Of a stretch of 52,736 bases of DNA, positions 1-52,736 are shown piece by piece. The notes beneath the pieces are model-generated. The model did not search any database. It saw nothing but the letters and a program-made list of their open reading frames with translations, and had not been told where the DNA came from. Source of the stretch: Psychrobacillus sp. BL-248-WT-3 (GTDB taxonomy: Bacteria > Bacillota > Bacilli > Bacillales_A > Planococcaceae); contig NZ_JABAFC010000027.1 in the NCBI RefSeq assembly GCF_012843435.1, positions 1 through 52,736 on the forward strand, written 5' to 3'. Numbering within the stretch: position 1 is the stretch's first letter; each line of letters starts with the position of its first letter. The position numbers and the translations under genes were made by a program.

Positions 1-63
1 AAGCTCTTCAGCGCCGATGGTAGTTGGGGGTCTCCCCCTGCAAGAGTAGGACGTCGCTGGGCA
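1..63 (+). rRNA. rrf: 5S rRNA, 3' portion (partial, cut by window start)
   Basis: The first 63 bases match the 3' half of a Bacillus-type 5S rRNA: AAGCTCTTCAGCGCCGATGG followed by the GGGGG/CCCCC helix and the closing GTAGGACGTCGCTGGGCA strand. The 5' half lies outside the window. A strong intrinsic terminator follows at once, so this is the end of an rRNA operon. Confidence 0.93.
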
Positions 64-72
64 CCAAAGAAA

Positions 73-104
73 GTCGTCACCGAGTAATCGGTGGCGGCTT
101 TTTT
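73..104 (+). terminator. rRNA operon terminator, copy 1
   Basis: An 11-bp stem (73-83 with 88-98, GTCGTCACCGA/TCGGTGGCGGC, two G-U pairs) with a GTAA loop is followed by six T. It sits 10 bases after the 5S end and recurs almost unchanged at 672-703. Confidence 0.9.
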
Positions 105-269
105 GTATTTAAAAGAAAAAGTGGAAGGCTATCTCTCCATAAAGAAGTGAGCGAGAAGCCGGTGGGCAAAGAGTTCGAGGAAGCAAGGAAGAGAGGCTCG
201 GAGCGTATGGCAAACGCGAGAACCGAACGACTGCGGCTGACAAAGAAATCTGCCGCCCATCTGGTTTCG

Positions 270-331
270 CAGCCGCCGAAGGTAGTTGGAGGACCACCCC
301 TGCAAGAGTAGAATATCGCTGGGTACCAAAG
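270..331 (+). pseudogene. decayed 5S rRNA 3' end, copy 2
   Basis: This stretch still aligns with bases 1-70 (GGTAGTTGG, CCCCTGCAAGAGTAG, TCGCTGGGTACCAAAGAAA) but carries substitutions in both strands of helices, for example GAATATCGC for GGACGTCGC. No 5' half precedes it, so it is a non-functional remnant of a duplicated rRNA operon end. Confidence 0.8.
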
Positions 332-403
332 AAATAAGATCAAGACCCCTATTCTCTATAAGGAAGTGACCTTGGGACAAGAGATTTTGTCATAATAAGC
401 GAG

Positions 404-530
404 AATCGGTTGGTTATATCCAATAATCGGTCGGTTCGGCATAATAATCGGTCGGTTTCACCCAATAATCGGTCGGTTCCACGAAAAAATCGGTCGGTTA
501 TACCCCATAATCGGTCGGTCAACCACCAAT
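404..530. repeat. tandem array A: six units of exactly 21 bp
   Basis: Units start at 404, 425, 446, 467, 488 and 509. Each begins with the core AATCGGTCGGT (unit 1 has AATCGGTTGGT), followed by about 10 variable bases. The same array, also six units with a 21-bp period, occurs in the opposite orientation at 45227-45347. It contains no recognisable gene. The 7-codon period keeps frames open, so the minus-strand reading frame across it looks like a repetitive protein but has no supported start. Confidence 0.92.
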
Positions 531-604
531 AGGAGACATTCACTCACCTAATGATAAATAAACTCTCTATTCATGAAGAATTCTTGCGCGTCTATCTGAT
601 TTAG

Positions 605-664
605 CAACCCGTTCCTGGGCAATTGATGAGGCCGCCCGCAAGAGTAGGACGTCGCTAGGCAACT
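605..664 (+). pseudogene. decayed 5S rRNA 3' end, copy 3
   Basis: The last 30 bases (GCAAGAGTAGGACGTCGCTA) match the true 5S 3' end closely, while the upstream part has lost the GGGGG/CCCCC helix. It is followed by a perfect copy of the rRNA terminator at the same spacing, so it arose by duplication of the operon end. Confidence 0.8.
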
Positions 665-671
665 ATAAGAA

Positions 672-703
672 GTCGTCACCGAGTAATCGGTGGCGGCTTT
701 TTT
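672..703 (+). terminator. rRNA operon terminator, copy 2
   Basis: The stem 672-682 with 687-697 and the following T run are identical in sequence to the terminator at 73-104, offset by 599 bases. It follows the 5S remnant at 605-664. Confidence 0.85.
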
Positions 704-794
704 GTTTGTCTTTTACAGAAAAATCCAAAGGGGCAAAGAGTTCGAGGAACCGAACGACGACAGCTTACAAAGAAATCTGCAACAGATCTAGTTT

Positions 795-895
795 TGTGAA
801 AGCAGATGGTAGTTGGGTAATTGTCCCCCTGCAAGAGCCAAGAGCAAGAAGAGATTGGGGACCTTAAGAAAATCTTCCCCTGGTAACAGATGGAG
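795..895 (+). pseudogene. decayed 5S rRNA 3' end and terminator, copy 4
   Basis: CAGATGGTAGTTGGG and GTCCCCCTGCAAGAG at 803-838 match the 5S 3' end. The following TGGTAACAGATGGAGGCTAC corresponds to the terminator stem with several changes. The spacer before it (734-780) also matches 167-253, which shows that a unit of about 530-600 bp was duplicated in tandem and then decayed. Confidence 0.65.
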
Positions 896-1134
896 GCTAC
901 TTTGTTTAGTATTCATCTTTAATGTCGAATGATATGTTAGAAGTTCGTCTTTAATTTACATTTCCCGGGAAATAGAAACGAGATGTGACAAAGCAAATAT
1001 AAAATATAAAATTACTTAGTATATTTTAACGGAAAAGAGCAGCATTTTCTTTTGATTAAAAATTAATGTCTTAATAGATATTATTATGCAATACTCCATT
1101 ATGGTAATAGAAGTTAAAAAAAGAATAATTATAT
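896..1134. other. AT-rich intergenic stretch, nothing recognised
   Basis: I see no gene, repeat or RNA structure here. It separates the rRNA operon remnants from the promoter region of the carbohydrate locus. Confidence 0.5.
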
Positions 1135-1162
1135 ATAATAATTAGAAATTTCTAATTATTAT
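1135..1162. promoter_or_regulatory. perfect 28-bp palindrome, candidate operator
   Basis: The sequence is exactly self-complementary about the centre 1148/1149 (core AGAAATTTCT, arms rich in A and T). It ends one base before the -35 box at 1164, a usual position for a regulator site. A link to the RpiR-type regulator at 15294 is inference. Confidence 0.55.
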
Positions 1163-1163
1163 G

Positions 1164-1192
1164 TTGACTACGAAACATTGGTGGTGTATTTT
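1164..1192 (+). promoter_or_regulatory. candidate sigma-A promoter of the secreted hydrolase gene
   Basis: TTGACT at 1164-1169 and TATTTT at 1187-1192 are separated by 17 bases. The inferred 5' leader before the start codon at 1340 is about 140 bases. The -10 is weak, which fits an activated or repressed promoter. Confidence 0.5.
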
Positions 1193-1339
1193 AATTACGA
1201 AGGATTATTCCAATATTTATATTTATTTAGGAAATATTATTCTTCATAAAAGCTATGTAAATTACAACCAGAGAAAAAATTATAGGGATAGATTTAAAGC
1301 TAACTAGCTATTTAAATTATAAAGGAGATGAAAATTTCG

Positions 1340-4222
1340 ATGAAGTATTACCAGCGACAAGTAAGTTTTGTGGTTTCTTTGTTACTTATTATTAGTTTAT
1401 TACCTATTTCTGTATCAGCTGAAGTTTTAGAAAATGATTTTATTGAGGTAGAAGCTGCACCAGTAGATCCAACAATTAGTGTAGAAGGTCCAAGGCATGA
1501 GATTGATTTTGTTGATGAGAGTATAGAAGGTAAATCTGACTATATTGCTATTTTTACTGAAGAGTATGCTCGAGAAATACTTGTGAAAAAGTTTTGGGTT
1601 GCAGTCCAGGTAGACCAAAACAACCGAGTGGTAAGGGTTGTAAGTCAATCCAATAATGGAGCAGTACCTATCTGGGAAGATGAACAATTACTTTCAGTTC
1701 CCAAGGGCGGATATATTCTATTAGCACATGATGACTCTTGGGGAAACAAGAATTTCAGAAAATTTTTGGCTACAAACTTTAAAACTGCTGACGTAATCAA
1801 ATTAAGAAAGAATGGTGAAGTTGTTCCAATTTCAGAATTCATGACAGGAGAAGGGTTACTTGCTGGGATTCAATTAAATAATGAGTTAATGTATACGGTC
1901 ACAGAACCTCACACACAAATATCGGGAACCATTAAGAACTTTGAAAGTGGTGAAAGGTACCGGCTATTAGCGAGTGGACAAGAAATAAACTTAGCAGCAG
2001 ACGGAACATTTAATTTCACACAATCAGTTAGTAATGGAACCAATTATATAGACTTAGAAATTTATAAAAATGATCGCTTGCATGAAACTCAATCACTGAT
2101 TGTTTACTTTAAGGATACGAAGTCAGCAAACAAGCAGGTTTTCTTATGGGTTGAACAAGGTCCAAACGCACGTCATTTTCAATCATCAGAGGATGTTTAT
2201 AATATGCTCGTAAAAGCAAAAGATGCTGGTGTAACGGCAATTGCGTTGGACGTTAAAGGAGTAGAGGGATTTGCAGCTTATAAGGAAAGTGACTTAACTG
2301 GGAGGCCATATATTAGTGAAATGACCTCGCCTGCAAGAGCTGGATCAAATCCTAATCTTGATTTATTGAAGGAATTTATTACTCATGCCCGTACGCTTGG
2401 TTTGGAAGTACATGCAGCGATAAACGTATTTGCAGAAGGGTCTATAGCTCATAATGAGTATGCGGTGCTTAACAATCATTTGGATTGGGAAGAGGAAGTC
2501 TACCGCTATGAGGACGGCGGAGAAATTTTACGATTACGAGACAGTAAATATGGAAAAGGCGGTGCACTGGTTGCATTTGTCAATCCAGCAAACTTAGAAG
2601 CTCGTAAATATCAATTGGATACATTTGAAGAAATTATTAAAAACTATGATGTGGATGGAGTTCTCTTAGATCGCGGCAGATATGATAATTACTTTGCGGA
2701 TTTTAGTGAGGAATCCAGAGTACAGTTTGAAGCATATTTGAGTAAAAAGGGGAAAGTACTAACGAATTGGCCGGCGGATATATTCACTTATGACGGTAGT
2801 AATCGTATCGATGGACCACTAATTGATGAGTGGTTTACGTATAGATCTAGTGTGATTAAAAGCTTTACAAGTGAAGTAAGGGACTTAGTAGATTCATATA
2901 ATGTAGCTGAAAATAGGGATGTATTATTATCTGCTTATGTTGGTTCCTGGTACGAATCTTATTATTTAAATGGAGTGAACTGGGCAAGCCCAACGTTCCA
3001 ATATGATGAAAGACTCAACTATCCACAAGAAAGCTTGTATACAGAAGAATATGCAAATACAGGGTATACGGACGACTTGGATTTCCTAATGATCGGGACA
3101 TATCAAACGACGGCAAATGAAGTGAAAAAGTATATTACGCAAGGAAATATTTTGACTGATGGGAAGCTGCCACTATATGCAGGAATGGCACTGGAGAATG
3201 TTCAAGAACCATACGTTCAAAGAGAGGTATTCCAAGCTGGATTGACAAATACGGATGGTCTTATGCTTTTCGACTATTCACAAGCAAACTTTCCTGTTAT
3301 TAAAGCCTCCATTAATAACGAGGAATATATTAAAGATTACCAGTTGGGAATAAGTAATCCAAAAGAAAACTCTAATTTTATAGAAGGCGATTTCCTCAAT
3401 ATCAACCGAAATGATGGAAATATCAATGTTTACTCAGAATCTTTTGGACCATCAACTGCAACAAATAAATGGGGGGTTGAAGCGGTAGTCGACGGATCAG
3501 GGCAGGTTGTCAAAATGGTTAATAAACGGCAGGCGATGGAATGGAGTTGGGGATCACAAGAGGATAATAATAGCCTGATTCCAGAAGGCGGCTTTGTTGT
3601 TTCTGCACAAGATCCATCTGGTTCTCGTGAAAAAAGACAAACAGTAGCATTCGCATATGATATTGGTGACGAAGTAAGAGCAGCATTATTAAGTGGATTT
3701 TTAAATTATGAAGGCAAAACGTTTAACAACCATAATCTTGAATTTAAAGGAAATGTTCAAGTAGTTGGTCCAGGTGTAGCAAAAGTAGAGATAAATGGGG
3801 CAGAGGCTATTTTAAAAGAAGATGGTAGTTTCACCACTAATGTCGACCTACAGCCAGGAGCAAACAAGATTGAAGTAGTTGTTCATGTAGATGGATACAA
3901 AACTCACTTTAAAGTAGTGGAAGTTAATGCAGGAAAACTAACGATTGAAGAATTGAAGGAAGCGGTAGAAAGAACGGATATAAATCCGAATGGGATTAAA
4001 AATGCGATTCTTACACAAATCGATAATGCTATGAGAGACTATAAAAAAGCGGCTGAAAATAAGGATAAAGGAGAAGAAGAACTAGCAGCTAAGCATCAAG
4101 AAAATGGAGATAAAAAGCTTGAAGCAACGATGAAAATGATTGAGCAGCATGCAGGCAAGCATATCAGTGAAGAAGATGCTGCAGAGCTTATACGCATGAT
4201 TGGATTAATTTTACCTAAATAA
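1340..4222 (+). CDS. secreted glycoside hydrolase-like (GHL10) multidomain protein
   Basis: An exported protein of 960 residues, probably a glycan-degrading enzyme. A signal peptide (basic start, hydrophobic VVSLLLIISLLPISVSA) is followed by an N-terminal domain containing VPKGGYILLAHDD, an Ig-like segment, a TIM-barrel-like GHL10 region (about residues 265-650; motifs VDGVLLDRGRYDN, TNWPADIF, YVGSWYESYY), a second domain of the first type (IPEGGFVVSAQDP), another Ig-like segment and a helical charged tail resembling a FIMAH domain (last 94 residues). The ATG at 1340 is chosen because AAGGAG at 1322-1327 lies 12 bases upstream; the in-frame ATG at 1328 abuts it. The GHL10 region is paralogous to the product of 6054-7265. 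The substrate is unknown; catalytic activity is inferred from the fold family. Confidence 0.85.
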   Translation: MKYYQRQVSFVVSLLLIISLLPISVSAEVLENDFIEVEAAPVDPTISVEGPRHEIDFVDESIEGKSDYIAIFTEEYAREILVKKFWVAVQVDQNNRVVRVVSQSNNGAVPIWEDEQLLSVPKGGYILLAHDDSWGNKNFRKFLATNFKTADVIKLRKNGEVVPISEFMTGEGLLAGIQLNNELMYTVTEPHTQISGTIKNFESGERYRLLASGQEINLAADGTFNFTQSVSNGTNYIDLEIYKNDRLHETQSLIVYFKDTKSANKQVFLWVEQGPNARHFQSSEDVYNMLVKAKDAGVTAIALDVKGVEGFAAYKESDLTGRPYISEMTSPARAGSNPNLDLLKEFITHARTLGLEVHAAINVFAEGSIAHNEYAVLNNHLDWEEEVYRYEDGGEILRLRDSKYGKGGALVAFVNPANLEARKYQLDTFEEIIKNYDVDGVLLDRGRYDNYFADFSEESRVQFEAYLSKKGKVLTNWPADIFTYDGSNRIDGPLIDEWFTYRSSVIKSFTSEVRDLVDSYNVAENRDVLLSAYVGSWYESYYLNGVNWASPTFQYDERLNYPQESLYTEEYANTGYTDDLDFLMIGTYQTTANEVKKYITQGNILTDGKLPLYAGMALENVQEPYVQREVFQAGLTNTDGLMLFDYSQANFPVIKASINNEEYIKDYQLGISNPKENSNFIEGDFLNINRNDGNINVYSESFGPSTATNKWGVEAVVDGSGQVVKMVNKRQAMEWSWGSQEDNNSLIPEGGFVVSAQDPSGSREKRQTVAFAYDIGDEVRAALLSGFLNYEGKTFNNHNLEFKGNVQVVGPGVAKVEINGAEAILKEDGSFTTNVDLQPGANKIEVVVHVDGYKTHFKVVEVNAGKLTIEELKEAVERTDINPNGIKNAILTQIDNAMRDYKKAAENKDKGEEELAAKHQENGDKKLEATMKMIEQHAGKHISEEDAAELIRMIGLILPK

Positions 4223-4241
4223 CAAATGTTTTTCATTGTTT

Positions 4242-4271
4242 GGGGTGTTAGGGAAACTTTAGCGACACCCC
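4242..4271 (+). other. intercistronic hairpin
   Basis: GGGGTGT (4242-4248) pairs with ACACCCC (4265-4271). No T run follows, so it is more likely an mRNA stabiliser or partial attenuator between the first two genes than a full terminator. Confidence 0.5.
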
Positions 4272-4294
4272 AGACTTATGATGGAGGTATACAT

Positions 4295-5008
4295 ATGCAC
4301 ATGGATAAAGAAGTATTGAGGAGCAATTATTGTAATAGAGACTACGAATACCATCTATTAGGTTCTGTAAATGAAGCGAATGGAAAAGTAAACCTTCTCT
4401 ATGTACAAGATGGCGGAGATTATTTGGAGTTAGGTGAAATTGAGAAGGTCTACAATAGCTTGATAAGAATGTATAAAGAACAAGGTGAAAATCTAATTTG
4501 TGTACTGGTATCACCTGGGGATTCGATTGAAAGATGGCATTCCTATGATAGAAGAGGAGCCAATTTTAATAATTATATCTCCTTTTTCAATGAGGAACTT
4601 GTGCCATTCGTAGAAGAGAAATTAAATCTGCAGGTAGGTAAAAGAGGACTTCTAGGAGATTCTTTGGGTGCGAATATTAGCTTAAATATTGCTATGCAAA
4701 AGCCAGAGAATTGGTCGCATCTATTGTTACAGTCGTCAGCAATATCTCCTAGGGAATTAAGTGATTTAGAAGGTTTCAGTACATTACCCTGGCATGTTTA
4801 TCAAACGGTCGGCATTTATGAGGATGAGTTTATCTCCCCTATTTCTAATGAAAAGCTAAATATCTATTCCCGTAATCAGAAAATGTACCAAATCTTTAAG
4901 GGGAAAAATACAGATATTGAATACAAAGTGCAAGAGGAGAACCATTTATGGGATTTCTGGCGAAGAGACTTACCGACGGCTCTTCAATACTTTTTGAATA
5001 ATGGTTAA
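4295..5008 (+). CDS. alpha/beta-hydrolase esterase (enterochelin esterase-like fold)
   Basis: A predicted cytosolic esterase of 237 residues. The nucleophile motif GDSLG (in LLGDSLGANISLN) fits GxSxG of the putative-esterase family, and a C-terminal ENHLWDFWRRDLP segment could supply the histidine. The start at 4295 is supported by GGAGG at 4283-4287; the longer frame from 4226 would begin inside the hairpin. It lies between the secreted hydrolase and the ROK kinase, so removal of an acyl group from an imported sugar is a reasonable but unproven role. Confidence 0.75.
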   Translation: MHMDKEVLRSNYCNRDYEYHLLGSVNEANGKVNLLYVQDGGDYLELGEIEKVYNSLIRMYKEQGENLICVLVSPGDSIERWHSYDRRGANFNNYISFFNEELVPFVEEKLNLQVGKRGLLGDSLGANISLNIAMQKPENWSHLLLQSSAISPRELSDLEGFSTLPWHVYQTVGIYEDEFISPISNEKLNIYSRNQKMYQIFKGKNTDIEYKVQEENHLWDFWRRDLPTALQYFLNNG

Positions 5009-5079
5009 TTTCTATCATTATTTTATTAGAGTTAAGACGCATTATCTTTCATTACATAAAAGTGTTGGGAGAGATTGGA

Positions 5080-6039
5080 ATGGAATATAGTATCGGAATA
5101 GATATCGGGGGTACTAAGATTGCCACAGGAATCGTAGGACGTGAAGGCAATGTACTGTCTAAAAGAATTTACCCAACGCCTAGTTCCACAAATAAGGAAA
5201 TATTAGAACTTTTAACAGAAACAGTGGATGATTATATAAGGATTGCAACTGAAAAAGGTATGGAACTAGTAAGTGTGGGAATAGGTTCCGCCGGTCAAAT
5301 AGATTATAAAAGGGGGAAAATACTCTCAGGTACGGTAAATATCAAGGACTGGAACAATATTGATATTAGAAAATCTCTATCTCTTATAACTAACCTTCCA
5401 ATATATCTTGATAATGATGCAAATACATTTGCTATAGCGGAACATCAGCTTGGAAGCGGTAAAGGTGTAGATGACGTAGTATGCCTAACCCTAGGAACCG
5501 GGATCGGTGGGGGGATTATATCTGGCGGGAATGTCATTCGCGGTAGGTGGGGAGGAGCAGCAGAACTGGGTCATATGTCTGTGAACTTCAATGGACCAGA
5601 TTGTAACTGCGGTTCTAAAGGATGTATAGAGACGTATGCCTCGGGCACAGGCATCGCCAATAGAATGAAGGAAAAGCTACGTCTCTCTAATCGGGCAGAA
5701 TTTACTTATTATAAAGAGAATCCTCATTTACTTACAAGCAAAGAGGTATTCGTCTGGAGAGAACAGGGCTCAATTGAAGCAATAGAGATAATCGATCAAA
5801 CCATAAAAGCATTAACTTTTGGAGTAGTGAATATTATACATACTTTCAATCCATCCATGATCATCTTTGGAGGTGGGCTAGCTGAGGCGAACAGTTGGCT
5901 GATTTCAGAAGTAAAAAAGAGTTTGGAGACAATAGGGATGTCTTCATTAGTAAAGGATGTAGAGTTAAAGATCTCCAAATTGGGTCAAGATGCAGGCCTT
6001 ATTGGAGCAGCTTATCAAGTATGGATGGATAAAAACTAA
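5080..6039 (+). CDS. ROK family sugar kinase (glucokinase or ManNAc kinase type)
   Basis: A 319-residue ROK kinase that would phosphorylate an imported hexose or N-acetylhexosamine with ATP. It shows the N-terminal phosphate-binding DIGGTK, the LTLGTGIGGG glycine loop and the zinc-binding CNCGSKGCIETYASGTG signature. The ATG at 5080 follows GGGAGAG at 5067-5073; the in-frame GTG at 5062 has no ribosome binding site. Because nanE lies in the same locus, an N-acetylmannosamine kinase role is attractive, but ROK specificity cannot be read safely from sequence. Confidence 0.88.
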   Translation: MEYSIGIDIGGTKIATGIVGREGNVLSKRIYPTPSSTNKEILELLTETVDDYIRIATEKGMELVSVGIGSAGQIDYKRGKILSGTVNIKDWNNIDIRKSLSLITNLPIYLDNDANTFAIAEHQLGSGKGVDDVVCLTLGTGIGGGIISGGNVIRGRWGGAAELGHMSVNFNGPDCNCGSKGCIETYASGTGIANRMKEKLRLSNRAEFTYYKENPHLLTSKEVFVWREQGSIEAIEIIDQTIKALTFGVVNIIHTFNPSMIIFGGGLAEANSWLISEVKKSLETIGMSSLVKDVELKISKLGQDAGLIGAAYQVWMDKN

Positions 6040-6053
6040 AAGGAGGAAATTAT

Positions 6054-7265
6054 ATGAATGATGTTTTTAATGAAAACGCGAATATTTTGTGGGTCGATTT
6101 TTTAGCAAATGGAGAACGTCTAGCTAACGAAGAGGAACAAGTAAAATTGATTAAACAAGCAGTAGAGTCTGGAATTACACATATGATTATTGATGCCAAG
6201 GTGCCTTTTGGTCAAACTACTTATCCAAGCAACTATGCTCATCATATTAGCAGCTGGTCAGATGGCTCATTTAGTGCTTGGAAAAATCGCGACTTTTTAA
6301 AAGAGTTTTTAAGTAAGATGAAAGACATCAAGCACATTAAAGTTTTAGCGAATGTGGACGTATTTTCGGAAGGTATAACTTCTTCCCGCGATGGAATGGC
6401 ATACGATAAGCCAGAGTGGCAAGTTACGTTTTATAACGACGCTGTTTCCAACGAATCAAATGCAGCTGAATACTCGGATGCTGCAACCATTTTTGTGAAT
6501 CCAATTCATCCCGAAGTAGTGGAATACGAACTTAATATTATAAAAGAGATATGTACCTATAATTTAGATGGGATAGTCGTAGATCGCTGTCGTTATCCTA
6601 ACATTTATGGAGACTTTAGTGATCTCAGCAGAATTGGCTTCGAATCCTATATAGGTAAAAAAGTTATCAATTGGCCAGAGGATATTTTCACGATTGATAA
6701 AACAAAAGAAATTAATCGCGGAGCACTATTCCCTAAATGGACAGAGTGGAGAGCATTAAACATCAAAAATTTCGTAAGCAAGGCAAGGGAATTGGTAAAG
6801 TCAGCAAATCCGAATCTTATATTTTCTGATTACGTTGGCTCCTGGTACCCACTATATTATAGCGAAGGAGTCAATTGGGGGAGTGAAACATATCATCCAG
6901 ACCTTGAATGGACATCCAAAACCCATAATGTCTCTGGGCTTGCAGAACAATTGGACTTCATTATGACGGGCTGTTATTACCCAGAAGTATATGTTGAAGA
7001 AGCCGAACAAAATGGACGTCCTGCCGAGTGGTACAGTGTTGAAGGTGCAATTGATAAAAGTCTGGAAGTCATTAACGGTAGTATCCCTGTTGTAGGAAGT
7101 CTATTTCTGAAAGACTATACAAACAATCCAGATCAATTTAGAAAAGCGATTAGAATGTGTAAGGAAAAATCAGCTGGCGTCATGATCTTTGATACGGTGT
7201 ATTTAGAGGAATATAACTGGTGGGATATCCTTGCTGAGGAACTGAATATATCTAAGGAAAGCTAA
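6054..7265 (+). CDS. cytosolic GHL10-type glycoside hydrolase-like protein
   Basis: A 403-residue protein without a signal peptide that covers just the catalytic-like barrel of the secreted protein at 1340-4222. Shared blocks include LDGIVVDRCRYPN versus VDGVLLDRGRYDN, NWPEDIFTID versus NWPADIFTYD, and YVGSWYPLYYSEGVNWG versus YVGSWYESYYLNGVNWA. It starts 14 bases after the kinase with AAGGAGG in between. An extracellular enzyme paired with an intracellular paralogue suggests stepwise cleavage of one substrate outside and inside the cell; this is inference. Confidence 0.82.
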   Translation: MNDVFNENANILWVDFLANGERLANEEEQVKLIKQAVESGITHMIIDAKVPFGQTTYPSNYAHHISSWSDGSFSAWKNRDFLKEFLSKMKDIKHIKVLANVDVFSEGITSSRDGMAYDKPEWQVTFYNDAVSNESNAAEYSDAATIFVNPIHPEVVEYELNIIKEICTYNLDGIVVDRCRYPNIYGDFSDLSRIGFESYIGKKVINWPEDIFTIDKTKEINRGALFPKWTEWRALNIKNFVSKARELVKSANPNLIFSDYVGSWYPLYYSEGVNWGSETYHPDLEWTSKTHNVSGLAEQLDFIMTGCYYPEVYVEEAEQNGRPAEWYSVEGAIDKSLEVINGSIPVVGSLFLKDYTNNPDQFRKAIRMCKEKSAGVMIFDTVYLEEYNWWDILAEELNISKES

Positions 7266-7277
7266 AGAGGGATGCAT

Positions 7278-8798
7278 ATGAGAAAGCTAGCTTTAATACC
7301 AGTAGATGCAAGACCAGTAACCTACGACTTACCGAAGGATCTTGCTCAACTAGCAGATTGGGAAGTAATTACACCCCCAAAATCAGAGCTTGGTTTTTTA
7401 AAGGAAGCAGCTAACTTTTCCGCTTTGTTTCAGTGGATTGAAGATATTTCGGAAAGTGTAGACGGTTTCGTAATTTCCATTGATATGCTTCTTTACGGTG
7501 GCTTGGTTCCTTCTAGAATTAATAACGAAAGTGAATCGATCATCCGGCAAAGATTGGATTGGTTAGTAAAGATAAAACAGCTATATCCAACTGTCCAGTT
7601 AATGGCATTTAGCTCGACGATGCGAATCTCCAATAATTACGTCAATCAAGAGGAAAAGGATTACTGGAATGTGTATGGAAAAGAACTATGGGCTTATTCA
7701 TATCATTACCACCTATTTCAAAAGTATCAATTGAATGCGGACCGGGACATTATGAATGATTTAACAAGTAAAATTCCAGATCATATTCTTGCAGACTATA
7801 TAACGAGTAGGGAACGAAACTTTAAGGTAAATCTAACCTTAATAGATTATGTGGAAAAAGGGATTATCGATTTGTTGATATTTCCTCAGGATGACACGAG
7901 TGAATACGGTTTGAATATTATGGAACAGGAGCAATTAAAGGAAAAGATTTTTCAAAAGGGTCTGTATGAAAAAATATTTATTTACCCAGGAGCAGATGAA
8001 GTTGCAAGTGTACTTACCTCTAGAATGATCTATGAATTAGAGAAAGAAGCATTCCCAACATTCTATCCGATATACAGTGGTATGAAGGGTGCGTTATCTA
8101 TAGCAATGTATGAAGACCGACCTCTTTTTGAGTCTGTAAAAGGACAAATTTATGCTTTTGGTAGCCATACAGTTGAACACCCTGAGGAAGCAGATATTGT
8201 AATTGGAGTAAATGTGCCGGGTAGGAAACAAGGTGATTTGGCCTTACAAGTAAATTTAAATGAAGTAGATACAAATGACAGAAATATAGGCGAGTGGATA
8301 AGAAAACTCCGCTATTATTTTATGCGTGATAAATTAGTTGCAATTGCGGACGTTGCTTATGCAAATGGGGCAGATCGGACGATGATTCCTCAGTTGTTAT
8401 CAGTCTTTTCAATTGAAGAACTTTCTGGATTTGCCGCATGGAATACAGCAGGCAACACGATTGGTACCACTATAGCGCAAGCTGCTTTAGTTTATTTAGC
8501 TGCTAAACAAGGAAGAGTGACCAGCCAAGTAAAAGATAAGCAAATTTTAATCCGATTACTCGATGATTACATATATCAAACAATTGTCAGACAGGAAGTT
8601 AGAAAAACAGTAGATGAAGAACAAGTTCAAAACGACGTGCTATTGGAAAAGGTAAGGGAATTATTTAAAGAATCATCGACTACATTTATCGAACAAACCA
8701 ATATGAAATACGAGGTAGATTCTATTTATCTTCCTTGGGATCGATCATTTGAGATTGGTATAGAGGTAAAGTCGTATGAACAGGAGGGTTTCTCTTGA
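7278..8798 (+). CDS. DUF4127 family protein
   Basis: A 506-residue protein of a family with no function known to me. Family-like blocks are visible: IPVDARPVTYDLP at the N terminus, IDMLLYGGLVPSR, FPQDDTSEYGLN, YPGADEVASVL, IADVAYANGADRTM and AAWNTAGNTIGTT. There is no signal peptide or membrane segment, so it is cytosolic. The second ATG (7278) is preferred, with AAAGAGGG ending at 7271. Its stop overlaps the TTG start of the oxidoreductase, so the two are probably translated together. The conserved Asp, Glu and Asn residues suggest an enzyme acting on the same sugar. Confidence 0.85.
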   Translation: MRKLALIPVDARPVTYDLPKDLAQLADWEVITPPKSELGFLKEAANFSALFQWIEDISESVDGFVISIDMLLYGGLVPSRINNESESIIRQRLDWLVKIKQLYPTVQLMAFSSTMRISNNYVNQEEKDYWNVYGKELWAYSYHYHLFQKYQLNADRDIMNDLTSKIPDHILADYITSRERNFKVNLTLIDYVEKGIIDLLIFPQDDTSEYGLNIMEQEQLKEKIFQKGLYEKIFIYPGADEVASVLTSRMIYELEKEAFPTFYPIYSGMKGALSIAMYEDRPLFESVKGQIYAFGSHTVEHPEEADIVIGVNVPGRKQGDLALQVNLNEVDTNDRNIGEWIRKLRYYFMRDKLVAIADVAYANGADRTMIPQLLSVFSIEELSGFAAWNTAGNTIGTTIAQAALVYLAAKQGRVTSQVKDKQILIRLLDDYIYQTIVRQEVRKTVDEEQVQNDVLLEKVRELFKESSTTFIEQTNMKYEVDSIYLPWDRSFEIGIEVKSYEQEGFS

Positions 8799-10357
8799 AA
8801 AAAGATATAGCAATCATAGGCGGAGGTATTGGAGGCTGTATGGCAGCACTGTCAGCAGTCAAGCTAGGAAAGAAAGTGGTCATGACAGAGGAAACGAAGT
8901 GGATTGGTGGCCAGCTAACAAGTCAAGCAGTACCACCCGATGAGCATCCATGGATAGAAGAGTTTGGCTGCACAGAGACATATAGGAAGTTTAGAAACGA
9001 AGTAAGAGACTATTATAAAAAGAATTATCCCTTAAACGAGAATGCAAAAAATAATAATCGTTTGAATCCTGGAAACGGCTGGGTTAGTAGAATTGCACAT
9101 GAACCAAGGGTTGCTTTAAATATTTTATATGACTTTCTACAGCCTTATCTATCGAATGGACAAATCGAGCTATTGCTGGAGCATAAAATTACTGGAGTAG
9201 AAGTTAATAATGATGAAATTAAACAAGTATATGTACAAAACCTTTTAACGGAAGAGGAAATAGAAATTGAAGCACAATTTTTCCTCGATGCTACGGAACT
9301 TGGTGATGTATTACCGTTAGCTGGTGCAGAATATTCTATAGGGGCTGAGGCGAAGAGTGAAACAGCTGAGTACCACGCTTTAGATGTAGGTGACCCGCAA
9401 GATATGCAATCGATAACACATGTATTTGCCTTAGAGTTTGCTGAAGGGGAGAACCATACAATCGAAAAACCGGAGCAATATGAATTTTGGAGAAATTATC
9501 AAGCTCCTTTTTTAAAGCATAAACAAATAAGTGAGTATATACCAGAGGCTGATACAGGTGAATCTAAGATACTGCCGTTATTCCAGGACGAAAGCAACAG
9601 GCTACCGTTATGGGAATATCGAAGAATTATTGACGCTAATCAATTCACGGATGGTTTCTTTAAAGGAGATATTTCTCTAATTAATTGGCCACAAAATGAT
9701 TATTGGTTAGGGTCAATTATTGATGTAAGTCCGGAAGAAAAGGCTACTCATTTAAAAGGAGCAAAACAGTTAAGCCTTTCATTGTTATATTGGCTACAAA
9801 CGGAAGCACCAAGAGCTGATGGAGGCAAGGGTTATCCAGAGCTGAAGCTAAGACCTGATATTACAGGAACGGATGATGGTTTTGCAATGCATCCATACAT
9901 CCGTGAGTCTCGTAGGATTAAAGCTTTACAAACAGTCGTAGAAGAAGATATAAATGCAGATCTACGAGGGGGAGCAGGGATTAAAACGTTAGAAAATTCA
10001 GTTGGAATAGGCGCCTATCGAATAGATTTACACCCAACAACGAAAAGTAATCGATTATTTTATGCAAAAAGCTATCCATTTGAAATACCATTGGGCAGCC
10101 TAATACCCGTGAGAATAAAGAATTTAATTCCTGCTTGTAAAAATATTGGAACAACTCAAGTTACCAATGGTTGTTTTAGAGTTCACCCGGTGGAATGGAA
10201 TATAGGAGAAGCAGCTGGAACACTAGCCGCATTTTCTATTAACTCGGATATAAGTTTACATGAAATATATAATAGTCCAGATCGAATTAAGGAATATCAA
10301 AGTCTGCTAGTGGATAGAGGCATCAGCCTTCACTGGCCAGAAATCACGACTATATAA
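8795..10357 (+). CDS. FAD-dependent oxidoreductase (FAD_oxidored family)
   Basis: A 520-residue flavoprotein. The N-terminal Rossmann motif IIGGGIGGCMAALSAVKLGK binds FAD ADP-ribose, followed by TKWIGGQLTSQ; the C-terminal part has RESRRI and IGTTQVTNGCFRVHPVEWN, usual for this family. It begins with TTG at 8795, six bases after AGGAGGG, overlapping the upstream stop by four bases. Members often sit near carbohydrate-degrading genes; oxidation of a sugar hydroxyl or removal of a modification is possible, but the substrate is unknown. The plus-strand block of enzyme genes ends here. Confidence 0.85.
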   Translation: MKKDIAIIGGGIGGCMAALSAVKLGKKVVMTEETKWIGGQLTSQAVPPDEHPWIEEFGCTETYRKFRNEVRDYYKKNYPLNENAKNNNRLNPGNGWVSRIAHEPRVALNILYDFLQPYLSNGQIELLLEHKITGVEVNNDEIKQVYVQNLLTEEEIEIEAQFFLDATELGDVLPLAGAEYSIGAEAKSETAEYHALDVGDPQDMQSITHVFALEFAEGENHTIEKPEQYEFWRNYQAPFLKHKQISEYIPEADTGESKILPLFQDESNRLPLWEYRRIIDANQFTDGFFKGDISLINWPQNDYWLGSIIDVSPEEKATHLKGAKQLSLSLLYWLQTEAPRADGGKGYPELKLRPDITGTDDGFAMHPYIRESRRIKALQTVVEEDINADLRGGAGIKTLENSVGIGAYRIDLHPTTKSNRLFYAKSYPFEIPLGSLIPVRIKNLIPACKNIGTTQVTNGCFRVHPVEWNIGEAAGTLAAFSINSDISLHEIYNSPDRIKEYQSLLVDRGISLHWPEITTI

Positions 10358-10398
10358 ATAATACTAAGAAAATAAGTCTTAAAATTCAAAAAATTAAA

Positions 10399-10427
10399 TT
10401 GACATGAATATTCTGGAAGGATATAGT
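10399..10427 (+). promoter_or_regulatory. sigma-A promoter of the sugar transporter operon
   Basis: A consensus TTGACA (10399-10404) and TATAGT (10422-10427) are separated by 17 bases. The spacer holds the palindrome GAATATTC (10407-10414), a possible operator. Two AGGAGG-like sequences in the leader (about 10435 and 10465) are not followed by usable start codons. Confidence 0.75.
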
Positions 10428-10515
10428 TAGAATAGGAGGAAATATTCGCTTTTATTTACATAAAAGGAGGTTTACTCCGATTTTATTCATTAAAAAATAT
10501 TGGGGGGGAATTATA

Positions 10516-11820
10516 TTGACTAGTTTCAAGATGAAAAAGAGTCTTTTATGGATGCTTGTTTTGGGAGCGATGTTGTTTTTTATGGCAGCGTGTTCGGAGG
10601 ATGATGCTGGAGAAGCGAAAGGGGATTCACCAGATGACGTAAAGGAATCCGGAGAGCTATCTGGGGAAGTTGAATTTATGACTATATCTCTGAGTCCTAC
10701 TTTTGACGAGTACTTGAATAATTTAAAAGAAACGTTCGAAACAGAAAACCCAAAAGTAAAGGTATCTATTAGAGACGTACCTTATGAGCAAGTGGAACAA
10801 ATCATTTTGACATCTGCAGCAAGTGGGAATATGCCAGATGTAATGAACCTTAATACAGAATTTGTGAAGAAAATAGCTGCAAATGGAGCACTAGTGAATA
10901 TGGATGAAGCTGCAGCAGACGTCAAGGATACTTTCTTCGAAGGGTTATGGGAAACTGGTGGTGTAAACGGTTCTGTTTATGCATTGCCTTGGTATACCAC
11001 TACTAGTGGTATGATTTACAATCCAGATATTCTAAAAGAAGCTGGCTTTGACGAACCACCTTCAACATTTGAAGAGGCATGGGAAATGTCTAAAGTTATT
11101 AAGGAGAAAACTGGAGCTTATGGAGAAGTAATTGCTCCTGATATGCATTTACTGTTTCCGAAAAATGGTATTAATATCTTAAATGAAGATTATACAGCAG
11201 CTGCCTTCAATACACCGGAAGCTGTAGAATTATGGACATCTTATAAAAAGTATCATGACGAAGGATTATTTCCTTTAGATATTATGTTAAAGCAAGTGTC
11301 CATGCCTGAGCTATATGCACAGGAAAAAGTTGCTTGGTGGTCGACAGGTCCTCAGCTTTTCCGTCAAGTAAACGATCTTTCTCCAGAAGTGTATGAAAAA
11401 TCGATGGCAGCTCCTGCATTAAAAGGTGATGCTGGAAAGCAGCATGCTAACCCAATGAATATTGCAGTGTCGGCATCTAGTAAATCGAAAGAAGCAGCTG
11501 TTGCATTCGCTAAGTTTGTAACAAATGCAGAGAACCAATTGGAATTTGGTAAACTTGCATCTGTATTACCTCCAGTTGAAGAAGCAGTTAATGATGAATT
11601 TTTTGCACAAGGAGCAGATTCAAAGGATGCAACTGAGAGAGGAAAGTATTATGCAGCACAATCACTTGCAGATGCAGTAAATATGACTCCTGCAACTGAG
11701 CATGTGTCTAAAGTTAATGAGGCTATTCATACTGCTTTCCAACGAGTAATTTTAGAAGATAAGGATCCGGCCGAAGCGCTAAAAGAAGCGGAAGCAGAAG
11801 TAAACAATATTCTTCAATAA
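10516..11820 (+). CDS. ABC transporter extracellular sugar-binding lipoprotein (CUT1)
   Basis: A 434-residue solute-binding protein anchored outside the membrane. The signal ends in a lipobox (FFMAAC, lipidated Cys26), followed by an acidic linker and the family-1 binding fold (VEFMTISLSPTFDEYLNNLK, SAASGNMPDVMNLN, YALPWYTTTSGMIYNPDIL). Start is TTG at 10516 after a G-rich ribosome binding site; an ATG at 10531 is possible but lacks one. With the two permeases downstream it forms a CUT1 importer for oligosaccharides. No ATPase gene is present, so a shared ATPase such as MsmX is expected from Bacillus precedent. Confidence 0.92.
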   Translation: MTSFKMKKSLLWMLVLGAMLFFMAACSEDDAGEAKGDSPDDVKESGELSGEVEFMTISLSPTFDEYLNNLKETFETENPKVKVSIRDVPYEQVEQIILTSAASGNMPDVMNLNTEFVKKIAANGALVNMDEAAADVKDTFFEGLWETGGVNGSVYALPWYTTTSGMIYNPDILKEAGFDEPPSTFEEAWEMSKVIKEKTGAYGEVIAPDMHLLFPKNGINILNEDYTAAAFNTPEAVELWTSYKKYHDEGLFPLDIMLKQVSMPELYAQEKVAWWSTGPQLFRQVNDLSPEVYEKSMAAPALKGDAGKQHANPMNIAVSASSKSKEAAVAFAKFVTNAENQLEFGKLASVLPPVEEAVNDEFFAQGADSKDATERGKYYAAQSLADAVNMTPATEHVSKVNEAIHTAFQRVILEDKDPAEALKEAEAEVNNILQ

Positions 11821-11827
11821 TTTTATT

Positions 11828-11850
11828 GGACCTCCGATTAGAGGGGGTCC
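11828..11850 (+). other. hairpin after the binding-protein gene
   Basis: GGACCTCC (11828-11835) pairs with GGGGGTCC (11843-11850) with one G-U pair and a 7-base loop, without a strong T run. Such stem-loops after binding-protein genes commonly protect the upstream mRNA and let less permease be made. Confidence 0.65.
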
Positions 11851-11875
11851 ACTACTCTTCTAAGGAGGTTAACTT

Positions 11876-12733
11876 ATGTATAAAGCAAGACATGCTTGGG
11901 GATTTTTATCTCTGCCACTTCTCCTATTGCTTCTCTTCACATTCATTCCAACCATTGCAGCATTTGTTTTGAGTTTTACAAACTATAATGTGTTTCGTCC
12001 AATGGAATTTGTAGGTTTAACAAACTATATTGATGCATTTATGGATGCTACGTTTAGAAAGGCAATGTTTAACACGGTTTATTACTGGTTACTTGTTACG
12101 CCTGCATTAGTAATATTACCAATTTTCGTAGCTATCTTAGTAAATCAGAAGCTTAGAGGTGTGAAAATTTTTAGGCTTATTTTTTATTTTCCTACATTAG
12201 TTTCTGTAGTTGTAACTGCCATCCTCTTTACTTGGATGTTTGCCGAACAGGGAATTATCAATTACTTGTTTAGTATTGTAGGAATAGATCCAATTGGTTG
12301 GTTAACGAATACGTTTACTGCTATGCCTGCATTGGCAATTGTAACAATCTGGCAAGGATTCGGATATTACATGCTTTTTTATTTAGCAGCTCTCCAAGGG
12401 GTACCAAACGACTTGTATGAAGCAGCGGAATTAGATGGGGCTAGTTCTTGGAAAAAACACTTACATATTACGATACCTATGATTAAACCAATGATCTTTT
12501 TTGTGGCCGTTATATCAACAATGGGAGCATTTAAAGAGTTTACCTTAATGTTAACCATGACAAATGGTGGACCCTTGAGCTCAACTACAACAGCTGTATT
12601 TCTAGTATTTAAAGAAGCATTTACAAACCTTGAAATGGGATATGCGAGTGCAATTTCGTTTATTTTATTTGTTTTTATCCTAATAATCACACTTATAAAT
12701 CAAAAGTTGTTGGATAATAACCCTGAGAAATAA
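11876..12733 (+). CDS. sugar ABC transporter permease (MalF/UgpA type)
   Basis: A 285-residue inner-membrane permease of about six segments. The EAA loop EAAELDGASSWKKHLHITIP, which docks on the ATPase, is clear near residue 185. It starts 55 bases after the binding protein, behind AAGGAGG. It pairs with the next gene as the heterodimeric channel of a CUT1 importer. Confidence 0.92.
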   Translation: MYKARHAWGFLSLPLLLLLLFTFIPTIAAFVLSFTNYNVFRPMEFVGLTNYIDAFMDATFRKAMFNTVYYWLLVTPALVILPIFVAILVNQKLRGVKIFRLIFYFPTLVSVVVTAILFTWMFAEQGIINYLFSIVGIDPIGWLTNTFTAMPALAIVTIWQGFGYYMLFYLAALQGVPNDLYEAAELDGASSWKKHLHITIPMIKPMIFFVAVISTMGAFKEFTLMLTMTNGGPLSSTTTAVFLVFKEAFTNLEMGYASAISFILFVFILIITLINQKLLDNNPEK

Positions 12734-12747
12734 TGGAGGTGAATACA

Positions 12748-13665
12748 TTGGCACAATCGATAATCGAAGAAAATATAAAAGAAACAACAAATCAAACCGG
12801 CAAAAAATCTAAATCTGGTAATCCGAGTAAAAGAATAAATAAACAAAAAATGTTAATTAAATTGTTATCTTATCTACTTCTCTTAGTAATAACATGTATT
12901 ACCATTGTCCCTTTCCTATTTGCGCTATCCACTTCTTTAAAAGGAACGAATGATGTCTTATTTTCTATACCACCTCAATTAATACCAAAGAATATTACTT
13001 TCGATAACTTCATTACTGTATGGAATACATTGCCTATTGCTAGATACTTAATGAATAGTGTAATCCTAACTTTTTTTGGCGTAGTACTTCCCTTAATATT
13101 ATGTTCCTTTGCAGCTTTTCCGCTAGCAAGAATGACCTTCAAAGGTCGTAATTTTGTGTTTTTGCTAGTGATTGCGACAATGATGATTCCAGGAGAAGTT
13201 ACAATGATTCCAACCTACCTAATCATCGATAAGTTGGGATTAATGGGCTCTTATGCTGGTGTTATTTTACCTGGGGCAATAAGTGTAATGGGTATTTTCT
13301 TGATGCGACAAGGATTTATGGGTATTCCTAAGGAAGTGGAAGAGTCTGCAATCATTGATGGGGCAAACGTGTGGCAAGTATTCTGGAAGATTATGTTCCC
13401 AATGGTTAAACCGATGCTAGGTGTTCTTACCATCCTAAGCTTTATGGGGGCGTGGAACAGTTTTCTATGGCCATTACTTATCCTAAACGATCCAAGTACT
13501 TATCCGATAACCTTGGGACTGTATCAACTACAAGGTGCATTTTCTGCGAACACAAGACTTGTTGCAGCTGGGGCTATGATTGCTTTAGTTCCGATTATTA
13601 TCGTGTTTATAGCATTTCAACGCTATTTTATCGAAGCGGCTTATTCTAGCTCGGTAAAGGGATAA
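12748..13665 (+). CDS. sugar ABC transporter permease (MalG/UgpE type)
   Basis: A 305-residue membrane permease with a charged cytosolic N-terminal extension (about 30 residues, Lys/Ser-rich), about six membrane segments and the EAA loop VEESAIIDGANVWQVFWKIM. The start is set at TTG 12748 because GGAGGTGA (12735-12742) lies five bases before it; the ATG at 12733 overlaps both that site and the previous stop codon. It is the partner of the MalF-type permease. Confidence 0.9.
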   Translation: MAQSIIEENIKETTNQTGKKSKSGNPSKRINKQKMLIKLLSYLLLLVITCITIVPFLFALSTSLKGTNDVLFSIPPQLIPKNITFDNFITVWNTLPIARYLMNSVILTFFGVVLPLILCSFAAFPLARMTFKGRNFVFLLVIATMMIPGEVTMIPTYLIIDKLGLMGSYAGVILPGAISVMGIFLMRQGFMGIPKEVEESAIIDGANVWQVFWKIMFPMVKPMLGVLTILSFMGAWNSFLWPLLILNDPSTYPITLGLYQLQGAFSANTRLVAAGAMIALVPIIIVFIAFQRYFIEAAYSSSVKG

Positions 13666-13689
13666 GAAATAAAGTAGGAGGTAATCTAT

Positions 13690-14328
13690 TTGGATGCAAT
13701 AACTTCTGGTATCTACGCTGGATTTGATTGGTTTATACGAATTGTTAAGCTCAATCTGTTATGGCTATTCTCATGCATAGCTGGAGTTTTTATATTTAGT
13801 ATGTTTCCGGCTACAAGAGCAGCTTTTGTAGTAACAAATGAATGGACAAAAGGAAATACAGATATATCTGTTTGGGGGACGTTTAAAACATCCTTTAAAA
13901 AAAATTATTGGAAGTCACAATCAATGGGCTATTTGCTAGGGTTAATCTTTTTTATCCTTATTATAGATCTTAGATTATTTCTTTCTTTTGAAAGTAATAT
14001 AATTTGGAGTTCTTTAATAGTTACCTTTTCTATTTTCTTAGTCTTTTTATTAGTAATCAGTTTTTATGTCTTCCCAATGATACTAGAATCCGAATTAAGT
14101 ATGAAAGATACGCTTAAGACAGCATTCTTTACAGGGTTTTCTTATCCACACTGGACTTTCATTAACCTTTTAGGTGTATTGACGGTAACTTTTATAACTA
14201 TTATCTATCCGATTTCGTTACTATTTTTGTCAGGTGGAGTAATCTTTTTATGGATAACCTGCATGAACAAAATTGTAAAGGCTAAGATTGAAACAAAATA
14301 TGAAAAGTTACATGGAATTACGGAATAA
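13690..14328 (+). CDS. YesL family (DUF624) membrane protein
   Basis: A 212-residue integral membrane protein with about four to five hydrophobic segments and the family's early FSMFPATRAAF motif. It starts with TTG at 13690, eight bases after GGAGG. Members are found beside CUT1 sugar importers in Firmicutes and their role is not established; a part in assembly or regulation of the transporter is inferred from this position. Confidence 0.8.
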   Translation: MDAITSGIYAGFDWFIRIVKLNLLWLFSCIAGVFIFSMFPATRAAFVVTNEWTKGNTDISVWGTFKTSFKKNYWKSQSMGYLLGLIFFILIIDLRLFLSFESNIIWSSLIVTFSIFLVFLLVISFYVFPMILESELSMKDTLKTAFFTGFSYPHWTFINLLGVLTVTFITIIYPISLLFLSGGVIFLWITCMNKIVKAKIETKYEKLHGITE

Positions 14329-14404
14329 ATCTGTGTGGTGAACGGTGTGACGGTATTGAACAAAAATAATAATCTTATAGATTAGTACAAACAGTGGTGA
14401 TTAG

Positions 14405-15100
14405 ATGAGAAAGTCGGACTTCTTTAGTAAGGTTAAAGGTAAATTGATTGTTTCGTGTCAGGCTCTAGAGGATGAACCCTTACATGGCTCAAACATAATG
14501 GCTAAGATGGCAGTAGCAGCAGAACAAGGTGGTGCCTCTGGAATAAGGGCAAATGGAAGTGAAGATATTAAGGCAATAGAGCAAGTGACAAGCTTGCCGA
14601 TAATTGGTCTTGTAAAGCGAGACTACGAGGATAGTGAGGTTTATATCACACCTACTAGAAAGGAAGTAGACGAGCTACTAGATACAGGTGTGGTTATGAT
14701 TGCACTAGATGCAACATCTAGAAGGCGTCCCAACGAAGAAAACCTTCCTGACCTGATTACGTATATTAAACAACATGGCAGATTAGTGCTAGCAGATATC
14801 TCTACCGTCGAGGAGGGCTTGAAGGCTTTAGAATATGGTGCAGATTGTGTCTCAACTACCCTGTCAGGGTACACATCATATACTAGAAGTAGTAACAGCG
14901 GTCCCGATATAGAATTGGTAGAGGAGCTTTCTAGGTTAACGAGTCAACCAGTAATAGCAGAGGGTAGGGTGAATAACCCTGAAGAAGTAAGTATCCTTTT
15001 AGAAAAAGGGGCACACACAGTAGTTGTTGGATCAGCCATTACAAGACCACAGCATATTACGGAAAAGTTTGTTCAAGCACTGAACATTAAAAATGCATAA
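14405..15100 (+). CDS. nanE: N-acylmannosamine-6-phosphate 2-epimerase
   Basis: A 231-residue TIM-barrel enzyme converting ManNAc-6-phosphate to GlcNAc-6-phosphate. Family blocks are VSCQALEDEPLHG at the N terminus, IIGLVKRDY, the phosphate-binding AEGRVNNPEEV and VVVGSAITRP near the C terminus. It joins the locus product to amino-sugar catabolism. The sialate aldolase (nanA), ManNAc kinase of usual type and sialidase are not in the window; only the ROK kinase at 5080 could provide the phosphorylated substrate. Confidence 0.92.
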   Translation: MRKSDFFSKVKGKLIVSCQALEDEPLHGSNIMAKMAVAAEQGGASGIRANGSEDIKAIEQVTSLPIIGLVKRDYEDSEVYITPTRKEVDELLDTGVVMIALDATSRRRPNEENLPDLITYIKQHGRLVLADISTVEEGLKALEYGADCVSTTLSGYTSYTRSSNSGPDIELVEELSRLTSQPVIAEGRVNNPEEVSILLEKGAHTVVVGSAITRPQHITEKFVQALNIKNA

Positions 15101-15293
15101 ATGCACGTAGTCTTTGAAAAGGTGAAGCTAAGTACCGGCATAGACAATAATTAATGCGGACGCACAGTCTTTCGGATGTAAAGTTCCCGAAGAGGTATGT
15201 TTTTAGCTAAAAACTGTATTCAAAGAAGTAATAGTATAAAATAGAAGTATATATTTTATATTAACATTTCCTAAGATAAGGACGGTAGAATAC
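15101..15293. other. intergenic region before the regulator gene
   Basis: No terminator or consensus promoter is clear. A short stem TTCGG/CCGAA near 15173-15191 and AT-rich sequence with TATA-like stretches at 15232-15262 precede the regulator, so it may have its own promoter. Confidence 0.35.
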
Positions 15294-16124
15294 ATGAAAA
15301 TGCCTATAATAGAAATAATAAATAGTTACTATCCATCATTGACTAACTCAGAGCAAAAAGTAGCAACATTTGTCCAAGAAAATTTGGGTAAGGTTATTTA
15401 TTATTCGGTAACAGATTTAGCCGATGAAGCAGGCGTTGGAGAAACTACTGTACTTAGATTTTGTAGGAAGATAGGATTAAAAGGGTATCAAGAATTTAAA
15501 CTAACGATTGCTCAAAACTTGTCTGAGGGTGAAAGAGACAAAGATAACTCGGAAGCATCTAATTTTATCCAATCCATTAGAGGGAATACCATTAAGGCAA
15601 TAGAAAATACAGCTTCCATGATTATTGAGAACGATTTAGAGGCAGCTATCGAACTATTGAATAAGGCTCGAACCATTAGTTTCTTTGGAGTTGGTACCTC
15701 TGGAATAACTGCATTGGACGCAAAAAGTAGATTGTTAAGAATCGGTAGACCTTCAGAAGCAATTACGGATTCACATTTACAAGCTATGTCTGCGGCCACG
15801 CTTACTGCAGAGGATGTAGTAGTTGGCCTTAGTATATCTGGAAGTACTAGGGATACATTGGAGGCGCTAGAGATAGCTAAAATGGCTGGAGCAAAAATCA
15901 TTGCCATTACGTATTATTCACGTTCCCCTATTACTCAATTTGCAGATATTGTCTTACTAGGCGGAGCAAAAGAGTCTCCATTGGAAGGTGGATCATTAAC
16001 GGCTAAAATTTCTCAGCTTTTTATCGTCGATCTTTTATGCACAGGATTAGCATTACAATCAAAAGATAAATCACTAGAGATGAAGCAGAAAACCGCAAAG
16101 GCTGTTGTAAACAAAATCTATTAA
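15294..16124 (+). CDS. RpiR/MurR family transcriptional regulator
   Basis: A 276-residue DNA-binding regulator of sugar metabolism. The N-terminal HTH_6 domain (about residues 1-77) contains YSVTDLADEAGVGETTVLRF, and the C-terminal SIS domain (about 115-260; SFFGVGTSGITALDAKSRLL, VVGLSISGSTRDTLEALEIA) binds phosphosugars. Standing at the end of the nanE locus, it most likely controls it in response to an amino-sugar phosphate. Candidate targets are the palindrome at 1135-1162 and the GAATATTC in the transporter promoter. Confidence 0.9.
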   Translation: MKMPIIEIINSYYPSLTNSEQKVATFVQENLGKVIYYSVTDLADEAGVGETTVLRFCRKIGLKGYQEFKLTIAQNLSEGERDKDNSEASNFIQSIRGNTIKAIENTASMIIENDLEAAIELLNKARTISFFGVGTSGITALDAKSRLLRIGRPSEAITDSHLQAMSAATLTAEDVVVGLSISGSTRDTLEALEIAKMAGAKIIAITYYSRSPITQFADIVLLGGAKESPLEGGSLTAKISQLFIVDLLCTGLALQSKDKSLEMKQKTAKAVVNKIY

Positions 16125-16159
16125 TCGTCTTAAGGCTTATGAGTTATAGTTAATGGGGG

Positions 16160-16200
16160 CTCCCGGGTATTAAATTTAATACTAGGGAGTTTATTTCTTT
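16160..16200 (+). terminator. terminator after the regulator gene
   Basis: CTCCC (16160-16164) pairs with GGGAG (16185-16189) around an inner palindrome GTATTAAATTTAATAC, followed by TTTATTTCTTT. It closes the carbohydrate locus. Confidence 0.8.
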
Positions 16201-16221
16201 CCGTAAAATCTACATAAAATA

Positions 16222-16371
16222 TCATTCAGATAACGAATGTTGTATTGAAAATTCTCCACACGCAACAATCCCATCCTTACCCTCAAAGTTGAATTTACTC
16301 TCCTTTAAATTCAAGATGCCCTTTCTTAACCAATCAATAAATGCTCTGTAATTCCCTTCTTTTTCAACTTT
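16222..16371 (-). pseudogene. truncated minus-strand gene fragment (50 codons)
   Basis: An open minus-strand frame of about 49 codons reads as a plausible protein end (AFIDWLRKGILNLKESKFNF, then EGKDGIVACGEFSIQHSLSE and a stop at 16222-16224). It has no start codon or ribosome binding site and meets an in-frame stop at 16372-16374. It looks like the C-terminal remnant of a degraded gene. I do not recognise the family. Confidence 0.35.
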
Positions 16372-16532
16372 CTAATTGGTTTATACATTAATTGAATACC
16401 GATATAAAGAATGAAACCCATTTTACATGTTTCCATACTCCATGCAGCTTCCTTGATTATATATGTTCATATCGGGTATATATTAGAATATCTTCTACCT
16501 ATGAGGAACTATTATTTAAAGGAGTTGGAAGA

Positions 16533-17078
16533 ATGTTAGAAAATGCATGGATTATGGTGTTGACGATTTTTGTCATTAACATTGTATACGTTACGTTATC
16601 CACTACTAGGATGATTCTTACACTAAAGGGGTATCGATATATTGCTGCATTTATGAGTATTGTAGAGGTTACTGTTTATGTAGTAGGGCTTGGCCTAGTG
16701 TTAGATAACTTGGATGCTATTCAAAATCTTGTTGCCTATGCACTTGGTTTTGGTACGGGAATCATTGTTGGTTCTAAGCTTGAGGAAAAAATGTCTTTAG
16801 GATATATTATGGTTAATGCTATTTCTGTAGAAAGTGATGTAAACCAATTATCCAATATTCTCCGAGAGGAAGGGTACGGGGTTACCGATTGGACGGTAAA
16901 TGGTTTAGCAGGGCATAGACAAGCTCTTCAAATATTAACTCCTAGGAAATATGAGAAAAAGCTATATGATCGATTAAAGGAAATTGATCCGAAAATCTTT
17001 ATTATTGCACATGAGCCCAAAACGATTCATGGCGGGTTCTGGGTTAAAACGATTAGGAAAGGGAAGCTCTTTAGATGA
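16533..17078 (+). CDS. UPF0316/DUF2179 membrane protein (YebE-like)
   Basis: A 181-residue protein with about three N-terminal membrane segments ([20 protein letters not shown] and following) and a C-terminal soluble DUF2179 domain ([40 protein letters not shown]). The ATG at 16533 follows AAAGGAG at 16518-16524; the longer open frame from 16392 has an atypical, non-hydrophobic start. In Bacillus it precedes the purE operon, as here. Function unknown. Confidence 0.88.
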
Positions 17079-17263
17079 AGCAAGAAACACAATGGTTTGA
17101 AGTGCAAGAAAATGAAAGCATTGCAGCCTGTATGGAAAAGATGGCAGAGCAGGGCTTTCAAGTGGTTGGTAGGAGAGAAGAGCCTTTGTTTGCAGAGGTG
17201 GATGGAAAACCTATTCCTATCAGGCAAATTATTCAATTAAAAGGTATTAAAGAAAAGAAATAA
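17075..17263 (+). CDS. NETI motif-containing protein (YebG-like)
   Basis: A 62-residue soluble protein of the small NETI family, here with [11 protein letters not shown] in place of NETI, followed by [15 protein letters not shown]. It overlaps the UPF0316 stop by four bases (ATGA), so the pair is translationally coupled, the order seen in Bacillus before purE. Function unknown. Confidence 0.85.
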
Positions 17264-17277
17264 TAGAAAATACATCA

Positions 17278-17321
17278 AAAACCGAACATTACAGTTTTCT
17301 GAAAATTAATTGTTCGCTTTT
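17278..17321 (+). promoter_or_regulatory. two inverted PurBoxes (PurR operator)
   Basis: AAAACCGAACATTA at 17278-17291 and, inverted, ATTGTTCGCTTTT (17309-17321) match the PurBox consensus with CCGAAC/CGAAC cores about 25 bases apart. The second box ends six bases before the -35. PurR of Bacillus binds such paired boxes and represses when PRPP is low. Confidence 0.85.
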
Positions 17322-17326
17322 AGGCG

Positions 17327-17355
17327 TTGACGTTACTACCTAGACTTGTTAGAAT
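17327..17355 (+). promoter_or_regulatory. sigma-A promoter of the pur operon
   Basis: TTGACG (17327-17332) and TAGAAT (17350-17355) are spaced by exactly 17 bases, directly downstream of the PurBoxes. Transcription would start about 17362 and include the riboswitch. Confidence 0.85.
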
Positions 17356-17379
17356 ATTAATAGTAATAGAACGATTTAA

Positions 17380-17450
17380 TCCCCATATATGCTAAAGAAT
17401 TGGCTTTAGCGTTTCTACCAAGTCACCGTAAATGACAGGACTATGAGGGA
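17380..17450 (+). promoter_or_regulatory. guanine (purine) riboswitch aptamer
   Basis: The fold shows P1 (17380-17387 with 17442-17450, one bulged A), P2 GCTAAAG/CTTTAGC, the conserved GTTTCTACC joining region and P3 GTCA-CCGTAAA-TGAC. The specificity base is C in GGACTATG, which indicates guanine rather than adenine. It lies in the leader of purE, as in Bacillus. Confidence 0.93.
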
Positions 17451-17473
17451 AAGCGACTTTTGGAAACTGCTAA

Positions 17474-17516
17474 AAGGGTGTGTTCTTCTATGCATATGCA
17501 AGTATCAAACACCCTT
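17474..17516 (+). other. leader hairpin between aptamer and terminator
   Basis: AAGGGTGT (17474-17481) pairs with ACACCCTT (17509-17516). It brings the aptamer's P1 3' strand close to the terminator's 5' arm, which would help the alternative pairing. Confidence 0.6.
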
Positions 17517-17522
17517 ACTATG

Positions 17523-17580
17523 TTCCTCAAGTAAACTGCTTTTCTTCTTAAAGAAAGTAGTTTATTTGAGGAATTTTTTG
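17523..17580 (+). terminator. riboswitch-controlled terminator of the pur operon
   Basis: TTCCTCAA (17523-17530) through the matching TTGAGGAA (17566-17573) form a long stem followed by six T. The 5' arm TTCCTCA can instead pair with TGAGGGA (17444-17450) of aptamer helix P1, so guanine binding favours termination. Confidence 0.92.
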
Positions 17581-17603
17581 TTTAAAAGGAAGGGACGAAA
17601 ATA

Positions 17604-18092
17604 ATGGACGCAAAAATTGGTGTAATTATGGGTAGTTCTAGTGATTGGGAAACGATGAAGCATAGCTGTGAAATATTAGATGAGTTACATATTCCATTTG
17701 AGAAACAGGTAGTATCTGCACATCGCACTCCTGATCTTATGTTTGAATATGCGGAACAAGCCCGAGGAAGAGGGATTCAGGTAATTATTGCAGGAGCAGG
17801 AGGAGCGGCACATTTACCAGGAATGGTGGCGGCAAAGACGACACTTCCGGTTATAGGTGTACCAGTACAATCCAAGGCATTGAATGGATTAGATTCTTTG
17901 TTATCAATTGTTCAAATGCCTGGAGGAGTTCCAGTAGCAACGGTGGCAATAGGTAAGGCCGGTGCTACAAATGCAGGTTTACTTGCTGCACAAATTCTTT
18001 CCATTCATAATGATGAAATTGCTATTCGGTTAGAAAATAGAAGAGAAGCAATTAAAAAAAATGTCTTAGAAAGTAATGGTGAGCTACGATGA
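17604..18092 (+). CDS. purE: N5-carboxyaminoimidazole ribonucleotide mutase
   Basis: A 162-residue class I PurE that converts N5-CAIR to CAIR. It shows the phosphate-binding [17 protein letters not shown] and the [11 protein letters not shown] loop. First gene of the operon after the riboswitch, with AAGGAAGGG before the ATG. It overlaps purK by four bases. Confidence 0.97.
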
Positions 18093-19207
18093 AGACAATC
18101 TATCCGGGACAAACAATAGGGATTATTGGCGGGGGACAGCTCGGGAGAATGATGGCCCTTGCAGCTAAGGAAGCGGGATTTAAAGTGGCTGTCCTTGAAC
18201 CGAAGATGGACTCTCCTTGTGGTCAGATTGCAGATATTCAAATTGTTGCACCATATAACGATGAGGCAGCTTTAGAAGAGCTTGCCGAAGTTAGTGAAGT
18301 GATAACCTATGAATTTGAAAATATAGATTATGAAGGTTTAAAGAGACTTACAGAAATTGCTTATGTTCCTCAAGGAGCGGAGCTTGTAAAAATTACACAA
18401 GACCGAATTTTGGAGAAGAGATCGATTCGAGCAGCTGGAGTGCCAGTAGCAAAATTTATAGAGGTACAAAGCTTTGAGGAGCTATCCTCCAACATAGATA
18501 ATATCGGCTATCCATGCGTGGTGAAAACTACACGTGGAGGGTATGATGGAAAAGGACAGCAGATTGTTAAAAGTAAGGAAGAGTTACAACTAGCTAAGCC
18601 TCTTTTTCAACACTCACCATGCATAGCGGAAGCATTTGTACCATTTACTAAAGAGATTTCAGTAATTGTACAAAGAAACGGAAATGGAGAAACGTATTGC
18701 TTACCAATCGGAGAAAACATTCATGTGAACCATATTTTACATGAAACTATAGTGCCAGCGAGAATTAGTAAATCTCTATCTCAAAAAGCGGTAGAGGCTG
18801 CGGAAGTAATTGCGAACCATTTGAATCTTGTAGGAACGCTTGCTGTAGAAATGTTTGTGCTTGAAGGCGACAAGATATTAATAAATGAGTTAGCTCCTAG
18901 ACCTCATAATTCAGGTCACTATTCTATAGAAGCTTGTAATGTATCTCAATTTCATCAGCATATAAGAGCGGTGTGTGGCTGGCCTTTAAGACAACCGAAG
19001 CTATGGACGAACTCAGTTATGGTGAACATACTAGGACAGCATGTAATTCCTGTAACAAACTCGCTCAGCAAGTATCCGGATTGGTCTCTACACCTGTATG
19101 GCAAAAGTGAGGCTATGGAAAACAGAAAGATGGGACACGTTACGATTCTTTCGGACGATATTGAGAAAACACTAGTAGAAATCGAACAATCAAAAATTTG
19201 GTCTTAA
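18089..19207 (+). CDS. purK: 5-(carboxyamino)imidazole ribonucleotide synthase
   Basis: A 372-residue ATP-grasp enzyme making N5-CAIR from AIR, bicarbonate and ATP, the substrate of PurE. Visible are [20 protein letters not shown] at the N terminus, the ATP-grasp [13 protein letters not shown] and the metal-binding [18 protein letters not shown]. The ATGA overlap with purE implies coupled translation. Confidence 0.97.
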
Positions 19208-19222
19208 TTTGGAGGAATAAAA

Positions 19223-20521
19223 ATGATAGAACGTTATACACGCCCTGAAATGGGAGCGATTTGGACAGAAGAAAACAAATACAATGCCTGGTTAGAGGTA
19301 GAAATTTTAGCCTGTGAGGCATGGGCAGAAATAGGTGATATTCCAAAGGAGGATGTCGCACTTCTTCGTAAAAATGCTTCCTTTTCGGTAGACCGTATTT
19401 TAGAGATTGAACAAGAGACAAGACATGATGTTGTAGCATTCACTCGTGCAGTATCGGAAACATTAGGAGAAGAGCGTAAATGGGTACATTATGGATTAAC
19501 TTCTACAGACGTAGTCGACACTGCTCTTTCTTATGTGATTAAACAAGCGAACAGCATTTTACGAAAAGACATTCAAAACTTTATCGAAATCTTAGAAAAT
19601 AAAGCAAAAGAACATAAATATACGGTAATGATGGGACGTACTCATGGTGTTCATGCAGAGCCGACTACATTCGGTTTAAAGCTAGCACTATGGACAGAAG
19701 AAATGAAGCGTAACCTGGAGCGCTTTGAAGCAGCAGCTAAAGTAATTGAGACAGGTAAGATGTCAGGAGCGGTTGGTACGTATGCAAACATCGATCCATT
19801 TGTAGAGCAGTACGTATGTGAAAAGCTCGGATTAGCAGCTTCTCCAATCTCTACTCAAACCTTACAGCGTGATCGTCATGCTCAATATTTAAGTGTAATA
19901 GCGCTAGTAGCTACTTCTATCGAAAAATTTGCTACAGAGATTCGTGGACTGCAAAAGTCAGAAACTCGTGAAGTAGAAGAGTTTTTCTCAAAAGGACAAA
20001 AGGGTTCATCAGCAATGCCACATAAACGTAATCCAATTGGATCTGAGAATATGGTTGGGATGGCAAGACTTATTCGTGGTTATATGATGACTGCCTATGA
20101 AAACGTAGCGCTATGGCATGAAAGAGATATCTCTCATTCATCTGCAGAGCGTGTAATCTTACCGGATGCAACTATTGCATTGAACTATATGTTGAATCGT
20201 TTTAGTAACATTGTGAAGAACCTTACCGTGTTCCCTGAGAACATGAAACGAAATATGGATTCCACGTTAGGTTTAATATATTCACAGCGAGTTTTACTTG
20301 CATTGATCGACAAAGGGCTGGCGCGCGAAACAGCATACGATACGGTACAGCCACTTGCTATGAAGGCATGGGAATCTCAAAAGGCATTCCGTACCTTTGT
20401 GGATGCAGATGAAAAAATTACTTCATTATTAACTAAAGAAGAATTGGATGATTGCTTTGACTACAATTACCACATTCAGCACGTCGATATGATTTTTGAC
20501 CGCTTAGGCTTAAATAAATAG
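19223..20521 (+). CDS. purB: adenylosuccinate lyase
   Basis: A 432-residue fumarase-superfamily lyase that acts twice in purine synthesis, splitting fumarate from SAICAR and from adenylosuccinate. The signature [14 protein letters not shown] carries the catalytic serine loop; [11 protein letters not shown] and [10 protein letters not shown] hold the other active-site residues. It begins 15 bases after purK with GGAGGAA upstream. Confidence 0.97.
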
Positions 20522-20569
20522 AGTTAACAAAAACATCAAGACATATCTGATTATATGGGGGAAACTATC

Positions 20570-21286
20570 GTGATAAAAGGCGATCTATTATACGAAGGTA
20601 AAGCAAAAAGATTATATGTAACGGAGAACGAAGAGGTTCTCTACGTTACATATAAGGATAGTGCAACTGCATTTAACGGAGAGAAGAAGGCAGAAATCAA
20701 TGGTAAGGGCATATTAAATAACAAAATTACTACTATTCTTTTCGAACAGCTAAAGAAGTATGGGATTGAATCTCATTTTATTGAGCAGCTTTCTGAAAAT
20801 GACCAACTGGTAAAGAAAGTAGAGATTATCCCGCTTGAGGTTGTTGTAAGAAATATAGCTGCCGGAAGTCTTTCTAAGAGACTTGGTTTGGAAGAGGGGA
20901 CCCTTCTAAAACATCCAATTGTTGAGTTTTATCTAAAGGATGACGAGCTTGGTGACCCACTTTTAACAAATGCACATTTAGATTTATTGGAAATTGCTTC
21001 TTCTGAAGAAATAGATACGCTTCAAACGATGGCACTTAAGGTTAACCAAGTGCTTCTCCCAATATTCTCTGATATTGGTGTTACTTTAGTAGATTTCAAA
21101 TTAGAGTTTGGTAAAACAGCTGACGGTTCTATTTTGCTTGCCGATGAAATCTCTCCGGATACTTGTCGACTTTGGGACAAGGAAACAAACCAAAAACTAG
21201 ATAAAGACGTGTTCAGACGCAATTTAGGAAGCTTAACAGAGGTTTATGAGATTATACTTTCCCGTCTAGGAGGACTATCAAAATGA
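20570..21286 (+). CDS. purC: phosphoribosylaminoimidazole-succinocarboxamide synthase
   Basis: A 238-residue enzyme making SAICAR from CAIR, aspartate and ATP. Motifs are [30 protein letters not shown] and [11 protein letters not shown] prefer GTG at 20570 because GGGGGAA (20557-20563) is well placed for it and the resulting N terminus matches the family; the ATG at 20555 has no ribosome binding site. Overlaps purS by four bases. Confidence 0.95.
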
Positions 21287-21537
21287 AAAAAGTTAAAGTA
21301 TATGTGACACTTCGTGAAAGTGTATTAGATCCACAAGGGAGTGCAGTAATGGGTGCACTACATTCTATGGAATACAAAGAAGTTACGGACGTGAGAATTG
21401 GTAAATATCTGGAGCTCCAAATAGAAGAAGGAACACGTGATTTAGATGCAATGATAAGAGAGATGTGTGAAAAGCTTTTAACGAATACAGTAATCGAAGA
21501 TTATCGCTATGAGGTGGAGGAGGCTGTCAGCAAATGA
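21283..21537 (+). CDS. purS: FGAM synthase subunit PurS
   Basis: An 84-residue small subunit that bridges PurQ and PurL in formylglycinamidine ribonucleotide synthase of Gram-positive bacteria. The N-terminal [20 protein letters not shown] is typical. It overlaps both neighbours by four bases, keeping the three subunits stoichiometric. Confidence 0.96.
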
Positions 21538-22220
21538 AGTTCGCTGTCATCGTATTTCCAGGATCCAATTGTGATTTAGATATGTACCATGCGATTAAAG
21601 ATGAGCTTGGCGAAGAAGTAGAATACGTTTGGCATGATGAGAAGGATTTAAGCAAATTTGATGCCATTTTACTGCCAGGTGGGTTCTCTTATGGTGACTA
21701 CCTACGTTGTGGTGCCATTTCTCGCTTCTCAAATATTATGTCTGAAGTGGTGAAGGCTGCAGAAGCTGGTAAGCCAGTTCTAGGTGTTTGTAATGGCTTT
21801 CAAGTGCTGACAGAGGCGGGGCTATTACCTGGAGCCTTATTGCGCAACAAAGATTTGAAATTTATGTGTCGCACGGTTGACTTAAGAGTAGTAAATAATG
21901 AAACCCAATTTACCTCTGCTTATAAGAAGAATGATGTGATTCAGATCCCGATTGCCCACGGAGAAGGTAATTATTATTGTGATGAACTAACATTGATGTC
22001 ACTAAAGGAAAACAACCAAATTGTCTTTACCTATGCTTCTGACAATCCAAATGGAAGCATAGAAGATATTGCAGGTATTGTAAACGAAAGAGGAAATGTA
22101 CTTGGGATGATGCCTCACCCAGAGCGCGCTGTAAGCGAAATGATGGGTGGAAGTGATGGATTAGCATTATTCAAATCTATTTTGAAACAGTGGAGGGAAT
22201 CTCATGTCAGTCATGCTTGA
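21534..22220 (+). CDS. purQ: FGAM synthase glutaminase subunit PurQ
   Basis: A 228-residue class I glutamine amidotransferase that delivers ammonia to PurL. The nucleophile cysteine is in [22 protein letters not shown] holds the histidine and glutamate. It overlaps purL by 17 bases. Confidence 0.97.
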
Positions 22221-24435
22221 ACCGAATGCGGAGCAGATTAAAGAACAAAAGCTATATGCTCAAATGGGAATGTCCGATGAAGAATTTGCGATGGTGGAAA
22301 AAATCCTAGGAAGACTGCCTAATTATACAGAGACTGGTTTATTCTCTGTTATGTGGTCGGAGCACTGCTCTTATAAAAATTCTAAGCCAGTTCTACGTAA
22401 ATTCCCTACAAAGGGACCTCAAGTTTTACAAGGGCCAGGAGAGGGTGCAGGTATTGTCGACATTGGTGATGGGCAGGCTGTAGTTTTTAAAATGGAATCG
22501 CATAACCATCCCTCTGCAATCGAGCCTTATCAAGGAGCTGCAACAGGAGTAGGCGGAATTATTCGAGATGTCTTTTCAATGGGAGCACGTCCAATTGCTA
22601 TGTTAAATTCTTTGCGATTTGGTGAACTAAAAACACCACGCGTTAAATATTTGTTTGAAGAAGTAGTGGCAGGTATTGCTGGCTATGGTAACTGTATTGG
22701 TATTCCAACAGTTGGCGGAGAAATTCAGTTTGATGACTGTTACGAGGGTAACCCACTAGTAAATGCTATGTGTGTCGGTTTAATCAACCATGAGGATATC
22801 CAAAAAGGAATAGCAGCTGGTGAAGGTAATACAGTGATGTATGCTGGAGCAAAAACAGGACGTGATGGAATTCATGGTGCGACATTCGCCTCGGAAGAAT
22901 TGACGGAAGCTTCTGAAGAAAAGCGTCCTGCAGTTCAAGTAGGGGATCCATTTATGGAAAAGCTTTTATTAGAAGCATGTCTAGAGGTTATTAAATCGGA
23001 TGCAATTATCGGGATTCAAGACATGGGAGCAGCTGGTTTAACTTCTTCCTCGGCAGAAATGGCTTCAAAAGCTGGGCACGGAGTAGAGATGAACTTAGAC
23101 TTTGTTCCACAGCGCGAAACTGGTATGACTGCCTATGAAATGATGCTATCTGAATCACAGGAACGCATGCTAATTGTTGTTAAAAAGGGCCGTGAAGAAG
23201 AAATCGTTGAGGTTTTTGAAAAGTATGGTCTAGATTGTGTTGCTGTAGGTAAGGTAACAAATGATAAAATGCTTCGCCTTCTTCATAATGGCGAGATTGT
23301 AGCCGAGGTTCCAGCAGATGCACTTGCTGAGGAAGCACCGGTTTATCATAAGCCTTCTAAGATTCCTGCTTATTACACAGAATTCCAAGCTATGGAAAAC
23401 AAAGAACCTGTAGTAACGGACTATAACGAAACGCTTTTAAAGCTTCTTCAACAGCCTACAATTGCTTCAAAGGAATGGGTGTACGATCAATATGACTATC
23501 AGGTTAGAACTAGTACAGTAGTTACTCCTGGTTCCGATGCAGCAGTTGTACGTGTTCGTGGGACAAATAAAGGCCTTGCTATGACGACAGATTGCAACTC
23601 TCGCTATATTTACTTAGATCCAGTAGCCGGAGGGAAAATTGCAGTGGCAGAGGCAGCACGTAATGTAGTGTGTTCAGGAGCTAAGCCATTGGCAATTACT
23701 GATTGTCTGAATTTCGGTAACCCTGAAAACCCGGAAATCTTCTGGCAGTTAGATCAGTCAGCAGAAGGGATAGCTGCTGCGTGTATCGCCTTAGACTCAC
23801 CGGTAATTGGAGGAAATGTGTCCCTTTATAATGAAAGAAGTGGAACAGCCGTTTATCCAACACCAACCATTGGTCTTGTAGGATTAGTAGAGGATTTGGC
23901 TCATGTAACAACTCAATTTGTTAAGCAAGCGGAAGATCTCGTTTATTTGATAGGTGACACTAAAACAGAATTCGGTGGATCGGAGCTACAAAAATTAGTT
24001 GAAGGTCGCATTTTTGGTCAAGCACCTTCCATTGATTTAGAGGTAGAAGCAGCTCGCCAACAAGCCTTATTATCAGCTATTCAAGCTGGTTTAGTACAGT
24101 CAGCCCACGATATCGCAGAGGGTGGCTTTGCAGTAGCATTAGCTGAAAAAGCATTTGGCGCTAAAGGTCTTGGAGTAGAAGTGACGGTTCAAGGTTCCGC
24201 AGTAACGACTTTATTCAGTGAATCCCAATCTCGTTTCATCGTGACGATCAAGCCAGAGGATGCTGATCAGTTTGAAGCAATTGTAGAAGATGCTGTGAAA
24301 ATTGGTCAGGTAACTGATACAAATAATCTAGTAATCTCTCAAGAAGACGGAACTACATGGATCAGCGGTTCTGTTGACGAATTCCGTTCCGCTTGGAAAG
24401 GAGCCATACCATGCTTGCTGAAATCAGAGGCTTAA
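22204..24435 (+). CDS. purL: FGAM synthase large subunit PurL
   Basis: A 743-residue small-type PurL (no fused glutaminase) that makes FGAM from FGAR with ATP and ammonia. Motifs [33 protein letters not shown] and [17 protein letters not shown] are standard. GGAGG at 22192-22196 supports the ATG at 22204. It works as a PurLQS complex. Confidence 0.97.
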
Positions 24436-25832
24436 ATGAAGAATGTGGTGTGTTTGGTATTTGGGGTCACACCCAGCCAGCGGCCATGAGTTATTATGGA
24501 CTGCATGCATTACAGCACCGAGGACAGGAGGGTGCAGGGATCGTTGTAACTGATGGCAAATCCTTACGCGCGGTTAAAGGCGAAGGCCTTGTGAATGACG
24601 TGTTTAATAATGGAAAGCTGGAGCAGCTGGAAGGGCACTCGGCTATTGCTCATGTTCGTTATGCAACAGCAGGAGGATCTGGACTTGAGAATGTACAGCC
24701 TTTACTATTCAATTCTACGACAGGCAGCTTAGCCATTGCGCACAATGGTAACATCGTCAATGCTACTCGTTTGAAGCGTAACCTAGAGCAGCAAGGAAGT
24801 ATTTTTCAAACGACTTCAGATACAGAAGTGCTTGCTCACTTATTAAAAAAGAGTAAGTTACCCTCCTTTGAAGAGCGTGCAAAGCAATCTCTTCGATTAC
24901 TAGAAGGAGCCTTTGCCTTCATCATTCTGACCGAGGATGGCATGCTAGTCGCACAGGATCCGCAAGGCATGCGTCCTCTTTCCCTAGGGAAATTAGACGA
25001 TGCTTGGGTAGTGGCTTCTGAAACAAGTGCCTTCGATTTAATCGGAGCAGAGCTAGTACGCTCTATCCATCCAGGAGAGCTTTTAATTATTAATGACGAA
25101 GGTTGTCGTTCGGAACGTTATATTGAAAAAAAGGACCGTGCGATATGTACAATGGAGTATGTCTACTTTTCTCGCCCGGACTCTGATATAGATGGCATAA
25201 ATATTCATATGGCAAGAAAGCGTTTAGGAAAGCAACTAGCAAATGAAGTATTCATCGATGCAGATGTGGTAACAGGTGTCCCAGACTCCAGTATTTCTGC
25301 AGCAATAGGATTTTCAGAATCAACGGGTATTCCGTATGAGCTAGGTCTGATCAAAAACCGTTATGTTGGCCGAACGTTTATCCAGCCATCGCAGGACTTA
25401 CGTGAGCGTGGAGTTAAGATGAAGCTATCACCAGTTCGTCAAGTCGTGAAAGGCAAGCGTGTGGTTATGGTTGATGACTCTATCGTTCGTGGAACTACCT
25501 CTAGAAGAATTGTAAATATGCTAAAGGAGGCAGGAGCGACAGAGGTTCACGTAGTTATTAGTTCTCCTCCTTTAAAGAATCCATGCTTTTATGGGATAGA
25601 TATTAGTTCTGATTCTGAACTGATTGCAGCAAATAATTCTATTGAAGAAATGCGTGAATTGATTGGTGCAGATTCCCTTTCCTTCTTATCGGTGGAGGGA
25701 ATGGTAGAAGCTATTGGCAGACCAGACGGTGAAAAAAATTGTGGTCATTGCTTAGCCTGCTTTACTGGAGAATACCCAACAGATATATTTCCAGACACAA
25801 AATTACCACATGAAAAAGAGCTTGTTCGATAG
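24411..25832 (+). CDS. purF: amidophosphoribosyltransferase
   Basis: A 473-residue enzyme for the first committed step, PRPP plus glutamine to phosphoribosylamine. From the ATG at 24411 (after AAAGGAG) the first 11 residues [11 protein letters not shown] are the propeptide cut off before catalytic Cys12 (CGVFGIWG), exactly the Bacillus arrangement; the longer frame from 24393 would begin on the ribosome binding site. The PRPP loop [13 protein letters not shown] and the late iron-sulfur cysteines ([14 protein letters not shown]) are present. It overlaps purL by 25 bases. Confidence 0.97.
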
Positions 25833-25843
25833 GAGGATTATAG

Positions 25844-26899
25844 ATGTCAAAAGCATATGAAAAAGCTGGTGTAAATATTGAAGCTGGCTATGAAGCAGTT
25901 GAACGCATGAAATCACATGTCGAACGTACAGCTAGAAAAGGAATCATGGGTACTTTTGGTGGCTTTGGAGGAATGTTCGACTTATCTTCTTTAAATTATA
26001 AAGAACCAGTCTTAATCTCTGGGACTGATGGTGTAGGAACAAAGCTTAAGCTTGCCTTTATGATGGACAGTCACGACACAATTGGTATCGATTGTGTTGC
26101 TATGTGTGTAAATGACATCGCTGCACAAGGAGCAGAGCCTTTATTCTTCTTAGATTATGTAGCGGTAGGTAAGGCAGTACCAACTCGTATCGAACAAATT
26201 GTAAAGGGCGTTGCAGATGGATGTGTTCAGTCTGGTGCAGCCTTAATAGGCGGAGAAACGGCAGAAATGCCAGGGCTTTATGAAGAGAATGAGTACGATT
26301 TAGCGGGGTTTGCTGTTGGTGCTTGTGAAAAAGCAAAAATAGTAACAGGTGAGCAGATTAGCGAAGGAGATGTATTAGTTGGTATAGCCTCTAGTGGTGT
26401 TCATTCCAATGGATATTCTCTTGTACGTAAAATAGTATTTGAAGAGCAAGGGTATACAACAGATACGATAGTGGAGGGTTTTGAGGACCTTGGAGAAATT
26501 GGCAAGGCTCTCTTAACTCCTACTAAGATTTATGCAAAACCAGTAATGGAGTTACATCAGCAATTAAACATCCATGGTATGGCACATGTAACTGGCGGAG
26601 GATTCTATGAAAACCTCCCACGTATGATGCCAGAAGGGTTGGCAACTGAAATAGATCTTGGTTCTTGGGAAGTGCTACCGATATTCCAATTCCTCAAGGA
26701 AAAGGGGCAGCTGACTGATAGAGATCTTTATAATGTATTTAATATGGGAATTGGCTTTGTACTAGCTTTAACTGAGGAAGAGGCAGAAAAGGCGATTGCT
26801 ATAGCTGAGACTCATGGAGAAAAAGCATACACAATCGGTCGTGTGGTAAAAGGGGAAGGCGTACTATTCAACGGAACACATGACGGGAGTTTAGTGTAA
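25844..26899 (+). CDS. purM: phosphoribosylformylglycinamidine cyclo-ligase (AIR synthetase)
   Basis: A 351-residue enzyme closing the imidazole ring to AIR. It shows [24 protein letters not shown] and [22 protein letters not shown] precedes the start by seven bases, and its stop overlaps the purN start (TAATG). Confidence 0.97.
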
Positions 26900-27468
26900 T
26901 GAGTACAGGTCCAAAGTTTGCCGTCTTCGCTTCAGGAAGCGGCACTAATTTTCAAGCAATCTATGATGCGGTTAGGACGGGTAAGCTGGTAGGTGAACCC
27001 GTCTTAGTTGTAACAAACAGACCAGATGCATATGTTGTGGATCGTGCAAAGGCAGTAGGAATTGAAACGCTAATATGTAAGCCATCCGATTTTTCTACAA
27101 AGGAAGCTTATGAGCAGGATATTTTAAACGAATTACAAGAGTTACAGGTAGAATGGCTAGTGCTTGCTGGTTACATGAGATTGGTTGGCAATGTGTTACT
27201 GGATGCATATCCGAATCGTATAGTTAATATTCATCCTTCCTTGTTACCCGCCTTCCCTGGAAAAGACGCTATCGGTCAAGCGATGGAGCATGGAGTGAAG
27301 GTTACAGGAGTTACTGTACATTTAGTAGATGCTGGCATGGACACTGGACCTATATTATCTCAATGTGCAGTAGAGGTTGTTGCTGATGACCGAGAGAAGA
27401 CTGAGGAAAGAATTCATGCAGTAGAGCATGAATTATACGTAAAGGCCTTGCAACAGCTGTGGAGCTAG
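26899..27468 (+). CDS. purN: phosphoribosylglycinamide formyltransferase
   Basis: A 189-residue transformylase that uses 10-formyl-tetrahydrofolate to make FGAR. Catalytic Asn-His-Asp appear in NIHPSLLPAFPG and VHLVDAGMDTGPI; GSGTNFQAI binds phosphate. Its last codons, GCTGTGGAGCTA (27456-27467), recur at 27790-27801, bracketing the inserted segment before purH. Confidence 0.97.
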   Translation: MSTGPKFAVFASGSGTNFQAIYDAVRTGKLVGEPVLVVTNRPDAYVVDRAKAVGIETLICKPSDFSTKEAYEQDILNELQELQVEWLVLAGYMRLVGNVLLDAYPNRIVNIHPSLLPAFPGKDAIGQAMEHGVKVTGVTVHLVDAGMDTGPILSQCAVEVVADDREKTEERIHAVEHELYVKALQQLWS

Positions 27469-27801
27469 CCGACCTTGCTTTCTGCCAGCATAGAGCTTAT
27501 GGAAAGATAACTTATTTAAAAATTAGGACCAATAGATCACAGATTTGCGCTTTCGGCGGACGCTTTCCGTGGGGTGAGCGATAAGCCATCCCCCGTCGCT
27601 TACGCGCGTGGTTGGGATGTCTTATCTGTCTCACTCTTCCCACTGGAGTCGCCGCCTACAGCTTTAATCACATGTAGTGCAGGTAGGGAAATTAGAAGGG
27701 CAAAGTTAAATTAATCCTTTATTTTATGTTATGCATGAAACTTAACATATTTAACTTTCACTAGAGGGGCTAACGAATAATTTACAATTGCTGTGGAGCT
27801 A
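27456..27801. repeat. inserted segment between purN and purH bounded by 12-bp direct repeats
   Basis: GCTGTGGAGCTA at 27456-27467 is repeated exactly at 27790-27801, with a further CAA match two mismatches upstream. The enclosed segment contains a foldback element. In Bacillus purH follows purN closely, so this looks like an insertion with target duplication. I see no open reading frame for a transposase. Confidence 0.6.
27540..27668. repeat. foldback intergenic repeat, copy A
   Basis: The core 27555-27656 (GGACGCTTTCCGTGGGGTGA through GGAGTCGCCGCC) is nearly identical to 34533-34631. Its halves are inverted: GTGGGGTGAG with CTCACTCTTCCCAC, GATAAGCCATC with GATGTCTTATC, and GGCGG with CCGCC. 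It would fold into one long stem. Related CGCTTTCC...GGAGTCGCCG elements are common in Bacillaceae intergenic DNA. Confidence 0.88.
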
Positions 27802-27862
27802 CCCCCGTACTTTTCATTTAAATATTTAATATCGATTTTTCAAAAAATTAGGAGGAATTATT

Positions 27863-29398
27863 GTGTCTAAACGTGCGTTAATCAGTGTATCTGATAAATC
27901 AGGAATTCTTGAGTTTGCAAAAGAGCTGGAACAGCTTGGGTATGAAATTTTATCAACTGGAGGTACCAAATCATTTTTAGAGAAAAATGGAGTTGCTATT
28001 ACCTCTGTTGACCAAGTAACTAATTTTCCAGAGATTTTGGATGGTCGAGTAAAAACATTAAACCCAATGATTCACGGTGGATTACTAGCAAAGCATGATG
28101 ATCCCTCTCACCAAGCTCAATTAGAAGAACATAACATAACCCCAATCCAAGTGGTTTGCGTAAACCTTTATCCTTTCCGTGAAACTATTTCAAAACCTGA
28201 TGTAGCATTTGAAGATGCTATTGAAAACATCGATATTGGTGGACCGTCTATGCTACGCTCAGCAGCTAAAAATCATCAGTATGTAACAGTAGTTACTGAT
28301 ACAACTGATTACGAAGAAGTGTTAAGTCAGCTAAAAGAAACTGGAGAAACTACTATTGAAACACGTCGTAGACTTGCAGCTAAAGTATTCCGTCACACAG
28401 CAGCTTATGATGCGTTAATCGCAGATTATATGACAAATCTTACGGGAGAAGAATTCCCTGAGCTATTAACTCTTACATATGAGCGTAAGCAAGCTTTGCG
28501 TTATGGAGAAAATCCTCATCAACAGGCTGCATTCTACAAACGCCCACTTGGTTCTGATTTCTCGATCGCATCTGCTAAGCAATTACACGGTAAGGAGCTT
28601 TCTTATAACAATATCCAAGATGCAAATGCTGCTATCCAAATTGTTAAGGAATTTGAATTGCCAGCTGCAGTTGCTGTGAAGCATATGAATCCATGTGGAG
28701 TAGGTACAGGAAACACAATTTCCGAGGCATTCCAAAAAGCTTATGAAGCAGATTCTACATCTATTTTTGGAGGAATTGTGGCTTTAAACCGTGAAGTGGA
28801 TGCTACTACTGCTAAAACATTAGCAGGCATTTTCTTAGAGATTATTATTGCTCCGTCCTTCTCCGAGGAAGCCATTGCAATGCTAACTGCTAAGAAGAAC
28901 ATTCGTCTTTTAACTATTTCCTATGAGCAAACGAAAAAAGACAAATGGAATACGGTCTCAGTAGAGGGTGGATTATTAATACAATCTCCAGATACTTACG
29001 GGTTAAAGGATGCAGATGTTCGAGTAGTTACAGAACGTCAGCCTACAGAGGAAGAATGGAAATCGATGACATTGGGATGGAATGTAGTAAAGCATGTTAA
29101 ATCTAACGCCATCGTGGTAGCGAATGAAGAAATGACAGTAGGTGTAGGAGCAGGCCAGATGAACCGTGTAGGATCTGCTAAAATCGCTCTTGAACAAGCA
29201 GGTGATCTTGCAAAAGGAGCTAGTCTTGCATCAGATGCTTTCTTCCCTATGAATGATACGGTAGAGGCAGCTGCCAAAGCTGGTGTTACAGCAATTATTC
29301 AAACTGGTGGATCTGTGAAAGACCAGGATTCAATTGATAAAGCTAACGAGTATGGAATTGCGATGGTATTTACTGGCGTGCGCCATTTTAAACATTAA
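27863..29398 (+). CDS. purH: bifunctional AICAR transformylase / IMP cyclohydrolase
   Basis: A 511-residue enzyme for the last two steps to IMP. The N-terminal MGS-like cyclohydrolase domain has [17 protein letters not shown] and [15 protein letters not shown]; the transformylase domain has [15 protein letters not shown] and [13 protein letters not shown]. The start is GTG at 27863 after AGGAGG. It is separated from purN by the inserted segment, but no terminator is evident, so it should still be in the operon. Confidence 0.97.
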
Positions 29399-29415
29399 GG
29401 AGGCTTCCCACATTC

Positions 29416-30675
29416 ATGAATATTCTTGTTATTGGTAGTGGAGGGAGAGAACATGCTATTGCTAAGCAGTTCCATCTATCTCCGTCTGTTCAGAAAGTGT
29501 TTGTAGCACCTGGGAACGCAGGGATGGAAAAGGACGTTCAAATTGTTCCGATTGATACGTTAGCTTTTGACGAGTTAGCCAATTTCGCAAAAGAAAACAA
29601 GATTGATTTAACGTTTGTCGGACCAGAACAGCCTCTTGCAGAAGGGATTGTAGATTTCTTCGAAGGTCAAGGCTTACGTATATTTGGCCCAACGAAGGCT
29701 GCCGCACAAATTGAAGGAAGTAAAACTTTTGCAAAAGAATTAATGGACAAATACAAAATCCCAACAGCTGCTTATGAAACATTTACAGAGGTAGACAAAG
29801 CAAAAGAATATATTGAACGTCTTGGAGCTCCAATTGTTGTGAAGGCGGATGGTCTTGCTGCTGGGAAAGGCGTAGTAGTTGCGATGTCGGTTGAAGAGGC
29901 GACAGCCGCAGTAGAGGACATGATTGGTAACCAATTGTTTGGAGAATCTTCCTCTCGTGTTGTTATAGAAGAGTTTTTAGATGGAGAAGAATTTTCATAT
30001 ATGTCCTTTGTCCATAACGGGGCTATTTATCCAATGGTAATAGCACAGGATCATAAACGTGCTTTCGATGGGGATGAAGGCCCGAACACCGGAGGGATGG
30101 GTGCATATTCCCCTGTGCCACAAATCTCTAAGGACGTAATAGAGACTGCTTACCAAACGATTGTGGAACCAACCGTTCAAGCAATGACTGCAGAAGGTTA
30201 TCCTTTCACAGGTATTTTATATGCTGGTCTTATCCTGACAAAGGAAGGTCCAAAAGTTATCGAATTTAATGCTCGTTTTGGAGATCCTGAAACTCAAGTA
30301 GTTCTTCCTAGAATGAAGAGTGATTTTGGTGAATTTATGGAAGCGTTGATGGAAGGAACGTCTTATCATGTAGAATGGTCCGACGAGGCAATGTTAGGTG
30401 TAGTAATTGCTGCTGAGGGATATCCAATGAATCCGGCAAAGGGTGCAGTGATTCCTAATTTAGATTATTTGACTGAAGAGGGACTACACATATTCCATGC
30501 AGGTACGAAGTTGCAGGATGGTGAGCTAGTAGCAAACGGTGGTCGTGTCTTATTAGTAGCGGGAAAAGAAGCAACCTTAAAGGCTGCACAGCAAAGTGTC
30601 TATGAAAAGCTATCTAAAACAGAGTGGAATGGTTTATTCTATAGAACCGATATTGGTTGGCGAACATTTAAATAA
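29416..30675 (+). CDS. purD: phosphoribosylamine-glycine ligase
   Basis: A 419-residue ATP-grasp enzyme making GAR. Motifs are VIGSGGREHAIA, VVKADGLAAGKGVVV, the DHKRAFDGDEGPNTGGMGAY signature and FNARFGDPETQ. It is the last gene of the operon, 17 bases after purH and just before a strong terminator. Confidence 0.97.
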   Translation: MNILVIGSGGREHAIAKQFHLSPSVQKVFVAPGNAGMEKDVQIVPIDTLAFDELANFAKENKIDLTFVGPEQPLAEGIVDFFEGQGLRIFGPTKAAAQIEGSKTFAKELMDKYKIPTAAYETFTEVDKAKEYIERLGAPIVVKADGLAAGKGVVVAMSVEEATAAVEDMIGNQLFGESSSRVVIEEFLDGEEFSYMSFVHNGAIYPMVIAQDHKRAFDGDEGPNTGGMGAYSPVPQISKDVIETAYQTIVEPTVQAMTAEGYPFTGILYAGLILTKEGPKVIEFNARFGDPETQVVLPRMKSDFGEFMEALMEGTSYHVEWSDEAMLGVVIAAEGYPMNPAKGAVIPNLDYLTEEGLHIFHAGTKLQDGELVANGGRVLLVAGKEATLKAAQQSVYEKLSKTEWNGLFYRTDIGWRTFK

Positions 30676-30681
30676 TTTGTA

Positions 30682-30717
30682 AAGAATGTCCGGTATAAGC
30701 TTGGACATTCTTTTTTT
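30682..30717 (+). terminator. terminator of the pur operon
   Basis: AAGAATGTCC (30682-30691) and GGACATTCTT (30703-30712) form a 10-bp stem ending in a run of T. Confidence 0.92.
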
Positions 30718-31186
30718 AGAAATGTGCGAGAACAGATTGTACTTCTCACGGAAGGTAATGTTTCATTAAGTGATAATACCTAATAATAGCAAAATGGAAC
30801 ATTTAACCACTTGTTTTAGTTTAGAGAAGCTAATGGACTTTGAAAGTGATACTAAGTCGGATCTTTATTTCCTATATACGTATGATTGAAGCGACAGGCG
30901 GGCCTTAAGTAGAGCTTGCTTATCGCTCACACCACAAAAAATTATTCGCTAGATAAGTGGGAATCTGCCATCACGTGTTAGTTCTAAACAATGACCTTTT
31001 TAAAATTTATCATAATTTCCTTTAAGGAGACTATTATATAAGAGAAGGCTATGCAATAGATATTCTAAACTATCATATGCAAACTTTACTTGTCTTTAAA
31101 ATAGAGATTATTCGGTCGATAAATATAGTAGCAGATAAATTTACCTATTTGTTTATCAGAATTTACAAAAAATATAATTCAACACT
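30718..31186. other. intergenic region with a remnant of the foldback repeat
   Basis: No gene is visible. CTTATCGCTCACACCAC at 30919-30935 is the reverse complement, with one mismatch, of the GTGGGGTGAGCGATAAG block of the elements at 27540 and 34514, so a decayed, inverted copy lies here. The rest is AT-rich and unremarkable. Confidence 0.55.
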
Positions 31187-31214
31187 TTGATTTACTAAAG
31201 TACTGTGCTAGTAT
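31187..31214 (+). promoter_or_regulatory. candidate sigma-A promoter of yerA
   Basis: TTGATT (31187-31192) and TAGTAT (31209-31214) are separated by 16 bases. The predicted transcript starts at about 31221, which argues for translation from 31255 rather than 31222. Confidence 0.6.
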
Positions 31215-31254
31215 TATTTTTATGAATAGAATATACGGGAAGGAGAAGGGTTAC

Positions 31255-32985
31255 ATGCATTATCCAATATGGAAAATCGAACATATAAGGCATCAAATAG
31301 AAGTGGTCAACGGTACAAAAGCACCCGACATTCTTATTAAGAATGCTACTTACTTACATAGCCATTTGAAAAAGTGGATAAGTGGAAACATTTGGATTGT
31401 CAAAGACCGCATTGTTTATTCTGGGTCTGAAACACCTCTAATTACGGATGAAACTGAAGTATACGATGCTGCGGGGCAAAAGATTGTACCTGGTTATATT
31501 GAACCCCATGTACATCCATTCCAGCTTTATAATCCACAAACATTTGCAGATTACGCTTCACAGCTTGGAACCACAACATTTATATCAGATAATTTAATCC
31601 TTTTCCTGATGCTTGAAAATAAGAAAGCGTTTTCAATAATGGATGAGTTAAAAAAATTACCCTTTTCTTTTTATTGGTGGGCTCGATTTGATTCCCAAAC
31701 AGAATTAGAAAATGAAGAGCAACTTTTTAACTCCAAAACAGTAGGAGAATGGATCAATCGACCGGATGTCATTATGGGTGGTGAGCTGACGGGATGGCCT
31801 AGATTACTATCCGGAGATGACCAGATGCTGTATTGGCTTCAGCAGGCTAAAACCAAAGGAATGAAAATCGAAGGACATTTTCCTGGTGCATCCGAGAAAA
31901 CACTTGCTAGAATGAGATTATTAGGGGCAGACGGTGACCATGAGTCTATGACAATCGAGGAAGTAGAAAGACGGATACTGCATGGTTATGCAGTTACCTT
32001 ACGTCATTCTTCCATTCGTCCAGATTTACCAAACCTACTAAAGGATATTTTAGAGAAGGATCTACGTATCTTTGATCATTTAATGATGACTACAGATGGT
32101 TCGACACCATCTTTTCATACTGACGGTGTAATGGACAAATGTATCCAGGTAGCATTAGATGCAGGTGTAGATCCGATTGATGCGTACTTGATGGCGTCAT
32201 TTAACGTTGCAAAGTACTATAATCTTTCAAATTTACATGGTGTTATTGCAACAGGTAGACTTGCAACATTGAATTTCCTAGAGGACGAGCGAAATCCTGT
32301 CCCAATCGCCGTTTTATCAAAAGGAGTATGGTTAAGAAAAGACGGAGAAAAAGTTCGTGGATTAGAAGAGGTAGATTGGTCTAATATGCCGCCGCTTCAG
32401 CTAGACTTCGATTTAACGGATAGCGATTTTCAATTCTCGATGCCATTTGGTATTGAAATGGTGAATGACGTCATTACTAAGCCTTATTCTATTAGTGTTG
32501 ATACAACGGACAATGAATTGTCTCAAAGTCACGACCAAAGCTTCCTGCTACTTATAGATAGAAATGGTAAGTGGAAAGTATCTACTTTAATCAAAGGCTT
32601 CGCAACGTCCTTAATGGGATTTGCTTCTTCCTATTCGAATACTGGGGATATATTATTGATTGGGAAGAGTAAAAAAAGTATGATGCAGGCCTTTGATGAA
32701 ATGAAGAAAATGAACGGCGGGATCGTCATTGTAGAAGATGACCAGGTTGTCTGTTCAATCAGTCTTCCAATAGGTGGAGGGCTTTCTGATAAGCCAATGG
32801 AAGAGCTTATAGAAGAAGAGATAGTGTTAAAGAGAGAACTAGCTAATAGAGGATTTAAGCATGGGGATGCTATATACACACTGCTGTTTTTACAATCTAC
32901 TCATTTGCCGTATGTCCGTGTAACTCAAAAAGGGATATTCGATGTGATGAAGAAGAAGGTTTTATTTCCAGCAGTAATGAGGTAG
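31255..32985 (+). CDS. adenine deaminase-like amidohydrolase (YerA)
   Basis: A 576-residue metal-dependent amidohydrolase of the adenine deaminase family. The metal-site strand reads PGYIEPHVHPFQLYNP, with GHFPGAS and SFHTDGVMDKC later and an adenine deaminase C-terminal domain (ITKPYSISVD, FATSLMGFASSYS). The start at 31255 follows AAGGAGAAGGG; the upstream ATG at 31222 has none. Bacillus carries the same gene after purD. Whether it deaminates adenine itself is uncertain for this subgroup. Confidence 0.85.
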   Translation: MHYPIWKIEHIRHQIEVVNGTKAPDILIKNATYLHSHLKKWISGNIWIVKDRIVYSGSETPLITDETEVYDAAGQKIVPGYIEPHVHPFQLYNPQTFADYASQLGTTTFISDNLILFLMLENKKAFSIMDELKKLPFSFYWWARFDSQTELENEEQLFNSKTVGEWINRPDVIMGGELTGWPRLLSGDDQMLYWLQQAKTKGMKIEGHFPGASEKTLARMRLLGADGDHESMTIEEVERRILHGYAVTLRHSSIRPDLPNLLKDILEKDLRIFDHLMMTTDGSTPSFHTDGVMDKCIQVALDAGVDPIDAYLMASFNVAKYYNLSNLHGVIATGRLATLNFLEDERNPVPIAVLSKGVWLRKDGEKVRGLEEVDWSNMPPLQLDFDLTDSDFQFSMPFGIEMVNDVITKPYSISVDTTDNELSQSHDQSFLLLIDRNGKWKVSTLIKGFATSLMGFASSYSNTGDILLIGKSKKSMMQAFDEMKKMNGGIVIVEDDQVVCSISLPIGGGLSDKPMEELIEEEIVLKRELANRGFKHGDAIYTLLFLQSTHLPYVRVTQKGIFDVMKKKVLFPAVMR

Positions 32986-32996
32986 GAGGCTTTAGC

Positions 32997-34055
32997 GTGT
33001 TAAAAAAATGGGGAATGATTGCTGTTGTTTGTGTTTTACTTTCAGGGTGTTCAAAGGAAGCAGTAATAGAGGAAGTAGTTGCTGAAGATATTAAAGAAGA
33101 GGTAGAGGAGAGTGTGGCTGAAATAATTGAAGAGGAACCGACAGTCTTGCCGTTCAATGCTCCATTTACTGGGGTTGGATCAGAAGAAGAGCTAAAGCAA
33201 AGACCAGTTATGGTAACTATCAATAATCATCCACAAGCACGACCGCAATCTGGGATATCTCAAGCAGATCTAGTTTATGAAGTCATTGCAGAGGGAAATG
33301 TTACTCGATTTTTGGCGGTTTTTCAAAGTGAGATTCCAGATAATATTGGACCAGTTAGAAGTGCTAGAGATTACTTTGTAGAGCTATCCAAGGGGTTAGA
33401 TGCCTTTTATGTGGCGCATGGCTATAGTCCAGATGCACAGAAAATGTTAAACGCTAGAGTAGTAGATAATATAAACGGTATGCAGTATGATGGAATCTAC
33501 TTTAAGCGTTCAAAAGAAAGAAAAGCACCACATAATTCTTATATTTCAGGTGAGAATATTTTAGCTGGAGCAGAACGAGTAGGGGCTTCAATGGAATTGA
33601 ACAAAATACCGACCTTCTCTTTCTTAGAATCTATAGATGGTGCGAAGATTGGAAATCCAGCTTCCAATATAACTATTCGCTACGGGAATGGTACTAGCTT
33701 TGAGAACGAATATAATTATGTTTCAGACGAAGGGATTTACGAAAGAAAGTCTGCTGGAGTGCTTACAACCGATAAGGAAAACGAGACTCCTGTAAAACTT
33801 TCAAATCTTATTTTTATGGAAATCCCACATAAAACCATTGATAATTCTGGGCGTCAGCAGTTAACATTAGCTAATGGAGGAAAAGCATATCTTTTCCAAG
33901 CCGGTATTATGAAGGAAATAGAGTGGAAAAATATAGAGGGCATATTGGTCCCTATGGATAATGGTGTACCAGCAAAGCTAGTTCAAGGGAAAACATGGAT
34001 TAGTATTGTTCCGACAAATCCTGGGATAGAAAATATGGTTAAGTATATACCGTAA
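32997..34055 (+). CDS. DUF3048 lipoprotein (YerB-like)
   Basis: A 352-residue membrane-anchored lipoprotein: lipobox LLSGC with Cys18, an acidic Glu-rich linker, then the DUF3048 domain (RPVMVTINNHPQARPQSGIS, GPVRSARDYFVELSKGLDAF, KAPHNSYISGENI). Start is GTG at 32997, behind AGGAGG. It follows yerA by 11 bases. Function unknown; order as in Bacillus. Confidence 0.9.
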   Translation: MLKKWGMIAVVCVLLSGCSKEAVIEEVVAEDIKEEVEESVAEIIEEEPTVLPFNAPFTGVGSEEELKQRPVMVTINNHPQARPQSGISQADLVYEVIAEGNVTRFLAVFQSEIPDNIGPVRSARDYFVELSKGLDAFYVAHGYSPDAQKMLNARVVDNINGMQYDGIYFKRSKERKAPHNSYISGENILAGAERVGASMELNKIPTFSFLESIDGAKIGNPASNITIRYGNGTSFENEYNYVSDEGIYERKSAGVLTTDKENETPVKLSNLIFMEIPHKTIDNSGRQQLTLANGGKAYLFQAGIMKEIEWKNIEGILVPMDNGVPAKLVQGKTWISIVPTNPGIENMVKYIP

Positions 34056-34080
34056 ACGACTAAAGAAAGGAATGAATACA

Positions 34081-34401
34081 TTGCAGATTGAAAAAATTAA
34101 AGGTAAACAAACAGACCAACTATTCAATGCTATTCTGCAGTTAAAGGATATAGATGAGTGCTATCGATTTTTTGACGACTTATGCACGATTAGCGAAATT
34201 CAATCACTTGCTCAGCGATTTGAAGTAGCCCATTTGCTTCGTTTAAAGAAAACTTATGAATCTATTAAAAAAGAAACTGGTGCAAGCACTGCTACTATTT
34301 CACGTGTTAGACGAGCATTTGATTATGGCAATGATGCGTATGACGAAATGCTAGATAGATTATATCCAGACGAGAAACCAGTGTTAAATAGAAAAGAGTA
34401 A
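34081..34401 (+). CDS. TrpR/YerC family DNA-binding protein
   Basis: A 106-residue protein of the Trp-repressor superfamily, with YRFFDDLCTISEIQSLAQRF and the recognition helix ETGASTATISRVRRAFDYG. The TTG at 34081 is preferred because AAAGG (34066-34070) is too close to the ATG at 34072 and because MQIEKIKGK matches the usual family N terminus. It closes the yerA-yerB-yerC unit. Its regulon is unknown to me. Confidence 0.87.
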   Translation: MQIEKIKGKQTDQLFNAILQLKDIDECYRFFDDLCTISEIQSLAQRFEVAHLLRLKKTYESIKKETGASTATISRVRRAFDYGNDAYDEMLDRLYPDEKPVLNRKE

Positions 34402-34411
34402 TAGAGAAGAG

Positions 34412-34445
34412 CTCTCTCCGAAACTTATTCGGGAGAGTTTTTTTG
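34412..34445 (+). terminator. terminator after yerC
   Basis: CTCTCTCCGAA (34412-34422) pairs with TTCGGGAGAG (34428-34437) with one bulge, followed by seven T. Confidence 0.88.
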
Positions 34446-34513
34446 TTTGTTAAGAGAAGTACCAGGGGAGGGTTGATTTATGATGCAAATAAATCTTTAT
34501 ATCAGAAAGTAGA

Positions 34514-34647
34514 ATTGATTTCCGCACCAGCCGGACGCTTTCCGTGGGGTGAGCGATAAGCCATCACCCATCGCTTACGCGCGTGGTTGTGATGTCTTAT
34601 CTGTCTCACTCATCCCACTGGAGTCGCCGTCTGGCGCTCCAATCAAT
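34514..34647. repeat. foldback intergenic repeat, copy B
   Basis: A 134-bp element closed by ATTGATT (34514-34520) and AATCAAT (34641-34647), with CCAG/CTGG next inside. The core 34533-34631 matches copy A at 27555-27656 with only a few differences, in the same orientation. It lies between the yerC terminator and the pcrB promoter, in non-coding DNA. Confidence 0.88.
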
Positions 34648-34902
34648 AAATGGGAGCGGCTTTAATGCATCGATAAAGTGCTTATAAATTTACTCGCATT
34701 AACAAAAGACGAAAACGGTCACCAAACCCGATTCATAATCTATTTATTTTCTTAATAGTCAGTTGAATGACACTTTTTTAGTTTATACAGTCACTATAAA
34801 AAAAGAAATGTTAATCAAAATCAACCAATAACTTTAACAAAACTAATTTTTATTACAAATTTGGATTCCTCATGGCTTATGAGCGATGTCAGCAGGTATT
34901 TT
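34648..34902. other. AT-rich intergenic stretch before pcrB
   Basis: I see no gene or repeat between foldback copy B and the pcrB promoter. Confidence 0.4.
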
Positions 34903-34911
34903 TGGTATAAT
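34903..34911 (+). promoter_or_regulatory. extended -10 promoter of pcrB
   Basis: TGGTATAAT is a perfect extended -10 element; no -35 is evident. It lies inside the longer open frame that starts at 34861, which supports the downstream start at 34951. Confidence 0.7.
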
Positions 34912-34950
34912 GGAGTAATGTTATCAAACAACAATTGTGTAGGTGAAAAA

Positions 34951-35631
34951 ATGGATTATAAAGAGTGGAGACATATATTTAAGCTAGACCCTGCGAAGGA
35001 GATTTCTTCTGAGGCATTAGAGAGGGTATGCGAATCTGGAACAGATGCTATTATTATTGGCGGTTCTGATGGCGTGACCTTAGACAACGTAATAGATCTA
35101 TTAATGAGAATTCGTAGATACGCAGTTCCGGTAGCGTTGGAAGTTTCTACGATAGATAGTATAACCCCTGGTTTTGATTTTTATTTTATTCCTAGTGTTT
35201 TGAACAGCACCGATACGAGATGGGTGAAGGACCTACATCATAAGGCAACAAAGGAGTTTGGTGAGGTTATGAATTGGGAGGAAATAATCCCAGAAGGCTA
35301 TTGTATTTTAAACCCTGACTGTAAGGCAGCTAAGTTGACACAAGCGGAGCCAGTTGAAACAATCGATGATATAATTGCCTATGCTCAAATGGTAGAGCAT
35401 ATGTTTAAATTCCCTGTCTTCTATATGGAATACAGCGGAAAATATGGTGACGTTCAAACTGTAGCCAAGGTAAGATCTGGTTTAAAACAAACCCAGCTCT
35501 TTTATGGTGGGGGCATTAAAACAGAAGCACAAGCCCGCGAAATGGCTGCCTTTGCACATACCATTATTGTAGGAAACCAAATCTACGATAATTTGAATGA
35601 AGCGTTGAAAACTGTTAATGCAGTAAAATGA
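34951..35631 (+). CDS. pcrB: heptaprenylglyceryl phosphate synthase
   Basis: A 226-residue TIM-barrel prenyltransferase that joins heptaprenyl diphosphate to glycerol-1-phosphate, giving an archaeal-type ether lipid precursor. Motifs are [25 protein letters not shown] and the phosphate-binding [11 protein letters not shown]. The start follows GTAGGTGA and lies about 35 bases after the expected transcript start. The length fits Bacillus PcrB (about 228). Confidence 0.93.
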
Positions 35632-35632
35632 A

Positions 35633-35661
35633 TTGAGGAAATAGATAGCCAAGGGTATAAT
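35633..35661 (+). promoter_or_regulatory. sigma-A promoter of pcrA
   Basis: TTGAGG (35633-35638) and a perfect TATAAT (35656-35661) are spaced by 17 bases, just after pcrB. A LexA-type box lies directly downstream. Confidence 0.8.
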
Positions 35662-35665
35662 AGAA

Positions 35666-35679
35666 AGAACAAATGTTCT
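35666..35679 (+). promoter_or_regulatory. LexA (DinR) box at the pcrA promoter
   Basis: AGAACAAATGTTCT is a palindrome with the GAACnnnnGTTC core of the Gram-positive SOS box. It covers the predicted transcription start, a position where LexA would block pcrA-ligA-camS expression until DNA damage. Confidence 0.75.
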
Positions 35680-35701
35680 TGTAGAGGAAGTGTAGTAAAG
35701 T

Positions 35702-39953
<4,252 letters not shown>

Positions 39954-39967
39954 AAGGAGTTAAAAGC

Positions 39968-41101
39968 ATGACCAAAAAATATTTAGTGTTAGCTCTTTTG
40001 ATTTTGGCGTTAGTTATAACGGGATGTACTCCGAATCAAAAAAAGGATACAGAAGTTGTGCAAAATACGGAGGAAGAAGCGAAAACAGTCGTGATTCCAA
40101 GTCTTCAGCTGGATGAAAACTATTATCGTACTTTGATGCCGTATGAAGAGAGCGCAAGCAGAGGCTTAGTTGTCTCAAACCTTAACACGAAATACGACAT
40201 GAAAGAAGTAGAATTAGGTCTCTTTCGTATTTCTCAAACAGAATTTTCCCCAGATAAGTATATGTTCCAAGAGGGACAATACTTAAAAAAAGACACCTTG
40301 CAGAAATGGCTGGCCAGAGAAGGTCAAACAAAGGAAGGGCTAAATCCGAATGATGAAGGCCTCACAGGAGAAGAAAAAGCATTAAAAACTCCTGTTTATA
40401 TCACTCATATTGTCGAACAAAACTATTTAGAGGTAGTGGACAATAAAGCTAGGTTAGCGGGAGTATCTGTAGGTCTTTCCTTAAATTCAATTTATTATTA
40501 TACAAAGGAAGAATATGGGGCAGTCTATGAACAAGCCCTAACAGATGAGCAAATCAAGCAGAATGGGGAAAGAATAGCTGAAGAGGTTGTTAATCGTATG
40601 AGAAAAATAGCTGGCCTGGAAGAGGTACCTATTGTTGTAGGTTTGTTTAAACAAAATAGTAATAATGCTATTGTTCCAGGTACTTATTTTGAATACGGTG
40701 TTGCTTCTAAAGGTGGCAACCTGTCTGATTGGAAGCCTATCAATGAAGAATATATTATGTTCCCGTCTTCCGAGGCTGAAAAAAAATATCGTGACTTAAA
40801 TACAGTCTTTAGTAACTTTAAGCGGGATGTGGAAGAGTATTTCTCTAATTATACTAGTGTTATTGGCACAGGATACTTTAAGGACGAGCAACTACAGAAG
40901 CTAACTATTGAAATACCAATACAGTTTTTCGGTTCTGCAGAGTTAATTGGATTTACACAGCAGCTTGCGGGATATATGAAAGCCAATTTCCCTGCTTCAA
41001 TGAATGTAGAAATTCAAGTGAACTCATTGGATGGTGCTGAGGCATTGCTAGTTAAAGAGGCTGGTGAAGAGGACGCATTTGTTCATATCTATAACCATTA
41101 A
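39968..41101 (+). CDS. camS: CamS family sex pheromone lipoprotein (YerH-like)
   Basis: A 377-residue lipoprotein: signal with lipobox LVITGC (Cys20), charged linker, then the CamS domain (YYRTLMPYEESASRGLVVSN, GLFRISQTEFSPDKYMFQEG). In enterococci the released signal peptide acts as a sex pheromone; here the role is unknown. It follows ligA by 14 bases, the usual order. Confidence 0.92.
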   Translation: MTKKYLVLALLILALVITGCTPNQKKDTEVVQNTEEEAKTVVIPSLQLDENYYRTLMPYEESASRGLVVSNLNTKYDMKEVELGLFRISQTEFSPDKYMFQEGQYLKKDTLQKWLAREGQTKEGLNPNDEGLTGEEKALKTPVYITHIVEQNYLEVVDNKARLAGVSVGLSLNSIYYYTKEEYGAVYEQALTDEQIKQNGERIAEEVVNRMRKIAGLEEVPIVVGLFKQNSNNAIVPGTYFEYGVASKGGNLSDWKPINEEYIMFPSSEAEKKYRDLNTVFSNFKRDVEEYFSNYTSVIGTGYFKDEQLQKLTIEIPIQFFGSAELIGFTQQLAGYMKANFPASMNVEIQVNSLDGAEALLVKEAGEEDAFVHIYNH

Positions 41102-41118
41102 GGAAACGATGCGTACTC

Positions 41119-41147
41119 TGTTCAACTAGTGTGAAAAATGATATGAT
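41119..41147 (+). promoter_or_regulatory. possible promoter of gatCAB
   Basis: TATGAT (41142-41147) is a fair -10, with only a weak TGTTCA 17 bases upstream. No terminator separates camS from gatC, so read-through is also possible. Confidence 0.35.
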
Positions 41148-41183
41148 TATTGTTATGGTTTATTGAATTCGGAGGTGTAAAAA

Positions 41184-41474
41184 TTGGCGAATATTTCAAA
41201 AGAAGAAGTAAAACATGTTGCGCATTTAGCTAGACTTGCTATTACTGAAGAAGAAGCGGAGATGTTTGCAGAGCAACTAGCTGCAATTACTAAGTTTGCA
41301 GATGAGCTGAACGAATTAGACACTACTGATGTAGCTCCAACTACTCATGTATTACCATTAGTAAATGTGCTTCGTGAGGACAAATCAGTACCTGGCTTAG
41401 AGCGTGAGAAAATGATGAAAAATGTTAAAGAAGAAGAAGCAGGACAAGTAAAAGTACCAACTATTATCGAATAA
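41184..41474 (+). CDS. gatC: Asp/Glu-tRNA amidotransferase subunit C
   Basis: A 96-residue subunit that stabilises GatA-GatB. The sequence [20 protein letters not shown] is typical. The start is TTG at 41184 after GGAGGTG. First gene of gatCAB, which makes Gln-tRNA from misacylated Glu-tRNA in bacteria without glutaminyl-tRNA synthetase. Confidence 0.96.
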
Positions 41475-41496
41475 GAAAAAGTTAGGAGGGCATCTG

Positions 41497-42963
41497 ATGA
41501 CATTATTCAAACATTCAGCAGTAGAACTTCAAGATTTGATCAAAAAGAAAGAAGTATCTATTGAAGAGCTAACTGCTGAATCCTATAAAAGAATTAATAA
41601 AGTGGACGGAGAAGTTCAAGCTTTTCTAGCATTAAATGAAGAGCAAGCAACTGCTCAAGCAAAAGAAATGGATCAAGTTCCTTTCGAGGAAAGAGGCCCC
41701 CTTTTCGGAATGCCAATCGGAGTAAAAGACAATATCGTAACAGAAGGTATTGAAACTACTTGTGCAAGTAAAATTTTAGAAGGCTTTAACCCTATTTATG
41801 ATGCAACTGTTGTACATAAACTACGTGATGCTGGATTAATAACAATTGGTAAGTTAAACATGGATGAGTTCGCAATGGGCTCTTCGAATGAAAACTCTGC
41901 CTTTAAAAACACAAGAAATCCTTGGAATTTAAATCATGTACCTGGTGGATCTTCAGGTGGCTCGGCTGCAGCTGTAGCAGCAGGAGAGGTACCATTTTCA
42001 TTAGGATCTGATACTGGTGGATCTATTCGTCAGCCAGCTTCATTCTGTGGAGTTGTAGGGATGAAGCCTACATATGGCCGAGTATCACGTTTTGGATTAG
42101 TGGCATTTGCTTCTTCATTGGATCAAATTGGACCTGTTACACGTAATGTAGAGGACAATGCCTTTTTACTAGAGGCTATTTCTGGTTTAGATGCAAGTGA
42201 CTCTACTTCTGCAAATGTGGAAGTACCAAGCTTTACTAAATCATTAACAGGCGACATTAAAGGACTTCGTATTGCTGTTCCTAAAGAATATTTAGGACAA
42301 GGTGTTGGAGAAGCATCTAAGCAATCTGTTCTTGACGCACTAAAAGTTTTAGAATCACTTGGAGCAACGTGGGAAGAAGTATCGTTACCACATTCTAAGT
42401 ACGCTTTAGCAGCTTACTATTTATTGTCTTCTTCAGAAGCTTCCTCTAACTTAGCTCGTTTTGACGGAATTCGTTATGGCTTCCGTGCAGACAACGTAGA
42501 AAACTTAATGGAGCTTTATAAAGAAACTCGTGCACAAGGCTTTGGTGATGAAGTAAAACGTCGTATCATGCTAGGAACTTATTCACTTAGCGCTGGTTCT
42601 TATGACGCTTACTACAGAAAAGCACAGCAAGTACGTACTTTAATCAAGCAAGACTTTGACAATGTATTTGATAAGTACGATGTTATCATTGGACCAACGA
42701 CACCAACTCCAGCATTTAAAATTGGGGAAAATGTTAAGGATCCATTAACGATGTATGCCAATGATATTTTAACAATTCCAGTAAACCTTGCTGGCGTCCC
42801 TGGAATTTCTATTCCTTGCGGATTCTCAGACGGTCTACCACTAGGATTACAAATTATCGGTAAATACTTCGATGAAGCAACTATCTATCGTGTGGCACAT
42901 GCTTATGAGCAAGCAACAAGCTTCCATAAACAAACTCCGCAAATATGGGAGGGAGCAAAATAA
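41497..42963 (+). CDS. gatA: Asp/Glu-tRNA amidotransferase subunit A
   Basis: A 488-residue amidase-signature enzyme that frees ammonia from glutamine. The Ser-cisSer-Lys triad lies in GVKDNI (Lys), [14 protein letters not shown] and [23 protein letters not shown] precedes the ATG. Its stop overlaps the preferred gatB start (TAATG). Confidence 0.97.
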
Positions 42964-44393
42964 TGAATTTTGAAACGATTATTGGATTAGAGATTCATGT
43001 AGAGTTAAAAACAGACTCTAAAATGTTCTCACCAGCACCAGCTCACTTTGGAGCAGAACCAAATACAAATACACATGTAATTGACCTAGGTTACCCTGGA
43101 GTATTACCTGTTGTTAATAAAACAGCGATTGAGTGGGGCATGAGAGCCGCACTTGCACTTAATATGGACATAGCGCCTATTACTAAATTCGACCGTAAAA
43201 ATTACTTCTATCCGGATAATCCAAAGGCTTACCAAATCTCTCAATTTGACAAGCCAATCGGTGAAAATGGTTGGGTAGAAATTGAAGTGGGCGGAGAAAA
43301 GAAACGTATTGGTATTACTCGTCTTCACTTGGAAGAGGATGCAGGAAAGCTTACACATACAAGCAATGGATACTCTCTTGTTGACTTCAACCGTCAAGGT
43401 ACTCCTTTGATTGAAATCGTATCAGAGCCAGACATCCGCACTCCTGAGGAAGCGTATGCTTACCTAGAAAAGGTTAAATCAATTATCCAATACACAGGAG
43501 TTTCTGACTGTAAAATGGAGGAAGGTTCTCTTCGTTGTGATGCGAACATTTCCTTACGTCCATATGGTCAAGAAAAATTCGGGACGAAAACAGAGCTTAA
43601 AAACTTAAACTCCTTCAACTTTGTTCGTCGTGGTCTTGAGCATGAACAAATTCGTCAAGCAGAGGTTCTATTATCAGGTGGGGTAATTCCACAAGAAACT
43701 CGTCGCTATGATGAGTCAACTGGTAAAACACTTTTAATGCGTGTTAAAGAAGGAGCGGATGATTACCGTTACTTCCCAGAGCCAGACTTAGTGCAAATTG
43801 TCATTGATGATGCTTGGAGAGAACGAGTTCGCTCTGAAATTCCTGAGCTTCCAGATGCACGTAAAGTTCGTTATATCGAGGAGCTAGGCTTACCTGCATA
43901 TGATGCAATGGTACTTACCTTAACAAAAGAAATGTCTGATTTCTTCGAGGAAACGATCGCCCTTGGTGCAGATGCGAAGCTAGCATCTAACTGGTTAATG
44001 GGTGAGGTATCTGCTTATCTAAATGCAGATCAAAAAGAATTAAAGGATATCAAGCTTACTCCTTCTAATCTGGCTGGCATGATTAAGCTAATCTCAGATG
44101 GTACCATTTCTTCTAAAATCGCGAAGAAAGTATTTAAAGAGCTTGCGGATAACGGCGGAGATGCTGCTGAAGTAGTAAAAGCTAAAGGCTTAGTACAAAT
44201 TTCAGACGAAGGCGCTTTACGTGAAATCGTAACGGCTACTTTAGATGCTAACCCACAATCGATTGAAGACTTTAAAAATGGTAAAGATCGTGCCATCGGC
44301 TTCCTAGTAGGACAAATTATGAAAGCAACAAAAGGTCAAGCGAATCCACCTCTTGTTAACAAAATCCTAAACGAAGAAATCGTGAAACGATAA
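42963..44393 (+). CDS. gatB: Asp/Glu-tRNA amidotransferase subunit B
   Basis: A 476-residue kinase/tRNA-binding subunit that phosphorylates and amidates Glu- or Asp-tRNA. It has [17 protein letters not shown], the metal-binding [17 protein letters not shown] and a YqeY-like helical tail. The start at 42963 follows GGGAGGG; the GTG-type frame start at 42945 lies on that site. Confidence 0.97.
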
Positions 44394-44412
44394 AATCCTA
44401 AAGATAATCATA

Positions 44413-44456
44413 GCGAGTAAGTGATCAGATTTCCTGACCACTTACTCGCTTTTTTG
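44413..44456 (+). terminator. terminator of gatCAB
   Basis: GCGAGTAAGTG (44413-44423) pairs with CACTTACTCGC, ending in six T; an inner TCAG/CTGA pair extends the stem. Confidence 0.92.
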
Positions 44457-44570
44457 ATGCATGTTAGCAAAAGCTTCTCCGCATTTAGCTACTTATCAAA
44501 GCTGTAAATATATTTAATTTTATAATTATAGATGCTATGATGAGATAATATTTGAGAAAGGGTGATGGGG

Positions 44571-45209
44571 ATGGAGCTATGTTTTATCGGCGGGGGACAT
44601 GTTTTAAAGGGTGAGCTTGATGACATTTTTGAAGAATTAGAGTGTAAAATTAGTCCGAATGCGAAAGTATTGGTCGTACCCTTTGCAACAGATGAATCTA
44701 GATACGAAAGTTGGATGGAAAGCCTGCAGCAGGCGTTTACACGCATTCCAAACGTGACGCTTGGTTTATTGCATGAAAAGCTACCAAAAGAAGACATGAT
44801 TAATATGATGGAAGAGTATGATGTTCTTTATATTATAGGAGGACAACCTGAGCGTTTACTTCAGGTTATTTTGGATAAAGAGCTGACTGCAGCAATTAGT
44901 AGTTTTCCAGGATTAATGATTGGCTATAGCGCAGGTGCATTAGCTTTTTGCACAGACTGCATATTAACAAAGGATGAAGACTACCCCGACACAATTATTT
45001 TGCAGGGATTAGAATTAGTCGATTTTAGTGTAGAGGTTCACTATCGCCCAGAATCAGATGATGAGCTGCTGACTCTTTCTAAGGATAGACCAATCTATGC
45101 TCTCCCAGATGGCAGTGCAATCTTCTATAAAAACGACACCATACATACGAGAATAAATGAAGTCATTACCTTTAAGGACGGGACTAAGAAAAACTGTCTC
45201 AGCCAGTGA
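44571..45209 (+). CDS. peptidase S51 / type 1 glutamine amidotransferase-like protein
   Basis: A 212-residue protein of the aspartyl dipeptidase (PepE) and cyanophycinase fold. It has an N-terminal LCFIGGGHVLKG, LYIIGGQPERLLQ and the nucleophile elbow GYSAGALAF (GxSAGA), with the serine expected to be catalytic. The ATG at 44571 is chosen because AAAGGGTG (44557-44564) is spaced for it. It is alone between the gat terminator and the repeat array. The substrate is not predictable. Confidence 0.85.
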   Translation: MELCFIGGGHVLKGELDDIFEELECKISPNAKVLVVPFATDESRYESWMESLQQAFTRIPNVTLGLLHEKLPKEDMINMMEEYDVLYIIGGQPERLLQVILDKELTAAISSFPGLMIGYSAGALAFCTDCILTKDEDYPDTIILQGLELVDFSVEVHYRPESDDELLTLSKDRPIYALPDGSAIFYKNDTIHTRINEVITFKDGTKKNCLSQ

Positions 45210-45226
45210 GGGCGTTATGGACTTGG

Positions 45227-45347
45227 ACCGACCGATTATGAGGAGAAACCGACCGATTATCGTGCAGGACCGACCGATTATAAGAGAAAACCGACCGATT
45301 TTTAGCCAGAACCGACCGATTATTGCATATAACCGTCCGATTATAAA
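45227..45347. repeat. tandem array B: six units of exactly 21 bp
   Basis: Units start at 45227, 45248, 45269, 45290, 45311 and 45332. The core is ACCGACCGATT, usually followed by AT (last unit ACCGTCCGATT), with about 8-10 variable bases between. It is the inverted counterpart of the array at 404-530, with the same number of units. It lies between convergent genes, directly before their shared terminator. Confidence 0.93.
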
Positions 45348-45386
45348 AAAACACCCCTGCAGACAGGCTAGTGCAGGGGTGTTTCT
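45344..45386. terminator. bidirectional terminator between convergent genes
   Basis: ACACCCCTGC (45351-45360) pairs with GCAGGGGTGT (45373-45382). Seven A upstream give a strong T run for minus-strand transcripts of the potassium transporter; TTTC gives a weaker one for the plus strand. Confidence 0.9.
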
Positions 45387-45390
45387 ATCC

Positions 45391-46707
45391 TTAACCGGTA
45401 AACACCTGATCATTTGGATATTTATATTTAACCTTTTTCGGTTTAGTTAAGATGAAAAATAACGTGAGTGGTCCAATTCTGCCTAAGAACATCAACACAC
45501 AAATGAATACCTTGCCTAACTCTGAAAGCTGAGAGGTAATGCCCATTGAGATACCAACAGTTCCGAATGCGGAAAACACTTCAAATAGCAAAGGGAGCAG
45601 AGGAAGCTGCTCTGTTATAGTTAAAGCAAAAGCAAATATAAAAACGGTTGCTAAGCTAACTGTGCTAATAACGAGAGACCTAATAATTATTTCTCGTGAG
45701 ATGGACCTTTTAAATAGCACTGGATCCTCCTGCTGACGGAAAAATGCAAACGTTGCTGCTATGATGACAATAAAGGTAGTAAGCTTTATGCCAGAAGCCG
45801 TAGAGGCACTACCTGCACCGATAAACATGAGAAGCATTGTGAATAATAGAGATGGGTCCTCCATTTGGCCATAATCGATCATATTAAAGCCTGCCGTTCT
45901 TGGAGTTACTGCATTAAAGTAGGAGGTCATTATCTTCTCGAAGATTCCCATTTTGCCAATTGTATCATTATTATTAAACTCTAAGATTAAAAGAATAAGT
46001 GTAGCTATTGTATTTATTATTAATGTGCCCACGATCATAAGCTTGGTATGTAGTGACCATGCACGAAATTTATTCTTGCGAGAGATATCTATTACTACGA
46101 CAAATCCAATTCCTCCAATGATTATTAGACTAGTAATAATCAATATAACTAGAGGATCACTAGTGAAGCCCATTAAATTGTCCGGAAACAAAGAGAAGCC
46201 TGCATTATTAAAAGCAGAAATTACGTGAAACAAACTATAATATAATGCATCTCCAAAGCCAAACCTTGGTATCCAGTGGAGTGTTAAGAAGACGATAGCA
46301 ATACTCTCTGTAAGAAGAACAAATAAGAGAATATGCTTAGCTAGTTTGACGATACCTCCAATAGAAGGCTGATTAAAAGATTCCTGCAAATAAATTCGGT
46401 GCTGCAAACCAATTTTTTTGCGAAGAAGAATAAGTATAGCGACTGCAAACGTCATTAACCCAATACCACCACATTGAATTAAGACTAGTAAAACAATTTC
46501 CCCAAACATGGTTAGAGTACTACCAGGATCAAAAACACTGAGACCTGTAACCGTGGTAGCTGATGTAACTAGAAAGAATGCATCTACCCAAGAAATCGGA
46601 GTTGTCGTAGCAAAAGGAAGCTTCATCAAAACTGTTCCTAGAAAAATTAAGGTGGCAAAGCTACTTGCAATCACAACAGGCGGTGAAAAAGAGAGCTTTT
46701 TCTCCAT
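45391..46707 (-). CDS. Ktr/Trk-type potassium transporter, membrane subunit
   Basis: A 438-residue ion-translocating subunit of the TrkH/KtrB superfamily. The four pore loops are visible: TSATTVTGLSVFD, ISAFNNAGFSLF, VTPRTAGFNMID and FSAFGTVGISMG. The length fits KtrB/KtrD of Bacillus. The start at 46707 follows AAGGAAG and lies downstream of a good promoter; the longer frame from 46776 begins upstream of it. No regulatory KtrA/KtrC gene is adjacent, so that subunit must be encoded elsewhere. Confidence 0.93.
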   Translation of the reverse strand: MEKKLSFSPPVVIASSFATLIFLGTVLMKLPFATTTPISWVDAFFLVTSATTVTGLSVFDPGSTLTMFGEIVLLVLIQCGGIGLMTFAVAILILLRKKIGLQHRIYLQESFNQPSIGGIVKLAKHILLFVLLTESIAIVFLTLHWIPRFGFGDALYYSLFHVISAFNNAGFSLFPDNLMGFTSDPLVILIITSLIIIGGIGFVVVIDISRKNKFRAWSLHTKLMIVGTLIINTIATLILLILEFNNNDTIGKMGIFEKIMTSYFNAVTPRTAGFNMIDYGQMEDPSLLFTMLLMFIGAGSASTASGIKLTTFIVIIAATFAFFRQQEDPVLFKRSISREIIIRSLVISTVSLATVFIFAFALTITEQLPLLPLLFEVFSAFGTVGISMGITSQLSELGKVFICVLMFLGRIGPLTLFFILTKPKKVKYKYPNDQVFTG

Positions 46708-46744
46708 TGGGACACTTCCTTTTATTGGATGTAAAATAATAACT

Positions 46745-46773
46745 ACTTTAATCCTGAACAGGTCGCCTGTCAA
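46745..46773 (-). promoter_or_regulatory. sigma-A promoter of the potassium transporter gene
   Basis: On the minus strand TTGACA (46773-46768) and TAAAGT (46750-46745) are spaced by 17 bases, about 40 bases before the start codon. Confidence 0.75.
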
Positions 46774-46775
46774 CA

Positions 46776-46792
46776 ACTTGTTTGAAACAAGT
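46776..46792. promoter_or_regulatory. 17-bp palindrome between divergent promoters
   Basis: ACTTGTTTGAAACAAGT is a perfect inverted repeat about a central G. It lies three bases upstream of the minus-strand -35 and overlaps the plus-strand -35 (TTGAAA, 46782-46787), so one regulator bound here could affect both genes. Confidence 0.6.
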
Positions 46793-46810
46793 GGCTAAAG
46801 AAAGTATACT
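46782..46810 (+). promoter_or_regulatory. sigma-A promoter of the thioredoxin-like gene
   Basis: TTGAAA (46782-46787) and TATACT (46805-46810) are separated by 17 bases and followed by a G-rich ribosome binding site before the TTG start at 46834. Confidence 0.72.
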
Positions 46811-46833
46811 TAAGGAAAAAGGGGGATTTTTCA

Positions 46834-47397
46834 TTGAAAACTGAACAACAATATTTTGAAGAAGCTAAAACCTTAGAGCAGTATATGAATGATATGACTA
46901 CCAAAAAAGAGGAATCCTTTCGTATATACGACCAATTTCAAGTTCCAGCGGATGATGAATTCATTGAGATATTAAAAACAGAAAAGCCGCATATATTAGT
47001 TATCACAGAAGACTGGTGCGGTGATGCCATGATGAATAATGCTATCGTACGAAAGATTGCAGAAGCTGGAAATTTGGACATTCGCACTGTCTACCGCGAT
47101 GAGAATCTAGAGCTGATGGACCAGTACTTAACAAATGGAGGGCGCTCCATTCCAGTTTATTTATTGTTAAGTCAGGACGGAGAAGTAATTTCTAAATGGG
47201 GTCCTCGTGCTGAGATGGTTCAAAAATTTGTGATGGAAGGAAGAGCCAAGTTTCCTGATAAGGAAGACCCGGCATTCGAAGATATCCAAAAGAAATTTTA
47301 TGAGCAAATGACACAGGAATTTATAGCAAACAAAGAGTTTCACTTGGCAGTTTACGAAGAAATTCGCAGTAGCTGGTTGCCTATTCTTCAAAAATAA
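46834..47397 (+). CDS. thioredoxin family protein (Thioredoxin_9)
   Basis: A 187-residue cytosolic protein with a thioredoxin-like fold. The active-site position reads EDWCGDA, with one cysteine rather than CxxC, as is common in this family, and the cis-proline segment is GGRSIPVYLLLS. It starts with TTG at 46834. It is divergent from the potassium transporter, sharing the palindromic promoter region. A disulfide reductase role is therefore uncertain. Confidence 0.85.
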   Translation: MKTEQQYFEEAKTLEQYMNDMTTKKEESFRIYDQFQVPADDEFIEILKTEKPHILVITEDWCGDAMMNNAIVRKIAEAGNLDIRTVYRDENLELMDQYLTNGGRSIPVYLLLSQDGEVISKWGPRAEMVQKFVMEGRAKFPDKEDPAFEDIQKKFYEQMTQEFIANKEFHLAVYEEIRSSWLPILQK

Positions 47398-47416
47398 GCG
47401 AATCGCATATTTAAGG

Positions 47417-47440
47417 GAGTCGGCTTTAGTCGGCTCTTTC
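47417..47440 (+). terminator. weak terminator after the thioredoxin-like gene
   Basis: GAGTCGGC (47417-47424) pairs with GTCGGCTC (47429-47436) using two G-U pairs and a TTTA loop; the T run is short (TTTC). Confidence 0.55.
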
Positions 47441-47476
47441 ATATGTTAGGAACTTTTTGTGAGGAAATAGAGTCTT

Positions 47477-47482
47477 TATAAT
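47477..47482 (+). promoter_or_regulatory. -10 element of dgkB
   Basis: A perfect TATAAT 31 bases before the start codon; the -35 (TTTTTG at 47454-47459, 17-base spacer) is poor. Confidence 0.45.
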
Positions 47483-47513
47483 GAAGAAATTGTAAAGTAG
47501 AAAGGAAATCCGT

Positions 47514-48425
47514 ATGAAGCGTGCAAGAATTATCTACAATCCTACCTCAGGGAGAGAATTATTTAAGAAACATCTTCCAGAAGTTTTGGAGGCTTTAGAA
47601 ATAGCTGGATATGAGACGTCCTGCCATGCAACGACTGGTGAAGGAGATGCAATTAGTGCAGCAAAAAAAGCGGTAGAAAATAATTTTGATATAATTATTG
47701 CCGCTGGGGGAGACGGAACACTGAACGAGGTTGTTGCTGGTGTAAGTGAATTTGAAAATCGCCCGAAGATTGGTCTCATTCCAATGGGAACGACAAATGA
47801 TTTTGCTCGAGCAGTTCATATTCCTCGGGATATTAAACGCGCAGTAGATATTATCGTACAGGGTGATACTATTCCAGTGGACGTTGGTCAAGTAAACGAC
47901 CGTTATTTTATTAACATTGCTGGCGGAGGAAGAATTACAGAGCTTACTTATGAAGTTCCTAGTAAATTAAAAACAATGCTTGGACAACTAGCCTATTACT
48001 TAAAAGGAATTGAAATGCTTCCATCGATTAATGCCACGAAGGTTCGAATTGAATATGATGGGGAAGTATTCGAAGATGAAGCGATGATGTTCCTTGTGGG
48101 TCTAACCAACTCTGTAGGGGGCTTCGAGAAGCTTGCTCCAAATTCAAGTATTAATGATGGGAACTTCTCGTTGCTTATCTTAAAGAAAGTAAATATTGCA
48201 GAGTTTATAAGACTTGCCACTTTAGCTATTCGTGGAGAACATTTAGAAGATCCTCATGTCATTTATAAAAAAGCCCAGCACATTAAAGTGACCTCCGAAG
48301 ATAAGGTTCTCTTAAATCTGGATGGAGAGTATGGGGGAACTATTCCTGCCACATTCCAAAACCTATATAGACATATAGATGTCTTTGTTCCAATCGATGA
48401 GATTCGTGAGCAAGATAGACCATAA
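47514..48425 (+). CDS. dgkB: diacylglycerol kinase (YerQ/DgkB)
   Basis: A 303-residue soluble lipid kinase that recycles diacylglycerol from lipoteichoic acid synthesis to phosphatidic acid. The catalytic-domain signature AAGGDGTLNEVVAGV and the following GLIPMGTTNDFARAV are clear. AGAAAGGAAA precedes the ATG. In Bacillus it also follows gatCAB; here a potassium transporter and a repeat array intervene. Confidence 0.94.
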   Translation: MKRARIIYNPTSGRELFKKHLPEVLEALEIAGYETSCHATTGEGDAISAAKKAVENNFDIIIAAGGDGTLNEVVAGVSEFENRPKIGLIPMGTTNDFARAVHIPRDIKRAVDIIVQGDTIPVDVGQVNDRYFINIAGGGRITELTYEVPSKLKTMLGQLAYYLKGIEMLPSINATKVRIEYDGEVFEDEAMMFLVGLTNSVGGFEKLAPNSSINDGNFSLLILKKVNIAEFIRLATLAIRGEHLEDPHVIYKKAQHIKVTSEDKVLLNLDGEYGGTIPATFQNLYRHIDVFVPIDEIREQDRP

Positions 48426-48462
48426 AATGAAGCGGTTTTGACAAAACTCTCCTCAACATAAT

Positions 48463-48510
48463 AAGGCCTCGAAAATTTTACGATTTAGTAAAGTTTTTGG
48501 GGCTTTTATT
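48463..48510 (+). terminator. terminator after dgkB
   Basis: A 19-bp stem (48463-48481 with 48488-48506, several G-U pairs) around a GATTTA loop, ending in TTTTATT. Confidence 0.85.
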
Positions 48511-48657
48511 CTAATTATCTGTAGTGTTCTTCGTAACTGCGTACGCTTTTTCAGGAGCACTTCTCCATACAACTTATTCGAAAAAAGGTAATCATCCTTG
48601 AATGTTAGACTAAATAGAACAAATAGAATTTGAACGCTAAAACTGATACGATCAGAT
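48511..48657. other. gap between two terminators, no gene seen
   Basis: No open frame with a ribosome binding site is present. Two strong terminators bracket it, which may mark the site of a lost gene. Confidence 0.4.
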
Positions 48658-48690
48658 GCTTTACTTCAAAAAGGAGTAAAGCCTTTTTTT
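48658..48690 (+). terminator. second terminator before the cyd operon
   Basis: GCTTTACT (48658-48665) pairs with AGTAAAGC (48675-48682), followed by CTTTTTTT. Confidence 0.88.
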
Positions 48691-48732
48691 ATTGAACAAA
48701 CGTAAGCATACTAATGGATTCAAAAAGGGGGA

Positions 48733-48783
48733 GATGCATTGCATCCAGTTTATTTTTGACTTTCCTCTCTAAAAGGTTATGAA
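48733..48783 (+). promoter_or_regulatory. candidate cyd promoter with upstream palindrome
   Basis: GATGCATTGCATC (48733-48745) is a palindrome upstream of TTGACT (48756-48761) and TATGAA (48778-48783), spaced by 16 bases. A regulator site is plausible; it does not match a Rex box. Confidence 0.45.
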
Positions 48784-48843
48784 TCCAATAATATTGGGAA
48801 TAATTTAATAATATATCTGAGCAACATAAAGGAGGAATGGTTA

Positions 48844-48939
48844 GTGTATAAGAGACAAGAGAGATACTTAATGTGGCTCGCCTTTGTAGTGGCAGGTATT
48901 ATGATACTATCTATTGCTGGAAGAATTTTTGGAGGGTGA
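48844..48939 (+). CDS. 31-residue single-span membrane peptide upstream of cydA
   Basis: A GTG start eight bases after a very strong AAAGGAGG (48828-48835) opens a 31-codon frame. It encodes a basic N terminus (MYKRQERYL) and one hydrophobic span (LAFVVAGIMILSIAGRIF). It ends 12 bases before cydA, whose ribosome binding site overlaps its stop. It could be a small accessory subunit of the oxidase or a coupling leader. I do not recognise the family. Confidence 0.65.
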   Translation: MYKRQERYLMWLAFVVAGIMILSIAGRIFGG

Positions 48940-48951
48940 GGAGAGTCAAGT

Positions 48952-50298
48952 ATGGGAAATGCTGATTCAGTTTTCTATAGTCGTGTCTTAACGGAGTTAA
49001 CCTTATCTTTTCATATTATTTATGCGACAATCGGTGTTGGAGTTCCACTAATGATTATGATTGCTCAGTGGGTTGGTATAAAAAAGAATGATGAACATTA
49101 CATATTACTAGCAAGGCGCTGGGCAAGGGGATTTGTTATTACGGTTGCCGTCGGTGTAGTAACTGGAACAGCAATTGGAATGCAGCTTTCCTTATTATGG
49201 CCGAATTTTATGGAGTTAGCCGGCAATGTGATTGCCCTACCCTTGTTTATGGAGACCTTTGCTTTCTTCTTTGAGGCTATTTTTCTTGGAATTTATCTTT
49301 ACACTTGGGATCGTTTTGAAAATCAGAAGAAGCATTTATTATTGCTTATACCAGTTGCAGTAGGGGCTTCCTTTTCCGCAGTGTTTATCACGATCGTAAA
49401 TTCTTTTATGAATTCACCGCAAGGATTTGACATGGTAAATGGGCAAATGGTGAACATTAATCCAATCCTAGCAATGTTTAACCCTGCGATGCCTACGAAG
49501 GTAGCCCATGTAGTGGTAACCGCATATATGACATCTGCTTTTGTACTGGCTTCCATTGCAGCCTTCCGTTTGTTAAAGGGTTCTAATCATGTTTATCATA
49601 AAAAAGCTTTGTATTTAACTGTAAAATTAGGATTAATCTTTTCAATTGCAACTGCTATTATAGGCGACTTTTCCGGAAAATATTTAGCGGAGTATCAGCC
49701 GGAAAAACTAGCAGCTGCCGAATGGCATTTTGAGACACAGGAAAATGCTGAACTTGTTTTGTTTGGAATATTAGATGATGGGGAAGTGAAATATGCTATT
49801 AAGGTACCTTATGCCTTGAGTATATTAGCTTACTCTAACCCAACTGCAGAGGTTATTGGATTGGATCAGTTCCCAGTGGATGAAAGACCTCCACTTTATA
49901 TCCATTATCTTTTTAATATTATGGTAGTAATTGGGATGGGTCTGGCAGCTCTCTCCGCATTTTATTGGTTAGGTAAACGTTTAAAGTGGTCCTTTGTAGA
50001 TTCTAGGTTGTTTCGATGGCTTCTCGTCTTAGGAGGACCTGCTGCTATTATTGCAATTGAGGCAGGTTGGTGGCTAGCGGAGGTAGGAAGGCAGCCTTGG
50101 ATATTAAGAGGAATCATGAGGGTGGAGGATGCAGCAACAACAAGTGGGCAGGTAGATTTTATGTTAGTTCTGTTTGCTGGCCTTTACTTAGTTCTTGGAG
50201 TTGGAAGTGTTGTAGTACTTACTCGGATGTTCCGTAGAAATCCTGTTGAACAGGAGATAGAGGATAGAAAATCAGATAAAGGCGGTGATATTACATGA
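48952..50298 (+). CDS. cydA: cytochrome bd-type quinol oxidase subunit I
   Basis: A 448-residue membrane subunit that oxidises quinol and reduces oxygen to water. The early histidine in TLSFHIIYATIGVGVPL (His21) is a heme b595 ligand position, and EVGRQPWILRG is the GRQPW signature. The region between the middle membrane spans is short, as in the Gram-positive (short Q-loop) YthA type. It overlaps cydB by four bases. Confidence 0.96.
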   Translation: MGNADSVFYSRVLTELTLSFHIIYATIGVGVPLMIMIAQWVGIKKNDEHYILLARRWARGFVITVAVGVVTGTAIGMQLSLLWPNFMELAGNVIALPLFMETFAFFFEAIFLGIYLYTWDRFENQKKHLLLLIPVAVGASFSAVFITIVNSFMNSPQGFDMVNGQMVNINPILAMFNPAMPTKVAHVVVTAYMTSAFVLASIAAFRLLKGSNHVYHKKALYLTVKLGLIFSIATAIIGDFSGKYLAEYQPEKLAAAEWHFETQENAELVLFGILDDGEVKYAIKVPYALSILAYSNPTAEVIGLDQFPVDERPPLYIHYLFNIMVVIGMGLAALSAFYWLGKRLKWSFVDSRLFRWLLVLGGPAAIIAIEAGWWLAEVGRQPWILRGIMRVEDAATTSGQVDFMLVLFAGLYLVLGVGSVVVLTRMFRRNPVEQEIEDRKSDKGGDIT

Positions 50299-51320
50299 GT
50301 TTAGAGATTATTGGTCTCACCGTTCTATGGGCTTTTCTATTTGGTTATGTAATAGTAGGCTCCATTGATTTTGGTGCCGGCTTCTTTAATGCATATAGCT
50401 TAATAACTGGTAAACAACATATACTGAGCAATATTATTCAACGATACTTATCCCCAGTATGGGAGGTAACAAATGTATTTCTCGTATTTTTCTTCGTTGG
50501 TATTATTGGTTTCTTTCCTAAGACTGCCTACTATTATGGAACTACTCTTCTCGTACCTGTGGGCATAGCATTAATATTGCTTGGCATCAGAGGGTCCTAC
50601 TATGCCTTTGAAACGTATGGATCCAGAGGACACAAAGGGTATTCTTTTATGTATGGTTTATCTGGATTGTTACTACCGGCTTCATTATCTATCGTACTAA
50701 CTATTTCAGAGGGTGGTTTCGTTGATATGATCAACGGATCACCAAGTTTAAATTATGATGCCTTGTTCACTAGTCCGTTAACTTGGTCTATTGTCGCCTT
50801 AAGCTTGACCTCTGTTTTGTATATTTCCGCAGTTTTTTTAACTTGGTATGCCAATAAGGCAGGGGACCCAAAAGCAACTCAACTGATGAGAAAGTACGCA
50901 TTGATTTGGTCTTTTCCAACGATTATAACTGCAGGCGGAATAATGGTAGAATTACGCTCACACAATGTGGAGCATTATAATAATATGCTTGATATTTCGT
51001 GGACGTTTGGTTTGTCCTTCCTCCTGTTCTTAGGTACCGTTTGGTTACTGTGGAAAAAGAAAAAATATGGTCTAGCATTTGGACTTCTAGCAGGACAATT
51101 TTTAATCGCTTTTTTTGCTTATGGGTATTCTCATTTACCGTATTTACTTTATCCATACTTATCTATACACGATAGCTTTACAAATGAGGCCATGGCAATT
51201 TCATTAATCATTGCATTTGTTCTAGGGCTAGCCTTATTAATCCCCTCCTTATATTTGTTACTAAAGTTATTTCTATTCAACAAAGATTATGTTAAAGGGA
51301 AAAAGAAAAATCACGCTTAG
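50295..51320 (+). CDS. cydB: cytochrome bd-type quinol oxidase subunit II
   Basis: A 341-residue integral membrane partner of CydA with about eight to nine spans. The start LEIIGLTVLWAFLFGYVIVG is followed by SIDFGAGFFNAY, the family's early conserved segment. Translationally coupled to cydA by an ATGA overlap and followed by the small cydS-like gene. Confidence 0.95.
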   Translation: MSLEIIGLTVLWAFLFGYVIVGSIDFGAGFFNAYSLITGKQHILSNIIQRYLSPVWEVTNVFLVFFFVGIIGFFPKTAYYYGTTLLVPVGIALILLGIRGSYYAFETYGSRGHKGYSFMYGLSGLLLPASLSIVLTISEGGFVDMINGSPSLNYDALFTSPLTWSIVALSLTSVLYISAVFLTWYANKAGDPKATQLMRKYALIWSFPTIITAGGIMVELRSHNVEHYNNMLDISWTFGLSFLLFLGTVWLLWKKKKYGLAFGLLAGQFLIAFFAYGYSHLPYLLYPYLSIHDSFTNEAMAISLIIAFVLGLALLIPSLYLLLKLFLFNKDYVKGKKKNHA

Positions 51321-51334
51321 GAGGAATGAACGTT

Positions 51335-51439
51335 ATGATGGAATTCCTAATATTTTATGCTCCCTTCATCGTACTGATTGGCTCCATTATTATAGCCTTC
51401 TGGGTATCTACCATGGATGGACCAGTAAGAGATGAATAA
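51335..51439 (+). CDS. cydS: CydS-like small subunit of cytochrome bd oxidase (34 residues)
   Basis: A 34-codon frame behind AGGAGG (51319-51324) encodes one membrane span, FLIFYAPFIVLIGSIIIAFW, with a short charged tail. The F-L-I-x-Y-A-P start and AFWV ending resemble the third subunit CydS seen in the Geobacillus bd oxidase structure. Position directly after cydB, 14 bases away, supports this. Confidence 0.82.
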   Translation: MMEFLIFYAPFIVLIGSIIIAFWVSTMDGPVRDE

Positions 51440-51447
51440 TTGTCCAG

Positions 51448-51471
51448 GACCTCAGGTTGGGGTCTTTTTTT
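51448..51471 (+). terminator. terminator of the cyd operon
   Basis: GACCTCA (51448-51454) pairs with TGGGGTC (51458-51464) and is followed by seven T. Confidence 0.88.
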
Positions 51472-51524
51472 CTGCTCATTTCCTTCCCAGGTGTTAAAAT
51501 AAGCTTAGAGAGGTGGAGAAATAA

Positions 51525-52226
51525 ATGAAGTATGACGTAATATTGTTCGACTTGGACGATACCTTATTCGATTTTGGAATGACCGAAAGAAATGCATTCC
51601 ATCAGTTATTTTTAGAATATGGACTGCCAAACGGTTTGCAAGATTACTTAGGCAGCTACAAGACAATTAGTAAGGTTTTATGGGAAGAATTAGAACAGGG
51701 CGTTACAACGCTAGAGCTACTTAAAATAGAGAGATTCAAACGTTTATTTTTAGAACATAATCTAAAGTTAGATCTGGAAGCAGTAAGTCATAAGTACATA
51801 GAAAATCTAGGTAGAGAAATTCACTTAATATCTGGGGTGGAGGAAATGCTGGCTAGTCTGGCTGGATGTCGTTTAGCTATATTAACAAATGGATTTCAAA
51901 TTGCTCAGCATGCTAGGATCAAAGGTTCACCATTGAAGGATGTATTTGAAGCTATCATCACCTCAGAAGAAGCTGGTTATCAAAAGCCACAGCCTGCTAT
52001 ATTTGAATATACATTTAAGAAATTAGGAATAACAGAAAAGTCTAAAGTATTGATGGTTGGTGATTCTCTTACTTCTGATATACAAGGCGGAAACCAATTT
52101 GGAATAGATACATGCTGGTTTAATCCAAACCAAAAGGAAAACACAACAACTATAATACCAACATATGAAATAGAGAATTGGAGTCAGCTCAATGGAATTG
52201 TGAATGGTCAATTAATAGAGAAATAA
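51525..52226 (+). CDS. HAD family hydrolase, YjjG-type nucleotidase
   Basis: A 233-residue HAD phosphatase. Motif I is LFDLDDTLFD, motif II ILTNGFQ, motif III lysine lies in GYQKPQP and motif IV is MVGDSLTSDIQGG. The C1 cap and the sequence fit the YjjG/YfnB group, which dephosphorylates non-canonical or pyrimidine nucleotides. GAGAGGTGG precedes the ATG. It stands alone. Confidence 0.9.
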   Translation: MKYDVILFDLDDTLFDFGMTERNAFHQLFLEYGLPNGLQDYLGSYKTISKVLWEELEQGVTTLELLKIERFKRLFLEHNLKLDLEAVSHKYIENLGREIHLISGVEEMLASLAGCRLAILTNGFQIAQHARIKGSPLKDVFEAIITSEEAGYQKPQPAIFEYTFKKLGITEKSKVLMVGDSLTSDIQGGNQFGIDTCWFNPNQKENTTTIIPTYEIENWSQLNGIVNGQLIEK

Positions 52227-52355
52227 ATTAGAAAAACTCCCATTTAGTTAAAATAATTTTTTAAAATCTTCCAAATAATGTATACAATATTTCCAGTATA
52301 TGCGATAATAATCTTATAACAATATTATTGTTAAAGACATAACCTGGAGTTGACC

Positions 52356-52544
52356 ATGTTTGTGATAGCACGTAACACAAATGGTGTTACAGAAGTGTTG
52401 AAAAACTCAAATAGCCAAATGGTAAAAGTATTTTATGATTATGAAGAGGCAGAACGGTTTGTAACTCGATTAAACAAAAGTGTATTACCTAATAAACACT
52501 GGTCTGTTATAGAGGATTCGTCTATATTAAAGTTAAATGAGTAA
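52356..52544 (+). CDS. small hypothetical protein (62 residues)
   Basis: A soluble 62-residue protein with an alternating strand/helix pattern (MFVIARNTNG, VKVFYDYEEAERFVTRLNK, HWSVIEDS), compatible with a small alpha-beta fold. The ATG at 52356 has TGGAG six bases upstream; the TTG at 52350 overlaps it. The stop codon lies in the stem of a strong terminator, so it is a real end of transcription. Family not recognised. Confidence 0.7.
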   Translation: MFVIARNTNGVTEVLKNSNSQMVKVFYDYEEAERFVTRLNKSVLPNKHWSVIEDSSILKLNE

Positions 52545-52566
52545 GGAATGATTCCTTACTTTTTTT
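52540..52566 (+). terminator. terminator after the 62-residue protein gene
   Basis: AGTAAGGAA (52540-52548) pairs with TTCCTTACT (52552-52560), followed by a T run. The stop codon of the gene is part of the stem. Confidence 0.9.
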
Positions 52567-52596
52567 GTTGTTTAGGAAATTATAAAATTCGGAACC

Positions 52597-52736
52597 TGTG
52601 CCTTGCCCCTCGGGGTCAAATGGATAAAAGCTCCGGTGGCTGAGGAGCTGCCTCCTCGCTTTTCCCATTTGTCTGTCGGGGCAGTGACAGGCGATTCCGC
52701 TTTTCTTGATGTCTAGCTTCATCGCCTTGCCCCTCG
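52597..52736. repeat. second family of hairpin intergenic repeat (runs off the window)
   Basis: CCTTGCCCCTCGGGGTCAAA at 52601 opens an element with nested inverted repeats: CAAATGG/CCATTTG, AGCTCC/GGAGCT and GAGGAG/CTCCTC, and it closes with GTCGGGGC. After GATGTCTAGCTTCATCG the opening CCTTGCCCCTCG begins again at 52725, so a tandem second copy continues beyond the edge. Such CCCCTCG elements are widespread in Bacillaceae. Confidence 0.75.

Follow-up and report, generated by a model that had tools for sequence, protein, structure and literature searches.

The question raised by this locus of Psychrobacillus sp. BL-248-WT-3 is which sugar is handled by a gene block that combines NanE (ManNAc-6-phosphate 2-epimerase) with a DUF4127 protein and a PF12831 FAD-dependent oxidoreductase (FADox). 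We know of no activity for DUF4127 or for a FADox of this type.

Gene content of the locus

In the window (the whole stretch of 52,736 nucleotides that was analysed), the ORF list contains twelve ORFs between positions 1328 and 16124, all on the + strand and either separated by short gaps or overlapping. The block of twelve co-oriented genes described in an earlier note on this DNA was thus recovered, with its start moved from 1340 to 1328. Pfam supported most of the families named in that note, except that the secreted GHL10 protein remains below the cut-off and that the permeases were assigned to CUT1 by position and sequence reading. The block probably serves the import and use of an amino-sugar glycan, perhaps one with cell walls as its source, and consists of the following genes:

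1328..4222, + strand: secreted GHL10-like protein, 964 aa (signal peptide by eye, GHL10-like barrel, Glucodextran_B domain)
4226..5008, + strand: PF00756 esterase, proposed de-acylation (Pfam 1.3e-20; by eye no clear signal peptide)
5062..6039, + strand: ROK sugar kinase, proposed amino-sugar kinase (Pfam 7e-77)
6054..7265, + strand: cytosolic GHL10/DUF4985 glycosidase-like protein (Pfam GHL10 2.3e-15, DUF4985 9.4e-35)
7272..8798, + strand: DUF4127 protein, proposed ManNAc- or ManNAc-6P-releasing enzyme (Pfam 1.9e-140, conserved motifs, context)
8795..10357, + strand: FADox (Pfam FAD_oxidored 2.5e-99), with a TTG start that overlaps the DUF4127 stop
10516..11820, + strand: carbohydrate ABC substrate-binding protein (SBP; Pfam SBP_bac_1 3.1e-31)
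11876..12733, + strand: CUT1-type permease 1
12733..13665, + strand: CUT1-type permease 2
13690..14328, + strand: YesL/DUF624 membrane protein (Pfam 3.8e-21)
14405..15100, + strand: NanE (Pfam 1e-66)
15294..16124, + strand: RpiR-family regulator (Pfam HTH_6 and SIS)

The locus is accessory, since a genome of the same species carries about 1.9 kb in its place. Its surroundings and the region upstream of the SBP gene showed three further features:

1..62, + strand: 5S rRNA gene, 3' part, which marks the left edge of the insertion site (30.7 bits; truncated by the contig start)
10399..10427, + strand: promoter-like site upstream of the SBP gene (consensus match only, 11/12, of a kind not enriched relative to shuffles)
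16449..20148, + strand: right flank, shared with the genome of the same species in which the locus is missing (99% identity)

The 5S score remains below the gathering threshold of 38 bits because the gene is cut at the contig start, and the fragment shows 97% identity with the end of the 5S gene in the same-species genome. No excess over shuffled sequences was found for promoter-like sites (50 versus 58.2) or terminator-like sites (5 versus 8.8). Near-matches to the catabolite-repression (cre) site numbered 7 versus 3.9 expected, and both of those falling in the locus lie inside genes.

Family assignments

By sequence, NanE (311 bits, subfamily cut-off 189) is the sole member of the locus with a family-level assignment that fixes a predicted reaction. 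The ROK kinase exceeds the glucokinase subfamily cut-off by 0.25 bits (260.6 versus 260.35) and remains below both cut-offs for ManNAc kinase (NanK; 155.2 versus 283 and 141.4 versus 450 bits). No NanA lyase is encoded in the locus, and the best match in the genome scores 144.5 bits against a cut-off of 382.

The cytosolic GHL10 protein clearly belongs to PF02638 (56.9 bits, cut-off 27.9) and has a conserved Asp177 in a DRxRY motif. The secreted protein reaches 25 bits; we call it GHL10-like on the basis of this score below the cut-off and its paralogy to the cytosolic protein (29% identity over 396 aa, E 4e-45). In the PDB it matches Cwp19 (6e-4).

DUF4127 (PF13552, 469 bits, positions 2-489 of 489) and FADox (PF12831, 334 bits, positions 1-414 of 416) match their families over the full length. 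Alignment of DUF4127 showed conserved motifs, including conserved arginines, and in FADox the N-terminal G9 and G14 are invariant across 18 proteins. A profile search of the PDB with DUF4127 gave no matches, and its AF2 model (pLDDT 78, built from 4 sequences) retrieved with Foldseek nothing more specific than generic Rossmann-like or TIM proteins (TM no higher than about 0.28 among the matches listed), those bearing on a TIM-barrel hexosaminidase (GH84/GH20-like) fold being weak and mixed. The FADox model had a pLDDT of 56, and PDB sequence matches, among the 60 of 198 listed, fall mostly on its N-terminal, FAD-binding part. In the literature searched, DUF4127 is not named, PF12831 is named only in a Brucella flavoproteome study and N-acetylmannosaminidase is not mentioned. 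Judged by title, no paper retrieved for NanE and FAD-dependent oxidoreductases dealt with such a locus, nor did any of the listed matches for secondary cell wall polymer and NanE deal with that subject.

Linkage across genomes

DUF4127 was present in 63 of 398 genomes of a phylum sample. In an even class sample, a strong FADox match was found within 10 kb of high-scoring DUF4127 genes at 31 of 38 places, whereas within 15 kb NanE was found at 18 (and missing at 20) and GHL10 at 12. Around low-scoring DUF4127 genes (28 places), FADox occurred once within 10 kb (at 6 places when 16 kb was allowed) and NanE and GHL10 did not occur within 15 kb. The clustering exceeds chance, with binomial figures that ignore relatedness and hold as orders of magnitude. 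These counts rest on the matches listed. FADox matches below about 100 bits were dropped, because weak PF12831 matches are ubiquitous (seen in each of the 59 genomes and each of the 14 control genomes). Also left out were fragment two of a DUF4127 gene that is broken (G303:C4:105091), GHL10 rows under the cut-off and NanE rows from genomes without DUF4127.

Among 23 fetched NanE loci, BLAST identified ROK and a CUT1 permease in 22 each, FADox of either type and RpiR in 21 each, GHL10 in 14 and the esterase in 12. NanE, ROK and RpiR are regular partners, which fits a substrate that yields ManNAc. In 9 of 83 fetched DUF4127 loci an unnamed NanE-like protein replaces NanE, and in some DUF4127 loci the neighbours are unrelated sugar-acid genes. 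The genes, their families and their conserved linkage are direct observations; as the linkage of DUF4127 and FADox extends over many bacteria, the two may catalyse a step of sugar breakdown not yet described.

Minimal and variant loci

Another clue came from minimal relatives that contain only an importer, DUF4127, NanE and RpiR, together with either a kinase (ROK) or a phosphatase (HAD). One of these reads NanE-SBP-permeases-DUF4127-ROK-RpiR (L064), and two read NanE-HAD-DUF4127-PTS IIC with RpiR alongside (L087, L092). No other glycosidase is annotated in the run of L087, and neither BLAST nor inspection by eye revealed one in those of L064 and L092. From this content we deduce that DUF4127 is the best candidate for the step yielding ManNAc or ManNAc-6-phosphate.

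Other relatives carry GH84 (L060, L094, L095), GH20C (L020-L024) or a double GNAT (L094, L095) homologous to the GNAT of a MurNAc cluster elsewhere in this genome, partners that suit HexNAc glycans. In a Priestia locus, GH38 and ManA point to mannose as well, and in an Ornithinibacillus locus, the only one of its kind, a GDPD gene overlapping the esterase gene would fit teichoic-acid chemistry.

The gene set thus recurs in other genera, with its order shuffled. This outcome of the cross-genome check supports the glycan-use locus proposed in the earlier note, as well as the link that it saw between DUF4127 and the FAD oxidoreductase. Its defining core of a secreted and a cytosolic GHL10 protein is not supported, since GHL10 lies near DUF4127 at 12 of the 38 places, and its statement that no conventional polysaccharide-degrading family explains the genes conflicts with the GH84, GH20C and GH38 of the relatives.

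Proposed pathway and alternatives

Our leading reading, held tentatively, is an inducible locus through which an acylated amino-sugar glycan containing ManNAc is used; short oligosaccharides of the cell wall, for example ManNAc-GlcNAc units, would be its most likely form. In this scheme, of which we infer all reactions, the substrate and the induction steps, the secreted GHL10-like protein would cut the polymer outside the cell and the fragments would enter via the CUT1 importer. Trimming of the fragments within the cell would fall to the esterase and the cytosolic GHL10-like enzyme, and DUF4127, with help from the PF12831 flavoprotein in most lineages, would release ManNAc (or ManNAc-6P in the phosphotransferase versions). 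The ROK kinase would phosphorylate ManNAc, NanE would convert ManNAc-6P to GlcNAc-6P and RpiR would sense a sugar phosphate. ManNAc could instead arise during processing and not from the substrate. The lack of a NanA above the cut-off and the separate MurNAc cluster of the genome speak for this reading. Counting against it are the redox enzyme, for which plain hydrolysis has no obvious need, the ROK scores below the ManNAc-kinase cut-offs, the high-scoring DUF4127 places with no NanE within 15 kb, the missing fold match for DUF4127 and the hint of mannose in the Priestia locus.

A rather unlikely alternative is that FADox oxidises a GlcNAc-type glycoside (at C3) and DUF4127 eliminates or hydrolyses the aglycone, with ManNAc resulting from lost C2 stereochemistry, so that NanE would be needed even though the polymer holds GlcNAc only. 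This would account for NanE beside GH84 or GH20C and for FADox being the most constant partner, and elimination of 3-keto glucosides following C3 oxidation is described in the available text of a published study (PMC10628242). Some FADox-less loci carry Gfo/Idh/MocA dehydrogenases (L063, L066) or AP_endonuc_2 proteins (L062, L066), but both are widespread in sugar loci. Moreover, no redox enzyme was recognised in the runs of L064, L087 and L092, all of which pair NanE with DUF4127; the epimerisation at C2 is conjectural, and PF12831 is not known to us to include any glycoside oxidase. Doubtful to a similar degree is an undescribed oxidoreductive module of DUF4127 and the PF12831 flavoprotein that would deliver ManNAc by cleaving amino-sugar glycosides with no classical glycosidase involved, hence NanE rather than MurQ in the operon; if so, related pairs, exported ones included, would act on other glycosides.

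We consider it improbable that DUF4127 and FADox are peripheral members, unrelated to the main pathway, of an ordinary operon for HexNAc oligosaccharides. The unrelated contexts of some DUF4127 genes and the near absence of linkage for low-scoring members would agree with it, but not the DUF4127-FADox linkage or the retention of DUF4127 in the minimal loci.

Salvage of peptidoglycan strands, with GHL10 enzymes cleaving denuded strands and the locus importing the products, was an early idea from the literature on GHL10, a family that includes DigH. In the texts available, cleavage of peptidoglycan is described for the GHL10 protein Cwp19 (PMC6016235) and action on denuded strands for E. coli DigH (PMC12288456), but the Deinococcus GHL10 protein DogH is reported to use starch (PMC9967864), so that the domain leaves the substrate unfixed. 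The idea was demoted when contig C7 of the same genome was found to carry a separate MurNAc cluster (GHL10, GH3 NagZ-like, importer, YesL, NamZ, MurQ, RpiR, kinase, GNAT and AnmK), in which the canonical GHL10 resides. MurQ exceeds its cut-off in this genome on C7 only, which sets the DUF4127 locus apart from MurNAc clusters, and BLAST found it in none of the 83 fetched DUF4127 loci. Together with the GHL10-NamZ-MurQ-AnmK cluster this makes peptidoglycan salvage unlikely, and both GHL10 proteins of the locus are divergent (Pfam scores, pairwise comparison).

Least likely is a sialic-acid-like (nonulosonate) pathway with DUF4127 in place of the lyase NanA: the minimal importer-ROK-NanE-RpiR set equals a nan operon minus nanA, the genome has no NanA above the cut-off and the conserved DUF4127 arginines are compatible with a carboxylate, but no sialidase occurs among the neighbours checked by Pfam, GHL10, GH84, GH20C and GH38 indicate other glycans, and Foldseek gave no standout lyase-type match for DUF4127.

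The proposed use of a ManNAc-bearing glycan offers a testable function for DUF4127 and one branch of PF12831, and points to a second amino-sugar pathway alongside MurNAc salvage within one genome. If redox chemistry is involved, non-hydrolytic glycoside cleavage would extend to amino sugars.

Comparison with known systems

Like the MurNAc cluster on C7, the DUF4127 locus encodes GHL10, a sugar ABC importer, YesL, a sugar kinase and RpiR, and the permeases, YesL and RpiR of the two are homologous. It differs in having NanE where the cluster has MurQ and a ROK kinase where the cluster has a NagK_SO3507-like kinase, in adding DUF4127, FADox and the esterase, and in lacking NamZ, NagZ and AnmK. 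Operons of the nan type comprise an importer, ROK, NanE, RpiR and nanA; the first four are shared, whereas DUF4127, FADox and GHL10 are particular to the locus and NanA is absent from it. The secreted protein is a distant homologue of the GHL10 lytic transglycosylase Cwp19, from which the GHL10 proteins of the locus differ by their divergence and, for one of them, by a cytosolic location and a DUF4985 domain. Finally, the oxidation-elimination systems, as far as the available text describes them (PMC10628242), would on the redox reading share the pairing of a redox enzyme with a non-glycosidase, and their likeness extends to the Gfo/Idh and AP_endonuc_2 proteins of some DUF4127 loci, but the DUF4127 locus employs other protein families and is predicted to lead to amino-sugar end products.

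Gene content of the locus

An earlier note had read a twelve-gene locus, with the families named below, from the sequence alone. The ORF reading of the window and the Pfam/NCBIfam searches confirmed this, with the exception of the secreted GHL10 match, which at 25 bits is below the profile cut-off of 27.9. The locus and the elements around it are:

1328-16124, + strand: twelve genes, encoding a GHL10-like secreted protein, a PF00756 esterase, a ROK kinase, a cytosolic GHL10/DUF4985 protein, DUF4127 (PF13552), a flavoprotein (PF12831, FAD-dependent oxidoreductase, FADox), a solute-binding protein, two permeases (called by position and sequence reading), DUF624/YesL, NanE and RpiR
1-62: 3' end of a 5S rRNA gene
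12-72, 274-334 and 610-670: degenerate copies of the 5S rRNA 3' end, in the part from the rrn end to the locus (region 1-905)
71-106 and 670-705: two identical terminator-like copies in the same interval
404-519: tandem repeat (21-bp unit, 5.5 copies) in the spacer 5' of the locus
17363-17463: purine riboswitch aptamer 5' of purE (Rfam, 72.8 bits), ordinary for the downstream pur operon

The cytosolic GHL10 protein is a paralogue of the secreted one (29% identity), and the barrel of the latter was weakly matched by Cwp19. Asp177 (in a DRxRY motif), Asp80 and Asp301 are kept across an alignment of 14 GHL10-like proteins that included the canonical GHL10 of the same genome. The ROK kinase, a candidate amino-sugar kinase, is nearest to the ROK glucokinases, only 0.25 bits above that cut-off, and does not reach the ManNAc-kinase cut-offs. 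The stop codon of the DUF4127 gene is overlapped by the TTG start of the flavoprotein gene.

The contig starts inside the 5S rRNA gene, which explains why the match (30.7 bits) stays below the gathering score. In another genome of the same species (G096) the order 16S-23S-5S is followed, after ~1.9 kb, by the same pur flank (99% identity), and a profile search of that genome gave no DUF4127 match; this arrangement suggests that the locus is either an accessory insertion at the rrn-pur junction or a locus lost in G096. The 5S and terminator-like copies are possibly scars of repeated recombination.

Conservation of the association

The conservation elsewhere that the earlier note had put forward as a check was indeed found: the set recurs, in shuffled order, in Ornithinibacillus halotolerans, in other genomes of the window's genus and family and in other families, and Oceanobacillus chungangensis has all twelve genes in the same order (55-86% identity). 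In an even class sample, 59 of 398 genomes (the window's own counted) encode DUF4127. Of the 38 high-scoring DUF4127 places (~390 bits or more, 36 genomes), 31 have a strong FAD_oxidored match within 10 kb, versus 1 of the 28 low-scoring ones (<270 bits, 27 genomes), the sole exception being a gene fragment; within 15 kb the numbers are 18/38 versus 0/28 for NanE and 12/38 versus 0/28 for GHL10, all of these counts including related, non-independent genomes, with nine high-scoring places from a single genus. At a range of 16 kb, FADox is found at 6 of the 28 low-scoring places. Counted per genus, high-scoring DUF4127 has a nearby FADox in 14 of 17 genera and a nearby NanE in 11 of 17.

We also surveyed 85 stretches around DUF4127 genes by BLAST, of which 83, picked for diversity and not at random, were kept after removal of the duplicate L069 and of L097, where DUF4127 was not recognised (the window and L086-L090 are outside this set). 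NanE was present in 23 of the 83 loci, together with ROK (22/23), a CUT1 permease (22/23), RpiR (21/23), FADox (21/23; 16 of a 520-aa and 5 of a 450-aa type), GHL10 (14/23) and the PF00756 esterase (12/23), and MurQ was found by BLAST in none of the 83. Several loci carry AXE1 or GDSL esterases, and alternative glycosidases occur as follows:

GH84: L060 (Pfam), L094 and L095 (BLAST)
GH20C: L020 (Pfam), L021-L024 (BLAST)
GH38: L015 and L065 (Pfam), L096 (BLAST), Priestia plasmid L086 (annotation)

In L094 and L095 a double GNAT, which we take to resemble the glucosamine N-acetyltransferase GlmA, sits between FADox and DUF4127 and is homologous (1e-31) to the GNAT of the MurNAc cluster of the window's own genome. 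Ornithinibacillus has a GDPD gene that overlaps the gene for the esterase; no signal peptide is visible in the GDPD protein, and BLAST with this protein found no further one among the surveyed loci. ADP-ribosylglycohydrolase-family genes lie near DUF4127 in L093 (10295-11662) and L080 (Pfam) and in L095 and L091 (BLAST). On the Subdoligranulum plasmid L091, an aminoglycoside 3-N-acetyltransferase-family gene (PF02522; 15591-16358), possibly an amino-sugar acetyltransferase, follows immediately 3' of DUF4127.

Proposed role of DUF4127

Among the smallest loci, L064 consists of NanE-SBP-permease-permease-DUF4127-ROK-RpiR, a run in which neither FADox nor a glycosidase was recognised, and a Carnobacterium (L087) and an Enterococcus plasmid (L092) carry NanE-HAD-DUF4127-PTS IIC with RpiR adjoining. 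This gene content is the main ground for the role proposed for DUF4127: of the proteins in these loci, it is the leading candidate to convert the imported sugar to ManNAc-6P, the putative NanE substrate. The protein has conserved arginines and acidic residues spread along its length; its AF2 model (built from 4 sequences, pLDDT 78) is alpha/beta, with generic fold matches only. Among the 5.39 million papers searched, none has the word DUF4127, and GHL10 occurs in 8, in some of them by coincidence.

In 9 of the 83 loci DUF4127 is accompanied by an unnamed NanE-like protein of ~235 aa (L071:5027-5713; relatives in L067, L070, L072, L105, L112, L117, L121 and L124); the 450-aa FADox and an importer are often present too. 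One member matched Pfam NanE only at E 0.03, two others tested did not, and NanE itself is in none of the nine loci; L105 and L112 have a hydantoinase/oxoprolinase nearby. Some DUF4127 proteins look exported when signal peptides are judged by eye, such as that of L100, close to a FADox that also looks exported and has a start of the twin-arginine type, and that of L113, four genes from NamZ and from a FADox truncated at the stretch edge. These NanE-like-protein loci and exported-looking members indicate that the DUF4127 enzymes probably form a broader family, with the window's member in a NanE-linked branch. In L076 (11165-13346) DUF4127 is beside an EF_0837-like amidohydrolase, a SelA-like PLP enzyme and a PfkB kinase (by eye), a sugar-acid-like context that differs from that of the window.

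Substrate and comparison with the MurNAc cluster

The reading of the locus as one for a ManNAc-linked glycan is plausible and now backed by the comparative counts, the specific chemistry being hypothetical. A ManNAc-GlcNAc wall glycan could be the substrate. Alternatively, the locus could act on a GlcNAc glycan and form ManNAc from it by oxidation-elimination, a chemistry with a precedent for glucosides (PMC10628242). This alternative is in line with FADox-less loci that have Gfo/Idh/MocA (L063, L066) or AP_endonuc_2 proteins (L062, L066); L064, L087 and L092, in whose runs no redox gene was recognised, count against it.

Another contig of the same genome (C7, L138:368-16235) has a separate MurNAc/peptidoglycan salvage cluster with a canonical GHL10 (3.9e-83), a family that also includes DigH, as well as GH3 (just short of the cut-off for the NagZ type), importer genes, YesL, NamZ, MurQ, RpiR, a kinase (weak NagK match), GNAT and AnmK. 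The characterised GHL10 protein Cwp19 acts on peptidoglycan (PMC6016235, PMC5765458) and E. coli DigH on denuded strands (PMC12288456, in whose text the terms GHL10 and DUF187 gave no passage); the title of PMC9967864 connects a further GHL10 protein, DogH, to starch use. Peptidoglycan salvage is disfavoured as the role of the window's locus by this cluster and by NanE in place of MurQ. The same two features suggest that the locus most likely serves an amino-sugar glycan other than peptidoglycan, its architecture being parallel to that of the MurNAc cluster, with the position of MurQ taken by NanE.
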